64,000 nucleotides of DNA, taken from contig CALKZY010000030.1 of assembly GCA_938002965.1 (NCBI GenBank), positions 62,001-126,000 of the forward strand, in the 5' to 3' direction. The translations under genes were made by a program, and so were the position numbers. This DNA is from an uncultured Acidimicrobiales bacterium (GTDB lineage: Bacteria > Actinomycetota > Acidimicrobiia > Acidimicrobiales > SZUA-35). Shown one piece after another: positions 1 to 64,000 of the stretch. The notes under the pieces are model-generated. The model was not told the origin of the DNA. It saw nothing but the letters and a program-made list of their open reading frames with translations, and did not search any database. Every line of letters starts with the position of its first letter. Positions within the stretch are counted from its first letter, which is position 1.

Positions 1-522
1 GGGTTCTGATCGTACGCCGAGGGTTGTGTAGCCTTCAGGGCTGTCGATCACCGTGAACTGACCCGATGCCGGGGTCGCCGCCTGGATGGCGTACTCGAAA
101 TAGTTGATGCCGCACGACAGCCACTCCGACTGCTTGTTGCCGGCCCCGCAGCTGTTAACGGAGTCCCAGGAGCCTACGGAGTGAACGCTCGGATCTTCCG
201 TCTGGTAGCGGACACCGCCGACTTCGACGTAGTCAACGACCAGCGCTGATGGCCAGTCCCCGTCGGTATGCCTAACCTTCAGCGTCCCAACGGGCTCAGG
301 GGAGTTATAGGTGAAGCTTTGGTCGCTAGTGGTGACGGGCCAAGATGCCACGTCGGTCCCGTTGACGGTAAGCCGAAGAGTTTCCGAGCCCTAGTTACCT
401 CTTGCCCGAACGACGACAGTCTCGCCACCAGACTGAGCGTCCGCCGGCGCCACCGCCACCACCGTCGAAAAAACCATCAGGGCAGCACAAAAAAGCCGAA
501 CCCGAATAGACCAACCAACCAT
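1..522 (-). pseudogene. Secreted carbohydrate-binding protein, broken by in-frame TAG, cut by window edge
   Basis: The ATG at 520-522 has a good GGAGG ribosome site 7 nt upstream. It opens a signal peptide (hydrophobic stretch CAALMVFSTVVAVA, likely cleavage after ADA). The mature part begins ETVVVRARG and meets TAG at 391-393, but the same frame stays open to base 1. It continues with GSETLRLTVNG, a middle VVDYVEVGG and paired Cys residues (SCGAG, LSCGI). The blocks (V/I)-R-A-R-G, G-x-E-x-x-x-L-x-V-N-G and VDYVEV resemble xylan-binding Ca-dependent carbohydrate-binding modules, where a Ser or Thr would be expected at the stop. The family assignment is from memory of the pattern. A pseudogene by one substitution is likeliest; a sequencing error is possible. 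The C-terminus lies outside the window. Confidence 0.6.
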
Positions 523-668
523 CACACGTCCTCCAACCGGACTTGAATTCCAACACCCCAACCGCCAACCACGGCAACCGAGAACAATCACCCTAGGTCA
601 AGAGACATGCATAAACAAGTCACTTCTACAGCAACCCGCGGATCGGTGAGTCTTTATCCCAATAGGAA

Positions 669-1505
669 CTACTTCCGACTGGCCAATTGCTCCAAGTACG
701 CCTCAGCCGCAGCCCGGGATTCAGGGTCTCGTAGAGCGGCGACGAGACTGTCGGCGTCGTTCCAGTTGCGGGCCGTTCCGGTCATCGAATCGAGCACCGC
801 CATGACGTGACGCTTAGTCGAATGCAAGGTCAGGGACGACTTGGTGGACAACCGTTGGGCCAACTGTTCGACCTCGGGCATCACGTGATCCTTGGGAACC
901 ACCCGATTCAGGAAACCGAGCTGCTTGGCTTCCTCAGCCGAGAACGGCCGACACGTCATCACCAATTCCCGAGTCATGGCCGGACCGATCTCACGCACCA
1001 GACGGGGGATACCGCCCCAAGCCAACGGGATTCCCAAGTCGACCTCGGGGATGGAGAAGTACGTATCGGCGGCCGCCACTCGCAGATCACAACCGGCGGC
1101 CAACACCAGCCCACCTCCGACACACGGCCCCCAAATCGCCGCGACGGTCACAGCCCGCAGCCGCTCCAACGACTCCACCATCAACCGCCCGGCGTCGGCA
1201 CCATGGCGAGGATCGACTGGCGCAGCACCAGTACTGGAACCCTGGGCTGACCCAGTTGCCGGGCCAGACCCGAAGAACGACACATCGGCCCCGGCTGAGA
1301 ACGCCCGACCTGAGCCGGACACGATCACCACCTTCAACCCGACGACGCCATCGAGCTGATGGAACGCTGCAGCCAGCTCCTCCAACGTTTGAGTGCTGAG
1401 CGGGTTCAGTTTGTCCGGCCGGTTCAGTGTGACCCGCCCGATAGGGCTGTCGCCGACCTCGACGGCGATCGTTTCAAATGTGGTGGGCTTGAAGCTGTTG
1501 GTCAT
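669..1505 (-). CDS. Enoyl-CoA hydratase/isomerase family protein
   Basis: 278-residue crotonase-fold protein, expected to hydrate or isomerise acyl-CoA thioesters in fatty-acid or side-chain beta-oxidation in the cytoplasm. Family landmarks are VTLNRPDKLNPLS near residue 26, the oxyanion-hole block GRAFSAGADVSFFG near residue 67, GPCVGGGLVLAAGCDLRVA near residue 127 and the FSIPEVDLGI block. The second oxyanion Gly region (GGGLVLA) is intact. A roughly 20-residue Gly/Ser/Ala-rich insert follows GADVSFFG, where crotonases vary. The start has a GGGAGG ribosome site. It is divergent from the membrane protein at 1559. The substrate cannot be told from sequence. Confidence 0.9.
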   Translation of the reverse strand: MTNSFKPTTFETIAVEVGDSPIGRVTLNRPDKLNPLSTQTLEELAAAFHQLDGVVGLKVVIVSGSGRAFSAGADVSFFGSGPATGSAQGSSTGAAPVDPRHGADAGRLMVESLERLRAVTVAAIWGPCVGGGLVLAAGCDLRVAAADTYFSIPEVDLGIPLAWGGIPRLVREIGPAMTRELVMTCRPFSAEEAKQLGFLNRVVPKDHVMPEVEQLAQRLSTKSSLTLHSTKRHVMAVLDSMTGTARNWNDADSLVAALRDPESRAAAEAYLEQLASRK

Positions 1506-1558
1506 GGGGTGCGCCTCCCTTGGCCGTCAACCGTAGTCGTGGTACTAGGCTCAGGCCC

Positions 1559-2272
1559 ATGCCGGAACTGCTCGACACCGCCCAACGCCACAGGGCCGAA
1601 TACGACCATGCTGACGATCTGCGCACCGGGTCGTTTCTGCTGCTGCGTTTCGTGGTCGGTCTGTTGACAATCGCCCTACCCCCGCTACTGATCCTGCTTG
1701 ACGTGATGTTCCTCGGAGGCAGCCCAACGGCTAGGGGGTCGCTCAGTGCGTACTACCACTCTGGCGTGCGAGACATTTTCGTCGCCATCCTCGTAGTCGA
1801 CGGCGTCTTTCTGATCACCTACAAGGTTTTCGAGCGCACTCTTGAGAACGTTCTGACCATGCTGGCCGGGTTGGCCGCCATCACCGTTGCCCTCTTCCCC
1901 GTTGCGCCACCAGCGGGGGTAGTGCCCGTCCCGCTGCAGGAACGTCTGGGCGAAGGCGTGGTCGAAACCATCCACTACGGAGCCGCAGCGGTACTGTTTG
2001 TATCCGCTGCCCTGATCAGCATGCAGTTTGCCCGTGAGGAACTGGATGGGCCGCACCATCCCGACCAAAGCTTTACCCCACAGTTCTGGAATCGGTTCCA
2101 CTATGTAATGAGCGGTGTCATTGTTGGTGCCATCATCTTTGTCGTTGTCACCCAAGGCTTCGGGGTGCTCGATCGTTTCTCGATTCTGCTGGGGGAGTGG
2201 GTCGGACTGTGGGCCTTCGGCGCATCATGGTTCGCCAAAGGATCCGACGTTCGTCGGCTGTTGTTCGGCTAG
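1559..2272 (+). CDS. Multi-pass membrane protein of unknown function
   Basis: 237 residues from the ATG at 1559 (an upstream in-frame start at 1520 adds 13 Arg-rich residues and is less likely). About six hydrophobic segments are visible, the first being LLLRFVVGLLTIALPPLLIL. Between segments is a polar block, SAYYHSGVRDIFVAILVVDG, and a later block ending VFLITYKVFERT. The SAYYH-x-G-x-R-D pattern recurs in small bacterial integral membrane proteins of unknown role. I do not recognise an enzymatic motif. The gene is divergent from the enoyl-CoA hydratase with a 53-bp spacer. TACTAG at about 1542 could be a -10 element. Confidence 0.75.
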   Translation: MPELLDTAQRHRAEYDHADDLRTGSFLLLRFVVGLLTIALPPLLILLDVMFLGGSPTARGSLSAYYHSGVRDIFVAILVVDGVFLITYKVFERTLENVLTMLAGLAAITVALFPVAPPAGVVPVPLQERLGEGVVETIHYGAAAVLFVSAALISMQFAREELDGPHHPDQSFTPQFWNRFHYVMSGVIVGAIIFVVVTQGFGVLDRFSILLGEWVGLWAFGASWFAKGSDVRRLLFG

Positions 2273-2414
2273 CCGTGACCTCCGACCCGGGCACCGACTT
2301 CGGGGCTCGGCCTCGGCGCCGTGGGCCACACGGACCGTGTCATTCGGCCTGAGGTAGCAACTCTTGCCCGACCCGGCCGAAAGTGTCGGCTAGAGCCGAC
2401 CGACAACTACGGGT

Positions 2415-3680
2415 GTGACCAGCCGAAGCCAACCGGGCGAGCCGACAGCTGACGAGCCAGACTGTGTCGGGCTGACCGACGTCCTTACCGACACTAGAGC
2501 GGGCGATACCGACATCCGCGACCTGTTGCGCCAACGCTATTTCATCGGTGCTGAGGCCGCAGCGGTAGCCGCCGCGGCTGTAGTGCTGGCCATGGTCGCT
2601 CTCCTCTGGGCCGAGGCCTCGCGCACAAGCCTTCTCGCCTGGGGTGCGGCGATGTTGGTCGCAATCCCCGTTCCTCCGATCCTCAAACGAGCCCGTCTCG
2701 CCGCTGACTCCTGGCGCTACTTCATTTACCCCTTGGAGTTCCTGCACGGGGTCTTGTGGGGCGCTCTGCCGGCCTTCGTTCTGCCCGCCGACCCGGTCTA
2801 CCAAGGAATTGTCGGAGCGGTCTCCGCCTGCGTCCTGCTAGGCGGCTCAATCTCGTCGTCTCAGTTTCTGCCGGCCTTTGCCTGTTTCACCACGCCGCTT
2901 GTGGCCCTCTTCAGCTACGGGTTTCTTACCGCCGGCGCCGACGGAACTGAGAATCTGGTCTGGTTGATGTTGGTGGCTTGGGTGTATGGAACGTCGGTCG
3001 TCATAGACCAACGTCAGCTCCACCTGAACCTGATCAACACCGTAAAGAACAATGAGAGCCTGCTTGTCGAACTTGAAGAGGAGCGCGCTCGCATGGTGGT
3101 GGCCAACGACAAGTTGGCGTTGGCGGTTGCCGAGGCCGATCGCCTGGCCCGAACCGACCCTCTAACCGGCTTGGCTAACCGTCTCATGTTCGACGAGTTC
3201 CTCTCGACGTCGCTGCGACGGCTAAAGCTGGGCCAGGTTGAACGAGTGGCATTGGCGTACGTCGACTTGGACGACTTCAAATCTGTCAACGATCGAGGTG
3301 GGCACCGAGTCGGCGATCAATTGTTGACCAGCGTGTCCCAACGTCTCACCGCTGCGGCCGAAGGCGACGAGCTGGTGGCACGAATTGGGGGCGATGAGTT
3401 GGTGGTTGTTAGCACAGTCAGTGCAGGCGATGTCCTAGGCGAGCGGGTTCGTCGGATCTTCGATCATCCCGTAGCACTCGGCCCGCTAACCGTTGCGGTA
3501 TCAGGCAGTATCGGCGTGGCGGAAACCGAGTCGGCAATGGCCGACGACGAACTCATAAGGCAGGCCGACACTGCCCAGTATCATGCCAAACGAGCAGGCG
3601 GAGACCGTGTGGTACTCGCATCATCGCCAGCGGTCGGACAAAGCCGGGATCGAGCCGTGGCCGCCAGGCCGACAGCCTAG
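2415..3680 (+). CDS. Membrane-anchored diguanylate cyclase (GGDEF)
   Basis: 421 residues, GTG start. The N-terminal half (about 55-210) carries roughly six transmembrane helices. A short coiled region (LLVELEEERARMVV) then leads to a GGDEF domain starting at DPLTGLANRLMFDEF. The active-site loop reads GGDEL, an accepted variant of GGDEF, with metal-binding Asp in YVDLDDFKSVND. It should make cyclic di-GMP from two GTP. The position of the RxxD inhibitory site holds EGDE, so product inhibition at that site is probably absent, in contrast to the GGDEF-EAL protein at 11650. The N-terminus is probably a membrane sensor without a recognisable ligand domain. The C-terminal 20 residues look unstructured. 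Confidence 0.93.
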   Translation: MTSRSQPGEPTADEPDCVGLTDVLTDTRAGDTDIRDLLRQRYFIGAEAAAVAAAAVVLAMVALLWAEASRTSLLAWGAAMLVAIPVPPILKRARLAADSWRYFIYPLEFLHGVLWGALPAFVLPADPVYQGIVGAVSACVLLGGSISSSQFLPAFACFTTPLVALFSYGFLTAGADGTENLVWLMLVAWVYGTSVVIDQRQLHLNLINTVKNNESLLVELEEERARMVVANDKLALAVAEADRLARTDPLTGLANRLMFDEFLSTSLRRLKLGQVERVALAYVDLDDFKSVNDRGGHRVGDQLLTSVSQRLTAAAEGDELVARIGGDELVVVSTVSAGDVLGERVRRIFDHPVALGPLTVAVSGSIGVAETESAMADDELIRQADTAQYHAKRAGGDRVVLASSPAVGQSRDRAVAARPTA

Positions 3681-3689
3681 AGTGGCTCG

Positions 3690-4055
3690 ATGGCAGCTGA
3701 TCAGATCACTCGAATCAAGACGACCGAACGCGCTAGCGCAATCGTCATCAACAACGGAATCGTCTACCTTTCCGGTCAGGTTGCCGAAGACCCTGATGCC
3801 GACATCCAGGAGCAGACACGATCGACACTGGCCAAGGTCGACGCCCTGTTGGCCGAAGCTGGGTCGGATCGATCCCACCTGTTGTCGGCCACCATCTACC
3901 TGCGCGACATCGCCAACCACTTCGCCATGATGAACGAGGTCTGGAACGACTGGGTACCCACCGGCCATGGCCCGGCCCGGGCCTGCGTCGAGGCGCACAT
4001 GGCCCGACCGACACTGCTGGTTGAGATCTGCGTTACCGCAGCTGTTTCCGACTAG
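3690..4055 (+). CDS. RidA/YjgF/UK114 family protein
   Basis: 121 residues, close to the usual 120-130 of the family, which hydrolyses reactive enamine/imine intermediates from PLP enzymes or carries diverged functions. Visible landmarks are the N-terminal [10 protein letters not shown] block (residues 29-38) and the C-terminal [18 protein letters not shown] block with the conserved Arg that binds the substrate carboxylate. It starts 9 bp after the diguanylate cyclase stop and may be co-transcribed with it. It is convergent with the quinone reductase at 4099. The subgroup (true RidA deaminase or Rid2-7) cannot be decided here. Confidence 0.9.
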
Positions 4056-4098
4056 CTGGACCGAATATAGACATTGCTGAAGTGGGCGTCGACTGGAC

Positions 4099-5055
4099 TT
4101 AGGGTCGAATCAGGACTTTGCCCCTAGCCCTATTGGTTCCCAGGTACTTGTAGGCATCCCGCACGTCGGCTAGGGCAAACTCCCGGTCGATGTGGGTTGT
4201 CAACACGCCTTGCTCGGCGAGAGTGGCTAGTCGGCTCAATCGCTCACTGGTCTCAGCGGCGATGAAGATGACGAGCTTGTGGGAAGACAAGGCGAACCGG
4301 GCGGCCATGGCCAGCTGTTCCGGGATCGGGCCGAGCACCCGTCCACCTTTGTTCGGCCCGACCATGACGACCCGTGACTTTGGCGCCAAGCCGCGCATCA
4401 GCTCCGAGGCCGTCCGGCTGCCTGCACACTCGACAATGACGTCATGGGTTTGATCAGTGAAATCAGACTTCGTGTAGTCAATGATCTCGTCGGCGCCAAG
4501 GCCTGCCACGAACTCGACGTTGCGTCCGCTGCACACGCCGGTGACTCTGGCGGCTCCCATGACCTTGGCCAATTGGATCGCATAGTGACCCACTCCGCCT
4601 GATGCGCCGTTGATAACCACTGACCGACCTTCGATTTCGCCTTTCTCCATTGCTTGCAAGGCGGTGATGCCGGCGATGGGAAGTCCGGCCGCGGTGTTGT
4701 CGTCGACGGAGTCGGGGATCTTCACCACCCGGTCTGATTTGGCTAGGGAGTAATCGGCGAAGGCACCGGTCATGCTGCCGAACACCCGATCGCCTGCCTT
4801 GAGGTTGGCGACCCCGGTTCCCACAGCGTCCACCACTCCGGCGGCGTCGCGCCCGACTATGAAGTGTTTGGGTTTGCGGATGCCCTCGGTGAGTCGCATG
4901 AATGTTGGCGTGCCGGTGGCCAGGTGCCAGTCGGCCGGGTTGATGGACGCCACGTTGACTGCCACCCTTACTTGGCCAGCTCCGGGTTCGGGGATCGGAA
5001 CGTCTTGGAAGGTGATGTGGTCAAGCCCGTAGTGGTCTTGGGTTGCCGCTTTCAT
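4099..5055 (-). CDS. Zinc-free MDR oxidoreductase, quinone reductase-like
   Basis: 318 residues from the ATG at 5053-5055, which has GAGGAG 8 nt upstream; an upstream in-frame start at 5106 lies inside the operator and is unlikely. Medium-chain reductase: GroES-like N-terminus (PGAGQVRVAVNVASINPADW, residues 24-43), then a Rossmann domain with INGASGGVGHYAIQLAK binding NAD(P)H. The Cys/His zinc ligands of alcohol dehydrogenases are absent, as in quinone oxidoreductases. It is likely to reduce quinones or enones. It is divergent from the TetR gene and shares the paired operator at 5087-5124, so it is probably repressed by that regulator together with the AhpD-like selenoprotein. Confidence 0.9.
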   Translation of the reverse strand: MKAATQDHYGLDHITFQDVPIPEPGAGQVRVAVNVASINPADWHLATGTPTFMRLTEGIRKPKHFIVGRDAAGVVDAVGTGVANLKAGDRVFGSMTGAFADYSLAKSDRVVKIPDSVDDNTAAGLPIAGITALQAMEKGEIEGRSVVINGASGGVGHYAIQLAKVMGAARVTGVCSGRNVEFVAGLGADEIIDYTKSDFTDQTHDVIVECAGSRTASELMRGLAPKSRVVMVGPNKGGRVLGPIPEQLAMAARFALSSHKLVIFIAAETSERLSRLATLAEQGVLTTHIDREFALADVRDAYKYLGTNRARGKVLIRP

Positions 5056-5086
5056 CGTGGTGCTCCTCAGAGTGGGCGAGTTTTGA

Positions 5087-5124
5087 CGTACACTGTACGC
5101 ACACACTTAACATACACTGTACGT
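5087..5124. promoter_or_regulatory. Paired palindromic operator between MDR and TetR genes
   Basis: Two copies of TACACTGTA (5089-5097 and 5113-5121), centres 24 bp apart. The first sits in the 13-bp palindrome CGTACACTGTACG at 5087-5099; the second is flanked by a matching CGTA half. The spacing puts both sites nearly on the same helix face. The position, between a reductase and a divergent TetR gene, is typical of a TetR autoregulatory operator. Binding itself is inferred. Confidence 0.8.
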
Positions 5125-5149
5125 ACTTTCGCTGTCTACACTTGACTGC

Positions 5150-5842
5150 GTGACTGTGGACTCAGCGACTGTGAACTCAGCAACTATGGACTCAGCGACT
5201 ATGGACCCAGCACTAACTACCCAACGAACGCCACTGACCCAAGAGCGAGTAGTTGCCGGCGCGGTCGACTACGCAGACCAGCACGGCTTGGGAGCACTCA
5301 GCATGCGCAAGCTGGCGACCTCCTTGGGCTTCGAAGTCATGTCGCTGTACAACCATGTCAAGAACAAACCCGATCTCATCCGTCGCATGACCGACCTAGT
5401 CGCCAACGAGATTCCGGTGCCATCTCAACCCGATGACCCCTTAGCGGCGTTGCGACAGCACGCTATTGAGATGCGGCACGCATTGGAGCGCCACTCATGG
5501 GCCGCCATGTCGTGGATCACAACCCTTCCGGGTCCGGCTCGTTGGGATCTTATGGAATGGCAGCTACGGACCGTGGCCGCCATCAACGGCCTCACCGACG
5601 AGCAAGCCCACCACGGCTACCACGCAATCACCAACCACGTCGTCGGCTACGTCCTTCAAAACGAGGTCATGCCCTTTGACGACGATGACCTGGAAGATGT
5701 TGTCCAAATGATCAAACCCGACCTCGATGAACAAGCGCACGCCCACGTCCTGAACCACATCGGCCAGCACCAACGGGGCGAACACGGCGAGTCATTTGAC
5801 TATGTGCTGGATTTGATCCTGGGAGGACTAACCGAACTATGA
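5150..5842 (+). CDS. TetR/AcrR family transcriptional regulator
   Basis: 230 residues from GTG 5150. The helix-turn-helix lies at about residues 45-70 (LSMRKLATSLGF then SLYNHVKNKPDL); the long C-terminal helical domain would bind an inducer. The first 20 codons are four 15-bp repeats encoding SAT-(V/M)-(D/N), giving alternative starts at GTG 5156, GTG 5171, ATG 5186 and ATG 5201. No ribosome site precedes any of them. A TACACT hexamer at 5137-5142 would place transcription at about the first GTG, so a leaderless message is possible. The stop overlaps the ATG of the AhpD-like gene (ATGA). It probably represses itself, that gene and the divergent MDR gene via 5087-5124. Confidence 0.9.
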   Translation: MTVDSATVNSATMDSATMDPALTTQRTPLTQERVVAGAVDYADQHGLGALSMRKLATSLGFEVMSLYNHVKNKPDLIRRMTDLVANEIPVPSQPDDPLAALRQHAIEMRHALERHSWAAMSWITTLPGPARWDLMEWQLRTVAAINGLTDEQAHHGYHAITNHVVGYVLQNEVMPFDDDDLEDVVQMIKPDLDEQAHAHVLNHIGQHQRGEHGESFDYVLDLILGGLTEL

Positions 5843-6381
5843 GCTGGATTCAGCAAGTACCGGACGACCAGTGGTGCGACGATGAACGCCTGGCCGAACT
5901 CCACCGACAAGTAGTGGACCCAGAATCAGGCAAGGTCGACCACATCATGGCCGTGCACTCGTTGAACCCCACCGGGCTGGCTGCCCACAACGCGCTATAC
6001 ATCTCGGCCATGACGGGCACGGCCACGCTGCGCAAAGTGGAGCGCGAGCTGGTGGCCTACGTGGTCTCAGTGGAGAACAGCTGTCATTATTGAATCGTTC
6101 ATCATCGGCGCGGTCTGCGCCGACTACTCAAAGACGATGACCTGCTGGCCGAGCTCGACACTGACTGGCGGTCCGCCCCGCTGTCCGAAATGCGTCGGGC
6201 CATGTTGGACTACGCCATCAAGCTGACCCATACCCCCGGCGATATGGTGCGAGCCGATGTAGAGAAGCTCCGCACCGTTGGCTACAGCGACCGCGACATT
6301 CTGGACATCGCCGAAGTCGTCGGCTACTACGCTTACGTCAACCGTATCGCCGACGGTCTTGGTGTCGAACTGGAAGCCTGA
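5839..6381 (+). CDS. AhpD-like peroxidase-related selenoprotein (CxxU), TGA at 6091-6093 read as Sec
   Basis: Read through one TGA, this is a continuous 180-residue protein of the carboxymuconolactone decarboxylase/AhpD fold (peroxidase-related enzyme type, usual length about 180). The N-terminal half ends VSVENSCHY, then TGA, then IVHHRRGLRRLL. Family members have Cys-His-Tyr-Cys here, so TGA replaces the reactive second Cys of the CxxC. The remainder (MLDYAIKLTHTPGDM, GYSDRDILDIAEVVGYYAYVNRIADGLGVELE) is a well-preserved family C-terminus in the same frame, with no decay. A SECIS-like hairpin follows at 6105-6123. Predicted role: thiol/selenol peroxidase or disulfide reductase in the cytoplasm. 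ATGA overlap with the TetR gene implies co-translation. The alternative is a nonsense mutation or a sequencing error in a Cys codon. Confidence 0.85.
6105..6123 (+). promoter_or_regulatory. Bacterial SECIS-like hairpin for selenocysteine insertion
   Basis: Seven-pair stem (TCGGCGC with GCGCCGA) closing a five-base loop GGTCT. The loop begins 18 nt after the TGA at 6091-6093. Classical E. coli fdhF SECIS has the same GGUCU loop and the same 18-nt spacing, from my memory of that sequence. In bacteria this element lies inside the coding region and is bound by SelB. It is within the AhpD-like reading frame. Confidence 0.8.
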
Positions 6382-6388
6382 CCGATCA

Positions 6389-7960
6389 TCACCCGTCCTG
6401 GGAGTCGGCGTTCGTCGTTGTCGTTGTCGTTGTCGTTGTAGTCGTAGTCGTTGACAAGAAGAGCTCGGGCCTCAGCCGTCCCAGAAGCTCAGGGTCGAGG
6501 ATCAGCCGATCATCGATGAAAAGCGGGTACTTGAACAGCTGTGGCGGAATGGTCGGTTTGAGCGGGGGCACCGTCTTGACAATCGAATCGAGAATGATTG
6601 GCGGCAGAAGCACAACCTTTGGCGGTTCGGTTGGGCAGGCACCGAACGGAACGTCGAAACTGGCGTCGAGGTCGGCGCATACCGAGGCGAAGGCTGAGAC
6701 CATGTCGGTTTCCTCAACCCAGGAGTGGAGATGCACCTCGCCTGTGGCCGGGTCGGTTGCAAACCCGGCTGATCCAACCGGGCGGTTCGAACCCAACTCC
6801 GTGACGGTCGTGGCCGAAAGGGCCGTTCCGTCGGCCATTGTGCTGTTCAACGGAGCGACCACGGCCAGGTTCTGTTGCCCGACTCCGGCGGTCAAAGCCT
6901 GCGTCAGGCCGTAGCGGTTGTCGTCGGCCAGCGAAAGGCTTGGACCGTCATCGCGGATCTGAAGGCCCCAACATGCCGTTGGGTCAGTTACCAGACTCAA
7001 TCTGTCGGCGGCGAAGATGCAGAACTGCTCAACGTCGGCTTCGGCCAGCGGGATAACGGTGACCCCGTCTGGGTCCAAGTTGAATGGACCGAGCTCGTAG
7101 AGCAGCGGGAGCTCACCGGTGAGCTGAATCCGGGGAGGCAAACCGAACGAGCTGGCCGCCGAAGCCTGCACACCGGAGGCATCGTAGGCGGCAAGTTGGA
7201 TGTCGGCAGCGTCACCATAGCCTCCGATGGCCAGCGCCGGTTCGCCGTCAACGGCTACCGCTTCCATCATCAACCACTGCTCAGGGTTGTAGTCGTAGTC
7301 GACGGTGATGCTGCCCCCGCCCCGAGATCTTCCCTCAACTCGATACGTGCCCAGCGGGTCGACCAGGGAGAGTGAGTGATCGAACCGACCTAGCTCGCTG
7401 TACTCCTCGTGGATCAACGCTCCAGCCGGGTTGAACAGCTCGAAATGCCAATAGTCAGCGACACCCTCGGCAAGGCACAAGAAAAGGTAGGTTCCACCCA
7501 GCTGCTCAAGGTAGTCCGAGTCCTGCTGTGTCCGTGAACAGTTGATCACCGGGACGCCACCGCCAGTACCGGCTCGCTGGTCGGGAGCCAGCCCGGTGTC
7601 TACCGAGGCTTCGCGGATGACGCTGAGCGCTTGCTCCTCATCCACCGCCGGCATCGAGGCTTGGTCGTCGCCGCCTTCGGACGTATCATCGCCGGGTCCG
7701 CCCGACGTCGAATCATTGCCTGCATCGTCAGATCCGTCCGAATCGCCGCCGTGCGAGCCGTCGGATGAGCCGGCGCCATCATCACGCTGACTAGTGTTCG
7801 CACCGTCGGCTTGATCGCCGGTCTGACCCCCGGCGGCGACAGCGTCGTCACCCCCTCCGAAGAAGCCGCATGCTCCAAGGACCACTGCGAGTGCTGCACA
7901 CCCGGTAAGCAGCCAGAGATGGTTGACGACTATGCGCTTCGAATGGCTAGAGGAGGTCAC
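6389..7960 (-). CDS. Large secreted lipoprotein with acidic linker and poly-Thr tail
   Basis: 523 residues from GTG 7960, chosen because AAGGAGA lies 7 nt upstream and the start overlaps the previous gene by 14 bp. Lipobox LGAC after a hydrophobic stretch (LLTGCAALAVVLGAC) predicts a membrane-attached lipoprotein. A Ser/Gly/Asp linker of about 75 residues follows, then a beta-rich domain with Cys pairs (VINCS, YLFLCLAEG, EQFCIF, TACWG). The C-terminus ends in a run of about 13 Thr codons (6413-6451) before NADSQDG. I recognise no enzyme family. It is the last gene of the operon with the transglutaminase-like protein and LCAT-like hydrolase. It is convergent with the selenoprotein with a 7-bp gap. 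Confidence 0.8.
   Translation of the reverse strand: MTSSSHSKRIVVNHLWLLTGCAALAVVLGACGFFGGGDDAVAAGGQTGDQADGANTSQRDDGAGSSDGSHGGDSDGSDDAGNDSTSGGPGDDTSEGGDDQASMPAVDEEQALSVIREASVDTGLAPDQRAGTGGGVPVINCSRTQQDSDYLEQLGGTYLFLCLAEGVADYWHFELFNPAGALIHEEYSELGRFDHSLSLVDPLGTYRVEGRSRGGGSITVDYDYNPEQWLMMEAVAVDGEPALAIGGYGDAADIQLAAYDASGVQASAASSFGLPPRIQLTGELPLLYELGPFNLDPDGVTVIPLAEADVEQFCIFAADRLSLVTDPTACWGLQIRDDGPSLSLADDNRYGLTQALTAGVGQQNLAVVAPLNSTMADGTALSATTVTELGSNRPVGSAGFATDPATGEVHLHSWVEETDMVSAFASVCADLDASFDVPFGACPTEPPKVVLLPPIILDSIVKTVPPLKPTIPPQLFKYPLFIDDRLILDPELLGRLRPELFLSTTTTTTTTTTTTTNADSQDG
6413..6451. repeat. Thr-codon simple repeat in lipoprotein C-terminus
   Basis: Thirteen consecutive ACx codons on the minus strand, largely alternating ACG/ACA, so the DNA is a near-perfect 6-bp repeat (CGTTGT on the plus strand). 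Such tracts can change length by slippage in steps that keep the frame only in multiples of three. It sits at the extreme C-terminus of the lipoprotein. Confidence 0.8.
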
Positions 7961-9983
7961 GGCAGGTCTCCTTGTTTGCTTGGGGATCAAAGTCAGGAAA
8001 GTCGGATAGAAGGTCGCTTCGAATCTCGTCGTGAACGAAGCCTTGCGAAAGTAGAGGTGATAGGCATTGAGCCAACAGTGCGTCGGCTTCGGCCCGGGCG
8101 GGATCAGCGAGGGTGTAGTCACGGTCGGCCAGCATCAATGCCCGAAGCGTCAGCGCCCGCGACGCAATGTGAGCTACGCGTTGCTGTTCGTCGAAGTCAC
8201 TGCGTAGTCGGTAGGTCTCAACTACATCCGACAACTGACCCAGGGCGGCCTGTCCATTGGTTTCTCCCACTCGCCAACGACACCAGCTGATCCAAGCCTG
8301 GGCGAGATCGGCCTTGATAGTGATTTCGGCCGGGTCTGTGGCCGACCGGCCAGGGGATCGTTCCAGACCGGCTTCTCTAGCGGCTGCAACTTGATTCTCC
8401 GCTTCGGCTAACTCCGCCGGGTCGTAGGAATCGGGGAGACAACCTGAATGCAGGAGGAGGAGTTGGGCGTATCCGATTCGGGCTCGAGCCGCGATTTGCG
8501 GATCGACGTCGTCGCCCAGACGTACGGCTTCGGTGAACGCCGCGGCACCCAACTCAAAATTGCGGTCTCGGGGTTCGTCGGCATTGGCAGGTAGTGTGCC
8601 GTCCAACATGACATGGGCCCCACCGACCAGCAGTCGAGCCAGCGCGGTCAACTGGTCGGCCTTGCCAGATCTTTCGTTGCTGTCAGCAATGTCGTCGAAC
8701 AGTGTTCGGGCCTCAAGCAGGTCGTCGGCGGAAGTGGCGTCGTAGAGAATGGCGAGACCGGTCAGCAAGTCGATCCAACGGTTGACTTCGGGTTGCAGAT
8801 CAGCGGCTATGGCCTGGACCGAACCGTTGGTTCCGGCGCTGTCTCGGCGAATGGCGACCGGGCCGACGATGCCACCAAGATCAGCCCGACTGCTGGGCTG
8901 AAACCAGATGTTGACGTCGACGAACGTGGTGAAGCCCTCGTCGACCAGGCCGTATACGGCGACGTCGATGTTACGTTTGGCCAGCTCCGGTCCCAGGTCG
9001 TCATCAAGAGCAGGCCCGTCGCCGACGTCGACATTCAGCTCACCGGGACCCCAAACGCCCCATCCCGGTCGTCGATCGGTTCGGAGTTGCTCGTTGGCAT
9101 CGAGGCCCTGTCGTAGCCGCAACGTGAGATCCGATGCCACTGCTCCGGCCACAGCGTTGTCTCCCTTGCCGTCGTAGGCGAAGGGGTAGACGGTCAGGTT
9201 GGCGCCATCACTTTCAGCCATGGCCGGAGGATCTGGTTGCAGCATTAGCCACCCTGCTCCGGCGGTCAGAGCAATAGCGGCGGCAACAGTGGCCCCGACC
9301 TTGGGGATGGAGACCCCGCGGCAAGGGCGGGGCTCGACTCGGCCGTCTTGTTGAAGCTGTCGGGGGTCGAAGAAGAAGTCGAGCGGCCTGGCCTCGATGT
9401 TGGCCAACGCTCGCTCTCGAGCAGTTTCGAAATCGAAGTCGTAGTTTCGGCCGTTGGCCATTCCCGTGCACTCCACCGGTACGACGGTCTGGTTGTCGAT
9501 TAGCGAGCGCAAAGTGTCAATGTCGCGTGACGGTTCAGGCAATGGGGGAGCAAAGTTGGTATCGACGACAGCGGCCAAGGCGTGGCCTTCCAACACGATG
9601 ATCAGTGGCCGTAAGCCCTCGTTCAAGCAGGCCCCGGCATACAGCAGAGCCAGGTCCAGGCAGGTGGCCCGCCGACGTGTCCAAACTTGATGCGGGGTTC
9701 GAATACGTTGGACGGCGTTAGTGTCGGGCACGTAGCCTTCGAGGTCGTAGTCGACCTCTTGGGCCGCGATGGCCTGGTACAACAACTCGGCCACTGTGAG
9801 CCGCTGATGATCGTCGATCAAATCCCTAACGGTGGTTTCACCTTCAGGCTCGACAGACGGCACAACCTCGGCCACACACTCGGGATTGACGAACTCAGCC
9901 AGCGATGCCTCTTGGACCTTACGCCAGTGCCACGGCCGGTGATAGAAGTCGGTCAATAGGCCCATAGCAGTCTGTGCGCTCAA
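7947..9983 (-). CDS. Transglutaminase-like membrane protein with extracellular helical-repeat region
   Basis: 678 residues. The N-terminal about 220 contain a papain-like transglutaminase core: RRATCLDLALLYAGACL (candidate nucleophile Cys), followed about 25 residues later by LEGHALAAV (candidate His). An acidic residue for the triad is plausible in the next strand (VVDTN). A transmembrane helix, VGATVAAAIALTAGAGWLML, follows at about 226-245. Beyond it is an alpha/beta region, then TPR-like helices with ELGAAAFTEAVRLGDD and ARARIGYAQLLLLHSG. So a cytoplasmic protease-like or crosslinking domain is tethered to an external scaffold. It overlaps the upstream hydrolase by 4 bp and the downstream lipoprotein by 14 bp: one operon. 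Function unknown; the transglutaminase call rests on the C and H motifs. Confidence 0.7.
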   Translation of the reverse strand: MSAQTAMGLLTDFYHRPWHWRKVQEASLAEFVNPECVAEVVPSVEPEGETTVRDLIDDHQRLTVAELLYQAIAAQEVDYDLEGYVPDTNAVQRIRTPHQVWTRRRATCLDLALLYAGACLNEGLRPLIIVLEGHALAAVVDTNFAPPLPEPSRDIDTLRSLIDNQTVVPVECTGMANGRNYDFDFETARERALANIEARPLDFFFDPRQLQQDGRVEPRPCRGVSIPKVGATVAAAIALTAGAGWLMLQPDPPAMAESDGANLTVYPFAYDGKGDNAVAGAVASDLTLRLRQGLDANEQLRTDRRPGWGVWGPGELNVDVGDGPALDDDLGPELAKRNIDVAVYGLVDEGFTTFVDVNIWFQPSSRADLGGIVGPVAIRRDSAGTNGSVQAIAADLQPEVNRWIDLLTGLAILYDATSADDLLEARTLFDDIADSNERSGKADQLTALARLLVGGAHVMLDGTLPANADEPRDRNFELGAAAFTEAVRLGDDVDPQIAARARIGYAQLLLLHSGCLPDSYDPAELAEAENQVAAAREAGLERSPGRSATDPAEITIKADLAQAWISWCRWRVGETNGQAALGQLSDVVETYRLRSDFDEQQRVAHIASRALTLRALMLADRDYTLADPARAEADALLAQCLSPLLSQGFVHDEIRSDLLSDFPDFDPQANKETCRDLL

Positions 9984-11503
9984 CCCGTCTCAGCGTCTAG
10001 GACGGCATAGCCACTTGTCGTTTGGGTGCCTTTGGGTCCCCGGGCCGAAACCACGTACTCGCCCGGGTCGCCCGGCAGCGAAACCTCATGGCCCGACTGT
10101 GCCGTAGTCTGAGCGACCGGTTCGGTCTGCCCGATCTTGGTGACCGTGACCTGAATGTTGCCTTCGGCGTTGGTCAGGCCGAGCTTCGCTGTCCCCGCTG
10201 GGTTCCCGTGAACATCGGTACCGGCACCCGCCAGCCACAGGCGTGACAACTCGACCGTCAGGTGTGGTTGTCCGGAAGGGTCACCGAGCTGATCGTCGCC
10301 TCGAACCGCCGAGGTCCCCGACTGGGCATAACGCAACCGGGTTTCGATTTCGGTGGCCATTACTCTGCGGTCGACCTGGATTGACCCATGTTCCTGATTG
10401 GCATACCGGATCGACGAATGGGCATCGCCGGCCTCGGCGTAGTCGAGCGGCAGTGCCGAAACGAGCGGAACCGTGCCGTCGCCCCCCGACAGAGCAGCCG
10501 GTACCCCTTCCGGGAGATCCTGCGACACCGTCAGTTCGCCGTCGGCGTTGATGAAGGCCGAGTTCTTGGTGTTGTGACCGTAGCCGATCATGGGAATCAC
10601 ATAGCCGGTGTCGTAGTCGGGGTCCTGAGTATGCCGCTGCACCCCATGCTCGATGGCAACGTGAAAGTCCTCGTAGGCGGTCTTGGCTCGCCCCCGATCA
10701 AGGCCGTCGACAGTCACTTCATATGGATACCGCCACTGGCCGTCAGCATCTTGCACTGCCCGGTAGCGAGGCAATAGTTGATAAACGCCGGTGTAGGAGC
10801 GAAGCGATTCGGTGAAGTCGACAAACAGTTTCTTAAAACCATGAGTGAGATGCTCGGTAGCGTCGATTGAGCCTCGATATGGAGTACCAAACGACAAGAG
10901 TTCTCTGGTGTTGCGCCACCCGTCGAAGTCGTCGCCGGTTTGGGGGTTGACGCCTTCCAAGTAGTAGCGGGCCAGCAGGCCGCCCATCGAATGAGTGACG
11001 AAAATGATGTTTGCCTGCGGCGATCGCTGCTCACGAAGCCGGGGCAGAGCTTCCTCAATGAGATTGTGTAGCCGCAACGCCGACGCTCTCAAATCCCGAC
11101 GCCAGTCGTAGGCAAAGCGGTAGTAGTTGGGCACGCCGTCGCGCACCGGGTCTCCACCGTCCACCCGAGCCTGGGGATCTAGCGCGTCCCCTTCGACAAG
11201 CTCGGTTCCGAAGGTGCGGCGGAGAGTTTCATGAAGTTCGCTGTACCCGTCGATGCGAACCAATCCGGGGACGATGGTTCTGCTCTCGACCAAACCGATC
11301 GGCACGATGTCGTCCAACCATCCCGGGTCGTCGGGGCGGTCGTCGTCCTGTAGCCGGAGACTTTCAACCCACTGGCGGTGGCGGAACAGCTTGCCCACCA
11401 AACCCGGGCCCGGGTTCCACAGCGTCTCCTGTCCTCCGTCGTCGCGTCGAGCGAGGACGCTTCCCATGATTCCGGGGATGACGATGATCAGATCGCGCAG
11501 CAC
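9980..11503 (-). CDS. LCAT-like alpha/beta hydrolase (lipase/acyltransferase fold)
   Basis: 507 residues. Begins LIIVIPGIMGSVLARR, the typical lecithin:cholesterol acyltransferase-type opening; nucleophile elbow THSMGGLLARYYLEG near residue 170; Asp in SGGDGTVPLVSALP near 346; His in NQEHGSIQ near 375. All three triad residues are therefore present. The last about 100 residues form a beta-rich add-on (LTVELSRLWLAGAG to the end), perhaps an Ig-like module. No signal peptide is seen. Substrate (phospholipid or other ester) is unknown. First gene of a three-gene overlapping operon; a long inverted repeat lies just upstream at 11534-11576. Confidence 0.85.
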   Translation of the reverse strand: MLRDLIIVIPGIMGSVLARRDDGGQETLWNPGPGLVGKLFRHRQWVESLRLQDDDRPDDPGWLDDIVPIGLVESRTIVPGLVRIDGYSELHETLRRTFGTELVEGDALDPQARVDGGDPVRDGVPNYYRFAYDWRRDLRASALRLHNLIEEALPRLREQRSPQANIIFVTHSMGGLLARYYLEGVNPQTGDDFDGWRNTRELLSFGTPYRGSIDATEHLTHGFKKLFVDFTESLRSYTGVYQLLPRYRAVQDADGQWRYPYEVTVDGLDRGRAKTAYEDFHVAIEHGVQRHTQDPDYDTGYVIPMIGYGHNTKNSAFINADGELTVSQDLPEGVPAALSGGDGTVPLVSALPLDYAEAGDAHSSIRYANQEHGSIQVDRRVMATEIETRLRYAQSGTSAVRGDDQLGDPSGQPHLTVELSRLWLAGAGTDVHGNPAGTAKLGLTNAEGNIQVTVTKIGQTEPVAQTTAQSGHEVSLPGDPGEYVVSARGPKGTQTTSGYAVLDAETG

Positions 11504-11533
11504 GAGTTTCCCTCACGTGAGTCCTCAGCGAGA

Positions 11534-11576
11534 AGTGGGTGTCCCGGAGCGGCAAGACTTGCCCCGGGACACCACT
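11534..11576. terminator. Long stem-loop between GGDEF-EAL gene and hydrolase operon
   Basis: Arms 11534-11547 and 11564-11576 pair over 13 bp with one bulged G, and the inner part GGCAAG-A-CTTGCC pairs again. It lies 31 bp upstream of the hydrolase start and 74 bp past the end of the GGDEF-EAL gene, both on the minus strand. No T-run follows on that strand, so it is either a weak or factor-assisted terminator, or a regulatory structure for the operon. Confidence 0.55.
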
Positions 11577-11649
11577 TTCCCTCATCACAGAAGACGCTCA
11601 GCACGGAAAGGAAATACAGATTTCTGACTCCGCTCCGAGAGGTGTCGGT

Positions 11650-13701
11650 TTACACGGTGCGCTTGGCGGCGACCGGCGTTGGGGCCTGCTCGGCCATATG
11701 CTGGCGTTCGAACGATTGCAGCCAGGTGGTGGCCTCATCGGCCGGCATGGGACGGGCATACCAATAGCCTTGGGCCACGTCACAACCCAACGCTTTGAGA
11801 AGAGCACCGTCCTCGGCTCGTTCCGCCCCCTCGGCCACCACGGTTAGTCCGAGCATGTGTCCGAGTTGGACGCTGTACTCCACGATGGCCGAGCCGTTCG
11901 GATGATCGAGGTCGCCGACGAACTGCCGGTCGATCTTGAGTTCATTGACGGGAAGCAACCGGAGCCCGGCCAACGATGAGTAGCCGGTTCCGAAGTCGTC
12001 GATGGAGATACGAACCCCGCGTGCCCGTAATTGTTGAAGAACCTGACGGGCGCCTTCGGGGTCGGCAGCAATGGTGGTTTCGGTGATCTCCAGAACCAGT
12101 CTCTGGGCTGGGACGTCGTTGGTGGTCAAGATGCGGCCAACCGTGTCGACCAAGCCGGTGTGGTGCAGACCTCGAGCCGACACGTTCACCGCCATGTGCA
12201 GATGGTGGCCGTCGGTCAACCAGCGATGAAGCTGAGCCAGGGACTGTTCCAGCACAACCTCGGTCAGTTCCTTCATCAGGCCGCTGCGTTCGGCCAGGGG
12301 AATGAACTCGTCGGGCGGAATCAGGCCGTGCTCGGGGTGTAGCCATCGTACGAGCGCTTCGAACCCGCAGACCGTGTTGGTGGCCAGGTCGATCTTGGGT
12401 TGGTAGTAGACGACTAGTTCCTCGTTCATGGCTCGACGAAGCTGTCCGGCCAAGGCCAGTTGTTGAAGACTGGTGTGATCGGCCTTGGGGTCGTAGAGGA
12501 CGGATCGGGATCCGGTTCGTTTCGCCTCGTACATGGCGATATCGGCCCGTTGCAACAGCATGGCGATGTCGTCGCCGTGATCAGGTGCCATCGCTACACC
12601 GAGGCTGGCTCCGACATCGAGTCTCAACCCTTCGATCTCGACCGGCGTCTCGACGATCTCAGCGATCTTGTCTGCCAAGTGCAGTGCGGCAGAGGTGTCG
12701 ACGCTGCTCAGCAAGATGGCGAATTCGTCGCCTCCCAATCGAGCCACCGTGTCGGTGGCACGCATGTTGCTCTTAAGGCGGCGACCCACTTCCATCAACA
12801 GGAGATCCCCGTGATAATGGCCGAGGGTGTCGTTGATTTCTTTGAACCGGTCCAAGTCCATGACGATTACGGCCAGCGGCTTGTCACCTCTTCGTCGGAG
12901 TCGTTGGTTGACTTCCTCAGTGAACAGAGTTCTGTTCGGGAGTCCGGTCAAGGCGTCGTGATGCGCTTGATGCTCGTTCTCGTCGACTTGGCGCCGTAGC
13001 TCCGATGATGCGTTCGCAACCAGCCGAAATAGCACCGTATAAAGAAGTAGCAGAGCGCCCGCCAACACGACGTACAGACGTCGAGTCTCGGCGGAGATGA
13101 CTTCGGCCACCGGTCCGTACGGCACCGAGGTGCGCAACACGCCGACAGGCTTGCTTGATCCGAGTGAACCGAACCTGATCGGTTGGTACACCTGAATCAG
13201 TGTTTCGTGGCGGCTTATCAGAGAGTCTGGATCACCGGTCACATCGGCTACCACTGCTAGCGACTTGTCGACCGTCGCCTGGCCGACCTCAGCAGGGACA
13301 TTGTTGCTGGGACCAATCAACCGGGTATCTGAAGCGAACACCACCGACTCGTTGAGATCCCACAGCGTGACCTCGACGACGTCCATTCGGGCGAAGTTCG
13401 AACGCATGGCAAGCTCAAGCGCCCGAACTCGTTGGGGGGTAAGGCCGTCGCGCATCTCGCTTGGCCCGATCTCGCTCTGGAGGCCGAGACGGGCTACAAC
13501 CTCCGCTTCGCCGATGCTGCCCGCTAGTATCTGGCGCTCGACCGAGGTCTGGAGCATTTGACCGACCACAAGGCCGATCAGGGTCACAGCAACCAGTGCC
13601 ACCAGGCCAAACCTGGCCAGGAGACTGCTCCCGCCAACCACCTGCTTCAGGAAGTCTTTAGACTTTGACAATGACCTTGACAGGCTCGGTCCCTCAGACA
13701 C
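11650..13701 (-). CDS. Membrane GGDEF-EAL cyclic di-GMP enzyme
   Basis: 683 residues. Transmembrane helix at about 28-50, an external sensor domain (about 50-205), a second helix (YVVLAGALLLLYTVLFRLV), then GGDEF (DALTGLPNRTLF; active loop GGDEF intact; RATD inhibitory site present) and EAL (GFEALVRWLHPEHG; NVSARGLH; EITETT; DDFGTGYSSL; LKIDRQFV; AEGAER; AQGYWYARPMP). All the catalytic EAL residues I can check are present. The protein could therefore both make and hydrolyse cyclic di-GMP, or use the GGDEF domain as a GTP-binding regulator. It starts 8 bp after the BMP lipoprotein gene ends and probably forms an operon with it, suggesting ligand-linked signalling. Confidence 0.93.
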   Translation of the reverse strand: MSEGPSLSRSLSKSKDFLKQVVGGSSLLARFGLVALVAVTLIGLVVGQMLQTSVERQILAGSIGEAEVVARLGLQSEIGPSEMRDGLTPQRVRALELAMRSNFARMDVVEVTLWDLNESVVFASDTRLIGPSNNVPAEVGQATVDKSLAVVADVTGDPDSLISRHETLIQVYQPIRFGSLGSSKPVGVLRTSVPYGPVAEVISAETRRLYVVLAGALLLLYTVLFRLVANASSELRRQVDENEHQAHHDALTGLPNRTLFTEEVNQRLRRRGDKPLAVIVMDLDRFKEINDTLGHYHGDLLLMEVGRRLKSNMRATDTVARLGGDEFAILLSSVDTSAALHLADKIAEIVETPVEIEGLRLDVGASLGVAMAPDHGDDIAMLLQRADIAMYEAKRTGSRSVLYDPKADHTSLQQLALAGQLRRAMNEELVVYYQPKIDLATNTVCGFEALVRWLHPEHGLIPPDEFIPLAERSGLMKELTEVVLEQSLAQLHRWLTDGHHLHMAVNVSARGLHHTGLVDTVGRILTTNDVPAQRLVLEITETTIAADPEGARQVLQQLRARGVRISIDDFGTGYSSLAGLRLLPVNELKIDRQFVGDLDHPNGSAIVEYSVQLGHMLGLTVVAEGAERAEDGALLKALGCDVAQGYWYARPMPADEATTWLQSFERQHMAEQAPTPVAAKRTV

Positions 13702-13709
13702 GGACGAGA

Positions 13710-14849
13710 TCAGCCGACGGCTACCGTCGTGTCTTGACCACCGGCCAAGTCCAGTCGGGCTTGTTCGAGTGCAGCGACCACGTTGGCAGGGATGTCGGCT
13801 TCGTGGAACGGGGCGTAGGTGACGCCGCCGGTGTCGGCCCCAAGGAGCAGATCGCCTCCGGCGAGCTCTCCACTGGTCATGGCCAAGACAGTCAGGAAGA
13901 CACCGAGGTCTACCCGCTTGATGGCTGACGTGACTAGCTTGTCGGAGTTCGGTTGGGCTCCGCCGGCGAACACGGTGAAGTACTGGTCCTGGTCAACGCC
14001 GATTACCAGTGCGCCCAGAGCGGAGGCACTGGTGATCGCGGCTGAACCGGTAGGTCCGGCAGCACCGAACACCACGTCGGCACCCTCGTCAACGAACGCT
14101 TGGCCTTGCGCTGAGCCGGCCGGCAGGTCGGAGAAGCTTTCGAGGTGAACGCGCAGCGTGTTGATGTTCTCGTTGACCGATCGAGCGCCGGCTTCGAAGC
14201 CGTCGGCTATCGCCACGACTGGGGGAACGCTGTCGGGCCCGGCGGCTACGGCGACCGTCCCGGTCTCGGTCAAGAGGGCGGCGGTGACTCCGGCCAGGAA
14301 GCCAACCTGGTCATCGCGGAACGAGATAGCTACGTAGTTGTCCTGGCCGTCGGTGTTGACTTGGTCGACGCCGATGAAGCGAAGGTCGGGGCGTGCGGCG
14401 GCCGCAGCCACTGTTGCCTCCTGGAACTGGAAGCCGACGGTCACCACGATGTCGACGTTTTGGGCCAGCAACGAGGCGATCTGCTCGCTGGCGTCGTTGC
14501 CAGCTGATTCGAGGAACGTCGTTGTAACACCAAGGCAGCGCCCGGCGCCTTCCATTCCTTCATAAGCGGCCTGATTGAAGGTTCCGTCGTTGATGGAGGC
14601 CACATCGGCCACGAGGCCTACGACTACATCCGGGCGCAACTCGGCGTCGGGATACAGCTCACGGCAGATGTCGTCGAGTGGCTGAACACTCTGGGCGCTG
14701 GCAGCAACATCGTCGGTGATGTCGGTTAGGGCCAACTGGGTGGGGACATCACTACCCCCATCGGTGCCTATGGCGGTATCCGACGAACTGGAGCAGCCGG
14801 CCAAAACGACGACCAGTACTGCGAGCGCGGCGGCAAGTCTCTGGAACAT
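13710..14849 (-). CDS. BMP/PnrA-like substrate-binding lipoprotein
   Basis: 379 residues. Lipoprotein signal with lipobox LAGC (residues 16-19) and Ser-rich start. The body resembles the basic membrane protein/PnrA family of periplasmic-type binding proteins, which bind nucleosides or related ligands: VGLVADVASINDGTFNQAAYEG near 77, VGFQFQEATVAAAAARPDLRFIGVDQ, LAGVTAALLTETGTVA, FGAAGPTGSAAI, VIGVDQDQYF. Partner ABC ATPase and permeases are not adjacent. Instead the GGDEF-EAL gene follows at 8 bp, so this may be a sensor partner rather than a transporter subunit. Confidence 0.85.
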   Translation of the reverse strand: MFQRLAAALAVLVVVLAGCSSSSDTAIGTDGGSDVPTQLALTDITDDVAASAQSVQPLDDICRELYPDAELRPDVVVGLVADVASINDGTFNQAAYEGMEGAGRCLGVTTTFLESAGNDASEQIASLLAQNVDIVVTVGFQFQEATVAAAAARPDLRFIGVDQVNTDGQDNYVAISFRDDQVGFLAGVTAALLTETGTVAVAAGPDSVPPVVAIADGFEAGARSVNENINTLRVHLESFSDLPAGSAQGQAFVDEGADVVFGAAGPTGSAAITSASALGALVIGVDQDQYFTVFAGGAQPNSDKLVTSAIKRVDLGVFLTVLAMTSGELAGGDLLLGADTGGVTYAPFHEADIPANVVAALEQARLDLAGGQDTTVAVG

Positions 14850-14945
14850 ACTGCTCTAATCGACATCTGGCCAGGCCGACTTGAGTTCACCGTGGGTGGC
14901 TCCCACGGCGGTGGCCTAGGACTTGGAGTACACCTGCGAGAAAAG

Positions 14946-15527
14946 CTAGCTGTAGATCTTCGGGACGGTGGTCAGTCCGTAGATCAGTTCGTCGGTGGTC
15001 TCGTCAAACCGTAGGATGCGGTCGCTGAGTCGTCCCTGCAACTCGAACCCGAGTTTCTCCAACACTCGACCCGACGCCGGGTTCCAAGCGTAAACACCAG
15101 CCTCGATCCGCCGTGGCCTGAAGGTGTCGATGACGTGATCGAGATAGGCCGTGGCGGCTTCGGTGGCGAAGCCGTGGCCCCAGGCTCCAGGAGTCAACCA
15201 GTAACCGAACGTATATACGCCCTCAAGCACGTTAGGTGTTGAGTCGGCCAGCTGTGCTCCTCCCACCATTCCAACCATCCCCGGGCCGAGCCCCGGGATC
15301 GGTTCAATCGGCTCAATGGCAAAACCAAGGTCGGCTGAAGCTTCCACAAACTGACGGGCGTCATCGACGGTGTAGGGGTGAGGAAACGATGTGGTCATGT
15401 TCCGGGCAATGCGGATGTCGTTGGCGACGAAAGCCAGCCGTTCGACGTCACCGATAGTGGGTGGGCGCAGGATGAGTCGCTCGGTTCGCAGTGCTGGCGT
15501 GTCGTCTGGGAGCACGGCGTCACTCAT
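14946..15527 (-). CDS. GNAT acetyltransferase (RimJ/RimL type)
   Basis: 193 residues. N-terminus LRTERLILRPPTIGDVERLA is the standard RimJ/RimL opening; YTFGYWLTPGAWGHGFATEAATAYLDHV holds the acetyl-CoA binding loop (GxGxA variant GHGFAT) and NPASGRVLEKLGFELQG is the family C-terminal block. Likely acetylates an N-terminal or small-molecule amine. It stands alone, 96 bp from the BMP lipoprotein gene. Confidence 0.9.
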   Translation of the reverse strand: MSDAVLPDDTPALRTERLILRPPTIGDVERLAFVANDIRIARNMTTSFPHPYTVDDARQFVEASADLGFAIEPIEPIPGLGPGMVGMVGGAQLADSTPNVLEGVYTFGYWLTPGAWGHGFATEAATAYLDHVIDTFRPRRIEAGVYAWNPASGRVLEKLGFELQGRLSDRILRFDETTDELIYGLTTVPKIYS

Positions 15528-15683
15528 TCGAGAATACTACTTCGGTGACAGTCGCCGGTCGGTGGAATTTCAGTTCTGAAACGCTCATCGGTACCGCCGA
15601 TAGACTGGAACAAATCCTCGCAACCGGGCGTTTAAACGTACTGGTTGCGTATTGCGCCACCAGTAAAGGCGGTACCTGTCCCA

Positions 15684-16661
15684 ATGACTTCTTCTGACAA
15701 GTTCAACTCCGACGATTTCGACTCCGGCAACTTCGGTTCAACTCCTCCACCTCCCGGCGGCGGATCCGGTGCCGAGCCCAAGCAAGGCGCTTTGGGTACG
15801 GCCATCGGCGGAGCCTCCTCCAGTGGCTTTATGCGAATCGCCCTCTTCATGGGCACCAACATGGCCATCATGTTGCTGGTCACCGTGGTGCTCAGCGTGC
15901 TCGGCATCGAGCCCAGCGGCGTCGTCGGCTTGGCCTTCCTGTCGCTTGCCATCGGTATGGGCGGCTCGTTCATCTCACTGCTGATGTCCAAGAGCATGGC
16001 CAAGCGGGCCACCAAAGCTCAGGTCATCGAAACCCCTCAGAACGAATCCGAGCAATGGTTGGTGGATACCGTCGCTCGTCTTGCTCAGCAGGCTGGCATC
16101 GGTATGCCCGAGGTAGCCGTGTTTCCTTCGGCTGACCCCAACGCGTTCGCCACCGGAGCCAAGCGTGACGACGCCCTGGTCGCAGTCAGCACCGGTTTGT
16201 TTCAGGCCATGGACCGCCGTGAAGTTGAGGCGGTGTTGGCCCACGAGGTGGCTCACATCGCTAACGGCGACATGATCACCCTCAGCCTCATCCAGGGCGT
16301 GCTCAACGCCATTGTCTTCTTTGTGGCCCGAGTAGTAGCCCAATTCGCTCGGGACAACCGCATGCTCTACTTCGCCACCGTGATGGCGCTGCAGTTCGGT
16401 CTGGGCATCCTGGCTTCCATGATTGTCATGTGGTTCAGCCGCCGACGCGAGTTCCGCGCCGACTCCGGTGCGGCGTCACTAGTCGGTGCCCCGGCTATGG
16501 CTTCGGCTTTGGCGGCGTTGCAGCGCGGTCCGGTCGGTCCGGGTCTACCCGATCAGGTTGCGGCGTTCGGCATCAAGAGCGGCAAAGGTTCTCCTTTGCG
16601 AGCTCTGCTCGCTTCGCACCCCGACATCGATGATCGCATCGCCGCCCTCCAGGGGCAGTAG
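15684..16661 (+). CDS. htpX: HtpX-type membrane zinc metalloprotease (M48)
   Basis: 325 residues from ATG 15684. Zinc site LAHEVAHIANGDM (HExxH) with the downstream Glu in RRREFRADSGAA. Two N-terminal helices (MRIALFMGTNMAIMLLV onward) and two after the active site. The core from MRIALFMG follows the proteobacterial HtpX closely (GGSFISLLMSK, NAFATGAKRDDALVAVSTGL). It degrades misfolded membrane proteins. Odd: about 50 residues precede that Met, rich in Asp/Ser then PPPPGGG. Translation could instead start at the internal ATG 15831 (MRIALF). A terminator follows at 16697. Confidence 0.93.
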   Translation: MTSSDKFNSDDFDSGNFGSTPPPPGGGSGAEPKQGALGTAIGGASSSGFMRIALFMGTNMAIMLLVTVVLSVLGIEPSGVVGLAFLSLAIGMGGSFISLLMSKSMAKRATKAQVIETPQNESEQWLVDTVARLAQQAGIGMPEVAVFPSADPNAFATGAKRDDALVAVSTGLFQAMDRREVEAVLAHEVAHIANGDMITLSLIQGVLNAIVFFVARVVAQFARDNRMLYFATVMALQFGLGILASMIVMWFSRRREFRADSGAASLVGAPAMASALAALQRGPVGPGLPDQVAAFGIKSGKGSPLRALLASHPDIDDRIAALQGQ

Positions 16662-16696
16662 ACAGCTGATCACGAAGAAGATCTAGAGAATTGATC

Positions 16697-16738
16697 GAGG
16701 GGCTCGGACACCGATGGTGTACGAGCCCCTCTGGTTTT
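16697..16738 (+). terminator. Rho-independent terminator after htpX
   Basis: GAGGGGCTCG (16697-16706) pairs with CGAGCCCCTC (16722-16731). An inner ACACC/GGTGT pairing is separated by one G-A mismatch. TGGTTTT follows. It is 35 bp past the htpX stop. Confidence 0.88.
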
Positions 16739-16819
16739 CGGGTCCTTGACCTGCCGCCGCAGTACCGTTGGATGTTCGAGCCGAACAGTCTCGGCTGAAG
16801 TGAAGATCGAGGACACGAC

Positions 16820-18028
16820 ATGACTCTGCAGGCCAGTCGCATGGCGAGCATCACAACGTCGCCCAGCATGGCGGTGTCCGAGGCAGCCAAAGCCATGATG
16901 GCCGACGGTGTTGACGTGGTGAACCTGGCGTTAGGTGAACCGGATTTCGCTACCCCCGACAATGTCTGCGCCGCAGCGTTCGCCGCCATTCGTGAGGGTC
17001 GCACCGACTATGCGGCGCCGGCCGGGGACCCGGATCTACGGCGGGCTATCGCTCACAAGCTTGAACACGACAACGGTTTGACCTACGACCCGGCCGGTGA
17101 AATTACGGTCGGTGTCGGAGCGAAGCAGATCATCTTCAATGCCATGATGGCCACGTTGGAGCCCGGTGACGAAGTGGTGCTGTTGGCGCCGTACTTCGTG
17201 TCATATCCGGCTGTGGTGGCGCTTTTGGGCGGCGTCGTTCGAGTAGTGGAGTGCAGGCGAGAGAATGGCTTCGGTCCGCTTCGAGCCGACCTCGAAGCGG
17301 CATTGTCTGAACGGACCCGCTGGGTGCTGGTTAACACTCCCGGCAACCCGTCCGGAGCCGTGTTCGACATTGAGGACCTAGCCATGATCGGCGATGTGGT
17401 GGCCGCCCACCCCAACGCGTTGGTCATGTCCGATGAGATCTACGAAAAGATCATCTTCGATGGTGTGGGCTTCACGTCGTTCGGGCAGGCTTGTCCGGGT
17501 CTGCGAGATCGCACGTTGATTGTGAATGGCTTGTCGAAGAGTCACTGCATGACCGGTTGGCGGGTCGGCTACGGGGCCGGTCCGGCTGAGCTGATCGGGG
17601 CGATGACCAAGCTGGCGTCGCAAAGCACGACCAGCACGTCCACCATCTCTCAGGTGGCGGCGACCGAGGCATTGATGGGGGATCAGTCTTCGGTGGTTGA
17701 GAACTGCAAGCGTTACCAGGCCCGGCGTGATCTGCTTATGACCGGCCTGGCAGAGATTCCGTTGCTCGACGCCATCGCCCCCGAGGGTGCTTTCTATTTG
17801 TTCGTCGACTGTTCCGCCATGATCGGTCGACGTGCTCCGTCGGGACAGGTCATCGCCAATGATGTTGACGCCGCTGAGTATCTGCTGCGAGAAGGGCGGG
17901 TGGCGTGTGTGCCTGGCGCGGCCTACGGCTTGGAGCCGTTCGTCCGCTTTTCGTTTGCCACTTCTGACGACAAGCTGGTCAAGGCTCTTGGCCAGTTGGG
18001 TGACGCGGTATCCAAATTGGAGTCGTAA
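16820..18028 (+). CDS. Class I PLP aminotransferase, aspartate aminotransferase-like
   Basis: 402 residues, fold-type I subgroup I-gamma. Landmarks: VVNLALGEPDFATPD near 35; Tyr/Asn block LVNTPGNPSGAVF near 175; Asp-Tyr pair in VMSDEIYEKI near 203; PLP Lys in VNGLSKSHCMTGWRVGYG near 240, where Met-Thr-Gly-Trp-Arg is characteristic; substrate-carboxylate Arg in VRFSFATS near the end. Likely uses aspartate or another dicarboxylic/aromatic amino acid with 2-oxoglutarate. Monocistronic, with the htpX terminator in front and a convergent VOC gene behind. Confidence 0.92.
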   Translation: MTLQASRMASITTSPSMAVSEAAKAMMADGVDVVNLALGEPDFATPDNVCAAAFAAIREGRTDYAAPAGDPDLRRAIAHKLEHDNGLTYDPAGEITVGVGAKQIIFNAMMATLEPGDEVVLLAPYFVSYPAVVALLGGVVRVVECRRENGFGPLRADLEAALSERTRWVLVNTPGNPSGAVFDIEDLAMIGDVVAAHPNALVMSDEIYEKIIFDGVGFTSFGQACPGLRDRTLIVNGLSKSHCMTGWRVGYGAGPAELIGAMTKLASQSTTSTSTISQVAATEALMGDQSSVVENCKRYQARRDLLMTGLAEIPLLDAIAPEGAFYLFVDCSAMIGRRAPSGQVIANDVDAAEYLLREGRVACVPGAAYGLEPFVRFSFATSDDKLVKALGQLGDAVSKLES

Positions 18029-18046
18029 CGGTCAGTGAGTCGGTGC

Positions 18047-18424
18047 CTACTGGGTCTGGATTTCCTGGAGGGCCCAGGTGTTGCCGTCTGGATCGGCGAA
18101 TCCTGCCATGCGGACTCCTCCACCGAGGTCCGCTACGTCACCGACTGCGACGCCCCGCTCGATCAGCTGCTCTCGGATGGCGTCGATGTCGTCTACCACG
18201 AGATGCAGCCCTCGGACTGACCCGGGCTCGGCTGACAGCCCGGCCAGACCTTCACCCAGGACGATTGAACAGGCCGACCCTTCGGGGGTCAGCTGTACCA
18301 CCCGCATCCCTTCGGCCGGTCGGACATCGTGGTCGACGGGGAAACCGACTCCGGTGGCATAGAACTCTTTGGCCCGGTCGATGTCGGTCACTGGAACCGG
18401 CACCACTTCAAGTCGCATTTCCAC
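18047..18424 (-). CDS. VOC-family (glyoxalase/dioxygenase fold) protein
   Basis: 125 residues, one VOC module of two beta-alpha-beta-beta-beta units. Opens VVPVPVTDIDRAKEFYATGVGFPVD; second unit LHLVVDDIDAIREQLIERGV and ends FADPDGNTWALQEIQTQ. Metal ligands are plausible at His in GLHLVV and Glu in LQEIQ. Substrate unknown. It sits 27 bp after the methyltransferase gene on the same strand and may be co-transcribed. Confidence 0.88.
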   Translation of the reverse strand: MEMRLEVVPVPVTDIDRAKEFYATGVGFPVDHDVRPAEGMRVVQLTPEGSACSIVLGEGLAGLSAEPGSVRGLHLVVDDIDAIREQLIERGVAVGDVADLGGGVRMAGFADPDGNTWALQEIQTQ

Positions 18425-18451
18425 GGTTCAACCTCTCTTCCGGCGGCCAGC

Positions 18452-19213
18452 CTAACGAGGCTTGCGCCAAACCGAGATGTGTTTGGTGCTGTCGCCGGTG
18501 AATGTGGACCGTTCCCAGTCGGCCCAACGACTTTCTCGCTCCAGGCCGGCCAGTTGGGCCATGAGATCAAGCTCTGCCGGCCACACGTAGCGGAAAGCGG
18601 GGGCCGAGTTGCGGGCGGTGCCGTCGGGTGCCAGGTGGTAGTGGTGCGAGACAAGGACCTGTTCGGCGAAGTCGACGTATTCGTCGAACCCCAGATGGTG
18701 GTGTGATACGTCAAAAGGCAAGATGGTTTCTCCCTGGCTGAGCCGCCGCAGTTCGGGCACCATCGTTTCGATCACGAATCGGCCGCCCGGTCGCAGATGC
18801 CGGGCGGCGTTGGCGAAACAGGCCACCTGGGCGGCCTGGCTTCGAAGGTTCATGACGGTGTTGTAGACCAAGTAGACCAGGTCGAAGTCGTGGCCCACCG
18901 TTGTCTCGGTCATATCGCCGACTGTTGTTTCGATGGCGTCGGCTCCCGGCTTGGCTTTCAACTGAGCGAGCATCGGTTCCGAGGCGTCGATGCCGTGTAC
19001 GGTCACGCCTCGGGCCGCCAACGGCACTGCGATGCGCCCGGTCCCGATGGCGAACTCAAGCGCTCTGGCTCGGTCTCCGCTGGCCAGCTCAGTCAACAGG
19101 TCGACTGCGGCGCTGATCGCCGCCGGTTCAAACTCGCTAGCGGTCGACGAATCGTAGGCTTGGGCTACCACTGGATCGAGATGGGCTTCCGGCTGGTCGA
19201 GCCACTTGTTCAT
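18452..19213 (-). CDS. SAM-dependent class I methyltransferase
   Basis: 253 residues from ATG 19213; an in-frame start 72 bp upstream is possible, but the intervening peptide does not look conserved. Motif I is ALEFAIGTGRIAVPLAARG near 45 (ExGxGxG variant), followed by VHGIDASEPMLAQLKAK, YLVYNTVMNLRSQAAQVACF and HLRPGGRFVIETMVPEL. Resembles small-molecule methyltransferases of the Methyltransf_25 type. Target unknown. Confidence 0.88.
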   Translation of the reverse strand: MNKWLDQPEAHLDPVVAQAYDSSTASEFEPAAISAAVDLLTELASGDRARALEFAIGTGRIAVPLAARGVTVHGIDASEPMLAQLKAKPGADAIETTVGDMTETTVGHDFDLVYLVYNTVMNLRSQAAQVACFANAARHLRPGGRFVIETMVPELRRLSQGETILPFDVSHHHLGFDEYVDFAEQVLVSHHYHLAPDGTARNSAPAFRYVWPAELDLMAQLAGLERESRWADWERSTFTGDSTKHISVWRKPR

Positions 19214-19631
19214 GGCCGCAAGGCTAGTGGAAGCGCTCCGCTCCTCCCGAGCTCTGGGTGACGCTAGCCCGATGGCCGTCGGCACCCGAGACTAGCGACC
19301 GGCTCCGCATTCTCCAGCCATTCAAGTTGCCCATCGACGCAATGGTTCTGTACCGAAGGGTCGACGTCGGGACGGGCGGCAAGGATCACGGTCAATGTGA
19401 AGATGAGTGCCAGTAGACGTATCCCCAGCGGGCGGTGAAAGGGAAGAAGGCTGTTTATGACGCCAACATATGGTCGGCACCTGCGCAGATGCTGTGAGTG
19501 TCGACAGGTCAGCCCGCTAGGCCGTTGCTGTCCGTACCACCGCGTCCCACCCGCTTGTTGGGACGGGTCTGGTATTCGATGGTGCGAATGTCAAAGGGCG
19601 GATCGACCGCACTTGGACGTTAGGACTTCGA
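19214..19631. other. Intergenic stretch with one weak start-less minus-strand frame
   Basis: No confident gene. On the minus strand a frame ending in TAG at 19264-19266 encodes a hydrophobic stretch (LGIRLLALIFTLTVILAA) and then NHCVDGQLEWLENAE, which would suit a small secreted peptide. No ATG, GTG or TTG in a suitable position was found, so I do not call it. The plus-strand Cys-rich frame at 19457 overlaps the RTX gene start and looks spurious. Confidence 0.4.
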
Positions 19632-20897
19632 ATGAGAATCGGCAGGAAACGAAGCGGCAGGAGTGACCAGAGCGGGCGGCGGCGGGGGGTGAGACACTTG
19701 GCCGTTGTCGTAGCCGCTTTGGGCGTGGCGGTGATGGGTTTACCGTCGGTCGCCTCAGCCCAAGTTGACGGCTCCCCTTCCGGCCTGAGCGATGTAGGCC
19801 TCTACTGCAACGGGGTGAAACCCACTTGGGTAGGCACGCCCGGCAACGACGTCTACTACGGAACCCCCGGCGATGACGTGATTGTCGCTGGCTCCGGGAA
19901 TGACACAATCTACGGTGGCGGAGGCCATGACTTGATATGTGGCAACGACGGCAACGATTTGCTGTTCGGTCAGGGTGGCATCGACACCATTTACGGTGGT
20001 GCGGGCAACGACAAGATCAACGGTGGCCGAAGTATCGACATGTTGTATGGCGGGCCGGGGCGCGATCTGCTTGATGGTGAGCATGGTCCAGATGTCATGC
20101 GGGGCAATGGTGGTGACGATGTCCTCCGAGGCGGCGATCACAACGACGACTTGCATGGTGGCGCCGGTGACGACCGTCTACTTGGTGGTCGAGGGGCCAA
20201 TCACTGCAACGGCGGAGTGAACGTGGCGAACTGTGATCGTCCTCCTACCGAGCAGTACCTCACCCGAAAAGGGTGGAGTGTTCAAGATCAGGAGAGTTAT
20301 GGGCAGGCTGCATGGCTGCGCTACGAACTCGCTCGCGACAACGTTGGTGGCCCGTTCACCGAGCCGTTGAGCAATGCGTTGTTCCATCGTTTGAGCGGCA
20401 TAACTTGTGCTCGGTGTGTGCAGCTTCACCACGAGCACACCTCGGCGACGTTCACTGCTCATTTCAACAACCTGGCTCGGGCGGTCATTGACCGCACGGG
20501 ACAGCTCCGCCTTCATACGCCACCGAAGTTTCGACTCGAGGTCGATTCGGGCGAAATGAGTCAGGCGCGGGATGTCTGGAGCCGGGATGCAGGCTCAAGT
20601 GCCTTCGAAGACTTCAACGATGCCAGAGAGGATATGGCGGCAGCGAATGAAGCTCTGGGCAAGGCCAACGAAGAGGCTGGTGCCGCCAACGACAACGGCG
20701 ATGCCCAGGGACTCTCCAACGCTCTCGGAGATATGGAACAGGCGTATAGGGATGGAGCTGACGCGGCGGCCCGGGCTAAGGCGGTAATTGACTCGGTGAT
20801 CGAAGACGACGAAGACGACGAAGACGACGGGGGCGACGGGGGAGGAGAAGGTGATGGCGGTCGGACTCCCGGGCCGGGTTGTGGCCACCACTGTTAG
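19632..20897 (+). CDS. Secreted RTX calcium-binding repeat protein
   Basis: 421 residues. Arg-rich n-region, hydrophobic core LAVVVAALGVAVMGLPSV, cleavage after ASA. From about residue 60 to 190 it carries about a dozen RTX nonapeptides (GGxGxDxxx, e.g. GTPGNDVYY, GGAGNDKIN, GGAGDDRLL), which form a calcium-stabilised beta-roll outside the cell. The second half is a non-repetitive helical domain with a Cys pair (ITCARCVQLHHEH). An Asp/Glu repeat (EDDEDDEDD) and a Gly-rich tail ending GHHC close the protein. In RTX exoproteins repeats usually lie at the C-terminus; here they precede the unique domain. The stop lies inside a 13-bp tandem repeat. Role unknown. Confidence 0.88.
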   Translation: MRIGRKRSGRSDQSGRRRGVRHLAVVVAALGVAVMGLPSVASAQVDGSPSGLSDVGLYCNGVKPTWVGTPGNDVYYGTPGDDVIVAGSGNDTIYGGGGHDLICGNDGNDLLFGQGGIDTIYGGAGNDKINGGRSIDMLYGGPGRDLLDGEHGPDVMRGNGGDDVLRGGDHNDDLHGGAGDDRLLGGRGANHCNGGVNVANCDRPPTEQYLTRKGWSVQDQESYGQAAWLRYELARDNVGGPFTEPLSNALFHRLSGITCARCVQLHHEHTSATFTAHFNNLARAVIDRTGQLRLHTPPKFRLEVDSGEMSQARDVWSRDAGSSAFEDFNDAREDMAAANEALGKANEEAGAANDNGDAQGLSNALGDMEQAYRDGADAAARAKAVIDSVIEDDEDDEDDGGDGGGEGDGGRTPGPGCGHHC

Positions 20898-20922
20898 CCA
20901 CCACTGTTAACGACCACTGTTA
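20884..20922. repeat. Three tandem 13-bp units at the end of the RTX gene
   Basis: Units 20884-20896, 20897-20909 and 20910-20922 read GCCACCACTGTTA twice and then ACGACCACTGTTA. The first unit and the G after it hold the last codons and the TAG stop of the RTX gene; the others lie downstream. The array probably arose by slippage; a change in copy number would not alter the protein. Confidence 0.85.
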
Positions 20923-21054
20923 ACAGGGCATAGATGCACTTTCACTGGCGGCCAGGCTGAAGTTCGGCCCAGTGGTAGGAGACTACGAACCTCGGCGACG
21001 ACCGTATTGGTCGCTGCCGGGGTTCGTGTCGTTTGTACTGTTGCCTCACACTTC

Positions 21055-21070
21055 ATAACATGATAGTTAT
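21055..21070. promoter_or_regulatory. Candidate ArsR-type operator
   Basis: ATAAC (21055-21059) and GTTAT (21066-21070) form an inverted repeat with a 6-bp spacer in an A/T-rich patch, 7 bp before the ArsR-family ATG. ArsR regulators commonly bind short AT-rich palindromes at their own promoter. Inferred. Confidence 0.55.
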
Positions 21071-21076
21071 ATAGAT

Positions 21077-21421
21077 ATGTCAATTGTGGAGCGGACGATC
21101 GCTGTCGATGGGATCGACTTTGAGGGGCGGGAGCTGCTGTTCCGGGCGCTGGCCAGTGAGCGTCGGCTTCAGATCTTGGAGTGGTTGAAAGATCCACGCG
21201 CTCACTTTCCACCCCAGGAGCACGGCGACCCCGACGAACACGGGGCCTGCAACCAGTTCATCGTCGAGAAGCTCAACATCAGCCAACCGGCTGGTTCACG
21301 CCATCTCAAGGTCCTGGTCGACGCCGGTCTAGTCATCCCCACTCGACGCCGGGGCTACACGTACTATCGCCGCAACGAAACCGCCATCGGTGCCGTCGCC
21401 GCAATGGCCGGTGTGCTCTAG
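21077..21421 (+). CDS. ArsR-family winged-helix regulator
   Basis: 114 residues. The winged helix-turn-helix runs from LLFRALASERRLQILEWLKD (helices 1-2) through EKLNISQPAGSRHLKVLVDAGLV (recognition helix) to RRRGYTYYRRNE (wing). A Pro/His/Asp-rich insertion (HFPPQEHGDPDEHGAC) lies between helices 2 and 3 and could be a ligand or metal site; only one Cys is present, so the classical CxC arsenic site is absent. It precedes the SDR-hyuA-hyuB genes and likely controls that operon. Confidence 0.88.
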   Translation: MSIVERTIAVDGIDFEGRELLFRALASERRLQILEWLKDPRAHFPPQEHGDPDEHGACNQFIVEKLNISQPAGSRHLKVLVDAGLVIPTRRRGYTYYRRNETAIGAVAAMAGVL

Positions 21422-21475
21422 CAAGCCTGAGAACTAACCAGTCTGAGAACTAGCCAGTCTGTGAACGGAGAATCA

Positions 21476-22288
21476 ATGAACAGCTACCCCTCGCTTGAAG
21501 GCAAGGTCGTCGTCGTCACCGGATCCGGAAGAGGAATCGGCCGGGCTCTGGCCGAACGGTTCGCCTCGGCTGGATGCCATGTGGCCGTCAACGACGTCGA
21601 CCCAGACTTGGTGGACGAAGCAGTTGCCGCCATCAACAGCACCGGTACCGGTTCGGGCATGGCCGCCGTGGCCGATGTTAGTGACAGCGACGCGGTCAAC
21701 GCCATGATCGATGCCGTCATGGAGCGCCACGGCCGCATCGATGTGGTGGTAAACAACGCCGGCATCGTGTCGCCCATGCTGCACTTCTTTGAAGCCGACG
21801 AAGCGTGGTGGCGGCGCATCATCGACGTGAACCTCACTGGCCACTTCCTGGTTTCGCACCCGGCGGCCCGCATCATGGCCAAACAGGGTGGGGGTTGCAT
21901 TATCAACATGAGTTCCGGTGGCGCCACCCGAGCCCACCGTTCGTTTACCGCCTATGACGCCACCAAGGGTGGCATCGAGGCGTTGACCCGGGCTATGGCT
22001 TTGGATCTTGGGCCGTACAACATTCGGGTTAACGCCCTGATGCCCGGTTCCATCGACACCAACAACTTCGGTGAGGAGTACCGACGTAAGAGTGGCGAGA
22101 ACGTTCCGCTCGGAATCGTCGGTGAACCGAGGGACATGACCGGAGCTGCACTGTTCTTGGCCTCTGATGAGGCGTCGTACATCACCGGTGATGTCATCAA
22201 GATCGATGGGGGCCTGTTGGCTCAGCAGCGCTCGGCCACCGTCGACATCAAGCCTCCGTCGGAGTTTCCCAATGTGGAGGACCTCTAA
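21476..22288 (+). CDS. Short-chain dehydrogenase/reductase
   Basis: 270 residues from ATG 21476, preceded by GGAGAA at 6 nt. Classical SDR: cofactor loop VTGSGRGIGRALAERF, NNAG at about 90, catalytic Ser in INMSSGG, and Tyr-Lys in YDATKGG. C-terminal SYITGDVIKIDGGLL is typical. Probably oxidises a ring alcohol or acts on the compound opened by HyuA/HyuB. The stop overlaps the hyuA start by one base (TAATG). Confidence 0.92.
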   Translation: MNSYPSLEGKVVVVTGSGRGIGRALAERFASAGCHVAVNDVDPDLVDEAVAAINSTGTGSGMAAVADVSDSDAVNAMIDAVMERHGRIDVVVNNAGIVSPMLHFFEADEAWWRRIIDVNLTGHFLVSHPAARIMAKQGGGCIINMSSGGATRAHRSFTAYDATKGGIEALTRAMALDLGPYNIRVNALMPGSIDTNNFGEEYRRKSGENVPLGIVGEPRDMTGAALFLASDEASYITGDVIKIDGGLLAQQRSATVDIKPPSEFPNVEDL

Positions 22289-24438
22289 TGGGTGGGGTCG
22301 TCGCCGGCGGACGGGCCCGCATCGGAGCCGATGTCGGCGGAACGTTCACCGATGTTGTTGTGGAGAGGGACGGCGAGTATCTATCAACCAAGGTACTGAC
22401 CACTCATCAGGCCCCCGAGGTCGGCATTCTTGATGGTCTACAAGCCTTGGCGGCAGAGCACAACGTCGACCTGGCTCAGGTCGATCAGCTAATCCACGGA
22501 ACCACGCTGGCCACCAACGCGTTGATCGAGCGGCGGGGTGCTCGCACCGCTCTGGTCACCACTGAAGGCTTCCGTGATGTCATTGAAACGAGGACTGAGG
22601 GCCGGTTCGAACAGTACGACCTCAACATCGTGCTGCCCACACCTCTAATAGAGCGGTGCGATCGGTACACCGTGCCGGAGCGGTTGAACGCCCAAGGCGA
22701 GGATCTGCTGGCCTTTGATGAGGCGGCGGCAGCCGCGGTCATCGGCGATATTGTCGCCGGGGGCTACGAAGCGGTGGCTGTCGGTTTCATTCACAGCTAC
22801 CGCAACGGCAAGAACGAACGTCGCTTCCGAGACATGCTGTTGGCCGTCGCCCCGGAGGTGGCGGTGTCGATCAGCTGCGAGGTTTCACCGCAGATGCGAG
22901 AGTTCGAACGGTTCAACACGGTGTGCGCCAACGCCTATGTGCAGCCGTTGATGGCCTCATACCTTCGTCGTCTGGAGACTGGACTCCGAGACCTCGGTGC
23001 CGACTGCCCGGTGTACCTGATCCACTCTGGCGGTGGGTTGGTTAGCGTTGATACGGCCAGCGACTTTCCGGTTCGCCTGGTGGAGTCCGGTCCGGCTGGT
23101 GGTGCCATCTTCGCTGCCCATCTGGCGGCCAAACACAACCTGGACCGAATCGTGTCGTTTGACATGGGCGGCACCACGGCCAAGATCGCTCTCATCGAGG
23201 ACTTCGTTCCGCAAACGGCTAAGACCTTCGAGGTGGCTCGAACCACTCGGTTCAAAAAGGGTAGTGGCATGCCCATCTCCATTCCCGTTATCGAGATGAT
23301 CGAGATTGGGGCTGGTGGTGGTTCTATCGCCGGGGTCGATTCGCTGGGTCGCATCACTATCGGCCCTCACTCCGCTGGTTCGGAGCCCGGCCCGGCGGCG
23401 TATGATTTGGGCGGTGCCGAACCGACGGTGACCGATGCCAATCTTGAACTTGGTCGCTTGCACCCCGACACGTTCGGAGCCAAGTCGATTCAGCTTTCAC
23501 CTTCGGCGGCTCAGGCCGCGCTGTTGCATAGCGTGGGTGAGCCGCTGGGGCTTGATGCCCGCATGTCGGCCGTGGGTGTGGCTGAGATGGTGGATGAGAA
23601 CATGGCCAATGCCGCCGCCGTTCACGCGGTGGAGAACGGCAAAGACTTGGCCGAGTACTCCATGATCGCTTTTGGTGGCGGCGCCCCGCTGCACGCCTCC
23701 CGGCTTATTGACAAGCTTGGGGTCGACGAGCTGTTGGTGCCGACGGGGGCTGGTGTGGGCTCAGCCATCGGCTTTCTGCTCGCCCCGTTCTCTTATGAGG
23801 CGGTGCGCTCGTTCCACACGCTGTCGGACGATTTTGATGTCGTCGGGGTGAATCTTGTTCTTGCTGAGTTGACTACCGAAGCCGAATCGTTTGTGCGCAG
23901 TGCTGGAGGTGTGAGTGCTGGAGCTAGCGCTGAGGTCACCGTCGAGCGTCAGGTGTCGATGCGGTATAAGGGTCAGGGTTGGGAAATTCCGGTCACGGTG
24001 CCTGCCGGTCCTTTTGACCAGCTGGCTTCTGAGGCGCTGGTGCACGAGTTCACTAAAACCTATGAGCGTTTCTTCGGTCGAGCCATCGACGGTCTGGCCA
24101 TTGAGGCGGTGAGCTGGTCGGTTCGGGTGGCCACGGTGGTTGAGCCACCGAAGGCCCTCAAGCCGGTGCACTCGGGTGAAGCCGCTCAGGCCAACACCGC
24201 CGCTGAAGTTCGTCGCCCCATTTATGATCCGGTGGCCGGAGAGTCGGTCGACGCCGCCATCATCCACCGAGATGATCTGGACGTCGGGTCTACCGTTGTC
24301 GGCCCGGCCATCGTCGTCGAGTCACAGACCACAACTGTTCTCGGCTCTCACCATGTGGCGGTTGTGCAGCACGATCAAACACTGCGCATCAGACGGCGCG
24401 ACCTGTATTCGGACAAGCAGAACGGAAGCAATCAATGA
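22288..24438 (+). CDS. hyuA: Hydantoinase A/oxoprolinase family subunit
   Basis: 716 residues. Opens RIGADVGGTFTDVVVERDG, the ATP-binding actin-like motif of HyuA. It continues with LIHGTTLATNALIERRGARTALVTTEGF and GPAGGAIFAAHLAA, then VSFDMGGTTAKIALI. With HyuB it should perform ATP-dependent hydrolysis of a cyclic amide (N-methylhydantoin, 5-oxoproline) or carboxylation as in acetone/acetophenone carboxylases. It overlaps hyuB by 4 bp (ATGA), as expected for a two-subunit enzyme. Substrate undetermined; neighbour SDR and ArsR genes suggest a catabolic operon. Confidence 0.93.
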   Translation: MGGVVAGGRARIGADVGGTFTDVVVERDGEYLSTKVLTTHQAPEVGILDGLQALAAEHNVDLAQVDQLIHGTTLATNALIERRGARTALVTTEGFRDVIETRTEGRFEQYDLNIVLPTPLIERCDRYTVPERLNAQGEDLLAFDEAAAAAVIGDIVAGGYEAVAVGFIHSYRNGKNERRFRDMLLAVAPEVAVSISCEVSPQMREFERFNTVCANAYVQPLMASYLRRLETGLRDLGADCPVYLIHSGGGLVSVDTASDFPVRLVESGPAGGAIFAAHLAAKHNLDRIVSFDMGGTTAKIALIEDFVPQTAKTFEVARTTRFKKGSGMPISIPVIEMIEIGAGGGSIAGVDSLGRITIGPHSAGSEPGPAAYDLGGAEPTVTDANLELGRLHPDTFGAKSIQLSPSAAQAALLHSVGEPLGLDARMSAVGVAEMVDENMANAAAVHAVENGKDLAEYSMIAFGGGAPLHASRLIDKLGVDELLVPTGAGVGSAIGFLLAPFSYEAVRSFHTLSDDFDVVGVNLVLAELTTEAESFVRSAGGVSAGASAEVTVERQVSMRYKGQGWEIPVTVPAGPFDQLASEALVHEFTKTYERFFGRAIDGLAIEAVSWSVRVATVVEPPKALKPVHSGEAAQANTAAEVRRPIYDPVAGESVDAAIIHRDDLDVGSTVVGPAIVVESQTTTVLGSHHVAVVQHDQTLRIRRRDLYSDKQNGSNQ

Positions 24439-26048
24439 ACCAGGATCTTGTCCACAACCAGATCATGTGGAACAGGCTGATCGCCATTGTCGAAGAACAG
24501 GCGCTCACGTTGATCCGCACGTCGTTCTCCACTTCGGTGCGTGAAGCCGGTGACCTGTCGGCCGGGGTGTTCGATGCCCAGGGTCGGCTGGTGGCTCAGG
24601 CCGTTACCGGAACTCCCGGGCACGTGAACACCATGGCCGCTTCGGTCGGGTTCTTTCTGGATGAGATCGGCGTTGACCAGATGGTTGACGGCGACGTCTA
24701 CATCACCAACGACCCGTGGAAGGGCACGGGTCATCTGCACGACATCACAGTCACCACTCCGGTGTTCCAAGGTGAGGTGCTTGTCGGGCTGTTTGCCTCC
24801 ACATCTCATGTGGTTGACGTCGGCGGTCGAGGGTATGGCCCTGACGCCACCGAGCTGTATGAGGAGGGGTTGCGTATCCCCATCATGCGTTGGGCCCGCA
24901 AGGGTGAGCTGAACGAGGAGCTGGTCAACATCGTCCGCCACAACGTGCGGGAGTCCGATCAGGTGGTGGGCGACATCCACGGTTTGGCGGCGTCGAACGA
25001 GACCGGTCGCCGGCGGTTGTTGGAGATGATGGACGAGTTCAACCTGAACTCCATTGCTCCGCTGGCGTCGTTCATTTTCGAGCGGACCCACGACGCGGTG
25101 TTCGCGGCTCTGGCCGACGTGCCGAAGGGGACCTACAAGAACTCGATGGATGTGGACGGCTACGATCAGCCGGTTCACTTGGCGGTCACGCTGACCGTCA
25201 GCGACGACGGCATGCACGCCGACTTCACCGGCACGTCGGGCACTAGCCGGTTCGGCATCAATGTGCCCATCATTTACGCCCAGGCCTACTTCACCTACGG
25301 GATGATTGTGGCCCTGGCTCCCGAGCTGCCAAACAATTACGCTTCGCTGGCTCCTTTCACGGTGTCGGCTCCCGAGGGCGCAATCCTCAACGCCAAAGAG
25401 CCGGACCCGGTGGCGGTGCGTCACGTGATGGGCCACTTCGTGACCGACCTGTGTCTAGGTGCGTTAGCTCAGGCGTTGCCCGATCGCATCCCGGCTGAGG
25501 GGGCGGGGGCGCTGTGGAACTTCCAGGCCAGCGCCCGCGCCGCCGACCCCGTCAACGACCCTCGTCCGCCGGTTGAGCTGTTGATGTTCAACTCTGGTGG
25601 TACCGGCGCCCGGCCAACGCTCGACGGCCTGACCGCTACTGCGTTCCCGTCGGGGGTGATGACGATGAGCGCCGAGGCCACCGAGCAGGTTGGGCCGATC
25701 ATCGTGTGGCGCAAGGAGATTCGCGAAGGCTCGGCCGGTGACGGTCGCCAACGGGGCGGCTTGGGTCAGACCATTGAGATTTCGGCTACCGAGGGCTACC
25801 AGTTTGTGTTCTCGGCCATGTTCGACCGCATCGAGAACGCCGCCCGTGGCCGCCACGGTGGTGGGGACGGTGCCCCCGGCAAGGTGTATCTGGACGATGG
25901 CACCTCGTTTCGTTCCAAAGGCAAACAGCTGATCCCGCCCGAGCGCCGTCTCATTCTGGAGCTCCCGGGCGGTGGAGGCTTCGGCCCACCTTCCGAGCGC
26001 GATCCCGAGGCGGCAGCCAACGACCGCAAGCAGGGCTACATCGCCTGA
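24435..26048 (+). CDS. hyuB: Hydantoinase B/oxoprolinase family subunit
   Basis: 537 residues, normal for HyuB. Motifs include RTSFSTSVREAGDLSAGVFDAQGRLVAQ near 28, HVNTMAASVGFFLDEIG, YITNDPWKGTGHLHDITVTTPVF and VDVGGRGYGPDATELYEEG (metal ligands), and a C-terminal LILELPGGGGFGPPSERDP. Works with HyuA. The last about 65 codons have a diverged relic copy at 29342-29548, discussed separately. Confidence 0.93.
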   Translation: MNQDLVHNQIMWNRLIAIVEEQALTLIRTSFSTSVREAGDLSAGVFDAQGRLVAQAVTGTPGHVNTMAASVGFFLDEIGVDQMVDGDVYITNDPWKGTGHLHDITVTTPVFQGEVLVGLFASTSHVVDVGGRGYGPDATELYEEGLRIPIMRWARKGELNEELVNIVRHNVRESDQVVGDIHGLAASNETGRRRLLEMMDEFNLNSIAPLASFIFERTHDAVFAALADVPKGTYKNSMDVDGYDQPVHLAVTLTVSDDGMHADFTGTSGTSRFGINVPIIYAQAYFTYGMIVALAPELPNNYASLAPFTVSAPEGAILNAKEPDPVAVRHVMGHFVTDLCLGALAQALPDRIPAEGAGALWNFQASARAADPVNDPRPPVELLMFNSGGTGARPTLDGLTATAFPSGVMTMSAEATEQVGPIIVWRKEIREGSAGDGRQRGGLGQTIEISATEGYQFVFSAMFDRIENAARGRHGGGDGAPGKVYLDDGTSFRSKGKQLIPPERRLILELPGGGGFGPPSERDPEAAANDRKQGYIA

Positions 26049-26263
26049 CATCTTTGGTCGGTTTACTCCCTTTGGATTCCGCGAGGCTTGGCGCTGGGGT
26101 TTCGTCCGGCTTCGCTGGCCGTGTTGACCAGATTCTTGTAGCGCCGCCGCCGGATCCACTGGCTTCGACGGTGTATTCGGAAATCGGCGGCCCGGTACAG
26201 GTGGCTTACTCGTGCTTGACCGCGGCCTCTTCCCCCGCCCGCACGATCAAATCGGTTCAACGC

Positions 26264-27289
26264 TTAGTCATCGGTCAGCCGGTATTCGACGAGGCGGACG
26301 GCATTTGCCTCGACGAATTCCCGTTCATACTCACGGTAAATCTTGTCGTAGAGCTCGAACTCGTTAAACCACATGCCGTCGCATTCGTAAACAGCAAGTG
26401 CCAGTTCGATCTCTCTGGCCTGGACACCTTTCAGCTTCTCGCGCTGACTGGCAGTGAGCGGCTCAAGTCCAGAATAGGTCTCTTCTTCGTCTTCCGAGTC
26501 GGAGTACTCAATACCTTGTATCTCAAGTACTTCGGCTTGGATCCGTCCGGTTGCATCGTCCAGAGAAGCGAAGTCGAAGCCTGCTTCCTGGACACATCGT
26601 CGAGTGTCGGCTTGGAAGTCGATCATTCGCCTATCTGCCTGCGCCCGTTCGTCCAATTCGCGGAGTTCTGTACCGAACTCGGCGATGAAGTCGGTGTCGA
26701 TCGGGTCGTAGGCCGCAGCATCGGCTCTCTCGGTGCAGTCTATTCGAGCATCGTTATAGCCAATCTTTTCCACTTCAGCAAGAGAATTGAAGTAGCTGTA
26801 ATTTGGATCATCTAGCGGTTCGCCTATTGGCTCGCTGCCACGTAGGCCCGGCCCAACTTGCGCCGCTGTGAAGCTCGTGGTTGAGAGTGCGAATCCCCAT
26901 TCCTCCACCCATTCGCGAGTAGCCTGTTGTGCCCTCTCCAGATCTCTCTCGGATTCTTGAGATTCAAAGGAGTTTTCGAAGTAGTCAAAACCCTCGTTGC
27001 GCATACAGGGAGCCATGACTTCCTGAAAAGCGTTGTGCGCGGCTTCACCCGGTTCGTCATAACCCAGAAATTCCGAAAGCGGCAGGCCTTGACCGACTGT
27101 GTCTTCCGAATCATTGTCTTCTACTTCTTCTGAAGGAGTCTCCTGCACCGGAGTGTCAGACAGTTCCGACTGCAGTTTGTCGGTACGTTGCTCCGGGTGC
27201 GTCTGACCGTTCGCGCTCAGACTTCCCGGGCTACACGAACTGAATAGTAGGACGCAGATCACGACTACGATCAACCTGGAATTGGTCAT
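26264..27289 (-). CDS. Acidic lipoprotein of a local three-member family (intact copy)
   Basis: 341 residues from ATG 27289, chosen because it directly precedes a clean lipoprotein signal (LIVVVICVLLFSSC). An acidic Ser/Glu/Asp linker (about 40-75) leads to LSEFLGYDEPGEAAHNAFQEV and three Cys blocks: CMRNEGFDYF, RRCVQEAGFDF and ALAVYECDG. The C-terminus is helical (REYEREFVEANAVRL). The Cys blocks recur in the broken copy at 29556-30511 and more loosely in 30701-31738. No known family recognised. The base composition is visibly richer in A/T than the flanking operons. Confidence 0.8.
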   Translation of the reverse strand: MTNSRLIVVVICVLLFSSCSPGSLSANGQTHPEQRTDKLQSELSDTPVQETPSEEVEDNDSEDTVGQGLPLSEFLGYDEPGEAAHNAFQEVMAPCMRNEGFDYFENSFESQESERDLERAQQATREWVEEWGFALSTTSFTAAQVGPGLRGSEPIGEPLDDPNYSYFNSLAEVEKIGYNDARIDCTERADAAAYDPIDTDFIAEFGTELRELDERAQADRRMIDFQADTRRCVQEAGFDFASLDDATGRIQAEVLEIQGIEYSDSEDEEETYSGLEPLTASQREKLKGVQAREIELALAVYECDGMWFNEFELYDKIYREYEREFVEANAVRLVEYRLTDD

Positions 27290-27337
27290 GAGCGGAACCG
27301 TCGAACAAGATAAACTAGCCGTTTTCATCACCAAAGG

Positions 27338-27676
27338 CTAATATTGACTCGAGGATTGCCAGTACTGATTCGTGTGAATATAGTCATGACACTCACCAGC
27401 CACGGTCCCAGAGCTTGAACCACCACATAGCCGCAAGTATTTTGAGTACACCATCAGGCCCCAGTCGTTATTTGCCTTCACATCTTGCGCACTTGAGACC
27501 TTCGTGTAGCCTCGCCTTTTCCCTTCTGCTAAGCGGGTGTCATCCAGCCAATATTTGCTGTTAGCGGCCCAAAGTTGGCCATAGCTGTGCGTGACTGCAG
27601 CGGACTTGGGGGATAGCCAATACTGGCGTCGGCCAGTCGGAAATTCTGACGGCCCCGAATACTCAAAATTGACTAG
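27338..27676 (-). pseudogene. Start-less 112-codon aromatic-rich reading frame
   Basis: The minus strand is open from just inside TGA (27677-27679) to TAG (27338-27340) with no ATG, GTG or TTG near its start. The predicted peptide has three (Q/K)YW blocks (RRQYWLSP, NSKYWLDD, TNQYWQSS) and many Gly, Ser and Tyr, like an exported domain. It lies upstream of the intact lipoprotein on the same strand, and its 5' side abuts the ATPase gene. It may be the 3' remnant of a gene truncated when that gene arrived. No family recognised; chance is not excluded. Confidence 0.35.
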
Positions 27677-27689
27677 TCACATCGACTAG
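27673..27689. promoter_or_regulatory. Palindrome upstream of DUF4143 ATPase
   Basis: CTAGTC (27673-27678) and GACTAG (27684-27689) are perfect inverted arms with a 5-bp spacer, ending 9 bp before the ATG at 27699. The position suits an operator or a start-site element of this single gene. No protein partner is evident. Confidence 0.45.
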
Positions 27690-27698
27690 AATTGTCGT

Positions 27699-28961
27699 AT
27701 GGCTGTTCTGGTCCGTGGAGTTGAACCCGTTCTGCACGCACGATTGAAGCGGCACAAGGTTGTTGTGCTTGAAGGGGCTCGTGCGGTTGGTAAGACGACG
27801 GTGTGCCGCCGCCTGGTCGGTGATCTCGGCGGCACCTATTTCGATCTGGCCGACCAGGCGACACGGCAAGGTTTTGAGCTAGACCCGGAAGCGTTGTTGC
27901 TGGGGGCCGACACGCCGGTTGTGGTCGACGAGGCCCAGCTGATCGAGTCCCTCCCGCTGGCGGTCAAGCGGGTCGTCGACCGGCGGGACGGCAACGGTCA
28001 GGTGTTGCTGACCGGATCGAGCCGGATCTCTCGTGGTGCTCTCGGCGGCTCGGACCCTCTGGCCGGTCGGGCGTCTCGAGTGGCCATGTACCCGATGACG
28101 GTCGGCGAGCGTGCGGGGCATCCAGTAAACGTGCTTGGTGGCTGGTTCGAGAGTTCTCCGAAACCCGCCGGGTCCACCGAGGTTCCGCACACAGAGGTGG
28201 TTTGGCGAGTCCTTCAAGGCGGACTACCCGGTACTGCACTCACCCAACCGAACGAGACCACCAATGACGAGTGGTGGTCGCTGGCCGGTGAGGTCATGCC
28301 GGCGTATGTTGAGTCAGCCCTGTCGTTGCTTTACGGAAAGTATGACGCCGACCGGCGCCGCCTGACCCGTGCGATTCAGTATCTGTCTGCCAACCCGGCC
28401 CAGATACTGAACGTGTCCCGGGTGGCCAACGAGCTGGAGATCAGCCGTGACACCGCTCGCCGGTACATCGAACTGTTGGCCGACTCGATGCTGGTGCACG
28501 TGTTGCCAGGCGAACGGCCATCTGCTCACAAAACGTTGACCGCCCACCCGAAGCTCGTCGTATTCGACACCGCATTCGCCGCCTGGGCGGCCAGGGTTCC
28601 ACCGGGAGAGCTGCTGCTCAACGGCCTGGTGTGGGGTGGCCTGGTGGAAAACGCCGTGGCCCTCGAGCTGTTGGCTCAAGCGTCGTGGTCGTCACCATCA
28701 ATATCAGTGGGACACTGGCGCCAGGACGCCGACGAGATTGATCTAGTGCTAACCGGCTCCGACGGCAGGTTGGTGGGCGTCGAAGTGAAGGCGGCAACAA
28801 CAGTGTCCAACCGGGACAGTAGTGGGCTGCGAGCTCTTGAACGCCGAGTTGGTGACCGGCTACATCTGGGAGTAGTGATCTACCGGGGTTCGGTCACCTA
28901 TCAGATGGACGACGGCATGTGGGCGGTACCGCTGACAACACTTTGGGAACCGGCCACGTAG
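27699..28961 (+). CDS. AAA-type ATPase with DUF4143 and nuclease-like C-terminus
   Basis: 420 residues. Walker A LEGARAVGKTTVCRRL near 25, Walker B TPVVVDEAQLIE near 68, sensor VLLTGSSRIS near 105. A helical middle has a winged helix (NVSRVANELEISRDTARRYIELL) that begins DUF4143, followed by PKLVVFDTAFAAWAA. The C-terminus DEIDLVLTGSDGRLVGVEVKAA has the D-x(n)-E-V-K pattern of PD-(D/E)xK nuclease-like folds. Such ATPases occur singly, spread between genomes and have no settled function. It stands alone between relics, in the island flanked by a hyuB duplication, which fits transfer. Confidence 0.88.
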   Translation: MAVLVRGVEPVLHARLKRHKVVVLEGARAVGKTTVCRRLVGDLGGTYFDLADQATRQGFELDPEALLLGADTPVVVDEAQLIESLPLAVKRVVDRRDGNGQVLLTGSSRISRGALGGSDPLAGRASRVAMYPMTVGERAGHPVNVLGGWFESSPKPAGSTEVPHTEVVWRVLQGGLPGTALTQPNETTNDEWWSLAGEVMPAYVESALSLLYGKYDADRRRLTRAIQYLSANPAQILNVSRVANELEISRDTARRYIELLADSMLVHVLPGERPSAHKTLTAHPKLVVFDTAFAAWAARVPPGELLLNGLVWGGLVENAVALELLAQASWSSPSISVGHWRQDADEIDLVLTGSDGRLVGVEVKAATTVSNRDSSGLRALERRVGDRLHLGVVIYRGSVTYQMDDGMWAVPLTTLWEPAT

Positions 28962-29341
28962 CAGAGCGGGCGCCTGACATTGAACGGCCCGGCGTGATAT
29001 GACAGAAGCCGTGAACCAGGGTTCAAATCAAGGTGTGTTAAGCGAGGCCAAGCGGTCCGACGTTGAGCGTTAGCTGCTGGCCTGCGGCCGCCACGGCCGG
29101 ATCGGGGCCCGATACGGGTCGAGAGTGCCTCGATCGCGCCGGAGACCGGTGAAGAAGAGGCTCCTTCATCGAACCGGGACACGGGCTCCTTCGGAGGCAC
29201 ATCCCCGGTTGGGAGCGAAGAGGTCATGGAACAGTCGTCTGGCCAGGAGTCCTCCGAGGAACAGTTATCCGACCCGCGTTTGACTACCGAAACAACCGCA
29301 CTGCGAACGACGACCACCGTGCCGGCCACGGAGTCATCCAC
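28962..29341. other. Unassigned stretch with Ser/Thr/Glu-rich plus-strand frame
   Basis: From about 29085 to 29341 a plus-strand frame encodes a low-complexity acidic, Ser/Thr-rich peptide (GEEEAPSSNRDTGSFGG, later TTETTALRTTTTVPATESS). That is the composition of the linkers in the lipoproteins around it. No good start or signal peptide is seen, so it is probably a relic linker. At its end it runs into the hyuB relic in another frame. The opposite-strand frame at 28901-29347 is judged a shadow. Confidence 0.35.
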
Positions 29342-29548
29342 CACCACGGCGACGGTGCCCCCGGCAAGGTGTACCTGGACGACGGCACCCCGTTCCGCTC
29401 CAAAGGCAAGCAGATCATCCCGCCCGAGCGTCGCCTGATCCTTGAGCTCCCCGGCGGCGGCGGTTTCGGCCCGCCGTCCGAGCGGGACCCCAAGGCGGCC
29501 GCCAACGATCGCAAGCAGGGCTATGGCACGTATGCTTCAGGTCGGTAG
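29342..29548 (+). pseudogene. Relic of a second hyuB 3' end
   Basis: 69 codons, without a start, reading HHGDGAPGKVYLDDGT to NDRKQGYGTYASGR and a stop. It matches the last part of the intact HyuB (from GDGAPGKVYLDDGTSF) almost residue for residue, while many third codon positions differ. That pattern suggests the copy diverged while still under selection, then lost its 5' part. It is followed 7 bp later by the end of the broken lipoprotein on the opposite strand, mirroring the intact order at 26048-26264. Confidence 0.85.
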
Positions 29549-29555
29549 GGTCGAA

Positions 29556-30511
29556 CTACCGATCACTCAAACGATACTCGGCTAGGCGTAGAGCATTCTG
29601 TTCTATGAATTCACTCTCATACTCATAGGTGACAGAGCGAATGAGATCGTATAGGTTGGACTCCATTCCACCACAGTCTTGAACGGCGAGCGCAAGTTTG
29701 ATCTCTCGCTCTTGAATGTCGGCAAGCTTTTCACGCTGCCGTTGATCCAGTACGGGGAGCCCCTTGTATCCCTCGTCTTCAGCTTCGGACTCAGAATATT
29801 CAACTTCTTGAAGATTGGTGATCTCCGACTGGATCATGTTGTATGCGTCTTCGATTGTCGTGTACTGAAAGCCAAGCTCGTTGACACATCGAGAAACGTC
29901 GTTCTCAAAATCAACGATTCTCGGATCGGCCAAGACCCTCTGGTCAAGTTCGAAGATATCGTCGCCGAACTCGTCAATGAATAGATAGTCGACCGACTCA
30001 CCGTAAGCCGCCGTAGACGCTTGCTGTGAGCATCCGTCGGCACCGTCTCGAGCGTCAAAATACGCGAATCTTTCGGGATCAGAGAGGGAGTTGAAGTACT
30101 CATAATTGGGGTCCTCGGCTGGCGCGGCTAGCGGTTGAGTACCGCGAAGATTCGGCCCAATCTGCTCAACGTCTCGTGATAGTCAAAACCCAGATCTCGC
30201 ATACATTGCGCCACCACTTCTTCATATCTGTAGTGCGATGTTTCAAGAAATTGGCTCGACGCGTCATATCCAAGGAAATCGATCAGGGGTGATATCTCCT
30301 CTTCTTCTTGCCGATTTGGCACCTCGCCCACGCCTGATTGTGATTCTGCTTCCACGCCATCTTGATCGGTTGTAGGGACCGACGTACTACCTACCGGTGC
30401 TGTGATCTCGTTTTGTTGGCCGCAAGATGAAACCAGAATCAAACTGGTACGTAGCAAGACAAGAGTCCTGTGGCATCTCTTCATTGGAGAGAGAGGGATA
30501 TTGATGTGCAT
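29556..30511 (-). pseudogene. Broken paralogue of the acidic lipoprotein
   Basis: Two frames together make a relative of the protein at 26264-27289. The N-terminal frame (30511 down to about 30180) has signal LILVSSC, LIDFLGYDAS and CMRDLGFDYHET, then shifts. The C-terminal frame (about 30182 down to 29556) has QIGPNLRGTQPL, EDPNYEYFNSL, VSRCVNELGFQY, ALAVQDCGG and EYRLSDR. Compared with the intact copy, about 40 codons between GFDY and GP-x-LRG are missing and the frame changes at that point: one frame-shifting deletion near 30180. A TTG at 29933 could start a fragment but is unlikely to be used. A hand count of 30061-30120 gives 30 G+C of 60. Confidence 0.85.
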
Positions 30512-30700
30512 TTTCTGTGATTTCCGCCTGTCCGTGACTCAACCGCGGCTACCTGTAAACGTCGCCGCAGGTAGCCTCAGTTGTCGAGCGATGAGTGTTA
30601 AGGGTCCTCCAGGCCGGGCAATCTACCGCTTTTGATGAGTGGCTGGAGGCCACGTACTCGTCGACGGTCCCGCCAGATCGCACGATGATGACAAGCGAGG

Positions 30701-31738
30701 CTATTGCTTCCGTTGCTCGCCCATGAGCAACGAGATCCGGTCGAAATTGTCGTCCAGCCAGCCTTCTTCCGCCGCATACACTGCTTCGCGGACGCGCTCG
30801 GCAAGCATGGTCTGCTCGGAGCATGAGGCGTCGGTGTTCGCCAGCTCCTGTTCCTGTTGAGCCAGAGAGTCCAGCCGGTTCGACAGATCCTGCAACGTGC
30901 TGTCGGGCACGTTGCCCCCGTTGTACAGAACCTCATCCGCTTGAGCAAGTGCTTGCTCCAACGGTGCTGCCAGTTCATCCATGTAACGGTCTGTGGCTAG
31001 CGGCTCGGCCAGGCTGTACCCGTTTTCAGCCATGCAGCGGCTCCAGTCGGTAGCGGCGGCGAGCGCCGGCTCTGACATTTCGGCGGTGTGCCGCAGCTCG
31101 AGTACCTCGCCGGCGATGAGGGGCGGCAACTCGAATGGAGCTGTGTCGCCATCTGCACTGTCTGATGCGAGGTCATTGCATTTGGCCATGGCTGGCCCAA
31201 CGGCAGCCACTTCGGCGTCGGTCAACGTCGGGCTGTTCGAGCTGAGCTGCGGAGGGTCGACCGGTTGCCCTAGCTGCTGATACCGAAGCACCTCGAGCAG
31301 CCCTCGCATCCTGAGCGTGAACCCGTAACCCATCATCCTCAATCGGGCTCCGTCGTCGCGCGACAGCATGTCCTCCGGTGTCGCCGTCGGGTGGGCAAAG
31401 GGTTCTCGAAGATCGCCGAACCCTTCCTCGGTCATGCAGGTGTCGAACACCTCGGCTCGCAGAGCCTCGCGCTCGTTGTAGGCCGCAGACGCCGGAACCG
31501 GATCAACTTCGAAACCGAGGGCTAGTTCGATCGGTGAGCGTTCAATCTGACTTGCGCCCTGCCGAGCCGGTATCTCCGCAGTCGGGAGACCGAAGTCGTC
31601 AACCGAGATCTCGTTAGCGGGCACGCCGACAACTGTCTCCGCCTCGGTAGATGCAGCACCATCGGCGGAGCATGACACACCAACGGCAGCCAACACAGTG
31701 AAGAAGAATCCGATCCGCCCCGACCAATCCACCGCCAC
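30701..31738 (-). CDS. Lipoprotein, distant member of the local Cys-block family
   Basis: 345 residues, GTG start. Signal with lipobox GVSC (residues 19-22). The mature part is helical and acidic with blocks CMTEEGFGDL, WSRCMAENGYSL and a later DASCSEQ. These line up with CMRNEGFDYF, RRCVQEAGFDF and the third Cys of the neighbouring lipoprotein. Overall similarity is low but the order and spacing of Cys-x3-G-(F/Y) blocks match. A disulfide-stabilised helical domain exposed outside the membrane is a reasonable inference. Function unknown. Confidence 0.75.
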   Translation of the reverse strand: MAVDWSGRIGFFFTVLAAVGVSCSADGAASTEAETVVGVPANEISVDDFGLPTAEIPARQGASQIERSPIELALGFEVDPVPASAAYNEREALRAEVFDTCMTEEGFGDLREPFAHPTATPEDMLSRDDGARLRMMGYGFTLRMRGLLEVLRYQQLGQPVDPPQLSSNSPTLTDAEVAAVGPAMAKCNDLASDSADGDTAPFELPPLIAGEVLELRHTAEMSEPALAAATDWSRCMAENGYSLAEPLATDRYMDELAAPLEQALAQADEVLYNGGNVPDSTLQDLSNRLDSLAQQEQELANTDASCSEQTMLAERVREAVYAAEEGWLDDNFDRISLLMGEQRKQ

Positions 31739-31874
31739 AGTGTATGACTCTGACTCAACCGGTCGACACGCTCATCGACTCGACCCCTATGGTTGAAGTC
31801 TCCGTTGGCTGCTGATCGACCATCCGTCGATCGACTAGTCATTGATTAACAACGTTGATTGAGCGAGGCGTCAC

Positions 31875-32495
31875 GTGAGAAGACTGTCCAACCGAATCGC
31901 CGGACTGTCCACCGGGTTGTTCACGTTGTTGGGCGTGGTCGTCTTCGCCGCCTTCATCATCTGGGTTCTGCCCGATCAGGCGGCTCGGGCCGAAGCGGTC
32001 ACCGGGGATGCCGGGTCGCCCGACACCTCGTTCTTCTACCCACCGTCCGAGCTGTATGACATGGCCGAGGCCTACGGCGAGGACGGTCGCAGCCAGTACG
32101 TTCGGGCCCGGTACACCTTCGACGTCATCTGGCCGTTGGCCTATCTGCTCTTCCTGGCCACGGCCATCAGCTGGGTGTTCCGTCGGGCCTTCGCCGCCAA
32201 CAGTCGCCTGCAGCTGGCCAACCTGCTACCGGTGGCCAGCGTCGTGTTCGACTACCTGGAAAACGCGGCGGCGTCCATCGTGATGATCCGCTTCCCGGCC
32301 ACCACCCCGGTAGTCGACTGGCTGGCCACGGTCTTCACCATGACAAAGTGGATTTTCGTGCAGGGCAGCTTTGGGGTCCTGCTTGTCGGCCTGGCCGTTG
32401 GTGCCGTCCGGTGGCTGCGAAAGCGGGGGAACGCCACAAACGGTGGCACGATGGAGCAGAATTCGTTGACGGCAAACACTGACGATGAACAGTGA
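31875..32495 (+). CDS. Four-helix membrane protein of unknown function
   Basis: 206 residues, GTG start. Four hydrophobic segments: LFTLLGVVVFAAFIIWVL, WPLAYLLFLATAISWVF, a central LANLLPVASVVFDYLENAA and a last GSFGVLLVGLAVGAVRWL. The loop between helices 1 and 2 has FFYPPSELYDMAEAYGEDGR. I recognise the general pattern of small actinobacterial membrane proteins but no named family. It ends 31 bp before the LLM oxidoreductase and may be co-transcribed. Confidence 0.75.
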   Translation: MRRLSNRIAGLSTGLFTLLGVVVFAAFIIWVLPDQAARAEAVTGDAGSPDTSFFYPPSELYDMAEAYGEDGRSQYVRARYTFDVIWPLAYLLFLATAISWVFRRAFAANSRLQLANLLPVASVVFDYLENAAASIVMIRFPATTPVVDWLATVFTMTKWIFVQGSFGVLLVGLAVGAVRWLRKRGNATNGGTMEQNSLTANTDDEQ

Positions 32496-32526
32496 TCGTA
32501 AACAACAACCACGAAACAGGTAACCC

Positions 32527-33393
32527 GTGAAGATCTCCCTCTTTGACAGCACAAACAACATCGACGATGCGGTGGCCAACGCGTCGAAGGCCAACGATCT
32601 CGGGTATCACCGTTACTGGGCGCCGCAGATCATGAACGCCGACCCGATCTCGATCTTGTCGGTTGTCGGGCGGGAGGTGCCTCGCATTCTCCTCGGCACG
32701 TCGGTGGTCGCCATGCACACCACGTTGCCGCAGACCCTGGCTCAGCAGTCGTTGACCATCAACAACATCAGCGGCGGTCGATTCACCATCGGACTGGGCA
32801 CCAACCACGAGCCAGTGCTGGAGATGGTGTACGGCGTGCCGTGGCGCAAGCCCTACACCCACATGGTCGAGTACCTCGATGCGCTCATCCCGCTGCTCAA
32901 CGACCAGCGAGTGGTGACCGAAGGCGAGTTTGTCACCGCCCGTACCGGCATCAACGTCAAGGCCGACCCGGCCGGGGTGATGCTGGCCGCTCTCGGTCCC
33001 AAGATGTTGAAGCTGGCCTCCGAACGCACCAATGGCACCATCACCTGGATGACCGGGCCGGCCACCATCGGCGAGCACATTCGCCCCAACATCGGAGCTA
33101 CTGCCCAGATCGCCGCCGGTGTCGGCATTCAAGTGACCGACGATGTCGAAGCCGCCCGGGCTCAGGCCAACACCGACCTGGAAATCTACGGAACGCTGCC
33201 GTCTTACCGGGCGATGCTCGACCGCGAAGGAGCAGCCAACCCCGGAGACCTGGTGCTCATCGGCGACGCCGACACAATTCGCACCGGACTTGAGGCCTAC
33301 AAGGCCGCCGGTGCAACCGAATGCGCATTGAACATCCTGGGCGATAAGGAAGCAGCGTGGGAAGCCGTGGCGCCGCTCGGAAGCGAAATCTAG
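32527..33393 (+). CDS. LLM-class F420-dependent oxidoreductase
   Basis: 288 residues, a short luciferase-like TIM barrel. Opens MKISLFDSTNNIDDAVANA; typical GGRFTIGLGTNHEPVLEMVYG near 80 and LAALGPKMLKLASERTNGTITW near 155. In actinobacteria this subgroup generally uses coenzyme F420, which is the likeliest cofactor here. Substrate unknown. Confidence 0.88.
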   Translation: MKISLFDSTNNIDDAVANASKANDLGYHRYWAPQIMNADPISILSVVGREVPRILLGTSVVAMHTTLPQTLAQQSLTINNISGGRFTIGLGTNHEPVLEMVYGVPWRKPYTHMVEYLDALIPLLNDQRVVTEGEFVTARTGINVKADPAGVMLAALGPKMLKLASERTNGTITWMTGPATIGEHIRPNIGATAQIAAGVGIQVTDDVEAARAQANTDLEIYGTLPSYRAMLDREGAANPGDLVLIGDADTIRTGLEAYKAAGATECALNILGDKEAAWEAVAPLGSEI

Positions 33394-33629
33394 GAGTTCA
33401 ACTTCTTGGAGTCCGAATGTTCTGGGCACGATCGGGAATCCGATTGCTGTTCCTAGTAGAGGCGCGTACCCGCCGACTGGACGTCGAGTTTTCTCGGAAC
33501 CTGTTTGACGTCGGCGGCGTTTAGTGGATGTCGGTCCGATGGTCGAGCTGCGTTTCGATCAGCGACCGACTCCATTATTGGTACGCGTTGCGTCGCCCTC
33601 AATGGTGGTGACGAGATCGGAGAAAGACT

Positions 33630-35078
33630 GTGAAGTGGCTAATCAGGGGGACCGTTTTCATTTTGTTGGCGGTCACTATTCCATTTGCGTCGCCGGGGAT
33701 ATCGGCTGCCCGGCCGATTTGCCAGACGAATTCTGACTCGGACGGCGATGGCTGGGGATGGGAGAACGAGCAGAGCTGCAAGATGCCCGAGGTGCCGATG
33801 ACGGGCTCGTCGTGTGACTATTCTCAGGCCGCAGTGAACAACGGGTGGGGTTGGGATTCAGAGAATGGCGTCAGTTGCCCACCGGTCGAGTCGACGTCCG
33901 CAGCCAACCAGCCGGTGCTCATCAACATTACGGAAATTGACTTGGCCGGCAATCAGCTTCGATTTGAGTCGATTTACGACGGAGAGCTGGTAACCCACAC
34001 GCTGTATCGGTTCTTCATCAACGATGCTGGCGATGTCGCCTACCGCGAGGTGATCAGCAGCTATCCGCGATCGGCTGAATCGGTTGTAGCGACTCGAATC
34101 CAAGATGGTGAGTTGTATCTGGTTGTGGCACGCGATGGTGATGTCCTACTGGCTCGATCTGGTGCTTATGACGCGTACGGGGCCTGTCTGGCCTACTGCT
34201 CGCTGAGCGATTCGCCCTTTGAGAGCGCCGATCGTCAAGTTTCCAACATCGTTACTGTCGCTCGTGTTGCCGTTAGGTCGTTGCTCGAGGCGGTTTCCAG
34301 AGGTCGGGTTACTCCTCGTCCAATTCCGCTCCCGACGACGCCGCCACCGGTCCCACCGGACAATCCCGACCCCTGTCCACCCCCGGGGGCCGTGGACTGT
34401 CCGCCCGGAGTCGACTGGCCGGAATTGCCGGGGAGTTCCGGCGACCAGGGCAGCCCGACGGTCTTCAACGAGCTATCTGCCGTTGGAGACTCTGACAACG
34501 CGGCCGGTTCTGCTGTGTCAGCTTCGCAGGCCGAAGACATCCTCGAAGGCGACAGCCGTTCCCCAGTTGGACTCATGTTGGACTTGCGGGACGATTTACC
34601 CCCAGGCTACGTGCTCGATTCCTACGGTGACGGTGGCGAGGCCGTCTACACAAACGGTGACGATTCGATCACCATCAACTACGACGCTTCTCGCGATCAA
34701 GTGACCATCGTCGACAGCGAGCGTCAAGGTCAAGACTCGATTGTTGTCACCACCGAAATCCAGTACGGGACCTCACTGCTCGGAAATCGCAGCGTCCAAG
34801 ACGTGGTCATTCATCGACAAGACACCTACTACCGAGGCGGCCGGGTGCTACGGAATTCTCAGTCGTGGGATGAGGGCCGTCGGCAGAGCGCCAGTTGTGA
34901 CGTGTCCGGGTGTAATTCTCCGCCAGCGACGCCAATCCCGACGCCGACACCAACTCCGACACCAACTCCGACTCCAGGGGGATGTGATGACAACGACTGT
35001 CTACCCGGCAACGGCACAGTTGTGACCCCTCCGGTTGACCCTCCGGATGACTGTTACGACTTCGAGTGTGGGGCCTAA
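33630..35078 (+). CDS. Secreted protein with two GWGW/Cys motifs and Pro-Thr tail
   Basis: 482 residues, GTG start with GGAG upstream. Signal peptide (FILLAVTIPFASPGISA). Immediately after it are two related short repeats, DGDGWGWENEQSCKM and NNGWGWDSENGVSCPP, resembling the aromatic/Cys core of CBM10-like cellulose-binding motifs. A beta-rich region follows, then a Pro-rich stretch (PIPLPTTPPPVPPDNP), another beta domain, and a PT repeat near the end (DNA 34936-34977) before a Cys-rich tail (CDDNDC, CYDFEC). Likely exported; carbohydrate binding is a guess from the aromatic motif. Confidence 0.75.
   Translation: MKWLIRGTVFILLAVTIPFASPGISAARPICQTNSDSDGDGWGWENEQSCKMPEVPMTGSSCDYSQAAVNNGWGWDSENGVSCPPVESTSAANQPVLINITEIDLAGNQLRFESIYDGELVTHTLYRFFINDAGDVAYREVISSYPRSAESVVATRIQDGELYLVVARDGDVLLARSGAYDAYGACLAYCSLSDSPFESADRQVSNIVTVARVAVRSLLEAVSRGRVTPRPIPLPTTPPPVPPDNPDPCPPPGAVDCPPGVDWPELPGSSGDQGSPTVFNELSAVGDSDNAAGSAVSASQAEDILEGDSRSPVGLMLDLRDDLPPGYVLDSYGDGGEAVYTNGDDSITINYDASRDQVTIVDSERQGQDSIVVTTEIQYGTSLLGNRSVQDVVIHRQDTYYRGGRVLRNSQSWDEGRRQSASCDVSGCNSPPATPIPTPTPTPTPTPTPGGCDDNDCLPGNGTVVTPPVDPPDDCYDFECGA
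34936..34977. repeat. Pro-Thr dipeptide repeat
   Basis: Tandem CCx-ACx codons (unit about CCGACACCAACT) encode alternating Pro-Thr before the Cys-rich tail of the GWGW protein. A typical extended linker; length may vary by slippage. Confidence 0.8.
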
Positions 35079-35150
35079 CCGTCTTCGTGAGCTTCTCACC
35101 CGACGTGACTTGTCCGCGAGGTGATCGATGACTGCAGTAGCGTTGGGGGT

Positions 35151-36137
35151 ATGTCGTCCACTGGTAGCGAGGGAGTAGTTCAAGGGGTCGACCCGGTCAT
35201 ACGTGCGAATGCGCTGGCCAAGAGCTTCGGCGATTTCGAGGCGGTAAAGGGCATCGACTTCGACGTGCGGCCGGGCGAGGCCTTCGGGTTTCTCGGCCCG
35301 AACGGGGCCGGCAAGTCATCGACCATGCGGATGATTGGAGCGGTGTCGCCGGCAACCTCGGGCGAGCTGCGCATCTTCGACTTGGACCCGGCCACCGATG
35401 GTCGAGCCATTCGAGCTCGCCTTGGCGTGGTTCCACAGGCCGACGAGTTGGATGAGCTTCTCCGGGTCAAAGAAAACCTGGTCGTCTACGGCCGATATTT
35501 CGATATCCCTTTGGCCGAGTGCAAAACAAGAGCTGACCAACTTTTGGAGTTTGTTCAGCTTTCGGATCGAGCTGAGGGCAAGATCCGCGAGCTGTCCGGC
35601 GGTATGAAACGACGGGTCACGATTGCCCGTTCGTTGATGAGCGACCCTGACATCTTGCTACTGGATGAGCCGACGACGGGTTTGGATCCTCAGGCCCGCC
35701 ACGTGCTGTGGGATCGCCTGTATCGACTCAAACAACAGGGTGTAACCCTGGTTCTCACCACGCACTACATGGATGAGGCCGAGCAGTTGTGCGACCGTTT
35801 GGTGGTGATGGATCACGGTCAGATTGTGGCCGAAGGGTCGCCGGCCGAACTGATCCGAACACACTCGCCTCGCGAAGTCTTGGAGCTCCGATTTGTCGAT
35901 CCTGAGAATCGGAGCGGCCCCGGTCTCGAGATCAACGAGGCCGTGAGCGAGAAGCTGGTCGGTATCGGCGCTCGCCAGGAGGTGCTGCCCGACCGCATCC
36001 TTGTCTACGCCGAAAACGGGGAGGAAGCGCTGTCCGAAGTGCATCGCCGGGCGGTGGAACCGGAAGCGGCCCTGGTTAGGCGCAGCACGCTGGAAGACGT
36101 GTTTCTCCGCCTCACCGGACGGACGTTGGTGGACTGA
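35151..36137 (+). CDS. ABC transporter ATPase, NodI/drug-export type
   Basis: 328 residues from ATG 35151; GTG 35121 is in frame and also possible. Walker A FLGPNGAGKSSTM, Q-loop VVPQADELDE, signature LSGGMKRRVTIARSL, Walker B ILLLDEPTTGLDPQ, His switch TTHYMDEAEQL. The C-terminal about 80 residues are the extension seen in NodI/DrrA-type export ATPases. It pairs with two ABC-2 permeases directly downstream (1-bp overlap, then 2 bp). Exports an unknown substrate. Confidence 0.93.
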   Translation: MSSTGSEGVVQGVDPVIRANALAKSFGDFEAVKGIDFDVRPGEAFGFLGPNGAGKSSTMRMIGAVSPATSGELRIFDLDPATDGRAIRARLGVVPQADELDELLRVKENLVVYGRYFDIPLAECKTRADQLLEFVQLSDRAEGKIRELSGGMKRRVTIARSLMSDPDILLLDEPTTGLDPQARHVLWDRLYRLKQQGVTLVLTTHYMDEAEQLCDRLVVMDHGQIVAEGSPAELIRTHSPREVLELRFVDPENRSGPGLEINEAVSEKLVGIGARQEVLPDRILVYAENGEEALSEVHRRAVEPEAALVRRSTLEDVFLRLTGRTLVD

Positions 36138-36979
36138 TGGCCAACAAGACAGCACCTGTCGTACACGATTCTGTCAGCGGTTCGCCGCGAAGACTTGGCG
36201 GCACCCCGCCACCGGTTCGGGTGTGGGAACACCAGTTTGCCATCTACCGGCGAGTGTGGGCCTCGAATGTGATGGCGTCGGTGATCCGCCCGCTGATGTA
36301 CGTGCTGGGCATGGGCATCGGGGTGGGAGCGCTGGTGGACGGCGGCCCCCGGTCCGGCGAGGTGTTGGACGGGCTGAGTTACTTCCAGTTCTTCGGGCCG
36401 TCGATGATCGCCACGTCGGCCATGATGGTGCTGGTCAACGATTCGTTGTGGCCCATCCACGGCGGGTTCCAATGGCACCGGAGCTTTTTCTCCCAGGCGG
36501 CCTCGCCCATCACACCGGGCGAGATTGTCGCCGGGGTCGGGTTGTGGCACTTCACCAAAGGTTTGTTGGCATCAGCCGGGGTTGTGGTGGTTTTGGCGCT
36601 GTTCCCATCAGTCCGGTCCTGGGGTCTGTTGACGGCATTGGTGTTTGGAGCGCTGACCGGCTTGGCGTTCGCCGCGCCGATTACCGCCTGGTCGGCGTGG
36701 CGAGAGGACACAAACTCGTTCCCCAACATCAACCGGTTTGTGATCGTCCCTATGTTTCTGTTCAGCGGGGCGTTCTATCCGATCGCTCAGCTGCCTGGGT
36801 GGTTGCAGTGGTTCAGTCGGTTCACACCGGTGTGGCACGGCGTCGAGTTGTGCCGTGGGGCGACCTACGGTTTGTTGTCGGTCAGCCAGGCCGTCGGACA
36901 CGTGGGCTACCTGGTGGTTTGGTGCGCAGCAGGAATGCTGTTGTCTCGTCGGGTGTTCACGGATCGACTGGGGAACTGA
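36137..36979 (+). CDS. ABC-2 type permease (first)
   Basis: 280 residues, six predicted helices. It resembles NodJ-type ABC-2 permeases: N-terminal VWEHQFAIYRRVWASNVMASVI, then MYVLGMGIGVGAL, and FVIVPMFLFSGAFYPIAQLPGWLQWFSRFTP with the characteristic F-x-S-G-x-F-x-P signature. Start overlaps the ATPase stop (TGATGG). Confidence 0.92.
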   Translation: MANKTAPVVHDSVSGSPRRLGGTPPPVRVWEHQFAIYRRVWASNVMASVIRPLMYVLGMGIGVGALVDGGPRSGEVLDGLSYFQFFGPSMIATSAMMVLVNDSLWPIHGGFQWHRSFFSQAASPITPGEIVAGVGLWHFTKGLLASAGVVVVLALFPSVRSWGLLTALVFGALTGLAFAAPITAWSAWREDTNSFPNINRFVIVPMFLFSGAFYPIAQLPGWLQWFSRFTPVWHGVELCRGATYGLLSVSQAVGHVGYLVVWCAAGMLLSRRVFTDRLGN

Positions 36980-36981
36980 CG

Positions 36982-37806
36982 GTGACCGCTCAGCTTCCTC
37001 CGCTGACCGCCGGCTTGGCCCGGATTTTGGTTCCGCCGACGCTGCGGTCGACTCGACGTCCGCAGCGCGTGCTGGAGCGGCATTGGTTTGTCAGCCGGGG
37101 CGGCTTCTTCTGGATTCTTCTCGGCGGGTTTTTCGAACCGTTTTTCTATTTGATCTCCACGCAGCTGGGGTTTGGTTCGTTGGTAGCCGACGTTGAGGTC
37201 GGCGGGGAGACGGTTTCGTACGTTGCCTTTGTGGCGCCGGGTTTGTTGGCGGCGTCAGCCATGAACGGGCCGATGTTCGAAACGATGAACGTGTACTTTC
37301 GCATGACGTTCGACGGGGTCTACAAGGCCATGCTGTCGACCCCGATGTCGACCGGAGACGTTGTGGTCGGCGATACGTTCTGGGCCACCATTCGCGGTGG
37401 TATCTATTCGGCGATGTTCGTTGGAGCGATGGCCATTATGGGCATGATCTCGTCGTGGTGGGGCCTGCTGTTGTTTCCGGTTTCGCTGTTGATTTCGTTT
37501 TCGTTCGCCGGGGTCGGCATGGCTATCGCCACTCTGGTCCGAGCGGTTGAGGACTTCGAGTACGTACCCACGTTTATGCTTCCATTGTTTCTGTTCTCGG
37601 CCACCTTCTTCCCGGCCTCCAGCTATGGACGGTTCGAGTGGTTGCTGAACCTCAGTCCGCTGTACCACGGGGTGGCGTTGCTTCGGGCGGTTAACCTCGG
37701 CCAGTTCTCATGGTCGCTGGCGATCAACGTCGTTGTGCTTGTTGCCTTGGCCGTGTTCAGCACCGGTTTGGCCGCCCGACGCATCGAACGGGCGTTGTTG
37801 AGCTGA
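36982..37806 (+). CDS. ABC-2 type permease (second)
   Basis: 274 residues from GTG 36982, with GGGGAA 8 nt upstream; the frame runs much further upstream, but that part lies over the preceding genes. ABC-2 permease with VAPGLLAASAMNGPMFETMN and FMLPLFLFSATFFPASSYGRFEWLL. Two different permeases with one ATPase imply a heterodimeric channel. Confidence 0.9.
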   Translation: MTAQLPPLTAGLARILVPPTLRSTRRPQRVLERHWFVSRGGFFWILLGGFFEPFFYLISTQLGFGSLVADVEVGGETVSYVAFVAPGLLAASAMNGPMFETMNVYFRMTFDGVYKAMLSTPMSTGDVVVGDTFWATIRGGIYSAMFVGAMAIMGMISSWWGLLLFPVSLLISFSFAGVGMAIATLVRAVEDFEYVPTFMLPLFLFSATFFPASSYGRFEWLLNLSPLYHGVALLRAVNLGQFSWSLAINVVVLVALAVFSTGLAARRIERALLS

Positions 37807-37965
37807 CTATCGAAGGTTGGTGTTCTAGAGATCGATTCGGGTTGCCGTTCTTCCCCACTGCAGTTCTTGCTTGGCGGCCCATGTGTTTACTCATCGAGTT
37901 TGTTGTGAGGCGGCGCAGTGGGCGCATGCACGAGTTCCCAACTTCATAGGTCACACGGTCCTGGT

Positions 37966-38350
37966 TTGGACGGTGTGTTGTTGCCGGAAGAGGCAGTCGA
38001 GTGGCTGCTGAGCCTGCCGTCGGTGTTGGGTTCGGTTTGTCTTGATGGTTCCTCGGGCCCGACTGATGTGCGGGAGTTGCAGCCGTTGGTTGACGCCGCT
38101 CGTATCGTGCAGTCCGCTTTGGGTGGGATGGGTGTGAACGGCCTATTACCTGGTGTCAACTGCATCACATTCACCAATGGGACCACGGCGGGCCAACTGA
38201 TCTGAACAACGTGATCCCGTTGTGCTCCCGACATCACCACCAAGTACACGAAGGTCACTGGACTGTACGCCTGAGTGCGGACCGCTCGGTAGAAATTCGC
38301 CAACCCGACGGAACACTCTGGGCCACCGTTCCAACACCAACCCGAGGCCC
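37966..38350 (+). pseudogene. Relic of a DUF222/HNH endonuclease
   Basis: First frame: LDGVLLPEEAVEWLL to GLLPGVNC, as found just before the HNH of actinobacterial 13E12/DUF222 repeat proteins. Near 38160 the frame shifts, and a second frame gives HHIHQWDHGGPTDLNNVIPLC followed by SRHHHQVHEGHW, a clear HNH core. The N-terminal DUF222 domain is missing. A truncated and frameshifted copy of a widespread multicopy family. Confidence 0.8.
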
Positions 38351-38419
38351 ACCACGCACCTGCTCCCGGCCGGGAACCCCCGTCTCGCCTCGATCTCGGT
38401 GGGAACCTACTCTGGTGCC

Positions 38420-39643
38420 ATGACTGCGGCCGAGCAACAGCCTCTCTTCTACAACCCGCTGGAACCGGGTTACGTGGAGGATCCGTTCCCGCACCTGGCC
38501 GAGATGCGAGCCACGGACCCGGTCCATCACAGCCTGATTCAACGGTGGATCCTGTTCGGCTACGACGACGTGTTCCGCCTACTGCGCGACCCTTCACTGT
38601 CGGTCAGCGATGAGAACGCCGACTGGGAGGGCAGCGAACGGGCAGCCCTGTTCGAAAAAGTGCTCGACGGGCGGCAACTGGAAGCGAGCACGTCGATCCT
38701 GAATGTGGACCCACCCGATCACACCCGGCTTCGCAAATTGGTTTCGAAGGCGTTCACACCTCGGACCATCGAGGAGTTGCGGCCGTCGATCCAAACCATG
38801 GTTGATGATGCGCTCGACGCCATGGCGGCGGCCGGTGGCGGTGACCTGGTGGCCGAGCTGGCCTTCCCGCTCCCGTTTGACGTCATCACCGAAATGCTCG
38901 GCATGCCGTCGGCCGACACCGAACGAATTCGAGACTGGTCCGAAGCGCTGGTCAAGACACTCGATCCGATCATCACCGAAGAGGAACTCGAAGCTTCACT
39001 GCTGGCCGACGCCAACATGCGGGACCACATCGACCACGTCATCGAATGGAAGCGTGACAATCCGGGCGATGATCTTCTCACCGCCATGATCGAGGCTGAA
39101 GACGACGGTGACCGTATGTCCCCTCGGGAGCTGCGGGACCAGGTTCAACTGCTGTTCGTGGCCGGTCACGAAACGACCGTGAACCTGATCGGAACCGGGG
39201 TGTACGAGCTGCTTCGCCACCCCGACCAGTACGCCAAACTTCACGCCGACCCGACATTGGCCCCGGCCGCGGTTGAAGAACTGCTTCGCTACACGGCTCC
39301 GGTTCAGTTCTCCCGCCGGATCGCCACCGCCGACATTTCCTTCGGAGACAAAGACATCCCCTCCGGGTCGTTTGTCATGGCTTGTTTGGCGTCGGCTAAT
39401 CGCGACGTTGAGAAGTTCGGCCCGACAGCCGATCAACTCGACATCAGTCGACCCGACGCCGGGCAGCTGTTGTCGTTCGGTAGTGGCGCCCACTACTGCC
39501 TGGGTGCGTCGCTGGCCAAGCTCGAAGCCGAGCTGGCCATCGGTACGGTGGCCGCTCGGTTCCCCAAAGCGCGGGTGGTCGACGCTCACTGGAACGGTCG
39601 CATCAACTTGCGCGGACTCGACCGGCTTGTGCTCGAACTGTGA
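38420..39643 (+). CDS. Cytochrome P450
   Basis: 407 residues from ATG 38420; the frame extends upstream but over the HNH relic. Oxygen-activation helix LLFVAGHETTVNLIG (A-G-x-E-T), E-x-x-R in AVEELLRYTAPVQFSRR, heme loop FGSGAHYCLGASLA with the axial Cys. Soluble class I bacterial P450, needing ferredoxin and reductase not found in the window. Stop overlaps the GTG of the BVMO (GTGA), so the two are co-translated and may act in sequence on one substrate such as a terpenoid or steroid ring. Confidence 0.95.
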   Translation: MTAAEQQPLFYNPLEPGYVEDPFPHLAEMRATDPVHHSLIQRWILFGYDDVFRLLRDPSLSVSDENADWEGSERAALFEKVLDGRQLEASTSILNVDPPDHTRLRKLVSKAFTPRTIEELRPSIQTMVDDALDAMAAAGGGDLVAELAFPLPFDVITEMLGMPSADTERIRDWSEALVKTLDPIITEEELEASLLADANMRDHIDHVIEWKRDNPGDDLLTAMIEAEDDGDRMSPRELRDQVQLLFVAGHETTVNLIGTGVYELLRHPDQYAKLHADPTLAPAAVEELLRYTAPVQFSRRIATADISFGDKDIPSGSFVMACLASANRDVEKFGPTADQLDISRPDAGQLLSFGSGAHYCLGASLAKLEAELAIGTVAARFPKARVVDAHWNGRINLRGLDRLVLEL

Positions 39644-41457
39644 CCGGCGTCGACACCCCGGACCAGCTGCGGGAGCGCTACCGCCACGAACGCGACAAGC
39701 GGCTGCGGCCCGACGGCAACGACCAATACATCCAACCGGTCGGCCGATTCGCCCACTACCTGGATGACGTGTGGGCCGAGGTGGCACCGCGGGAGCCGTT
39801 GGTTGACGAAGTCACGTTCGCCTTCATCGGCGGCGGGTTCGCCGGCCTGGTGGTATCGGCCCGGGTCAGCCAGGTGGTTGGCAAGGCGGTCGACGAGGCG
39901 CTCGGTGAAGCGGTCGACGATATTCGAATCATCGAGAAAGGCGGCGACTTCGGCGGCACCTGGTACTGGAATCGGTACCCGGGCGCCATGTGCGACACCA
40001 CGTCGTTCGTCTACATGCCACTGCTGGAAGAAACCGGGCACATGCCGTCGGAAAAGTACGCTCACGGCCCGGAAATTCTGGATCATGCCCGACGCATCGG
40101 CCACCACTACGGGCTCTACGACAGCGCGGTGTTGTCCACCGAAGTCACGTCACTCGACTGGGACGACAACGCCAAGCGGTGGATCATCTCAACCAACCGA
40201 GGCGACGCCATACGAGCTCGGTTTGTGGCCATCGGGGCCGGACCTCTTCACCGACCCAAGCTTCCCGGAATCGTCGGCATCGAAACGTATGGCGGTCACA
40301 GTTTCCATACCAGCCGTTGGGACTATGGGTACACGGGCGGCGACCCGGCCGGGGCGCCGATGACCAACCTGGCCGACAAGCGGGTCGGCATCATCGGCAC
40401 CGGGGCCACCGCCGTTCAGTGCATCCCGCACCTGGCTCGATCGTCGGGTGAGCTGACGGTCTTCCAACGCACGCCGTCGTCGGTTGACGTCCGCAACAAC
40501 GCAGCCACCGACGCCGAATGGTTCGCCGCCCTTCGAGACGGCTGGCAGCAGGAGTGGCTGGAGAACTTCACCACTCTGCAGACCGGGGGTTTCGTAGACG
40601 AGGACCTGACCATGGACGGCTGGACCGACCTGGCTCAGCGAATCCGGGACAAGGCGATCGAAAACGGTGACTTCACACCCGAAGGTTTGACCAAGGCCTA
40701 CCACGACTCCGACGACGAAAAGATGGTCGAGCTTCGAGCCCGAGTGGACCAGGTCGTCAACGACCCGGTCACCGCCGAGTCACTCAAAGCCTGGTACCGC
40801 CAGTTGTGCAAGCGCCCGTGTTTCCACGATGAGTACCTGCAGGCGTTCAACCGACCAAACGTCACACTGGTCAACACCGACGGCCGCGGCGTGGAGCGCA
40901 TCGACGAGACGGGCGTGTGGGCCAACGGTGAGCATCACGAACTCGACGTCATCATCTACGCCTCCGGGTTTGAGGTAGGCACCGACTACGCCCGCCGCTG
41001 CGGGTTCGAAACAACCGGTCGGGACGGGCGAACCCTGACCAAACACTGGGCCGACGGCATGATCAGCCTGCACGGCATCCACATGCACGGGTTCCCCAAC
41101 CTGTTTCTGGTCGGCCCGAACCAGGGTGCCAACCTGATCTCAAACGTGCCTCACAATTTTGTCGAGCGGGCGCAAACCATTGCCGCTGTTCTCACCCACG
41201 CCTTGGATGTCGACGCCACCGAGGTTGAGGTCACGGCCGAGGCCGAAGCGGCGTGGGTCAAACTTCTCGAAGACGGCGGCCGTACGTTCGGCAACGACCC
41301 GGACTGCACGCCCGGCTACTACAACAACGAGGGGCAGCTGGCTTCAACCGAAGGTCGGCGCAACTTCCTCGGCTTCCCCGACGGGCCCATGGCCTACTTC
41401 GCCTACATCGACCAATGGCGTTCCACCGGCCGATTCGAAGGCCTGGAGTTCCGCTGA
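39640..41457 (+). CDS. Baeyer-Villiger flavin monooxygenase
   Basis: 605 residues, GTG start. FAD motif FIGGGFAGLVVSARV near 62; NADPH motif GIIGTGATAVQCIPHLA near 250. The family fingerprint before the second Rossmann motif reads YGGHSFHTSRWDYGY, i.e. F-x-G-x3-H-x3-W region with His and Trp kept and first Phe replaced by Tyr. The long N-terminus (about 60 residues) is as in cyclopentadecanone/steroid-type BVMOs. Inserts oxygen next to a ketone using NADPH. Coupled to the P450. Confidence 0.93.
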   Translation: MTGVDTPDQLRERYRHERDKRLRPDGNDQYIQPVGRFAHYLDDVWAEVAPREPLVDEVTFAFIGGGFAGLVVSARVSQVVGKAVDEALGEAVDDIRIIEKGGDFGGTWYWNRYPGAMCDTTSFVYMPLLEETGHMPSEKYAHGPEILDHARRIGHHYGLYDSAVLSTEVTSLDWDDNAKRWIISTNRGDAIRARFVAIGAGPLHRPKLPGIVGIETYGGHSFHTSRWDYGYTGGDPAGAPMTNLADKRVGIIGTGATAVQCIPHLARSSGELTVFQRTPSSVDVRNNAATDAEWFAALRDGWQQEWLENFTTLQTGGFVDEDLTMDGWTDLAQRIRDKAIENGDFTPEGLTKAYHDSDDEKMVELRARVDQVVNDPVTAESLKAWYRQLCKRPCFHDEYLQAFNRPNVTLVNTDGRGVERIDETGVWANGEHHELDVIIYASGFEVGTDYARRCGFETTGRDGRTLTKHWADGMISLHGIHMHGFPNLFLVGPNQGANLISNVPHNFVERAQTIAAVLTHALDVDATEVEVTAEAEAAWVKLLEDGGRTFGNDPDCTPGYYNNEGQLASTEGRRNFLGFPDGPMAYFAYIDQWRSTGRFEGLEFR

Positions 41458-41622
41458 TTCATCGGGCAGTGGAACGGTACGAGTCACCGGGCCGCTACCG
41501 GCCGCAGTTCAACGAGAAGTCCGCCATCCACCGAGCCTCTTGAGCGGTGCCGGCGTTGCGCATCTCGGAGAGAAGAAACTCGACCACCCGGCCGGTACCG
41601 GGGGTGCCGTTACGCACGCTTG

Positions 41623-41880
41623 CTATGAAGCAAGCCAGCTGATCACGTTCAGCAGGACGGTCAGCCCTACTGAGGCGATGAGCATACCTTTCCACGGGAA
41701 CCACACTTGGACCTTGCGTTGAGGTGTGGACGGGTCTTTGGCGTCGGTGGCGTCGACGAGATAATCATGCAGCCGCTGCTCGGCCCGTTGACTCTGCCTG
41801 GGAAACATCCTGGGTACGACGTTCAACAGGATCGTCAAGACGATCGAACCGACAATGGAGCTCCACAGAAATGAACTCAT
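41623..41880 (-). CDS. Small two-helix membrane protein
   Basis: 85 residues. Helices at 7-24 (SSIVGSIVLTILLNVV) and at about 68-84 (LIASVGLTVLLNVISWL); a basic-acidic loop in between with PRQSQRAEQRLHDYLVDA. It begins 19 bp after the stop of the 52-residue membrane protein on the same strand. No family recognised. Confidence 0.65.
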   Translation of the reverse strand: MSSFLWSSIVGSIVLTILLNVVPRMFPRQSQRAEQRLHDYLVDATDAKDPSTPQRKVQVWFPWKGMLIASVGLTVLLNVISWLAS

Positions 41881-41899
41881 GGCCAGCTAACCGTAGTCG

Positions 41900-42058
41900 C
41901 TAACCGACAATGAGACTTAGTGCGCTGACGATGACACCGGCCAGCATCACGGCGACCATCAGCCAGGCCACAATCTGAATTTTGCGGCGACCCGGCCTGG
42001 AGCTGAGCGGTTCGGTGTCGTCGAAGGCGGCGTAGGCCTGGTCGTCTTCGAAGGTCAT
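41900..42058 (-). CDS. 52-residue single-helix membrane peptide
   Basis: Starts MTFEDDQAYAAFDDTE, acidic, then RPGRRKI and one helix AWLMVAVMLAGVIVSALSLI ending at VG. Its ATG overlaps the stop of the VOC-bicupin gene (ATGA at 42055-42058), which supports real translation. Type of small actinobacterial membrane peptide; function unknown. Confidence 0.65.
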   Translation of the reverse strand: MTFEDDQAYAAFDDTEPLSSRPGRRKIQIVAWLMVAVMLAGVIVSALSLIVG

Positions 42059-43242
42059 GGCTTGGACTCTACTGAGGTGACTTCGAGAATCCGGGTTGTC
42101 GCGGCGCCGGTTGAGCGATCGGCCAGGGACCAGTCAACGCCGGGGGGAACAACGGCGCTGTCGTCGGGGCGTAATCGGTGGGTCGTGTCGCCAACTGTCA
42201 GTTCGACGGCGCCATCAAGAACGTAGAGGAACAACAGATCGTCGTCGTGTCCGCCAGGGACCGTGAGCGCCGTTGACGTTGGGCCTGTGGCCACCACCAT
42301 CCGGACCGATCCAACTCCGCCGGTGGCATCGTCGATGCCGGTGTCGGTGACCTGCCAGCCAGCCGATGCCCACGGCCCCGCCGCATTTCCAGACCCATTT
42401 GAGGAAGATTTAGTTGCCGGGCTTGCACTGGCGGCTTTGAAGTGGACGAAGCGTTGACCGTTGTAGTCACGGTTAGGCAGGTGACGCCCGGTCGGCAGTT
42501 CCATATGGTGGTCCGCGAAGGTGTCGTGGCGGGCCGGACACCCCAGCTCGACCACTTCCATGTCGTCGAAGGTTTCCAACACCCGGTGACGGATGCCTGG
42601 CGGTTGCAAGATACAGTCTCCTGCCTCGAAGCGGAACGGGTCGCCCTGATCTTCGTAGACCAAGGTGGCGGCTCCCGATCGGCAGAAGATGATCTGAAAT
42701 TGGATGTCGTGGTGGTGGACCCAGTCGGGCACGGGCCCGGAGCCGGGGACTTTGATATGGGAGGCAATGAACCGTCCACCTTGACGATCGGGTATCAGAT
42801 CCCGATAGCGCATACCGGCCCGGCCGGTTACCCACGAGGACGTGTCCGCGTTGGTGGATACCACCAGGTTGGGCTGAAGGTCCGGTATCGCTTTGGTTGT
42901 GGTGTCGGCGACGAAACGCACCAGCGTGCCGTTGGGGGCCTTGATCGTGGTGCCGATCAACTCGGTGTCGGTCAGCCCTATGTCGCCGACGGCGACTTCC
43001 AGAAGGCCGGCTCCGTGAGCCTTGTCGCCGAAGCGATCCAAAACGATGACCAGCCCGGAGAGCGACCTGTTGCCTGACCCGCCATATGATCCGCCGTATG
43101 ACAAGGTCGCCCGGTCCGGATCGTCGGCCGGTGAGATTACGTCAATACGGAAGCCGAGACGATCGGTGAAGAAGTCGAGAGTTTGATCAAACGGGTCGGC
43201 GGCCAGAACGATTCGTGCTGGTTGGCTTGAGACTTCAGGCAC
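42055..43242 (-). CDS. VOC plus bicupin fusion protein
   Basis: 395 residues. N-terminal VOC unit (about 8-115): RIVLAADPFDQTLDFFTDRLGF to APNGTLVRFV. First cupin (about 150-235): DWVHHHDIQFQIIFCRSG with the His-rich metal motif, then LQPPGIRHRVLE. Second cupin (about 320-390): DDDLLFLYVLDGAVELTVGD and VVPPGVDWSL, with fewer metal His. Resembles cupin oxygenases of aromatic or hydroxyacid metabolism fused to a glyoxalase-like half. Substrate unknown. Two small membrane proteins follow. Confidence 0.8.
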   Translation of the reverse strand: MPEVSSQPARIVLAADPFDQTLDFFTDRLGFRIDVISPADDPDRATLSYGGSYGGSGNRSLSGLVIVLDRFGDKAHGAGLLEVAVGDIGLTDTELIGTTIKAPNGTLVRFVADTTTKAIPDLQPNLVVSTNADTSSWVTGRAGMRYRDLIPDRQGGRFIASHIKVPGSGPVPDWVHHHDIQFQIIFCRSGAATLVYEDQGDPFRFEAGDCILQPPGIRHRVLETFDDMEVVELGCPARHDTFADHHMELPTGRHLPNRDYNGQRFVHFKAASASPATKSSSNGSGNAAGPWASAGWQVTDTGIDDATGGVGSVRMVVATGPTSTALTVPGGHDDDLLFLYVLDGAVELTVGDTTHRLRPDDSAVVPPGVDWSLADRSTGAATTRILEVTSVESKP

Positions 43243-43323
43243 CGTTTGAGCGTACCCCGACGGCGGTGCCAGGTCGCGCTCGACAGTTCGGGGTCGCCTG
43301 GGGTTGCCGGAGTGACGAGACGT

Positions 43324-44343
43324 TCAGCGCCTGTTGGCTGGTTCGCGTCCTGGCAGGTAGGGCGTGCCGGGGTTGTACATGCCGGGTTTAACCGGGAAGG
43401 CTTCCACATCCACCCAGCCGCCGATGTCGGCCGTGTACGAGCACACCGCGGCAATGCGTAGTCGCAGAGTGCGGGTGGACATCGGGTCCTGTTCGGGCGA
43501 TTGCACTATCTGGCCCCGTCCTGTTATTTGAACGACTCGTCCGTTTCCAAAATCGATGGCGGTCAACCCGACCCTGTCGTCAAGCAACAGATTGCCGAGG
43601 GTGTTGAACATGCCGTTGCCGGGGTAGTCGGGCAGCGAGATCGTGGTGGCATCGTCGATCGAAATGAAGCCGGCCGGTCCGCCTCGGTGGGTGGTTTCAA
43701 CGCCACGCTCGCTATGGCGCGAGGCCAGGAATGTGGTGTCGGCTCGTGTTAGCAGACGGTTGTCGCCCTCGCCCAGCTCAGGTCGAGTCGAATACTCTGA
43801 GTTTCCGCCGTGGTCTGGGATGACAAGGGAAATGTCGGGCGATTCGTGCGACGGCGATTCGTGCGACGGTGGTTCATGGAGCCGCTTGAATATGTAGCGG
43901 TTGCATACCCCGAAATTGCGGCTCATCCGATAGAGGATTGAATTGTCGGCTTCGACTACGGCGGACCCGAGTGACTTGGCCCGCCGACGCAGCGCCGGGT
44001 CGAAGTACAAGATTCCCAGTTCGCCGTTGTCCGCGATGTCGGTGAGCAGCGGGTGGCCGGTGGCGAGGCCTGGGCGTACCCGAACCGTTGTCGGGTTTTC
44101 GACCGTGAGAAGCTTCTCGGCGGGGCCGAATAGCGGGGTGGACCACGGACGCCCAAGGGGGTCGACACTGCCGGCAACCGCGAACGTTCGGCCGTTCACA
44201 AATCGAATCTCGACCGGGTTCAACTGGGGGCTGAACGGTTCGGTCATCACCGATTCGAAGGTTTCAACGTCGATGCCGTCCTCGGTTTGTAGTTGCTTCT
44301 CACCTTCGTGGAAGTTCTGGTGCGATCCCATGGTGACCCTCAT
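43324..44343 (-). CDS. Pyridoxamine-oxidase-like (FMN split-barrel) protein, tandem domains
   Basis: 339 residues from ATG 44343, with GAGGGGG upstream; ATG 44331 is an alternative. Two split-barrel halves: FAVAGSVDPLGRPWSTPLFGPAEKL in the first and HRGGPAGFISID then DYPGNGMFNTLGNLLLDDRVGL in the second. The second half matches the flavin-binding PNPOx-like family. Expected to bind FMN, FAD or F420 and reduce a small molecule. An imperfect ESPSHESP repeat lies between halves. Confidence 0.8.
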   Translation of the reverse strand: MRVTMGSHQNFHEGEKQLQTEDGIDVETFESVMTEPFSPQLNPVEIRFVNGRTFAVAGSVDPLGRPWSTPLFGPAEKLLTVENPTTVRVRPGLATGHPLLTDIADNGELGILYFDPALRRRAKSLGSAVVEADNSILYRMSRNFGVCNRYIFKRLHEPPSHESPSHESPDISLVIPDHGGNSEYSTRPELGEGDNRLLTRADTTFLASRHSERGVETTHRGGPAGFISIDDATTISLPDYPGNGMFNTLGNLLLDDRVGLTAIDFGNGRVVQITGRGQIVQSPEQDPMSTRTLRLRIAAVCSYTADIGGWVDVEAFPVKPGMYNPGTPYLPGREPANRR

Positions 44344-44450
44344 CGTCCCCCTCGTTGGCGGCAGACGTTCATTGGTGCGAACATGAAACCGCCCCCAACC
44401 GCCGAAATTCCCCAAGCCTGGATCGATGAGTGGCCGGGACGCCTTCTGCG

Positions 44451-45473
44451 CTATTCCATTCGGCTTTCAGCCAGTGTCTCAGTCAGATCATCGGCGAGGC
44501 GCTGGGCCTTACGAAGGTGCCCAATAGACGTCAACCCATGAGTGTGACCTCGCGCCGACTCCCCTTGCATGACCCGTCGTTGGGCACTGCGGGCGTGGGC
44601 GGCGGCCCGGTCGAGCTCGTTGGCCATCAACCGGTAGTGATCGGCGAGCACGGTCATCACCGGCCCTGCCGGTGAAACCTCGGCGACGTCCTCGGTGCTG
44701 TCGACGTTGTCGGCGGCGCGGCGAGTGATAGGTGGGGGAGCGTCGGCTAGAGCTTTTTTGGCCTCGTCCAAGGTGAAGCGACCATGGGTGACCTCCCGCC
44801 CGACAATGACCCCCTCGATGCGCCTACCACCTGTGCCTGTGGCCACGATGTCTCGCAGGTCGTCCAGGTGCCGCACGCCGCCGGAGGCGATGACGCCGTC
44901 GTCGACCAGCGACAGAGCGGTCTTCAAGATCTCCAGATTGGGCGGTTCAAGAAGGGCGTTTCGTCCGGCTTCCGAAATGAGAAACGAGGTGACGCCGGCG
45001 TCCGACATCTCCAACAGCACCTCTTCCAGGTACCGGCCGGAGTTCATGGCCCAACCACGAATGGCGATTTCCTCGTCGGGGCGAACGTCAATGGAAACAA
45101 CAATCTTCGACGGGTAGTCACGACACAGATCCCACACCATGTTCTGGTCTTCGATGGCGGCAGTTCCCATGACCACCCGATGGGCTCCGGCTTCAATCAG
45201 TCTCGTGGCTTCTTTTGGCGAGCGAATGCCGCCAGCCACTTGAACCGGGATCGGCACGGAGCTGATGATCTCGTCGAGCAGGGCCCGGTTTCGGTAGTCG
45301 CGATGGGCGGCGGCATCCAGGTCGACAACGTGAATGATGTCGGCACCTTGAGCGGCCCAGCTTCGTGCCCGGGAGACCGGGTCGTTGTCAAGACGAATGG
45401 CGTCGGCCAGGTCACCACGAGGAAGGCGAACGGAGTGACCGCCGAGAATGTTGAGGCGAGCGTACAAATCCAT
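44451..45473 (-). CDS. HisA/HisF-like TIM barrel with altered active site and C-terminal extension
   Basis: 340 residues from ATG 45473 (GGGAG upstream). Residues 1-235 are HisA-like: QGADIIHVVDLDAA, VPVQVAGGIRS-like block, HRVVMGTAAIED, VVSIDVRPDEEIAIRGW, VIASGGVRHLDDL, VEGVIVGRE-like. But the first-strand catalytic Asp (PAIDL in HisA) is Asn (ARLNI), and the D-G-T loop after strand 6 reads AGRNALL. About 100 helical residues with no HisA counterpart follow. Most likely a HisA relative with a changed function. No his genes are near. Confidence 0.75.
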   Translation of the reverse strand: MDLYARLNILGGHSVRLPRGDLADAIRLDNDPVSRARSWAAQGADIIHVVDLDAAAHRDYRNRALLDEIISSVPIPVQVAGGIRSPKEATRLIEAGAHRVVMGTAAIEDQNMVWDLCRDYPSKIVVSIDVRPDEEIAIRGWAMNSGRYLEEVLLEMSDAGVTSFLISEAGRNALLEPPNLEILKTALSLVDDGVIASGGVRHLDDLRDIVATGTGGRRIEGVIVGREVTHGRFTLDEAKKALADAPPPITRRAADNVDSTEDVAEVSPAGPVMTVLADHYRLMANELDRAAAHARSAQRRVMQGESARGHTHGLTSIGHLRKAQRLADDLTETLAESRME

Positions 45474-45728
45474 GCTCAACTCCCTGTGTACGTTGATTGT
45501 TCAGTTCTCCTGTCGAATTTCCGGTGTGGGTGGTGACAGGCGGACACCCATCATTGCACACGAGGTCACCGGAAACCATGGGTCACGCCCGGCCGTCGCT
45601 GATGGATTCGGTGTCGTGATGCCTTGGCCGTCACAGGAATCCGAAGTTCTTCCAGTCGCGTTCGGTCCTCGCGCCGTAGTGGTTGTACCATTCCCTTCAA
45701 TGGTGGTGTCGACGACTGAGGGCGCGAG

Positions 45729-46910
45729 ATGATCTCTCTTCGGCGATCAGCCGCCAACCGTCACCTGGCCATCGAAGTGCAAGGGTCAAACAAGCTCATT
45801 CACCGCCCTGGCGCCGCCGTCGACCACGATGAAGGCCGCTTGCATGCGCTCTGGCTGCGTGATGCGTGCACCTGCCGATGGTGTCGTCGGCAGGAAACCA
45901 ACGAGCGGGTGCTCGACTCAGCCGGCCTGAGTTTGTCGTTGACCATCGTCTCCGTCCATCCTCTTCAACCGGCGTCGCTTGACGAGTTGGTCGAGATCTC
46001 CTTCTCGGACAGTCACAGTTCCAAGTTTCGACTGCGAGACCTGGTGGCGGCCGCTGATTTCTCATCGACCACCGGTCACCAGGTGGCCGAATCCCGAGTC
46101 TCGACTTCGCCAACGGCAACCATGCCGGCCATCGCCGGTGAAGCTCTGGACGACTCCCTGGAAGCCATCCTCGACTCCGTGTGGTTTGACGGCGTGGTGT
46201 TGCTGCGAGGCATTGAAGCCACCGAATCCGGCCTGTTGGACGTGGCCAAGCGCATTGGGCCGGTCATGCACACCAACTACGGCCTGACCTGGTCGTTCGA
46301 ATCTGAAGTACCCCCCGACGGTGCCCCGATGAGTCAGGTTGAGAGCCGAGAGGCTCTGCGCATGCACGCCGATTTGCCGTATCGGGCCAACCCGCCGGGA
46401 ATCCAGCTCAACCTCGGCGTGTCGCCGGCCTCAAAAGGTGGCGCTTCAACATTTGTCGATGCCTACGCCATGGCCGAACGTCTTCGGGTCGCCGATCCTC
46501 GATCATGGGAACTCCTAACCACGGTTCCCTTCACCTACCCGTACCGTCGGCCGGGCGTCGACCTGATCGGTGGCGGCCCCATGATCGGTTTGGATCACGC
46601 CGGGCGCTACGGCGTTATGCGCAGAGCCCCCGACCTGGTTGGGTCGCCCAGGGTGGCGGCTGACGACACCCCCGACCTGTACCGGGCCTTGGGGTTGTGG
46701 CAAGACCTGGTCGACAACCCGGCCAACCAGTTGCGGGTCACACTGGAACGAGGAGACCTTGTGATCTTCGACAACCACCGCATGTTGCACGGTCGAACAG
46801 CGTTTGAACTTGAACCGGGCGACCGTAGGTGTCTCATGGGTTGCTACATCGACATGGACGAGTTCAATGTCCGCCGATCGGCACTGGCCGTCGAACCTCT
46901 GCACTGCTAA
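45729..46910 (+). CDS. Gamma-butyrobetaine hydroxylase/TauD-like 2-oxoglutarate oxygenase
   Basis: 393 residues. N-terminal zinc-type domain LHALWLRDACTCRWCRRQETNERVLD (C-x-C-x2-C pattern), as in gamma-butyrobetaine and trimethyllysine hydroxylases. Catalytic part: iron His-x-Asp in LRMHADLPYRANPPG, distal His in DNHRMLHGRTAF, and the 2-oxoglutarate Arg in GDRRCLMGCY. It hydroxylates an aliphatic, likely trimethylammonium-type, compound. The stop overlaps the next SDR start (TAATG). Confidence 0.88.
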   Translation: MISLRRSAANRHLAIEVQGSNKLIHRPGAAVDHDEGRLHALWLRDACTCRWCRRQETNERVLDSAGLSLSLTIVSVHPLQPASLDELVEISFSDSHSSKFRLRDLVAAADFSSTTGHQVAESRVSTSPTATMPAIAGEALDDSLEAILDSVWFDGVVLLRGIEATESGLLDVAKRIGPVMHTNYGLTWSFESEVPPDGAPMSQVESREALRMHADLPYRANPPGIQLNLGVSPASKGGASTFVDAYAMAERLRVADPRSWELLTTVPFTYPYRRPGVDLIGGGPMIGLDHAGRYGVMRRAPDLVGSPRVAADDTPDLYRALGLWQDLVDNPANQLRVTLERGDLVIFDNHRMLHGRTAFELEPGDRRCLMGCYIDMDEFNVRRSALAVEPLHC

Positions 46911-47686
46911 TGGAATTGATGCTCGACGGGCTGCGAGTTGTGGTTACTGCTGCCGGGGCCGGTATCGGTCGGGCGACCGCCGAGCTCCTATCCGGGGCCG
47001 GTGCCAACGTGTTCGTGTGTGACATCGACACCGCGGCTCTGGCCGATCTGACGACCGACCCGCTGATTGGCGGCGTGACGGCCGACGTTGGCGACACCGC
47101 GTCGGTCGACTCGTTCATGGCTAAGGCTGTGGCCGTTCTTGGTGGCATCGACGTGTTGGTGAACAACGCAGGGATCGCCGGGCCGGGAGGCCGAGTCGAC
47201 ACCGTTGACCCGCAGGACGTGACCCGCACGCTGGATGTCAACGTCACCTCGATGTTTCGAACCAGTCGTCGTGTGGTTCCCCTGATGGTCGACCAGCGGT
47301 CAGGACTTATTGTCAACATCGCGTCCACTGCCGGTTATCTGGGATTCCCGTACCGCGCCCCGTATGCGGCGTCAAAGTGGGCGGTTATCGGACTGACGAA
47401 GACCATGGCCATGGAACTCGGTGAATTCGGAATTCGGGTCAACGCCATATGTCCCGGTTCAGTAGCCGGACCCCGTATGGATCATGTCATTGAGCTCGAG
47501 GCTGAAGCCAGCGGCCGACCGGCCGAAGACATTCGGACCGGATTCGAACATCAGGTATCGATGCAGACCTTCATCAAGCCGAGCGAGATTGCCGAAACCA
47601 TCGCGTTTCTGGCTTCGTCTCTAGGGGGCAAGATTTCCGGTCAGGTGATTTCGGTCGACGGTCATACCGAGACCTTGCGAACCTAG
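46910..47686 (+). CDS. Short-chain dehydrogenase/reductase
   Basis: 258 residues from ATG 46910. VVVTAAGAGIGRATAELL cofactor loop, VLVNNAGIAG, catalytic Ser in IASTAGYLGFPY and Tyr-Lys in YAASKWAVIG. Ends KISGQVISVDGHTE. It probably oxidises the alcohol produced by the upstream 2-oxoglutarate oxygenase. Confidence 0.92.
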   Translation: MELMLDGLRVVVTAAGAGIGRATAELLSGAGANVFVCDIDTAALADLTTDPLIGGVTADVGDTASVDSFMAKAVAVLGGIDVLVNNAGIAGPGGRVDTVDPQDVTRTLDVNVTSMFRTSRRVVPLMVDQRSGLIVNIASTAGYLGFPYRAPYAASKWAVIGLTKTMAMELGEFGIRVNAICPGSVAGPRMDHVIELEAEASGRPAEDIRTGFEHQVSMQTFIKPSEIAETIAFLASSLGGKISGQVISVDGHTETLRT

Positions 47687-47703
47687 TTGCCGGCAAGAGG
47701 GCT

Positions 47704-48723
47704 GTGCCTGTGGGATCCATGAACGACAGCGCCATGAACGAACGAACTAGCGACGATGCCCGGGCCGGGCGCCTAAAGGCCATGGTCATCCTGACCGAGA
47801 ACCACACCCTGGTACCTCCCGATGATCTGCGGGGCCTGGTGGACTTGGCGGTGCAGGCCGAAGAAGCCGGTGTCGACGCCGTCATGTTGTCCGAGCATGT
47901 GTGTCTTGGGACTGACTCGGGTGTGCTCGGTCGGCCATCTAATCCTCGAGCCTACGCTGCCCCCGGCAATCAAGACCCGGCGACATCGTGGCCCAGCTCA
48001 GTGGTGATGGCATCGGCGATTGCCGCTGCAACCAGTCGTGTTCGCATTGCGTTGGCGGCTTTGATCACGCCACTTCGCAACCCGTTGGTGCTGGCCAAAG
48101 ATCTCGCCACCCTCGACCGGCTGAGCGAGGGTCGCTTGGTGGTCCAACCGACGGTGTCATGGTCGCGAGACGAGTACGCCGCGGTCGGCGTGCCGTTCGA
48201 GCAACGTGGAGCATTGTTGGATGACGGGTTGGCCGCTATGCAGGCCTTGTGGGGATCGACTCCAGCCGCGTACGACGGACGGTTCTTCTCGTTCAGCGAT
48301 GTCTATTGCGAGCCGTCGCCGTATCGGACTGACGGGCCGACGCTGTGGTTCGGCGGTCAGAGGTTGCACCGACCGATGCTGCGCCGGCTGGTGGCTCATG
48401 GTCAGGGATTCCACCCGTTTGGGAGTCCGACTGATGATGAACTGTTCACCCTCCGTCACGAAATGGCATCCGCCGGTCGGTCAATGGACGAGTTGGAGTT
48501 GATCGGAGGAACCCGGGCAACCTTTACCGGCGCCAACGACGTCGCCAACCTTGGCGAGTCCATGGCCCCCATTGTCGATCAGGTGGCCCGCGGATACACC
48601 ACGTTTTGCATGAAGCCGTCGCAGCATGTCAACGACCCGGGCGAGGTCTTTGAGCTGTGTCAACAGATGGTCGCGTACCTTAACTCACTTTCGAACTCAC
48701 TCTCAGACTCACGTTCGGAGTAG
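47704..48723 (+). CDS. LLM-class (F420-type) oxidoreductase
   Basis: 339 residues; GTG 47704 or ATG 47719 as start. Luciferase-like barrel: LVDLAVQAEEAGVDAVMLSEH near 48, LAALITPLRNPLVLAKDLATLDRLSEGRLVVQP near 118, TLWFGGQRLHRPMLRRL near 218. Third gene of the oxygenase-SDR-LLM operon, 17 bp downstream of the SDR. The tail SLSNSLSDSRSE is low-complexity. Confidence 0.88.
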   Translation: MPVGSMNDSAMNERTSDDARAGRLKAMVILTENHTLVPPDDLRGLVDLAVQAEEAGVDAVMLSEHVCLGTDSGVLGRPSNPRAYAAPGNQDPATSWPSSVVMASAIAAATSRVRIALAALITPLRNPLVLAKDLATLDRLSEGRLVVQPTVSWSRDEYAAVGVPFEQRGALLDDGLAAMQALWGSTPAAYDGRFFSFSDVYCEPSPYRTDGPTLWFGGQRLHRPMLRRLVAHGQGFHPFGSPTDDELFTLRHEMASAGRSMDELELIGGTRATFTGANDVANLGESMAPIVDQVARGYTTFCMKPSQHVNDPGEVFELCQQMVAYLNSLSNSLSDSRSE

Positions 48724-48803
48724 CCGTACAAGTGGTCGGTCCGGTGGATGACGTGAACGATCGCTAAGATTTGGCCACCGTCGGGCGAAAGCAAAGAGTG
48801 AGT

Positions 48804-49451
48804 ATGGAATCCTTTGACCGCTTCCGGGCCCATCCGTGGCACGGCCTCTCCGTGGGCCCTGATGCCCCTGAGCTGGTCGACGCCTACATCGAGATCACGC
48901 CGTTCGACGCGGTGAAGTACGAGATCGACAAATTGACCGGGTACCTGCGGGTCGACCGTCCGCAGGGTTCCTCTGCTCTACCGCCGACACTGTACGGGTT
49001 TGTTCCCCGAACGTACTGTGGTGATCGGGTGGCGGCGCTGACACCGGGTGCAGCGATGGGTGATCAGGATCCGCTCGATATCTGTGTTCTGAGTCAACAG
49101 CGAATCGACAGGGCCGAAGTAATTCTCACCGCCAGGGTGGTCGGTGGCCTGCAGGTGCTCGACGGCGGGGAAGCGGACGACAAAATTCTGGCCGTGTTGG
49201 CCTCCGACTCGGTGTTCCACTACGCACAACAACTAAACCAGCTGCCAAAAGCCGTGGTCGACCGACTGGTTCACTACTTCGGCACCTACAAGATGGACAT
49301 CTCCGGGCAGAAGCCCAACGAAATCGAGGTGGTCGGTACCTACGGACGTGATCACGCCCTTGCGGTAGTGGAAGCGTCCATGGCCGACTACAGCGAGAAA
49401 TTCGGAGTGGACGCCAAAAGCCGGGAGCTGGTTGACCGGCGCAAACGTTAG
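48804..49451 (+). CDS. ppa: Inorganic pyrophosphatase, family I
   Basis: 215 residues from ATG 48804. Metal site [16 protein letters not shown] carries the D-x-D-P-x-D signature. It also has [15 protein letters not shown] near 35 and [19 protein letters not shown]. The sequence is longer than the about 175-residue E. coli enzyme, with extra residues at the N-terminus, as in some eukaryotic-like or dispensable homologues. Hydrolyses pyrophosphate, cytoplasmic. Monocistronic. Confidence 0.92.
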
Positions 49452-49563
49452 CTCAACGTCGGTTTCACAGCTCACGTCGACCAAAAATCGTTGAACCGCA
49501 AGAACGGTCAAGACAGCGTCGACGGTCAAAACTAGGCTGACGGTCAATGGATCGAGAGTTGAC

Positions 49564-50520
49564 GTGAACCGGGTGGAGGAACTGCTTCCTCTGTTGGCTC
49601 GTTTGGCCGATGCCGTAGGCCAGCCGCCAACGCTTGCCGATCTGGCGGTTCAGGCCGGGAAATCGCCCCACCACCTGCAGCGGGTCTTCACCCGCGAGAT
49701 GGGGGAGAGCCCCAAGCAGTACAGCCAGCGGATCCGGTTGCAACAGTCCAGCGCCGCGCTGTTGGTCACCGACCGGAGCATCATCGACATTGCCTTCGCT
49801 AGTGGATTCGAGTCCCACGAAGGTTTCACCCGGGCGTTCAAGCGACGGTTCGGACAATCGCCGTCGAGTTTCAGAAGTCAACATCGCCCGACTTTCGAAG
49901 GTCTGACCTTGTCCAACCGGGCTCACCTGGGTGCCGCAACGCGCAGTGCGCCGTGTGTGGGGCTGTACCGGATGTCGACCACCTCGAACCGGCCATGGCC
50001 GAAAACAAGCAACGAAGGGAACATGTCAATGGGAGATTCAAGCACCTACTCGGTGGCCGAGAAGAGGGTGGAGGAAGTCACGTTTCTTCACGCCAGACGA
50101 CAGACCGACATGGAGGGGATGGCCAAGACTCTGGAAGAGGTCTTCCCGTCCATGTTCGAGATGTGCATGGCCAACGGACTACCACTGGCCGGCTATCCGA
50201 TTACCCGCTATCCGAGTTTCGGCCCGGGTCTGATCACTCTCGAAGCGGGGATGCCGTTGTCAGGCACGGTGGAAGAGCTGAAGGAGGCCGATCTCGGCGG
50301 CTTTGAACTTGGGACGCTGCACGGTGGCACGGTGGCCTTCACCGTGCACACCGGGCCCTACGAACGGCTGGCCGCGGCCTACACCGCCATCCAACGGTGG
50401 ATGGCGGCCAACGGCGAAATCTCGGCCGGCGCGCCGTGGGAGGTGTACATCACCGACCCGGGTGAGGTTCCGAACCCTGAGGAATGGCAGACCGAGGTGT
50501 ATCACCCGATCCAGCGTTAG
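49564..50520 (+). CDS. AraC-family regulator with GyrI-like effector domain
   Basis: 318 residues, GTG start. Two helix-turn-helices at 20-110: LADLAVQAGKSPHHLQRVF and IDIAFASGFESHEGFTRAFKRRFGQSP. Effector domain at about 165-318: VEEVTFLHARRQTDMEGM, FGPGLITLEAG, GGTVAFTVHTGPYERLAAAYTAI, PWEVYITDPGEVPNPEEW, the standard GyrI-like (SOUL-fold) pattern with the conserved Glu. Probably senses a lipophilic cation. Neighbours give no target. Confidence 0.92.
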   Translation: MNRVEELLPLLARLADAVGQPPTLADLAVQAGKSPHHLQRVFTREMGESPKQYSQRIRLQQSSAALLVTDRSIIDIAFASGFESHEGFTRAFKRRFGQSPSSFRSQHRPTFEGLTLSNRAHLGAATRSAPCVGLYRMSTTSNRPWPKTSNEGNMSMGDSSTYSVAEKRVEEVTFLHARRQTDMEGMAKTLEEVFPSMFEMCMANGLPLAGYPITRYPSFGPGLITLEAGMPLSGTVEELKEADLGGFELGTLHGGTVAFTVHTGPYERLAAAYTAIQRWMAANGEISAGAPWEVYITDPGEVPNPEEWQTEVYHPIQR

Positions 50521-50527
50521 TCCGCAC

Positions 50528-51643
50528 CTAGACGGCGGCGAACCAGCCCATCGCGCCCCTGGCGGCAATCGAGTGTTGGTGAGGGTGGAACATGTAGCGG
50601 CCCAGCTCTGGCAACGTGAACTCCACCGCCGCTCGTTCCATCTGGCCCAACGAGATGATGTCGGCGGTCAACAACGGGCTGTCGCCCATGCCGGACGGGT
50701 ACACATCGAACATCTCGGCGTGCAGGTGGAACGACGCAACCGGATCGAACTCGACCATGTTCAACACATACGCCCGGACTCGGTCTCCGACCGGGACCTT
50801 GATTGGGAATTTGTGGTAGAAACCGGCCACCCCGTTCCACGAGTACACCTCGTTGCCACCGTCTTCGTCCACATCCCAGCCGCTCAACGCCAACACCAGC
50901 TCGTGATCGACTGGTTGGCGCCCGTCCTCGACCGGGTCAACGATCAGCGTGCCGTAAAGTCCCTTCGAGATGTGCCGATCGATGGGCATGGTGTGGCAGT
51001 GATAAGGGTGGACGCCGGCTGGGCCGGCCACGATCTCGTACACCGTGTCGCCGCCCGGAGGGATCGGTTCCCAGCCGTCGTGTAGAGGTGAGTGCCGTCC
51101 GTGAAAGTGCAGGTTGTGGTCGTGGCCGGTGAGGTTGGAAAAGTGAACTCGAATTAGTTCGCCTTCGGTGGCTCGAATTGTTGGCCCGGGCGCCGTCCCG
51201 TTGTAGGTCCAAGCTGTGATGGTGTGTCCCCGACTGATGGCGTGGTTCACTTCGACCACCGACATCTCGACTTCCACCGTTCCCGTGGTGCGAGCGGGAG
51301 CATACGTCACATGGTCGAGGGCGTCGGCGGCGAGGTCATCGGGAGGGGCGTAAGGGCCCCCGTACGGCCCAGCGGCGGCGCCCACGGGAAGCTCCGATGA
51401 GAGCCGACCGCCCTGTGGATCGTTATTCGAGTAGGTGCCCTCATGGCCTTCTCCGTGGGGCTCCGCCGATCCCGAGTTGGTGCCATCGGCGGCGGCTCGA
51501 CTCCCACCCACCGCGCCGGCCAGGCCGGCCGCGGCAACGGTCAAACCGCCGACCCCCAGTTTCTTGAGGGCTTCCCGACGGTCGTGGTTCTCGCTCAGAA
51601 CACGCCGCCGATCAGCAACGCTCCCACGGTCACAGCCAGCCAT
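50528..51643 (-). CDS. Tat-exported two-domain multicopper oxidase
   Basis: 371 residues from ATG 51643, overlapping the upstream gene by 49 bp; a CTG at about 51593 is the other option. Twin-arginine signal DRREALKKLGVGGLTVAAAGLAG. Copper ligands: HFHGRHSPLHDGW, HPYHCHTMPIDRHISKGLYG (H-C-H-x-x-x-x-x-H), FHLHAEMFDVYP and MFHPHQHSIAARGAMGWF. The arrangement resembles nitrite-reductase/two-domain laccase types. Last gene of the IolE-like, cupredoxin, beta-helix operon. Confidence 0.85.
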   Translation of the reverse strand: MAGCDRGSVADRRRVLSENHDRREALKKLGVGGLTVAAAGLAGAVGGSRAAADGTNSGSAEPHGEGHEGTYSNNDPQGGRLSSELPVGAAAGPYGGPYAPPDDLAADALDHVTYAPARTTGTVEVEMSVVEVNHAISRGHTITAWTYNGTAPGPTIRATEGELIRVHFSNLTGHDHNLHFHGRHSPLHDGWEPIPPGGDTVYEIVAGPAGVHPYHCHTMPIDRHISKGLYGTLIVDPVEDGRQPVDHELVLALSGWDVDEDGGNEVYSWNGVAGFYHKFPIKVPVGDRVRAYVLNMVEFDPVASFHLHAEMFDVYPSGMGDSPLLTADIISLGQMERAAVEFTLPELGRYMFHPHQHSIAARGAMGWFAAV

Positions 51644-53304
51644 AGCACGAAACCGCCGATGACTGTTCCCAATCGCCGGCCGAGACCCCGGCCACGGTTG
51701 CCCACCAGCGCGAACGCTAACACTCCGAGAACCGGGACCAGCACTACAAACAACGTCCAGAACACCCGGGACCCGATGCCCATGGTTTCCCGGCCAGAAC
51801 CCAGCCACATCTTGATCAGCGCCCACAACCCTCCGACCAGCCACACCAGCGTCGGCACCCACCACATGAGAGCACCGAACAGCACCGGCCAAAAGCCGGC
51901 GCTGAGGACCACGCCGAGAATCGACGCCCGGCGACCGTCGATGTCAACTCCCTCCGGGAGTTCCGGGGTAGCTATTGCCGACGGGTTGAACTTCAACGAG
52001 TTGAACACGTCAACAGCCGGTTCTACGGAAGCGCCAGCCCCACCGGGCAGCTGCTCGAACGTCATCTCGGGCTTTGGGGCGTCGCCATGATCCAACTGAG
52101 GATTTTGGCCGTGGTGGGCCTGAGCGATGCGGCCAAGCGGATCGGATGAGGTGGCCAACCCGTACCACATCGGCAGGTTGATGCCGTCACAGCTGTGCAA
52201 CAACTCGAGCGTGCCCGGCACTGAAGACGAGGCTTCGTTGCCGCCGAAACAGGAACGCTGCTCGGCCGGACCACCCATCATTAGATCGGCTCGCCCGGAA
52301 CCCATAATCACGTTGTCGCGAACCTCGTTCCCACCGGAAGGCCATAGGGTGGCGTCGATCATGGACACCACCTGCACGCCCCCAGAGCGGTTGTTGACCA
52401 TTAGATTGTTGCGAACCACGGTGTCGCGGACCCCGGCCAGGACGACACCGTTTCCGTAGGCGGACCATTCGGCCGCCCGGTTGGGGGCGCGTTCGTCTTC
52501 GCCGTTGTGGTGGATGTAATTGCCGGCCACGACAACGTTCTCGGCCGGGGGAAGCAACTCGGAGTCCAGCGTGTTGGGTACGATTCCGGCGACGTTGTGG
52601 CGCCACTCGGAGTTGACGATGTACATGTTGGTCGACGAGTTGGTGCCCGAGTAGCCGAGGCCGTTGAATTCGGCGACAACATCGGTGACCACCGAATTGC
52701 ACGGGTTGCATTGACCGACATAGAAGCCGGCGTCCCAGGCGCCTGATGCATAGGAATGCTCGAACAGTCCGTCAACCGAATCGAAAGCGTAGATTCCGTA
52801 CACCCAAGCGTCGATGGCGGTCAGGTACGAACCTCGGTAACCGACAACGCCGTCCCAAAAGAACCCATTCACGGTGTAGCTGCGGGCCGTCATGTTCTCG
52901 ACCGCTACACCATCGGCGGTTACGAACACGCCGTTTGCCCGGGTGAATTCGCCGTCGAGTATCACTTCGTTGCGGTCGGTGCCTCGAATGGTCAGGCCCG
53001 GCGTGGTGACCGCCACCGCCTCTTTGTAGACGCCGGGTTCAATCAGGATCAGATCTCCCGGGTCGGCGGCGTCGACGGCCGACTGAATGGTGGGGTAATC
53101 GTCAGGCACGTTGCGAGTTTCGCCGCTCCAGGTTGTCGGGGCGTCACTCGGCGGTGTTTCGACGGTCAGCGCCCCGTCTGCGGCCGCGTCAGCGCTTTGA
53201 CCCGAAGCCGGGGCGGATCCGAGCGTAAGTAGCAGAGCGGCCAATGCCCCAATCACCGCCGTACCGGCTGCCGCTAGTGGCCTTCTCGATAGTCGTTGCC
53301 CCAT
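51595..53304 (-). CDS. NosD-like secreted beta-helix protein with membrane C-terminus
   Basis: 569 residues. Signal AAGTAVIGALAALLLTLGS. Parallel beta-helix from VPDDYPTIQSAVDAADPGDLI (typical right-handed-helix entry) through short repeats (GTDRNEVILDGEF, NGVVLAGVRDTVVRNNLMVNN, GNEVRDNVIMGSG). C-terminal membrane helices (FWPVLFGALMWWVP, WTLFVVLVPVLGVLAFALVGNRG), the latter like a PLDc_N-type segment. In the nos locus NosD helps load copper; the association with cupredoxin and MCO genes suggests a copper-related role here (inference). Confidence 0.8.
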   Translation of the reverse strand: MGQRLSRRPLAAAGTAVIGALAALLLTLGSAPASGQSADAAADGALTVETPPSDAPTTWSGETRNVPDDYPTIQSAVDAADPGDLILIEPGVYKEAVAVTTPGLTIRGTDRNEVILDGEFTRANGVFVTADGVAVENMTARSYTVNGFFWDGVVGYRGSYLTAIDAWVYGIYAFDSVDGLFEHSYASGAWDAGFYVGQCNPCNSVVTDVVAEFNGLGYSGTNSSTNMYIVNSEWRHNVAGIVPNTLDSELLPPAENVVVAGNYIHHNGEDERAPNRAAEWSAYGNGVVLAGVRDTVVRNNLMVNNRSGGVQVVSMIDATLWPSGGNEVRDNVIMGSGRADLMMGGPAEQRSCFGGNEASSSVPGTLELLHSCDGINLPMWYGLATSSDPLGRIAQAHHGQNPQLDHGDAPKPEMTFEQLPGGAGASVEPAVDVFNSLKFNPSAIATPELPEGVDIDGRRASILGVVLSAGFWPVLFGALMWWVPTLVWLVGGLWALIKMWLGSGRETMGIGSRVFWTLFVVLVPVLGVLAFALVGNRGRGLGRRLGTVIGGFVLWLAVTVGALLIGGVF

Positions 53305-53361
53305 TGATGCTTCATCCCCCTGGTTGCCAGCCGGTCTCCACGGTGTCCCGAGCGGTGTCTT

Positions 53362-53802
53362 CTATGGTGTTTGCACGGTGTCTTCAGTGGTGTCTTCAAC
53401 GGTGATGGTTGCCACCATGCCGGTCCATTCGCCAGTGTTGTTGTTCTTGACCGCATGCAGTGAGCAGTAGATGTTGTAAGTGCCCGGCTCGGTAAAGGTG
53501 TAGGTCCAGGTCTCGTCGGGCTTGTGGTCGCCGCCGTAATCGATCCGTGAGTCGAAGGCGCCATCGACATCAATCACATTGTGGTCGACGTTGCCCTCGT
53601 TGGGGAACTCGACGGTGTCCCCGGCGCTCACTACCAGATCGTCTGGCCGGTAGCGGTTGTCGAACATGCCCATAACCAGACCGCTCTCGTCGACGTTCGC
53701 ATCGCCGCACGCGCTCAATACCAACGCTGCACCCACGAACAACGACACGCCGACCTGGCGGGCTGGGCGCGCCCGGCCGATCCGATTCAGTCCGAGCGGC
53801 AA
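53362..53802 (-). CDS. Cupredoxin (plastocyanin-like) lipoprotein
   Basis: 146 residues if the TTG at 53800-53802 is the start; this is uncertain and no ribosome site is seen. Hydrophobic signal with lipobox LSAC. The body YRPDDLVVSAGDTVEFPNEG then VDHNVIDVDG carries the first His of a type I copper site. The end, PGTYNIYCSLHAVKNNNTG, has the usual Cys-x-x-His, with the final Met or Gln position less clear (MVATITV). Likely a membrane-bound electron carrier for the multicopper oxidase. Confidence 0.85.
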   Translation of the reverse strand: MPLGLNRIGRARPARQVGVSLFVGAALVLSACGDANVDESGLVMGMFDNRYRPDDLVVSAGDTVEFPNEGNVDHNVIDVDGAFDSRIDYGGDHKPDETWTYTFTEPGTYNIYCSLHAVKNNNTGEWTGMVATITVEDTTEDTVQTP

Positions 53803-53803
53803 A

Positions 53804-54697
53804 CTAGGTGAAACCCATCGAAACCAGAAACTGACGGTTGATTGCGGCGTCGTTGAGTGACGATGATCGATCGTCGGGATCTTGGTCCTGTTCGACGGTG
53901 CACCAACCGTCAAAGTCGGACTCGGTCAACAGGTTCTTAACGGCGTCGAAGTCAACCTCACCTTTGCCAAGATGACAGAAGATGCCTTGGGCACACGCTT
54001 CGTAGAACCCGGTGCGGTTAGCGATGACGTCTGCTTTGACACTGGGCTCGATGTCTTTGAAGTGAACGTAGTGCAGGCGGTCCATGTGTCTACGCATGAA
54101 GGCCACGGGGTCGCCACCGGCGTAGGTGAAGTGACCGGTGTCGACACACAAACCCATGATCGACGGGTCAACCTCAGCCAGAAGCCGCTCGGCTTCGACT
54201 TCGAAATCGAGGAAGCCGGCGGCGTGAGGATGAACGGACGCCGTTAGCCCGTAGTCCTCCGTGGCCATGCGGGCTACATGTGCCAACCGATCGCGGAACG
54301 CAGTCCACTCGTCAGCGCTCATTTGTTCTGCTTCGTCGGGCCGACCGGCGGTCGGGGCTCGGCGTTCGGCGATCGAGTCGATCATCACCAGCTGTTGAGC
54401 GCCGTGGGCGTTGAGCGCCTCGCATGTTCGGGTGGCGGCATCGAGCACCTCTTCCCACTTGGATGGATCATGGAATGGGCGGTAGACAACGGCGCCCACC
54501 AACTCCAAGTCGTGTTCGTTCAACGCTTCAGCGAGTTCGGTCGGTTCCTCCGGCATGTAGCCAATAGGACCGAGTTCGATACCTCGGTAGCCGGCCTCAG
54601 CGCACTCCGCCAGCATCGCGCGCCAAGCCGGGTTTCGTTCATCGCCGGCAAATTCAACTCCCCACGAGCAGGGAGCGTTAGCAATCCGAATAGCCAT
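53804..54697 (-). CDS. IolE-like sugar isomerase/epimerase (xylose-isomerase-like TIM barrel)
   Basis: 297 residues. AP_endonuc_2 fold: IANAPCSWGVEFAGDERNP near 6, YRGIELGPIGYMPEEP near 37, Glu/His metal site ASVHPHAAGFLDFEVE near 162, CVDTGHFTYAGGDPV near 194, VHFKDIEP near 220 and a Glu in TVEQDQDP near the end. Closest to IolE-type inosose dehydratases or hydroxypyruvate isomerases. First gene of the copper operon, with the cupredoxin following after 1 bp. Confidence 0.88.
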   Translation of the reverse strand: MAIRIANAPCSWGVEFAGDERNPAWRAMLAECAEAGYRGIELGPIGYMPEEPTELAEALNEHDLELVGAVVYRPFHDPSKWEEVLDAATRTCEALNAHGAQQLVMIDSIAERRAPTAGRPDEAEQMSADEWTAFRDRLAHVARMATEDYGLTASVHPHAAGFLDFEVEAERLLAEVDPSIMGLCVDTGHFTYAGGDPVAFMRRHMDRLHYVHFKDIEPSVKADVIANRTGFYEACAQGIFCHLGKGEVDFDAVKNLLTESDFDGWCTVEQDQDPDDRSSSLNDAAINRQFLVSMGFT

Positions 54698-54742
54698 GAC
54701 AAAAGCTTACGGTGCCGCTAGTCGATACTGAACCGGAATGAA

Positions 54743-55336
54743 GTGACAAAGGTTATTGTTGGCGTTTCAATGGTTCTTTCGACGAAGACGTCCGGATCGG
54801 GCCCGGCGGGCGCAGTTGCACAGCTGCGCCGGTGGTCACCCACACGGTGGCTGGTGGCGGTGATTTGTTCGGTTGCCGTGTCGTTGGCGGTCGGTTTGCC
54901 GACTGACGTGATACCGAATCCCGTCTTCGGTCGTCCGGTCCCCGTCACCTGGTGGTCCTACCCGGTCTTGGTCCTCACCGCCGTCCTGGGCGGCCTGCTG
55001 GTTGCAACGTACCTGCAGGACTCCGGTGGTGGGCTGGAACGATTTCCCGACGAGTTCGATGGGGACTCCGAGCGGACCGCCCGCACCGGAGGCGCAGCCG
55101 GACTGCTGTCGGTGTTCGCTGTGGGCTGTCCGGTCTGCAACCATCTTGTTGTGTTGGCGGTTGGTGTGACCGGGGCTCGGCAGTGGTTTGAGCCGCTCCA
55201 GCCGGTTCTGGCGGCTATGTCGCTGACGCTGCTGGCCTACGCCTTGGTCGCTCGCCTGACGTCGGCGGCATCGTGCCCGCTTCCCGGTTCCAGACGATCG
55301 GCGTTGTCCGGACGAACTGAACGATCTGACCTTTGA
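54743..55336 (+). CDS. Membrane protein with CPxC motif
   Basis: 197 residues from GTG 54743; ATG 54770 is an alternative start. Four hydrophobic segments, the first LVAVICSVAVSLAVGLPTDV. The third begins LLSVFAVGCPVCNHLVVLAVG, where Cys-Pro-Val-Cys at the membrane edge could bind a metal or cycle as a thiol pair. The last Cys (SAASCPLPGSR) is near the C-terminus. Divergent from the IolE-like gene across 45 bp. Confidence 0.75.
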   Translation: MTKVIVGVSMVLSTKTSGSGPAGAVAQLRRWSPTRWLVAVICSVAVSLAVGLPTDVIPNPVFGRPVPVTWWSYPVLVLTAVLGGLLVATYLQDSGGGLERFPDEFDGDSERTARTGGAAGLLSVFAVGCPVCNHLVVLAVGVTGARQWFEPLQPVLAAMSLTLLAYALVARLTSAASCPLPGSRRSALSGRTERSDL

Positions 55337-55352
55337 CCGGCATAGCCGGGCC

Positions 55353-55847
55353 TCAGCCGTCGAGGTCGATGACCGGAGTGCGGACTTGCAAACCTTCGGC
55401 TGTCATCAACTGGAGGGCGGCGGCCCTTGACCATGTGGAGACGGTGAATCGACCTTTGCGATCAACATCGACGGCTTGCGACTCGCCGTTTGGCTCGACG
55501 AGTTCGACAATCGCCCCTGCCGGAGACACCGTACCGGTCAGCCTGTACGAGCCGTCACCGGTTTCGTCGATGCTCAACTTCAACGAGATGCTTGGCAGAT
55601 GATACGACAGGTCTCGACGCTGGGGTTCGACGTTGCGTCGCAGTGCAGGCGCCGCTTCCTCGGTCGAACCTTCTTCCTGCAAGAGAACTTCGAGAGCGGC
55701 ATCCCATGAAAACGCTCGTTGCGCGCGCGACGCCAGATCTGCCGGCGGAGGGTCTCGTAGCTCGATGGCCTGCCGGAGTTGTGTCAGCAGCTGGCGATCT
55801 GCGTCTTGACTGTCGTTGTCGTCCTCTTGGTCTCTTCGCCCGTTCAT
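55353..55847 (-). CDS. Small soluble partner of ECF sigma factor (putative anti-sigma-like)
   Basis: 164 residues from ATG 55847. N-terminal third is helical and acidic: DADRQLLTQLRQAIELRDPPP followed by DLASRAQRAFSWDAALEVL, a pattern seen in proteins next to ECF sigma factors in actinobacteria. The rest is a beta module (ISLKLSIDETGDGSYRLTGTVSPAGAIVELV). No transmembrane helix. It starts 44 bp after the sigma factor stop. Anti-sigma action is inferred only from position. Confidence 0.7.
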   Translation of the reverse strand: MNGRRDQEDDNDSQDADRQLLTQLRQAIELRDPPPADLASRAQRAFSWDAALEVLLQEEGSTEEAAPALRRNVEPQRRDLSYHLPSISLKLSIDETGDGSYRLTGTVSPAGAIVELVEPNGESQAVDVDRKGRFTVSTWSRAAALQLMTAEGLQVRTPVIDLDG

Positions 55848-55891
55848 TTGCGTACCTGCTTTGATTGTCGCCGTTCCGTTTCCACCACCGA

Positions 55892-56461
55892 TCAGGTGGC
55901 GGATGAAAGACCGGCTCTCTGTTTGAGGGATTTGAGGCAGCGTTGACGACTTGGGCCTACATAGCCAACTGACGTTCCAAGGGCTTCGGCGATGTCCTGG
56001 TAGCTCATTTCGCTGTTCCAACACATAGCCAGGAGTTGACGGCACTGTTCGGACAGCGAATCGTACGCATCCAGGAGGGATTGGTGAAGCTCCGTGAGCT
56101 GAGCCATTTGCGACGGGTCTGACTGGCCGGTTGCCGGCAGTTGTCGTTCCGACATCTCGTCGTAGTCGACGAGTTGCATGTAGCGGTCTCTCTTCCGTCG
56201 AGCGGTGATTGCCTCTCGTCTCGTGGTTGTAGCCAGCCAAGCCGGCAGACCCCGAGGATCTTGGATTGCATGTCCCCGATCCTTCAACTTGAACCAAACC
56301 ATCTGTGAAACGTCGGCTGCTTCTTCGCGGTCGAGTCCTTGAGTTCTGGCCCAATGCCAGATAACTCCCGAGAACTCGTCAACCAGGTGCTTCCATGCCT
56401 CTTCATCGCCGCTCAGCGCGGCACCGAGGCCATGAGGATCTTCAGGGTTGATCGGTGGCAC
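55892..56461 (-). CDS. ECF-type RNA polymerase sigma factor
   Basis: 189 residues. Region 2: ALSGDEEAWKHLVDEFSGVIWHWARTQGLDREEAADVSQMVWFKL is the standard core-binding and -10 recognition helix set. Region 4: LSEQCRQLLAMCWNSEMSYQDIAEALGTSVGYVGPSRQRCLKSL is the -35 recognition domain, with G-Y-V-G-P-x-R-x-R-C-L as in several actinobacterial ECF groups. Downstream of the subtilase on the same strand. Confidence 0.93.
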   Translation of the reverse strand: MPPINPEDPHGLGAALSGDEEAWKHLVDEFSGVIWHWARTQGLDREEAADVSQMVWFKLKDRGHAIQDPRGLPAWLATTTRREAITARRKRDRYMQLVDYDEMSERQLPATGQSDPSQMAQLTELHQSLLDAYDSLSEQCRQLLAMCWNSEMSYQDIAEALGTSVGYVGPSRQRCLKSLKQRAGLSSAT

Positions 56462-56638
56462 AGCGCTTAGGCTAGCACTACTGACTTTGACCGCTGTAAG
56501 TGACCGTTTGAGGCACCTGGGCGCTTTGGCAGGCCATCTCCTTCGTCTGAGTTTCGTTTGCTACTTCAACCACAGCAGACGACAACTACGTCGTGGAAAT
56601 ACATCTTTGCCGACTTTTCAGCATGACGGCTTCCGGAG

Positions 56639-58243
56639 TCAGGGAGTGGGGGTTTGTTTGCCCACAAGGAGTGCCGGGTCGTAGGAGGCTGTCGTGTTGA
56701 CCACGGTGCCGAGGCCGTTCCATCGCAGCAGGGTTGGCTCGTCAATCAGCTCGTATTTGGCGTAGGCAAGAGCGTCTTTGGCGTCCATCTTCGTTTCGGT
56801 CCGTAGACGGTCGGCGGTGCGGGCGATAGTGGCCGCCACCGCTGGTGCGGCGAACGATGTGCCACTCCAGGAGATCACGGTGTCGTTGCGTCGGGCTCGT
56901 TCCACGTCGCTCTTGCGGAGGGTTTCCGCCTTCGGGTCCGACTCCTGGGCAGCGTCGGCGGAGGTCGCTCGATACGGATCGGGTAGGCGACCAACGATGT
57001 CGACGCCGGGTGCGCAGGCGTTGACCCAATGTCCGAAGTTGGTGAACCAGGCCGGGCCGTAGGGACCGGTGGCTGCGACTCCTACGACTTCAGCCAGAGC
57101 AGCCGGGAAGCTTGGGCGACAACTGCGATCGTTGCCGGCTGACGCCACAACGATCCATCCCTGTTCGGTTAGAGATTTGATGACGCGACGCAACGCCGGT
57201 GGCGCCATGTCATCCTCGCTGTACACCCCCAGCGAGAGGCTTATGACGCCCGGCCCGTCCGCCTTGTGTCGGTCGGCGAACTCCAGAATGGCTCTGGCGA
57301 CCGTCACGTCTGTTGTCCAACCCTGATTGGTGACAACGGGCTCTTGTTCGACAACACACCGCGGGGCGATCCGGTCGATGATGTCGCCGATGAAGGCATG
57401 GTGACCGTAGACCGGATCAAGAAAGCCATCCGCGTTCAAGTCACCGACATGCTCGGCTGTTTGACGAAGTCCCGGGTAGTCACCACCTTTGTCTCCGAGT
57501 TCGGTCAGGTAGTCGTTGATGATGGCGTGTCGTTCGATCAGTGCCGCTTTCGCCCCGTCGGAGAAGTCCAATGTGTCGAATACACCGACGACGATCGGGC
57601 CGTCGTCGACCTTCGGAAGCGTCGGTTGTAGGAAGATGTCTTCGTCGCGGCCTTTGTCTTTGTCGACGTCAAGGTAGGCGAAGGTGGCTTGGGGAACCCG
57701 GGCCAATCGGTCGGCGTCGAGCCTCGACAGGTTCGCGGCGCTGCAGCCACAATCCCCACGGGGATAGCCCACCAGGTGTGGACTTCCGGTTGGGTGTGGG
57801 CTTCCGGTTGGGTTCGCCCGCATTAGACCGTTTGGCATCGGGGCCGAAGGTCTCGCCGTGTACCCCCTCCGGCTCAGTGCGGTCGTGAACAGCAACTGAT
57901 CGGGAACGGCCAACAGGTTGTGCCGGCGGAGATGTTTCGCCACATCTCGTGCGCTGTTGGCGGCGCCACCTTCGATGTGGATTTCGAGATAACCGGCGGT
58001 GACGTCGCGGTTGTCATCACCGCTCGTGGTCCCGTCGATAGCGCCCGGTGGCGTGGCAATGCTCGCCTTGACGCCCAGCTTCTTGCAGTAGTCGAGCACA
58101 TCATCGGTCCGAGCCGGATCCTTGTTGCCGTCGTCCAAGTCAACGATGACGGATCTCTTTCGGTACGCCACACCGCGCCCGTAGTAGTCGGTGCCAACGT
58201 CGATTGGAGCCAGGTAGTCGCTGTTCGACGCCTGATCAGACAT
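56639..58243 (-). CDS. Intracellular S8 subtilase
   Basis: 534 residues from ATG 58243 (GGGGG upstream); in-frame codons further upstream lie inside the divergent CHAT gene leader. No signal peptide, so probably cytoplasmic. Catalytic Asp in VGVFDTLDFSDG near 221, His in YGHHAFIGDIIDRI near 281, Asn oxyanion in VASAGNDRSC and Ser in SWSGTSFAAPAVAATIA near 468. The N-terminal about 190 residues are not subtilisin-like; they contain Cys-rich GDCGCSA and a small tandem PTGSPH repeat. Divergent from the CHAT gene with 61 bp between starts; its own strand continues to the sigma factor. Confidence 0.9.
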   Translation of the reverse strand: MSDQASNSDYLAPIDVGTDYYGRGVAYRKRSVIVDLDDGNKDPARTDDVLDYCKKLGVKASIATPPGAIDGTTSGDDNRDVTAGYLEIHIEGGAANSARDVAKHLRRHNLLAVPDQLLFTTALSRRGYTARPSAPMPNGLMRANPTGSPHPTGSPHLVGYPRGDCGCSAANLSRLDADRLARVPQATFAYLDVDKDKGRDEDIFLQPTLPKVDDGPIVVGVFDTLDFSDGAKAALIERHAIINDYLTELGDKGGDYPGLRQTAEHVGDLNADGFLDPVYGHHAFIGDIIDRIAPRCVVEQEPVVTNQGWTTDVTVARAILEFADRHKADGPGVISLSLGVYSEDDMAPPALRRVIKSLTEQGWIVVASAGNDRSCRPSFPAALAEVVGVAATGPYGPAWFTNFGHWVNACAPGVDIVGRLPDPYRATSADAAQESDPKAETLRKSDVERARRNDTVISWSGTSFAAPAVAATIARTADRLRTETKMDAKDALAYAKYELIDEPTLLRWNGLGTVVNTTASYDPALLVGKQTPTP

Positions 58244-58304
58244 AGTGTTCCCCCATATAGTCCCTCGGTTTTGTTGCTCGGCAGTGGGTGGACGGAAACC
58301 GAGC

Positions 58305-61160
58305 ATGCAAAAATACAAACTTATGCCCCTGACGGTCGCCGAACAAGCAGTGCAGTTGGCCAAATCGGTTCCGCGTCGCGCCATCGAGTTGGCGCAAGGC
58401 GTCCTGGACGGTGACGTCGACAGCCACGAGAGAGCGACGGCACTATGGGCCGTCGGTCAGGCACAACATGAACTCGGCGAAAATGTGCAGGCGCTTGACT
58501 CGTTGCGGATGGCTGTTGAGCAAACGGTTGATCCACTGCGCTCGCGAATCGAAGTCACAACAGCGGCAATCGAATCCGCTGTCGGTATGCCGTCGGCCGC
58601 CATGGATCGTCTTGGCAGACTCGCCGAGCATCACGAGCCCGGCATCGCCGGGCTGGCCAAATCGCAGCGAGGCCTCATCAAGCTGTATGGCGGTGACGGG
58701 ACAGCAGCGTTGGTTGACCTCGAAGAATCACTGCCGCTACTGGAGGCGGCTGGAACGGAGCAAGCGGCTCTGGCCCGCGTGCGGAGCAATGTAGGATTTT
58801 GTCTGATTGTCCTCGGTCGCTATCAGGCCGCGGTGAGAGATCTCGGCCAAGCGGTGATCGACGCTCACGACACTGGACAGGACACGGTGGCGGCTGCAGC
58901 CAGGCAGAATCTCGGTTTCGCCCAGGCTCAACTCGGCAATCTGCCCAGCGCCTTGCAATCGCTGGAGGACGCCCGGCGTCAATACCAGGCATTGGGCGAT
59001 CCGTCGCGAGGTTTGACCGGCCTCTACGACGATCTGGCTGAGACGTATCGGTTGGCCGGGCTCACGCAGGACGCCGTCCGCTACTCGCGGGTCGGCTCAT
59101 GGACGGCTCGACAGGGGGACAACATCGAACGGCAGGCCGAAGCCGAGTATCGGCGGGCGGTATGCCTGCTGGAGCACGGCAACAGGAAAGCGGCTGCCGA
59201 TGCGGCGGGTCGAGCCGCCGCACTGTTCGATCGGAGTGGGCGGCGGTTGTGGAGGCAGCGGGCCGAACTTATCGCTGTCGAAGCCTCGACCTTGCCCGAC
59301 GTGGCGACGGGCCTAGCCCCTGGTTTGGTTGAACGAATTTCGAATCTTGCAGGAGATCTCGTCACCCGTGGGCATACCAACGAACCACGAAGTCTTGTCA
59401 ATCGTGCCGTTCATCGCCTGATTGACGAGGGCCGGGCTGACGAGGCTCAGACCCTGATTGATCACCATGACATCCCTCTGGCTGAGACCGGTGGTGAGCT
59501 CGCTTCCGAGTCGGTTCTTGACCGACTCGAATTGCAGTATCGTGCCGCTCTGATCGCTGTCCTGGATCAGAAACCGCTCGAGCGACCACTGGCGGAAGCC
59601 CGCTGGTTGGTGACTGAGCACAATCTGACCTTGGGTGATCAAGAACTTCGGGCCGGAGCGGCTCGCCTGACCGACCGGTTCCGGTCGCTGGCGGTTCGCA
59701 GTGCTCTCGGTGGCGGGTGGGACGCCGTTCTCGGAAGTGCCCCCGACGGTGGGCCGAGTGATGAGACTCATGACGACGCCAACCGCAAGGCGATGGCCGT
59801 GCTGCTGGCGGAAGAGGAATGGCGGGCAATCTCCTTGACGTTGCCGCGGGCAGTGGCTGCCACCGATGACGAAACGACCCAGCTGCTGGTGGAACTCCGA
59901 CAAACGAATCGAATCGAATCGAACAGCATTCACCCGTCCTCGGACCCGGCCTCAGGCTCAGGCCCAGGCTCGGACAGCGTTGATTCGGACAGCGTTGACT
60001 CACGGCGAGCCGAGTTGGAAGACCAACTACGGTTGCGGTCGATGACGGCCAATCCGAACGACTCGCTTCAGAAGCCATCATCGACAGCTGTCGGTCGTCA
60101 GGCGTTGGATCGATCATTTATCGAGCGGACGGTCAGCCAGCTCGACGGAGCGGTAACCGTTGAGTGGATCGAGCATCACGGTCAGTTGATCGGCGTTCGG
60201 ATCGCCCCCGACGGTTCAATGCGACTGTGGCCGGCGGGAACCGTAGCCGCTGCCGAACGTCTGGCTCGGTTCGTTCACCAGTCACTCGGCGACATCAATG
60301 CCACAACCGACACCGACGCCGCACGATCGAGCCTGGCCGACCTTTTTGACGACTGCGCCGACTTGCAGACATGTCTCTGGCCCGACCAGCCGGATCCGTG
60401 GCTAGACGGCGAGACCGGTTACGGCGTCAGGCCGATGGTGCTTTCGCCTCCATCTGCACTCATGGCTTTGCCTTGGCGTCTCATCGCCGGCTCACCGAGG
60501 GCGCCCGCCGATGTGACCCTCACCCCGAGTATTGCCTTTTGGCGGCGTGTGGAACTTGAAAGGTCGCCGGACGATTCGCTTTTCGACACAGCGGCCGTGG
60601 TCACCGGACCCGGACTGCTTGGTGTAGGAGCCGACGAAGCGGTGGTCAAACGGGTCCTGCCTCATAGTGACGTGGTCGAATCTGGGAATGCGAACTGCGA
60701 GCGGGTCAAAGAGATTTTGACGTCAGCCCGTTTTGTTCACCTGGCGTGTCACGGGCGGTTTCGACCCGAGAGCCCTCGGTTCTCATCGTTGACCATGGCC
60801 GACGGTCCGCTCACCCTGTTTGAATTGGATTGGCTTGAACGTGTCCCCGATCTGGTGATGTTGGCTGCCTGCGACTCGGGCAAGGTGAGTGCTCGACCTG
60901 GCGGCGAGCTTCTTGGCACGGCGCCGGCCATGTTGGCGGCCGGGGCCAGCACTGTCATCGCCCCGATTTGTCCGGTTCGCGATCACGAGGTTTCGGAGGC
61001 TCTCGTCCCCTTCTACGAGGCTTTGGCTCAAGGACCGTCGGCGGCTGCCCAGGCCATGGATCTGGCATTCACAGGTGAACGGCCGGAAGTGGTGGCCACC
61101 GCCGCGTCGTTCCAAGTGGTGGGAGCCAGTTTGCGATTTGGATCCGGGCCTCGGGAGTAG
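58305..61160 (+). CDS. TPR-CHAT caspase-like protease
   Basis: 951 residues from ATG 58305 (ATG 58323 is an alternative). N-terminal half: about ten TPR-like helical pairs (e.g. DSHERATALWAVGQAQHELGENVQALDSL-type units). A Ser/Asp/Gly linker at about 550 (GSGPGSDSVDSDSVDS). C-terminal CHAT: MALPWRLIAG near 725, His in FVHLACHGRF and Cys in VMLAACDSG, the caspase-like His-Cys dyad, then LGTAPAMLAAGASTVIAP. Bacterial CHAT proteases cleave protein partners in defence or signalling. It stands divergent to the subtilase. Target unknown. Confidence 0.9.
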   Translation: MQKYKLMPLTVAEQAVQLAKSVPRRAIELAQGVLDGDVDSHERATALWAVGQAQHELGENVQALDSLRMAVEQTVDPLRSRIEVTTAAIESAVGMPSAAMDRLGRLAEHHEPGIAGLAKSQRGLIKLYGGDGTAALVDLEESLPLLEAAGTEQAALARVRSNVGFCLIVLGRYQAAVRDLGQAVIDAHDTGQDTVAAAARQNLGFAQAQLGNLPSALQSLEDARRQYQALGDPSRGLTGLYDDLAETYRLAGLTQDAVRYSRVGSWTARQGDNIERQAEAEYRRAVCLLEHGNRKAAADAAGRAAALFDRSGRRLWRQRAELIAVEASTLPDVATGLAPGLVERISNLAGDLVTRGHTNEPRSLVNRAVHRLIDEGRADEAQTLIDHHDIPLAETGGELASESVLDRLELQYRAALIAVLDQKPLERPLAEARWLVTEHNLTLGDQELRAGAARLTDRFRSLAVRSALGGGWDAVLGSAPDGGPSDETHDDANRKAMAVLLAEEEWRAISLTLPRAVAATDDETTQLLVELRQTNRIESNSIHPSSDPASGSGPGSDSVDSDSVDSRRAELEDQLRLRSMTANPNDSLQKPSSTAVGRQALDRSFIERTVSQLDGAVTVEWIEHHGQLIGVRIAPDGSMRLWPAGTVAAAERLARFVHQSLGDINATTDTDAARSSLADLFDDCADLQTCLWPDQPDPWLDGETGYGVRPMVLSPPSALMALPWRLIAGSPRAPADVTLTPSIAFWRRVELERSPDDSLFDTAAVVTGPGLLGVGADEAVVKRVLPHSDVVESGNANCERVKEILTSARFVHLACHGRFRPESPRFSSLTMADGPLTLFELDWLERVPDLVMLAACDSGKVSARPGGELLGTAPAMLAAGASTVIAPICPVRDHEVSEALVPFYEALAQGPSAAAQAMDLAFTGERPEVVATAASFQVVGASLRFGSGPRE

Positions 61161-61193
61161 ACCCGACTCCGACTTCGTCTCAGACACCCGAGG

Positions 61194-62447
61194 TCAGGTT
61201 CTGAGGATGAGGTCCACCAACTTGCCGGCTTCGATTTCACTGTCGAACTCAGCGAGCACCTTTTTGCGGCCCGCTACTCCTAGTTCAGTGCGCAGAATCG
61301 GGTCGGCGGCCAAGCGAATGATGGCCTCGCTCAGACTCTGGATATCGGTTGGGGGCACGACCAATCCGGTTTCGCCGTGCACGACCAGTTCGGGAACCCC
61401 GGCGATGCCGGTGCTTACGACCGGTAACTCGGATGCCATGGCCTCCATGAGGACCACCGGAAGGCCTTCGGAAAAGCTGGGCAGGACAAAGATATCTGCG
61501 TCGGCCAACAGTCCGGCCACCTCGGCCGGGGACCGAGAACCGACGAACGAGACCTGTGACCCCAAGCCCAATTCCGTCGCTTCCCGTTCGAACATGACTC
61601 GGTCCGGTCCGTCCCCAACCACCGTCAACGACAGCTCCGGCTGAAGCGGTGAGGTGTTGAGTTGATGTAGCGCTCGCAGCAGAACGGTCACGCCTTTGCC
61701 GGCCACGAGCCGACCGACGAAGATCAGTCGGCCCCCGTCTCCTCTGCTTCCCGACGCGGCGTTACTGATCGCCTGATACCGGTTGGGTTGTACACCACAG
61801 TGGACCACGTGCAGTTTGGTGAAATCGGCGTTGTCGGCGAAGACGGCGGCTTGGCTGCGGGCGTAGTTGCTAATGGCAACAACAAAGGCCGCACGCCTGA
61901 TCTTCTCGTCCAAACGCCAGGTGTACGGTTCGAAGAAGATTGCGGCGCCGTGAATGGTGAAGCTGAACGGAACGTCGGTAATGGTGGCCGCCAACATGGC
62001 CACGGTGCAGCTCGAGTCGGCCAGGTGGTTGTGGAGGTGCTGAATGCCTCGACGTTCGAGTTCGTCGGCCAGTAGAACCGCTTCCAGCAGGTAAAACAGT
62101 TGATACAACGTACCTTTAGTTCCCGGTCGGCGAGTGGCCCAGGCCAGTCGGGTTGCGGCCGCCAACCGCCTCGGTCGTCGAAGCAACAACCGCAGCAGGC
62201 TGGTGGCGAGCCGTGGTGAGCGGGCCAACTCCAAAAGGTACGTGGTGTCGACGTACGGGTTGGCCGGGGTATCGGTTGAGTCTTCGGCGTCGATCCGGGT
62301 ATCGATGCCGGGGCGCCGAACCGAGAAGGCGTGAACCGAAATTCCCCGTTTGGTCAGTCCGACTATCTCCCGGCGAATCCACGTGTCGGTGACACGAGGG
62401 AACTCACCGGTGAGGTAGGCGACGACCTTTCGGGGCGTGGACTCCAC
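61194..62447 (-). CDS. GT4-family glycosyltransferase
   Basis: 417 residues, GTG start overlapping the epimerase stop by one base (TAGTG). N-terminal Rossmann half: VVAYLTGEFPRVTDTWIRREIVGLTKRG. C-terminal half: RLIFVGRLVAGKGVTVLLRALHQL near 235, the donor site FVLPSFSEGLPVVLMEAMASELPVV near 320 with the E-x7-E motif, and GETGLVVPPTD. Inverting/retaining details not visible; retaining GT4 expected. Part of a surface glycan cluster. Confidence 0.93.
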   Translation of the reverse strand: MESTPRKVVAYLTGEFPRVTDTWIRREIVGLTKRGISVHAFSVRRPGIDTRIDAEDSTDTPANPYVDTTYLLELARSPRLATSLLRLLLRRPRRLAAATRLAWATRRPGTKGTLYQLFYLLEAVLLADELERRGIQHLHNHLADSSCTVAMLAATITDVPFSFTIHGAAIFFEPYTWRLDEKIRRAAFVVAISNYARSQAAVFADNADFTKLHVVHCGVQPNRYQAISNAASGSRGDGGRLIFVGRLVAGKGVTVLLRALHQLNTSPLQPELSLTVVGDGPDRVMFEREATELGLGSQVSFVGSRSPAEVAGLLADADIFVLPSFSEGLPVVLMEAMASELPVVSTGIAGVPELVVHGETGLVVPPTDIQSLSEAIIRLAADPILRTELGVAGRKKVLAEFDSEIEAGKLVDLILRT

Positions 62448-63544
62448 TAGTGGAATGTGGCTTCCAACTCGGACTGTTCAACTGCGACGCTGGCCTCGAT
62501 TGCTTCGGACAGGTTGTATCGGGGTGACCAGTTCAGCAGTCGTTTGGCTCGGGCGTTGGTGTACCTCAGCGGTTTGAAGCGGGCGTGGAGTCGGTCGGGG
62601 ACGAACAGTCCGGGAAACTTGGCCCGTCCGCCCAGCAGGTGCCGGTTGGCGGCCTTGATGCCCGAGGCGAAGGCGTTCATCACCGGCCACGGGATCGTGA
62701 CCGTCGGCGGTGTCGCCCGGCGATCCGCCACCTCTTCAACGTAGGTGTTCTGAGTGGGAAGGTCGTCGTCGACGATGTTGATGATCTCGCCGGACAGAAT
62801 TGAGTTTGGTTGCGACAGGTGCTCGGCGGCCAGCACGATCGCTTCGGCACAGTTCTCCACATAAGTGAGAGGAAGCGTGGCGTTGTTGCCGATGCGGAGG
62901 AAGCGGGGGCCGAAGTCGGAACCCAGAAGGGCGTGCCATAGGTTGTTCGGGCCGTAAATCATGCCGGGTCGAAGAATGACCACGTTGTTGCCCTGCTCAG
63001 CGAAGTCTTGATAGAGGCGTTCCTGAATCAATTTGGTTCGGGCGTATTCGTCGCGAAGGACAGGATTGCGATCGATCGGCGACCGTTCATCGATGGTCTC
63101 ACCTGGTGCGATGTTCAGGTAGTCGTAGACCGAGAAGGTGCTGATGGCCACGAGGTTCTTGATTCCGGCGACGGTCATGGCGTTGAGCAGGTTCTCGGTG
63201 CCGACGACGGTCCCGGCGAACTGACTGTGGAAGTCGCCTTCCTTGGTGGCGGCGAGATGCACCACTGTGCTGACCCCGGCCAATGACTCGGCGATACCAC
63301 TGGCGGACCGAAGGTCGATCGTGGCCTGGTCTGTGGCGGCCGGCAGATGATCGCCCGCTGTGCCCCGGCGACTCGTTGCTGTTGTAGGGTGGCCCCTTCT
63401 TTGGGCCTCGGCGACGACGGCCCGACCAACAAAACCGGTTCCCCCGGTTATGTATAGTTTCGCCGGTGCCGGTTCGGGCTGTGGCGCGCGGCGTGGCGTA
63501 GCGTCAGGTTTCTGGTCGGCAATGGTTGACATCACGCTACTCAC
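62447..63544 (-). CDS. Extended SDR, NAD-dependent epimerase/dehydratase-like
   Basis: 365 residues. Cofactor loop YITGGTGFVGRAVVAEAQ near 31; VVHLAATKEGDFHSQF near 95; catalytic Ser-Thr region AISTFSVYDY and Tyr-Lys in DEYARTKLIQERL near 168. About 25 Pro-rich residues precede the fold. Likely modifies a nucleotide sugar or glycan intermediate. Overlaps the next gene on the strand by 4 bp. Confidence 0.9.
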   Translation of the reverse strand: MSSVMSTIADQKPDATPRRAPQPEPAPAKLYITGGTGFVGRAVVAEAQRRGHPTTATSRRGTAGDHLPAATDQATIDLRSASGIAESLAGVSTVVHLAATKEGDFHSQFAGTVVGTENLLNAMTVAGIKNLVAISTFSVYDYLNIAPGETIDERSPIDRNPVLRDEYARTKLIQERLYQDFAEQGNNVVILRPGMIYGPNNLWHALLGSDFGPRFLRIGNNATLPLTYVENCAEAIVLAAEHLSQPNSILSGEIINIVDDDLPTQNTYVEEVADRRATPPTVTIPWPVMNAFASGIKAANRHLLGGRAKFPGLFVPDRLHARFKPLRYTNARAKRLLNWSPRYNLSEAIEASVAVEQSELEATFH

Positions 63545-64000
63545 AGTCGAGTTTTCTCCTCAAGTAGTTGATCGACGAGGAGGCACACGGCCCGCATGTC
63601 GTCGGTGGTAACCGGCAGATCGTCGCCGGTGGCGAGGGCACGGTAGGTCTGGTCGAGCATCAGGTGAAGACCCTCGTATGGGGTGCGTTGCATCACCTTG
63701 CGTCCAAGGTTGGCTACACCGCTGCGAATGAGATCGGCGCCGTTGGCGACGTGGTTGGCGATGGGGCTTAGTTGCGAGCCGCCGGCGCGTGGCATAACGA
63801 CCCTGGTATTGGGCTGAAACAAGTCGGTTTCCGCCCAGCCTCGACTCCCGTAAACCCGGACGGTAAACGTGTCGGGTCCGGCGCCGGCGTCGAATCGGAA
63901 CCGACCGTGAATCGGGCCTTCAGGTCCGTCTCCAATCATGACGGCGTCGAGGTTGTCGTAGCGGAACAGCGGGTGGCCGCTGTGATTGCTCCATGCTGCG
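63541..64000 (-). CDS. Gfo/Idh/MocA-like oxidoreductase, C-terminal part (cut by window)
   Basis: Open from the window edge to 63541; 153 residue positions visible. Visible: SNHSGHPLFRYDNLDAVMIG and GRFRFDAGAGPDTFTVRVYGSRG, matching the C-terminal alpha/beta sheet of Gfo/Idh/MocA sugar dehydrogenases, then LMLDQTYRALATGDDLPVT near the end. The NAD-binding N-terminus lies outside. First visible gene of the glycan operon, with 4-bp overlap to the epimerase. Confidence 0.7.
   Translation of the reverse strand, partial: AAWSNHSGHPLFRYDNLDAVMIGDGPEGPIHGRFRFDAGAGPDTFTVRVYGSRGWAETDLFQPNTRVVMPRAGGSQLSPIANHVANGADLIRSGVANLGRKVMQRTPYEGLHLMLDQTYRALATGDDLPVTTDDMRAVCLLVDQLLEEKTRL

Follow-up and report, generated by a model that had tools for sequence, protein, structure and literature searches.

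The window analysed here, a stretch of 64,000 nucleotides from an uncultured Acidimicrobiales bacterium, almost certainly encodes a selenoprotein of the AhpD-like (peroxidase-related, TIGR01926) family. Its gene lies at positions 5839-6381 of the forward strand, and an in-frame TGA at 6091-6093 (forward strand) would specify selenocysteine (Sec85) in place of the second Cys of the family's CxxC motif, giving the active-site sequence CHYU. The comparative evidence for decoding of this internal UGA as selenocysteine is strong, and we hold that decoding to be very probable. Neither chance nor sequencing error can explain the CHYU gene with its in-frame TGA as observed.

With TGA translated as U, the frame yields a product of 180 residues that contains ENSCHYUIVHHRRGL and terminates at a second TGA (6379-6381). 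In a profile search, this read-through product matched TIGR01926 with 131 bits against a cut-off of 81.8 over residues 25-176, that is, on both sides of the internal TGA, and PF02627 (Pfam CMD) with 38 bits. Relative to the closest homologue (85% identity), differences at the first, second and third codon positions number 8, 2 and 32 before the TGA and 11, 10 and 43 after it. This third-position excess on either side indicates that the downstream half is under protein-level selection and that both halves are translated. The preliminary description had proposed that the same frame continues to an intact C-terminus, and both the TIGR01926 match and the third-position bias past the TGA bear this out. 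Mechanically, the open reading frame does end at the TGA, and a genuine stop there would produce an 84-residue protein ending in CHY, with the downstream part forming a separate gene. We consider this highly unlikely, since the product and its conservation pass in frame through the codon, and since His89, Asn168 and Arg169, all located past the TGA, are invariant in the alignment of homologues, as is the loop of the hairpin described below.

The assignment of the TGA to the reactive second Cys of CxxC, also made in the preliminary description, agrees with the alignments: column 85 is invariant in this respect, the codon aligning with Cys in Cys-type members and with TGA in every close homologue, and an exchange between Cys and Sec at this position is seen among the homologues. 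Strong matches carrying one TGA occur in 27 of 148 related genomes (host included). Scanning public genomes yielded another 66 loci, some of them from the same genomes; most belong to Acidimicrobiia, and a few carry the labels Gemmatimonadota, KSB1, Chloroflexota, Acidobacteriota or Planctomycetota. Codon 85 is TGA in all homologues found with at least 46% identity, and in one partial match of 45.5% from a different group as well. The nearest Cys homologue (L110) is 41% identical and has TGC; codons TGC or TGT fill the Sec position in L110 and in the other distant homologues, L048-L050 and L113-L115. A pseudogene or a sequencing or assembly error, with TGA standing for a lost TGC or TGT codon, is suggested by the single base that separates these codons and by the draft state of the source genome, yet 26 further genomes among the relatives have the same TGA, as do dozens of other public contigs from several phyla, with identities as low as 46%, and the part downstream evolves as coding sequence; this independent conservation refutes a pseudogene as well as an error, and we regard both as excluded, with negligible probability.

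In a tree of the homologues, the Sec sequences form one large clade with one Cys sequence inside it. L111 and L112 make up another, small Sec group that stands beside Cys forms. The two genes of that small group carry their TGA in CILU and CVFU motifs, with different sequence downstream, and possibly represent a separate origin of Sec. A tandem paralogue found beside the Sec gene in L033 (near 1110 on the reverse strand; G142:C289:5143-5580) has SGYW in place of CHYU and has therefore lost both redox residues.

The selA, selB, tRNA-Sec and selD genes, which the preliminary description had named as those to look for, are all found in the same genome. SelA scored 393 bits in a profile search (cut-off 268), and selB, located directly 3' of selA, encodes a protein of 606 residues with EF-Tu GTPase, SelB beta-barrel and SelB winged-helix domains. 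The tRNA-Sec (anticodon TCA) scored 66.3 bits against a gathering threshold of 47. SelD (365 bits) has an in-frame TGA of its own (GAGUACKLSP; L020:1531), and so does the formate dehydrogenase alpha chain FdhA (CNRTUHAPS; L117:1759, G000:C2:82712-84604). The host assembly is a draft of 57 contigs, 91% complete with 6% contamination, and its Sec genes lie on contigs other than that of the window. Contamination is nonetheless an unlikely origin for them, because selA matches were obtained in all 12 genomes of the genus, host included, with that in G003 falling below the family cut-off. Among the related genomes, selA matches are found in 27 of the 27 that carry the TGA gene, as compared to 98 of 148 overall (hypergeometric probability 3.5e-6, uncorrected for relatedness). 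The tRNA-Sec gene is situated at a contig end (L018:138-2601; start of G000:C57), close to an apparent tyrosine integrase gene, followed by genes reading as rep-like and FtsK/TraSA-like; the tRNA-Sec gene may be the attachment site of a mobile element beside it.

Decoding of the TGA as Trp, Cys or Gly instead, through a code change or a suppressor tRNA, has counterparts, as comparable recodings of TGA exist in other lineages. Here it is extremely improbable, given that genes of the window normally end at TGA, including the AhpD-like gene itself and the upstream tetR (5840-5842), that the ahpD-like, selD and fdhA genes all have their recoded TGA at a Cys/Sec position, and that the host genome holds a complete Sec machinery.

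A SECIS-type hairpin located just past the UGA, absent from the preliminary description, provides evidence for selenocysteine that is independent of the points raised there. It spans positions 6106-6122 of the forward strand, and was recognised from its predicted fold and from covariation, with a core stem of 6 bp (CGGCGC/GCGCCG) and a GGUCU pentaloop at 6112-6116 that begins 18 nt after the UGA. We claim only these 6 bp of stem because the outermost U-A pair (6105/6123) is poorly conserved and shows no covariation. Taken as a single sequence, the hairpin has a predicted energy of -13.2 kcal/mol and a z-score against shuffles of only -1.76. The pentaloop, in turn, does not vary among the 62 distinct close sequences, whereas GGT accounts for only 121 of the 791 Gly codons in other parts of these AhpD-like genes. 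In one stem pair, two synonymous third codon positions face each other; they are paired in all 62 sequences through four types (G-C, G-U, C-G and A-U), and 0 of 20000 shuffles were as good, a count that is not corrected for relatedness of the sequences. A subset of 21 sequences agrees, with 97.6% paired as compared to 18-56% in slid controls. Homologues farther away have a different stem sequence (GGAG.../CUCC). The bacterial SECIS model places a G in one of the first two positions of the loop, 16-37 nt from the UGA (PMC13188914), and our conserved, covarying hairpin with its GGUCU loop at 18 nt conforms to it. Rfam returned no SECIS family match in a search of the whole window and of the hairpin region at a relaxed threshold, and the sub-threshold matches were rejected as chance.

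The host fdhA has a hairpin, CGUCGUC-GGUCU-GGCGAC, with the same loop and the same 18-nt spacing as that of the AhpD-like gene. Loop and distance also equal those of the SECIS of E. coli fdhF, which differs in stem sequence and coding context; the E. coli element that we compared was found to be identical in fdhF of E. coli records. The hairpin that follows the TGA of the host selD is unlike the GGUCU class, with a perfect 10-bp stem (GCAAGCUCAG/CUGAGCUUGC) and a CCCUU loop.

The AlphaFold model of the AhpD-like protein is all-helical (pLDDT 96.8), and its fold matches in the PDB are the solved peroxidase-related proteins 6k40, 2oyo, 2pfx, 3c1l and 2prr. These Cys-type proteins, to which it is 26-34% identical, resemble it in fold, in length and in the relay residues of the aligned sequences, and differ in having their second Cys where it has Sec. 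All residues of the TIGR01926 relay (Glu-x11-Cys-x-Tyr/His-Cys-x3-His) are present as Glu70, Cys82, Tyr84, Sec85 and His89, with the same spacing as in the AhpD-like PA0269 (Glu36, Cys48, Tyr50, Cys51, His55) and in Mycobacterium tuberculosis AhpD (Glu118, Cys130, His132, Cys133, His137) (PMC3141380). Based on family and active-site geometry, a peroxidase-type function is somewhat probable, and the protein is most likely a thiol-dependent (hydro)peroxide reductase or adaptor; as for the reductant, substrate and inducer of the system, these we can only infer. We propose that SelB carrying Sec-tRNA-Sec would bind the GGUCU-loop hairpin just past the UGA, so that selenocysteine would be inserted as residue 85 of the all-helical protein. 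Sec85, standing where CxxC has its second, peroxidatic Cys, would then attack the peroxide; the thiol of Cys82 would presumably resolve, and Glu70, Tyr84 and His89 would form the proton relay.

It is possible, if doubtful, that the Sec protein is no peroxidase and acts instead as a reductive dehalogenase-like enzyme or a disulfide adaptor, matched to the divergent dehydrogenase and the TetR regulator described below. AhpD-fold proteins do include the debrominase Bmp8 (PDB matches 6ohi/6ohj), AhpD of M. tuberculosis serves AhpC as an adaptor (PMC3141380), and no recognisable ahpC adjoins the gene among the window ORFs examined. However, the closest solved relatives are peroxidase-related proteins, and a gene reading as katG is located just upstream in three relatives (L075, L076 and L082), both of which argue against this reading.

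The AhpD-like gene is the second gene of a cassette, following a TetR-family repressor gene (5150-5842, forward strand; PF02909 at 43.5 bits with a cut-off of 21, and NF010319) whose product falls just below the cut-off for TetR_N. The tetR stop overlaps the start of the AhpD-like gene as ATGA, and a GGGAGGA ribosome-binding-like site precedes that start inside tetR. On the other side of tetR, a divergent gene of the reverse strand (4099-5055; PF13602 at 84.6 bits, PF08240 at 55 bits) codes for a zinc-type dehydrogenase or quinone-oxidoreductase-like protein of the MDR superfamily, with its likely start ATG at 5055 in an ORF that reaches 5106; at 136 bits, it remains below the cut-off of TIGR02824 (quinone_pig3). 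Between the two genes, two palindromic repeats 24 bp apart, ACGTACACTGTACG and CATACACTGTACGTAC (5083-5126), are candidate operators to which TetR presumably binds, and both sites recur, at another spacing, in each of the two relatives with this cassette. According to the proposed mechanism, TetR would leave the paired operators and the AhpD-like gene would probably be induced together with the divergent dehydrogenase. A more specific and tentative idea is that TetR responds to one particular reactive small molecule by de-repressing the Sec AhpD-like reductase and the quinone-oxidoreductase-like enzyme, which would detoxify it jointly, the Sec form being specialised for its substrate and no general peroxide scavenger.

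The TetR-controlled cassette put forward in the preliminary description is thus real as a linkage in this genome, and does not hold as a general feature. Linkage to tetR is found only in the host, in G007/L051 (apparently the same sequence) and in G010, and TetR control is therefore a local feature of three genomes in the genus. The neighbours differ in other lineages, one example being the katG-like gene already mentioned, which is named from sequence. No gene neighbour conserved across the clade was found, the commonest cluster of flanking ORFs comprising 8 loci and mixing unrelated positions.

As the preliminary description had recognised, Cys-x-x-Sec AhpD-like proteins are known, and both family and CxxU motif are found in earlier catalogues. 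AhpD-like CxxU selenoproteins (COG2128) were described in the Sargasso Sea selenoproteome of 2005 (PMC1088965), were reported again in the GOS survey, and a 2026 catalogue lists an AhpD-like TIGR01926 CxxU protein (entry MCB9421940.1; PMC13188914). Compared by family and motif, our protein resembles that catalogued type in its NCBIfam family, its CxxU motif and the location of Sec at the second Cys. It also shares an AhpD-related CxxU domain with NF041238 (AhpD_rel_CFYUT (seleno)protein), a different family in which membership was rejected, as the score of 37.5 bits is far below the cut-off of 175. The kind of protein is already catalogued, then, and the gene adds no selenoprotein family; it comes with a well-resolved SECIS and a TetR cassette at the genus level. 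The order-wide Sec clade, the invariant GGUCU hairpin and the TetR cassette are not described in PMC1088965 or PMC13188914, and our search of titles and abstracts in the open literature found no paper on selenocysteine use in the Acidimicrobi- class. For an order of mostly uncultured actinobacteria, the Acidimicrobiales with their kin, the findings settle the frame in which genes of this family are to be read, genes that annotation may break in two at the UGA. They also define a well-conserved SECIS, with GGUCU loop and 18-nt spacing, that two unrelated genes of a single genome have in common, and the cassette may be an example of a selenoprotein under regulation.

Two minor observations concern the genes flanking the selenoprotein gene. 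The 5' end of tetR (window 5150-5210) contains a run of near repeats, MTVDSATVNSATMDSATMDPA, which is seemingly absent from the relatives L051 and L023, and the convergent gene on the reverse strand (window 6389-8122) ends in a long poly-threonine tract, visible as GTC/GTT/GTA repeats of the forward strand near 6413-6450.

Follow-up and report, generated by a model that had tools for sequence, protein, structure and literature searches.

The hairpin lying just 3' of an in-frame UGA in the 64,000-nt window, i.e., the whole stretch of DNA analysed here from an uncultured Acidimicrobiales bacterium, is predicted to be a bacterial SECIS element (bSECIS) with which SelB would deliver selenocysteine (Sec) at that UGA, the product being an AhpD-like, peroxidase-related selenoenzyme. 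A probability of about 0.96 was assigned to this reading on the basis of sequence comparisons, and none of the tests contradicted it. The coordinates of the features are detailed in Table 1.

Table 1. Positions in the window of the predicted selenoprotein gene, its recoding elements and the adjoining regulatory features.
Feature	Position	Strand	Basis
Palindrome CGTACA-C-TGTACG (CGTACACTGTACG), predicted TetR operator	5087..5099		Similar sites in relatives
Second palindrome TACA-C-TGTA (TACACTGTA), predicted TetR operator	5113..5121		Sequence
TetR-family regulator, directly upstream of the selenoprotein gene	5150..5842	+	Pfam: TetR_C_1 exceeds its cut-off; TetR_N reaches 23.9 bits (cut-off 24)
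Predicted AhpD-like selenoprotein gene (TIGR01926 peroxidase-related enzyme, CMD family), 180 residues, Sec85	5839..6381	+	Orthologues
In-frame UGA, predicted to be read as selenocysteine, motif C82-H-Y-U85	6091..6093	+	TGA in 131/132 distinct orthologue rows, among the matches listed
Putative bSECIS hairpin, stem 6105-6111 / 6117-6123	6105..6123	+	Sequence, fold, synonymous covariation
Apical GGUCU loop, starting 18 nt past the UGA	6112..6116	+	GGTCT in 128/130 UGA rows

The gene runs from an ATG at 5839 to a terminal stop at 6379-6381, which is likewise a TGA, and its frame is open apart from the internal UGA. The protein was assigned to TIGR01926 (131 bits against a cut-off of 81.8) and scored over the cut-off of Pfam CMD. 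NF041238, the AhpD_rel_CFYUT (seleno)protein family, has in common with it a related AhpD fold and a CxxU site, but the window protein is not a member (it scores 37.5 bits, the cut-off being 175). The CxxU motif, encoded with the in-frame UGA, is present as C-H-Y-U, and the layout of the active site is E70-x11-C82-H-Y-U85-x3-H89; in the alignment, the Sec position corresponds to the second cysteine of the AhpD-type arrangement E-x11-C-x2-C-x3-H. The TIGR01926-type structures 2pfx, 3c1l and 2oyo are collinear with the protein over the domain and have Cys (C-x-x-C) where the window has C-H-Y-UGA, the complete E-x11-C-x2-C-x3-H arrangement being shared in the 2pfx alignment. The closest named relatives were metagenome-assembled Acidimicrobiales, the best of them (L238) with 84% identity. 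One orthologue with 58% identity (L275) was found on a contig labelled as a Planctomycetota MAG, which may be due to mis-binning or transfer.

Direct reading of the sequence confirmed the perfect 7-bp stem (TCGGCGC/GCGCCGA) and the GGUCU loop closed by it, at the distance from the UGA given in the original prediction. Folding of 50 nt of RNA returned exactly this 7-bp hairpin, with a modest advantage in energy over shuffled sequences (z -1.89; 12 of 200 shuffles were as good); the folding energy by itself is weak evidence for the hairpin. The motif count is stronger evidence. The two strands of the window have 1069 and 1017 TGAs, 2086 in all, and a single one of these is followed after 18 nt by GGTC on a Watson-Crick stem of 6 bp or more; 300 first-order Markov sequences gave a chance expectation of 0.013 per window. 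When the spacing was relaxed to 13-37 nt the composite motif was still unique in the window (0.31 expected). Rfam searches over the window and over positions 5850-6400 retrieved no SECIS family and nothing over the gathering score; weak Rfam matches on the opposite strand were judged to be due to chance.

Conservation was studied in 204 distinct rows, obtained from 215 loci (one giving two rows) after merging identical aligned DNA; class-level matches were taken from those listed, and those beyond them, as well as a partial match in genome G645, were left out. Rows aligning to the window protein with a score of 479 or more form a main group of 132; one partial row (L035) falls under this score, though its loop is identical. 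Another 50 named loci served for neighbourhood and naming, outside the conservation counts. At family level (39 genomes) all 15 matches have one in-frame TGA besides the terminal stop of the window gene, and at order level (397 genomes), where 67 genomes gave a match at E ≤1e-30, the same is true of 68 of the 69 matches. After the class and phylum searches, the codon at the site was TGA in 180 of the 204 rows, Cys in 21 more distant homologues, and TGG, TTA and GCC in one row each, among the matches listed.

Within the main group, again among the matches listed, the site is TGA in 131 of 132 rows, and the Glu, first Cys and His of the AhpD-type arrangement are present in 132/132. The glycine of the loop is encoded by GGT, at exactly the same spacing, in 130/132 rows, and the following leucine by CTG, also in 130/132. 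Among the 130 listed UGA rows scoring 480 or more in the alignment, the loop is GGTCT in 128 and GGGCT in two. The original prediction had made its case depend on close relatives that keep the UGA, and these conserve the hairpin as well, in agreement with the bSECIS model.

The stem and loop are translated, and the prediction that the hairpin is independent of the protein alignment stands in part: the hairpin overlaps the codons of a conserved peptide, HHRRGLRR, and the third codon positions alone are independent. Protein constraint and codon preference alone could maintain the hairpin sequence, Sec being inserted by means of another RNA feature. The near invariance of HHRRGLRR is in accordance with such an origin, but the leucine codons at +33, +36 and +51 are drawn from six codons each and nearby Leu and Ala residues show free codon choice in the 132 rows, against the nearly fixed GGT and CTG of the loop, among the matches listed. 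Moreover, offsets 17 and 29 from the UGA, which are third positions of codons that are nearly always arginine, covary through all four Watson-Crick pairs. They are paired in 122 of 123 distinct sequence segments among the matches listed (G-C 88, G-U 15, C-G 13, A-U 4, U-A 2, A-C 1), compared with a mean of 92.8 and a maximum of 103 in 2000 shuffles. When the 3' side was shifted by 1 to 6 positions, pairing over the whole stem decreased from 89.4% to 19.1-56.3%. The compensatory changes in homologues proposed as a check are therefore present at synonymous sites; maintenance of stem pairing through such changes argues for selection at the RNA level, and this in turn for a functional SECIS, so that conservation through protein and codon preference alone is very improbable.

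The outer pairs were close to the shuffle mean (15/31 paired in 104/123 and 14/32 in 58/123), and because of this lack of excess the conserved core comprises about five pairs. A strict test of independent pairs on starred branches found five pairs differing at offset 17, with about two partner changes in the same way and none in the opposite; this result is not significant, as the supported pairs are too few. An orthologue with 63% identity (L130, G629:C116) has TTA in place of TGA; its loop is retained, as is the stem, in which a U-A pair is compensated. Its genome, 79% complete, gave no selB match, and the TTA is due either to faulty assembly or to Sec having been lost recently.

The genes for Sec decoding, selA, selB, selC and selD, are present in the same genome. 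The selA gene (393.3 bits against a cut-off of 267.9) adjoins selB (271.1 bits against 242.25), and the tRNA-Sec gene scored 66.3 bits against a gathering score of 47 and was called tRNA-SeC, anticodon tca, by ARAGORN. The tRNA-Sec gene occurs widely in the order (236 of 397 sampled genomes), and it was detected in 64 of 67 carriers of the selenoprotein gene against 172 of the 330 other genomes of the order (Fisher p 6e-13, lists compared by eye). For the family alone, with 13 of 15 carriers against 16 of 24 others, the difference is not significant. The carriers in the order with no tRNA-Sec match are G032, G107 and G413 (88, 80 and 84% complete, respectively), and those in the family (G024 and G032) both have selB.

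These genes bear on another reading, in which stop-codon reassignment or generic readthrough would place a standard residue at the UGA and Sec would take no part. The collinearity of the translation with Cys homologues implies only that something is inserted at the site. The gene itself terminates in TGA, almost every match has just one internal TGA, at one site, this site aligns with a Cys of a CxxC motif and is followed by the conserved hairpin, and the genome has complete Sec machinery; such decoding is accordingly given very little weight. The least probable explanation is that the UGA arose by random nonsense mutation in a gene under decay, or through faulty assembly, and that the hairpin is a coincidence of GC-rich Arg codons; it is practically dismissed, as the original prediction had anticipated, by the conservation of the UGA throughout the class (131/132 distinct orthologue rows among the matches listed), the otherwise open frame and the covariation of synonymous sites, even if the fold energy z is merely -1.89 and the stem is made of CGN arginine codons of a conserved peptide.

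The selD gene of the same genome (L095, G000:C17:47905-48840) also has an in-frame TGA (HGAG-U-ACK), with a candidate SECIS, the hairpin GCGCA CGTGT TGCGC, about 31 nt downstream of it. One TGA was observed in 31 of 33 selD matches of the family, and several family relatives have the selD hairpin at approximately the same place with a GTT or CGTGY loop; these hairpins were sampled with a pattern that caught 17 places (one judged spurious) in 30 loci.

The bulged U in the upper stem of the E. coli fdhF element is important for SelB. The similarity to fdhF noted in the original prediction holds for the loop and its distance but not for the whole fold. In E. coli K-12 fdhF (NC_000913.3, L237), GGTC is at offset 21 from the UGA, that is 18 nt after it, identical to the window; the fdhF element has the bulged U and a longer lower helix, whereas the window hairpin is a bulge-free 7-bp stem that has neither. 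The host genes are unrelated, encoding formate dehydrogenase H and an AhpD-like protein, respectively.

The GGUCU loop and the 18-nt distance were also set against the bSECIS criteria in the available part of a 2026 review (PMC13188914), which lists an 'AhpD-like protein, TIGR01926, CxxU'. AhpD-like selenoproteins (COG2128, CxxU, 27 sequences) were described from the Sargasso Sea by Zhang et al. 2005 (PMC1088965), and, according to the portions available of the respective articles, they were found again in GOS data (PMC2398784) and in sequenced bacteria (PMC1794560). As far as the available parts of PMC1088965 and PMC13188914 extend, these proteins belong to the same family, with a CxxU motif and a downstream SECIS hairpin with a loop G; they were described from marine metagenomes and other bacteria, and their comparison with the window is by description only. 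The family is therefore not new, as it was reported in 2005 and TIGR01926 appears in the 2026 review. In those same parts of the two articles, neither Acidimicrobiia nor two hairpin positions were found to be mentioned, nor was a GGUCU loop kept at constant spacing throughout a clade. A literature search on selenocysteine or selenoproteins in Acidimicrobiia found no paper, and another on TIGR01926 as a selenoprotein retrieved only the review PMC13188914; Sec use in this clade seems to be little described in the literature searched.

Other hairpin geometries were found in the 49 other UGA rows. In 24 of them, among the matches listed, the best hairpin has a GGTC loop 25 nt past the UGA, and further rows show related loops, likewise with a G, at 24 nt; the LxDLRxE subgroup accounts for most of these. 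This sister UGA subgroup (part of L163-L205), in which the GGTC hairpin stands 25 nt rather than 18 nt from the UGA, includes many members with genomes of about 1 Mb from one genus (g213). Two distant UGA rows, with the residues GEGLFR and GEGLLR at that place, keep GGTC at 18 nt on a different compensated stem, and a few of the 49 rows have no strong hairpin. In a quick FastTree tree of weak support, the Sec/Cys/other state changes seven times, and the tree cannot separate gain from loss. Tentatively, one family with one Sec codon may have two fixed hairpin positions: GGUCU at 18 nt in the large group from Acidimicrobiia, and at about 24-25 nt, in the LxDLRxE sister group, GGUC or a G-containing loop akin to it, the hairpin having moved, or Sec having been gained separately from Cys ancestors, with GGU-type loops kept or evolved again. 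If true, actinobacterial SelB would recognise fdhF-like loops at two or more distances.

The stop of the upstream TetR gene overlaps the start of the selenoprotein gene (ATGA at 5839-5842), and because of this overlap the two genes probably form one operon. The palindromes (5087-5121) lie between this predicted operon and a divergent zinc-type dehydrogenase (4099-5106, minus strand), whose true start is probably inside the ORF, and they are probably operators of the adjoining TetR. Similar palindromes occur in the closest relatives, two in L238 and one in L023. Homologues of the window TetR were beside the gene in one of the 50 named loci (L238), and those of the neighbouring dehydrogenase in two of 50; the link with TetR is thus confined to the closest relatives. 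A cluster search of neighbouring ORFs for a conserved operon partner gave none that was convincing, its largest cluster being judged an antisense frame of the selenoprotein gene itself. The convergent neighbour (6389-8122, minus strand) is an ORF of 577 aa, ending in a threonine run encoded by a GTT/GTC-type repeat around 6410-6455, and its tested part (6392-7966) had no Pfam match.

In AhpD, the second active-site residue attacks the peroxide. For the window gene, SelB carrying Sec-tRNA(Sec) is predicted to bind the GGUCU-capped mRNA hairpin and to deliver selenocysteine once the UGA enters the ribosomal A site. Sec85 would take the place of the second cysteine in the CxxC active site, and the selenoenzyme would probably act as a reductase of peroxides or of a related oxidant, C82 serving as the resolving residue. 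Binding of the hairpin by SelB and Sec-tRNA(Sec) and decoding of the UGA are described in the available part of PMC13188914.

Both the protein family and the mechanism are already known, and here the RNA signal is unusually well conserved across the bacterial class Acidimicrobiia. Further observations are the near-invariant loop and spacing in Acidimicrobiia, the location of the hairpin 25 nt past the UGA in the sister group, and the UUA orthologue that keeps the hairpin. An annotation blind to Sec would split the gene or call it a pseudogene, while it is most probably an intact selenoprotein gene. Additionally, well over a hundred natural variants of one putative SECIS, with synonymous covariation, are available, a set useful for testing the loop and distance needs of high-GC actinobacterial SelB.

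What the first reader, a model, noticed from the sequence alone, without database searches (positions are those of the whole stretch)
55353..61160. ECF sigma - soluble partner - subtilase - CHAT protease module
Two proteases, one caspase-like with TPR sensors and one signal-less subtilase, stand divergent, with an ECF sigma factor and small partner behind. A proteolytic cascade that activates or kills is a reasonable model, similar in spirit to CHAT systems in which a CHAT protease cleaves a partner. The partner protein may be an anti-sigma cleaved by the subtilase.
Basis: partly seen in the sequence, partly recalled or inferred. Interest (0 to 1): 0.75.

Follow-up and report, generated by a model that had tools for sequence, protein, structure and literature searches.

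The report
Protease-controlled sigma factor switch
Four neighbouring genes, found together across many actinobacteria, look like a switch in which a caspase-like protease cuts a protein that holds a gene-activating sigma factor in check; a similar switch is known from CRISPR immunity, but here no CRISPR system is attached and the trigger is unknown.

Summary
The window holds an ECF sigma factor (SIG), a small downstream protein (PART), an intact subtilase (SUB) and an intact TPR-CHAT protease (CHAT). The genome has a second complete copy. Of 131 non-duplicate neighbourhoods examined, 76 hold all four genes, in 13 gene orders. In 100 phylum-wide genomes PART and module-type CHAT occur together (12 both, 1 PART only, 2 CHAT only).

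The gene association is already in print: group ECF54, with 'carboxypeptidase', subtilase and CHAT, thought to lack an anti-sigma factor (PMC8999054). My evidence points elsewhere. PART is most likely the anti-sigma factor: a deep-branching PART has an anti-sigma-like N-terminus (17 of 21), and the 'carboxypeptidase' is its carboxypeptidase-regulatory-like beta domain (20 of 21). One arginine is kept in 97 of 98 PARTs, in a predicted disordered linker between its two domains: the likely cut site. CHAT genes divergent from SUB carry a GATACA-type element (23 of 42; 0 of 38 behind PART).

Best reading: CHAT cuts PART and frees SIG, which probably activates CHAT. It works like CRISPR Craspase and CalpL/T/S, without CRISPR. 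Cleavage, binding and the trigger are inferred; SUB's role is open.

The parts
55892..56461 (-). SIG: ECF sigma factor, 189 aa, GTG start
   Evidence: TIGR02937 E 3.4e-22; Sigma70_r2 and r4
55353..55847 (-). PART: predicted soluble anti-sigma factor, 164 aa (two helices, disordered linker, beta sandwich)
   Evidence: AlphaFold2 model pLDDT 85; homologous to a variant with anti-sigma-like N-terminus
55638..55640 (-). codon of Arg70 of PART, predicted P1 residue of the cut site
   Evidence: Arg in 97 of 98 distinct PART sequences; lies in the predicted disordered linker; coordinates
56639..58243 (-). SUB: cytoplasmic-type subtilase (S8), 534 aa, catalytic D223, H281, S463
   Evidence: PF00082 E 1.5e-12; triad conserved in the family; coordinates
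58305..61160 (+). CHAT: TPR-CHAT caspase-like protease, 951 aa (start may be the ATG at 58323)
   Evidence: PF12770 E 1e-22, TPR
60750..60752 (+). catalytic His816 of CHAT
   Evidence: invariant, 75 of 75 rows; coordinates
60870..60872 (+). catalytic Cys856 of CHAT
   Evidence: invariant, 75 of 75 rows; coordinates
60981..60983 (+). Asp893 of CHAT, near-invariant, 37 residues after Cys856; possible S1-pocket residue (unproven)
   Evidence: 74 of 75 rows; its column aligns with Ser666 of Craspase TPR-CHAT
58312..58317 (+). AATACA, -10-like box of the element found before CHAT
   Evidence: family motif [GA]ATACA in 23 of 42 CHAT genes divergent from SUB; coordinates
58290..58295 (+). GGACGG, purine-rich -35-like box, 16 nt before the AATACA
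   Evidence: purine block at about this spacing in the collected sites; coordinates
56469..56474 (-). TAGCCT, housekeeping-type -10 box 7 nt before the SIG start (leaderless layout)
   Evidence: sequence; TANNNT peak before SIG in the family

Best explanation
A cytoplasmic protease-gated sigma switch. SIG and PART are made together, often from a housekeeping-type promoter; PART binds and holds SIG inactive. On an unknown signal sensed by the TPR part of CHAT, CHAT becomes active and cuts PART after the conserved arginine in its linker, separating the sigma-binding helices from the beta domain. The remaining fragment is then lost, possibly with help from SUB, and SIG is freed. Free SIG switches on its regulon, probably including CHAT itself through the GATACA-type promoter (positive feedback). 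Shown by computation: the genes, intact active sites, co-conservation, the near-invariant arginine, the element before CHAT. Inferred: PART-SIG binding, cleavage and its site, the role of SUB, which sigma factor reads the promoter, the trigger.
For: Co-conservation: 76 of 131 loci have all four genes; PART/CHAT genome co-occurrence Fisher p 1.1e-12; 10 of 10 genomes whose SIG-PART has no near CHAT carry a module-type CHAT elsewhere. PART lies just behind SIG in 105 of 107 placements. Anti-sigma identity: the variant PART (21 sequences) matches NCBIfam anti-sigma factor in 17 of 21 (best 6.6e-7) and zf-HC2 in 6 of 21, and is homologous to canonical PART (hhalign 98.1%, E 1.2e-13). Cut site: Arg 97 of 98, 12 of 12 later PARTs, 21 of 21 variants (two genes shared with the 12), in a linker whose residues 58-67 are below pLDDT 50. 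In a SIG-PART chain model the whole sigma superposes on sigma from anti-sigma complexes (SigW Z 12.3, rmsd 4.7, 156 aligned; CnrH Z 12.0, rmsd 4.0, 152), while RNAP-bound ECF sigma aligned over both domains gives rmsd 22-28. Element before CHAT: 23 of 42 against 0 of 38, 0 of 42 on the SUB strand.
Against: Canonical PART itself matches no anti-sigma family and its fold search gave no match at E <= 0.001. The three single variant PARTs whose scores were shown are far below the NCBIfam cut-off (13.9-15.8 bits against 100). The chain model has pTM only 0.60 and no control fold of SIG alone could be run, so the compact sigma may be AlphaFold's default. The separase residue that reads P1 Arg (D2151) is paired in print with K670 of Craspase TPR-CHAT (PMC9729208); in my alignment the CHAT Asp893 falls four residues earlier, so Arg specificity is not established. 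Twelve loci have SIG, PART and CHAT without SUB, and seven SIG, PART and SUB without CHAT (contig ends cut some). The GATACA motif was found and counted in largely the same, related loci.
Confidence: 0.55

Rival explanations
1. The proteases keep SIG low by degrading SIG itself, with no anti-sigma factor (the published proposal for ECF54).
For: Stated for ECF54 in the review PMC8999054 from gene context.
Against: PART shows an anti-sigma relationship through its deep-branching variant; the 'carboxypeptidase' of the context is most simply its regulatory-like beta domain (20 of 21), not a peptidase; no near-invariant residue in the sigma2-sigma4 linker stands out as the PART arginine does.
Confidence: 0.15
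2. The subtilase cuts PART and CHAT acts first by activating the subtilase (proteolytic cascade).
For: SUB is intact (Ser and Asn 77 of 77 rows) and present in most loci; subtilases can cut disordered linkers (general knowledge).
Against: SIG, PART and CHAT without SUB in 12 of 131 loci (contig ends cut some); subtilisins seldom demand one fixed arginine (general knowledge). The SUB N-terminal region was poorly covered by the profile, so a cut-like residue there was not properly tested.
Confidence: 0.15
3. PART is a protein inhibitor or adaptor of CHAT or SUB rather than of SIG, and SIG only transcribes the module.
For: PART and CHAT co-occur tightly; small partners of proteases exist (general knowledge).
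Against: PART stays next to SIG in 105 of 107 placements while CHAT and SUB move around it, and SIG-PART pairs stand without the other two in 15 loci; anti-sigma matches of the variant.
Confidence: 0.1
4. The module is a phage-defence or cell-death system (this can be true together with the best explanation).
For: TPR-CHAT proteases act in CRISPR-linked and gasdermin systems (PMC10028731, PMC9729208, passages).
Against: Only weak partial PADLOC matches; no additional conserved effector gene evident in the neighbour clustering; no CRISPR array near.
Confidence: 0.2

Closest known systems
ECF54 sigma factor group (Huang 2015; Casas-Pastor 2021; both cited through the review PMC8999054)
   Same: ECF sigma with carboxypeptidase(-regulatory), subtilase and CHAT genes around it, in actinobacteria
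   Different: The review treats it as a system without an anti-sigma factor; here the small partner is read as the anti-sigma factor and as the substrate
Craspase / CASP of type III-E CRISPR (Csx29, Csx30, CASP-sigma; PMC10028731)
   Same: TPR-CHAT protease, sigma inhibitor as substrate, ECF sigma, sigma-binding motifs inside the own locus
   Different: No CRISPR array seen near; CHAT is not Csx29 (16.1 bits against a cut-off of 300); no kinship of PART to Csx30 was detected; predicted P1 is Arg; a subtilase is added
CalpL/CalpT/CalpS of type III CRISPR (PMC11417357)
   Same: A protease cuts an anti-sigma factor that holds an ECF sigma factor
   Different: Lon-type protease driven by cyclic tetra-adenylate; no CHAT, no subtilase
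SAVED-CHAT / prokaryotic caspase cascade with PC-sigma (recalled; only a mention of SAVED-CHAT was seen in PMC11417357)
   Same: CHAT protease, second protease, small partner, sigma factor
   Different: CRISPR-triggered; the second protease is a caspase, not a subtilase
RseA/RsiW-type regulated proteolysis of anti-sigma factors (passages in PMC10028731)
   Same: Stepwise proteolysis frees an ECF sigma factor
   Different: Those anti-sigma factors sit in the membrane; no membrane segment is seen in PART

Membership tests
ECF54 sigma group | Conserved context of carboxypeptidase(-regulatory) domain, subtilase and CHAT | tested here: met
   76 of 131 loci with all four genes; CarboxypepD_reg in 20 of 21 variant PARTs
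ECF54 sigma group | Match to the ECF54 sequence model | not testable with these tools
   No ECF54 model came up in the libraries used; the two defining papers are not held
Craspase (type III-E CASP) | Protease is Csx29 | tested here: not met
   NF041237 16.1 bits, cut-off 300
Craspase (type III-E CASP) | Partner is Csx30 | tested here: inconclusive
   PART profiles found no such chain in the PDB at E <= 1 or E <= 10; whether Csx30 is in that copy was not checked
Craspase (type III-E CASP) | CRISPR array in the locus | tested here: not met
   No array-like direct repeats in window 46000-64000
Craspase (type III-E CASP) | Cas7-11 effector in the locus | not tested
   No search for Cas7-11 was run
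CHAT protease family (PF12770) | Domain match and His/Cys dyad | tested here: met
   E 1e-22, 81.4 bits against a cut-off of 24; His and Cys 75 of 75
Subtilase family (S8) | Domain match and Asp/His/Ser triad | tested here: met
   E 1.5e-12; D 75 of 77, H 76 of 77, S 77 of 77
Anti-sigma factor (ASD class) | Anti-sigma domain in the sequence | tested here: inconclusive
   Canonical PART: none. Variant: NF052375 in 17 of 21, best 6.6e-7, zf-HC2 in 6 of 21; the single scores shown were 13.9-15.8 bits against a cut-off of 100
Anti-sigma factor (ASD class) | Binds and inhibits its sigma factor | not testable with these tools
   Needs an experiment; chain model only suggestive
IetAS defence system | IetS subtilase | tested here: not met
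   PADLOC 17.1 bits over 48 residues only; NCBIfam 11.1 bits against a cut-off of 900

The most novel reading that the evidence does not exclude
Actinobacteria carry, as an ordinary chromosomal module, the protease - anti-sigma - sigma switch known so far from CRISPR systems: a TPR-CHAT sensor cuts its anti-sigma factor after one fixed arginine and the freed sigma factor amplifies the CHAT gene. CRISPR Craspase would then be one RNA-triggered version of a wider regulatory principle, and different TPR arrays may read different signals.
Probability: 0.42. Interest if true: 0.8.

Novelty: new variant of a known kind. Interest (0 to 1): 0.62.

Why it matters
ECF54 is a recognised sigma group whose control is unexplained and which the review treats as lacking an anti-sigma factor. 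Here a candidate inhibitor, a candidate cutter and even the residue of the cut are named, so a single in vitro assay can decide. If right, it supplies a CRISPR-free counterpart of Craspase and CalpL/T/S, gives an orphan class of bacterial TPR-CHAT proteases a substrate, and offers a new protease-sensor pair for study.

Tried and rejected
Neighbours: clustering of 1063 other ORFs in the loci gave no further gene that looks part of the module; its largest clusters (up to 12 loci) look like long or housekeeping ORFs by their first residues and were not identified by search.

S1 pocket: I hoped that Asp893 of CHAT is the separase Asp that reads P1 arginine. The print (PMC9729208) pairs separase D2151 with K670 of Craspase TPR-CHAT; my alignment puts the Asp893 column on Ser666, four residues earlier. 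The separase alignment itself was not shown by the tool. So this is left open.

Fold of PART: Foldseek in the PDB had no match at E <= 0.001; the beta domain resembles many beta sandwiches at Z up to 9.9, which is common and says nothing about function. The helical part was barely tested. I saw no Csx30 or anti-sigma chain in the rows shown.

Motif: a strict two-box pattern found only 16 of 100 CHAT genes, and 1 of the 17 CHAT genes in the later loci; the single box sorted by gene layout was clearer. SIG upstream regions also hold some GATAC and GTATC (17 and 24 of 124); by eye some of these are housekeeping -10 boxes.

Rows dropped: ten duplicate loci (L075-L078, L108, L116, L126, L141, L166, L169) before the counts; the first eight. 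Identical sequences were removed before the counts. L171 was set aside as not a PART (match to the beta part only); L195 ends before the arginine. The 12 later PARTs and the 21 variants share two genes (L164 = L183, L165 = L187). One PART row (L120) was misplaced in alignment A7 and left in.
Full report
WHAT IS THERE. The window lies in a 4.69 Mb draft genome; its closest relatives in the named collection are Acidimicrobiales MAGs. On the minus strand lie SUB (56639-58243), SIG (55892-56461) and PART (55353-55847); CHAT (58305-61160) runs the other way. Family matches: SIG sigma70-ECF E 3.4e-22, SUB Peptidase_S8 E 1.5e-12, CHAT E 1e-22 with TPR_12 E 2.8e-10.

A SECOND COPY AND A CONSERVED MODULE. 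The same genome has exactly two CHAT matches and two PART matches, each paired; the second set (L003) reads SUB-CHAT-SIG-PART on one strand. I fetched neighbourhoods of SIG relatives from 61 related genomes (40 loci fetched) and the best 80 loci of one scan of named genomes, then 19 stretches chosen by PART or CHAT matches. After dropping ten duplicates, 131 loci with at least one module gene were counted: 76 hold all four genes, 15 SIG and PART only, 12 SIG, PART and CHAT, 11 SIG only, 7 SIG, PART and SUB, the remaining 10 other mixes. Contig ends cut some of them. The 76 complete loci show 13 gene orders; CHAT and SUB change side and strand, while PART directly follows SIG in 105 of 107 placements (duplicates included). 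Shuffled order with kept content speaks for shared function.

GENOME-LEVEL TEST. In 100 genomes drawn evenly from the phylum, PART (E <= 1e-5) was found in 13 and module-type CHAT (E <= 1e-40) in 14; both in 12, PART only in 1 (G076, 30 bits, beta part only), CHAT only in 2. Fisher p is 1.1e-12. Of the two CHAT-only genomes one (G078) is a weak match, the other (G095) turned out to have a divergent PART between CHAT and SIG. Ten of ten genomes whose SIG-PART lacks a nearby CHAT have a module-type CHAT elsewhere.

WHAT PART IS. Canonical PART has no convincing family match in Pfam. The divergent PART of G095 led to 21 sequences from that family of genomes. They are homologous to canonical PART (hhalign probability 98.1, E 1.2e-13, 130 columns). 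Of these, 17 of 21 match NCBIfam 'anti-sigma factor' (best E 6.6e-7), 4 of 21 'putative anti-sigmaE protein', 6 of 21 zf-HC2 and 3 of 21 RskA_N, and 20 of 21 CarboxypepD_reg (best E 1.9e-6). In the three single proteins scanned, the anti-sigma match covers N-terminal residues between 12 and 85. The anti-sigma factor RskA is among the solved-structure matches of that region, at a non-significant E 0.48. So PART reads as a soluble anti-sigma factor with a beta-sandwich tail, and the 'carboxypeptidase' of the published ECF54 context is most simply this regulatory-like domain, not a peptidase.

THE ARGININE. In 98 distinct PART sequences one arginine is kept in 97, the most conserved residue of the protein; the next residue is G, S or A in 85. 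The only exception is His in L046, a SIG-PART pair with no CHAT or SUB in its 18 kb, although the same genome has CHAT elsewhere (G069). Twelve PARTs found later all keep it, as do all 21 variants (two genes are shared between these sets). The AlphaFold2 model of window PART (94 sequences, mean pLDDT 85) has helices 4-31 and 38-59, a beta sandwich from 77, and the least certain stretch between them: 58-67 are below pLDDT 50, and Arg70 sits in that linker. A nearly invariant arginine in a loop without predicted structure is what a protease site looks like. Clan CD proteases with arginine in P1 include separase, gingipain R and MALT-1 (PMC4626109, passages read).

THE PROTEASES. CHAT His and Cys are kept in 75 of 75 aligned rows, Asp893 in 74 of 75; SUB Asp 75 of 77, His 76 of 77, Asn and Ser 77 of 77. 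CHAT is related to Craspase TPR-CHAT (PDB 7x8a E 7e-10) and to separase (7nj1 E 2.1e-6) but is not Csx29 by the NCBIfam cut-off. Whether its pocket takes arginine could not be settled (see Tried and rejected).

SIG-PART MODEL. In a Solirubrobacter locus (L146) sigma and partner genes are in one frame; read through the stop they give a 336-residue chain, modelled with 130 rows, six of them paired. Mean pLDDT is 87 and pTM 0.60; the arginine (245 by my count) lies in the pLDDT < 50 stretch 242-246. The sigma part superposes as a whole on sigma factors taken from anti-sigma complexes: SigW-RsiW Z 12.3, rmsd 4.7, 156 aligned; CnrH-CnrY Z 12.0, 4.0, 152; RpoE-NepR Z 9.8, 4.3, 151. RNAP-bound ECF sigma factors match by one domain or at rmsd 22-28. 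Other sigma chains from anti-sigma complexes (1or7, 4nqw, 6in7) match by one domain only. Without SIG alone as control and without coordinates this is only suggestive.

PROMOTERS. Before SIG, TANNNT boxes peak in the 10-nt bins starting at -60 and -50 from the first conserved residue (21 and 27 hits in 120 regions; other occupied bins 1-12), as for leaderless housekeeping promoters; the window has TAGCCT 7 nt before the SIG start. Before CHAT another element stands out: [GA]ATACA in 22 of 89 upstream regions against 0.85 expected, often with a purine block about 15-17 nt earlier. Sorted by layout: 23 of 42 CHAT genes divergent from SUB have it, 0 of 38 behind PART, 0 of 10 behind SUB, 1 of 4 behind SIG, 0 of 6 with no module gene close upstream; 1.65% of random windows do. 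On the SUB strand of the divergent regions it is in 0 of 42; in the three loci where SUB heads a SUB-CHAT unit (L110, L114, L119) it lies before SUB. So it marks the promoter of the CHAT unit. That SIG reads it is inference. The motif was picked and counted in largely the same loci, which are related to one another.

WHAT IS KNOWN. [quoted passage not shown] CalpL cuts the anti-sigma factor CalpT, whose fragment stays on CalpS until, it is thought, further degradation (PMC11417357, passages); SUB could be such a second step here. Searches of the held library for CHAT with subtilase and ECF, ECF54, TPR-CHAT with anti-sigma, caspase HetF with sigma factor, and CHAT domain with anti-sigma factor listed no paper whose title or shown abstract describes this anti-sigma reading; most subscription papers are not in that library.

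VERDICT. The association is known; the anti-sigma identity of the partner, the fixed arginine and the element before CHAT are, as far as these searches show, new. I rate the whole mechanism at 0.55, with PART as anti-sigma factor the firmest part and the roles of SUB and of the trigger the weakest.

Noticed in passing
L003, L037, L038 downstream of PART: A large Ser/Thr-kinase-like ORF (1026 aa in L003, by eye) lies in the neighbourhood of the second-type module; related ORFs cluster in three loci.
   Followed up: no
L101 and L162: Two modules stand side by side (head to head in L101, in tandem in L162), each with its own CHAT and SUB.
   Followed up: no
L145 (Fimbriimonadaceae MAG): SIG, CHAT and SUB relatives outside Actinomycetota by its title, with no PART found by the profile; a divergent partner may be there.
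   Followed up: no
window 58264-58303: CTCGGTTT and AAACCGAG form an 8-base inverted repeat in the short SUB/CHAT intergenic region; could be an operator or chance.
   Followed up: no
L170, L172, L173: CHAT-SUB pairs without SIG or PART in the stretch, in genomes that have PART elsewhere.
   Followed up: partly
C-terminus of PART in L146 and L089: The partner ends in a T/W-containing motif (TDWV, PWTT) whose role is unknown.
   Followed up: no
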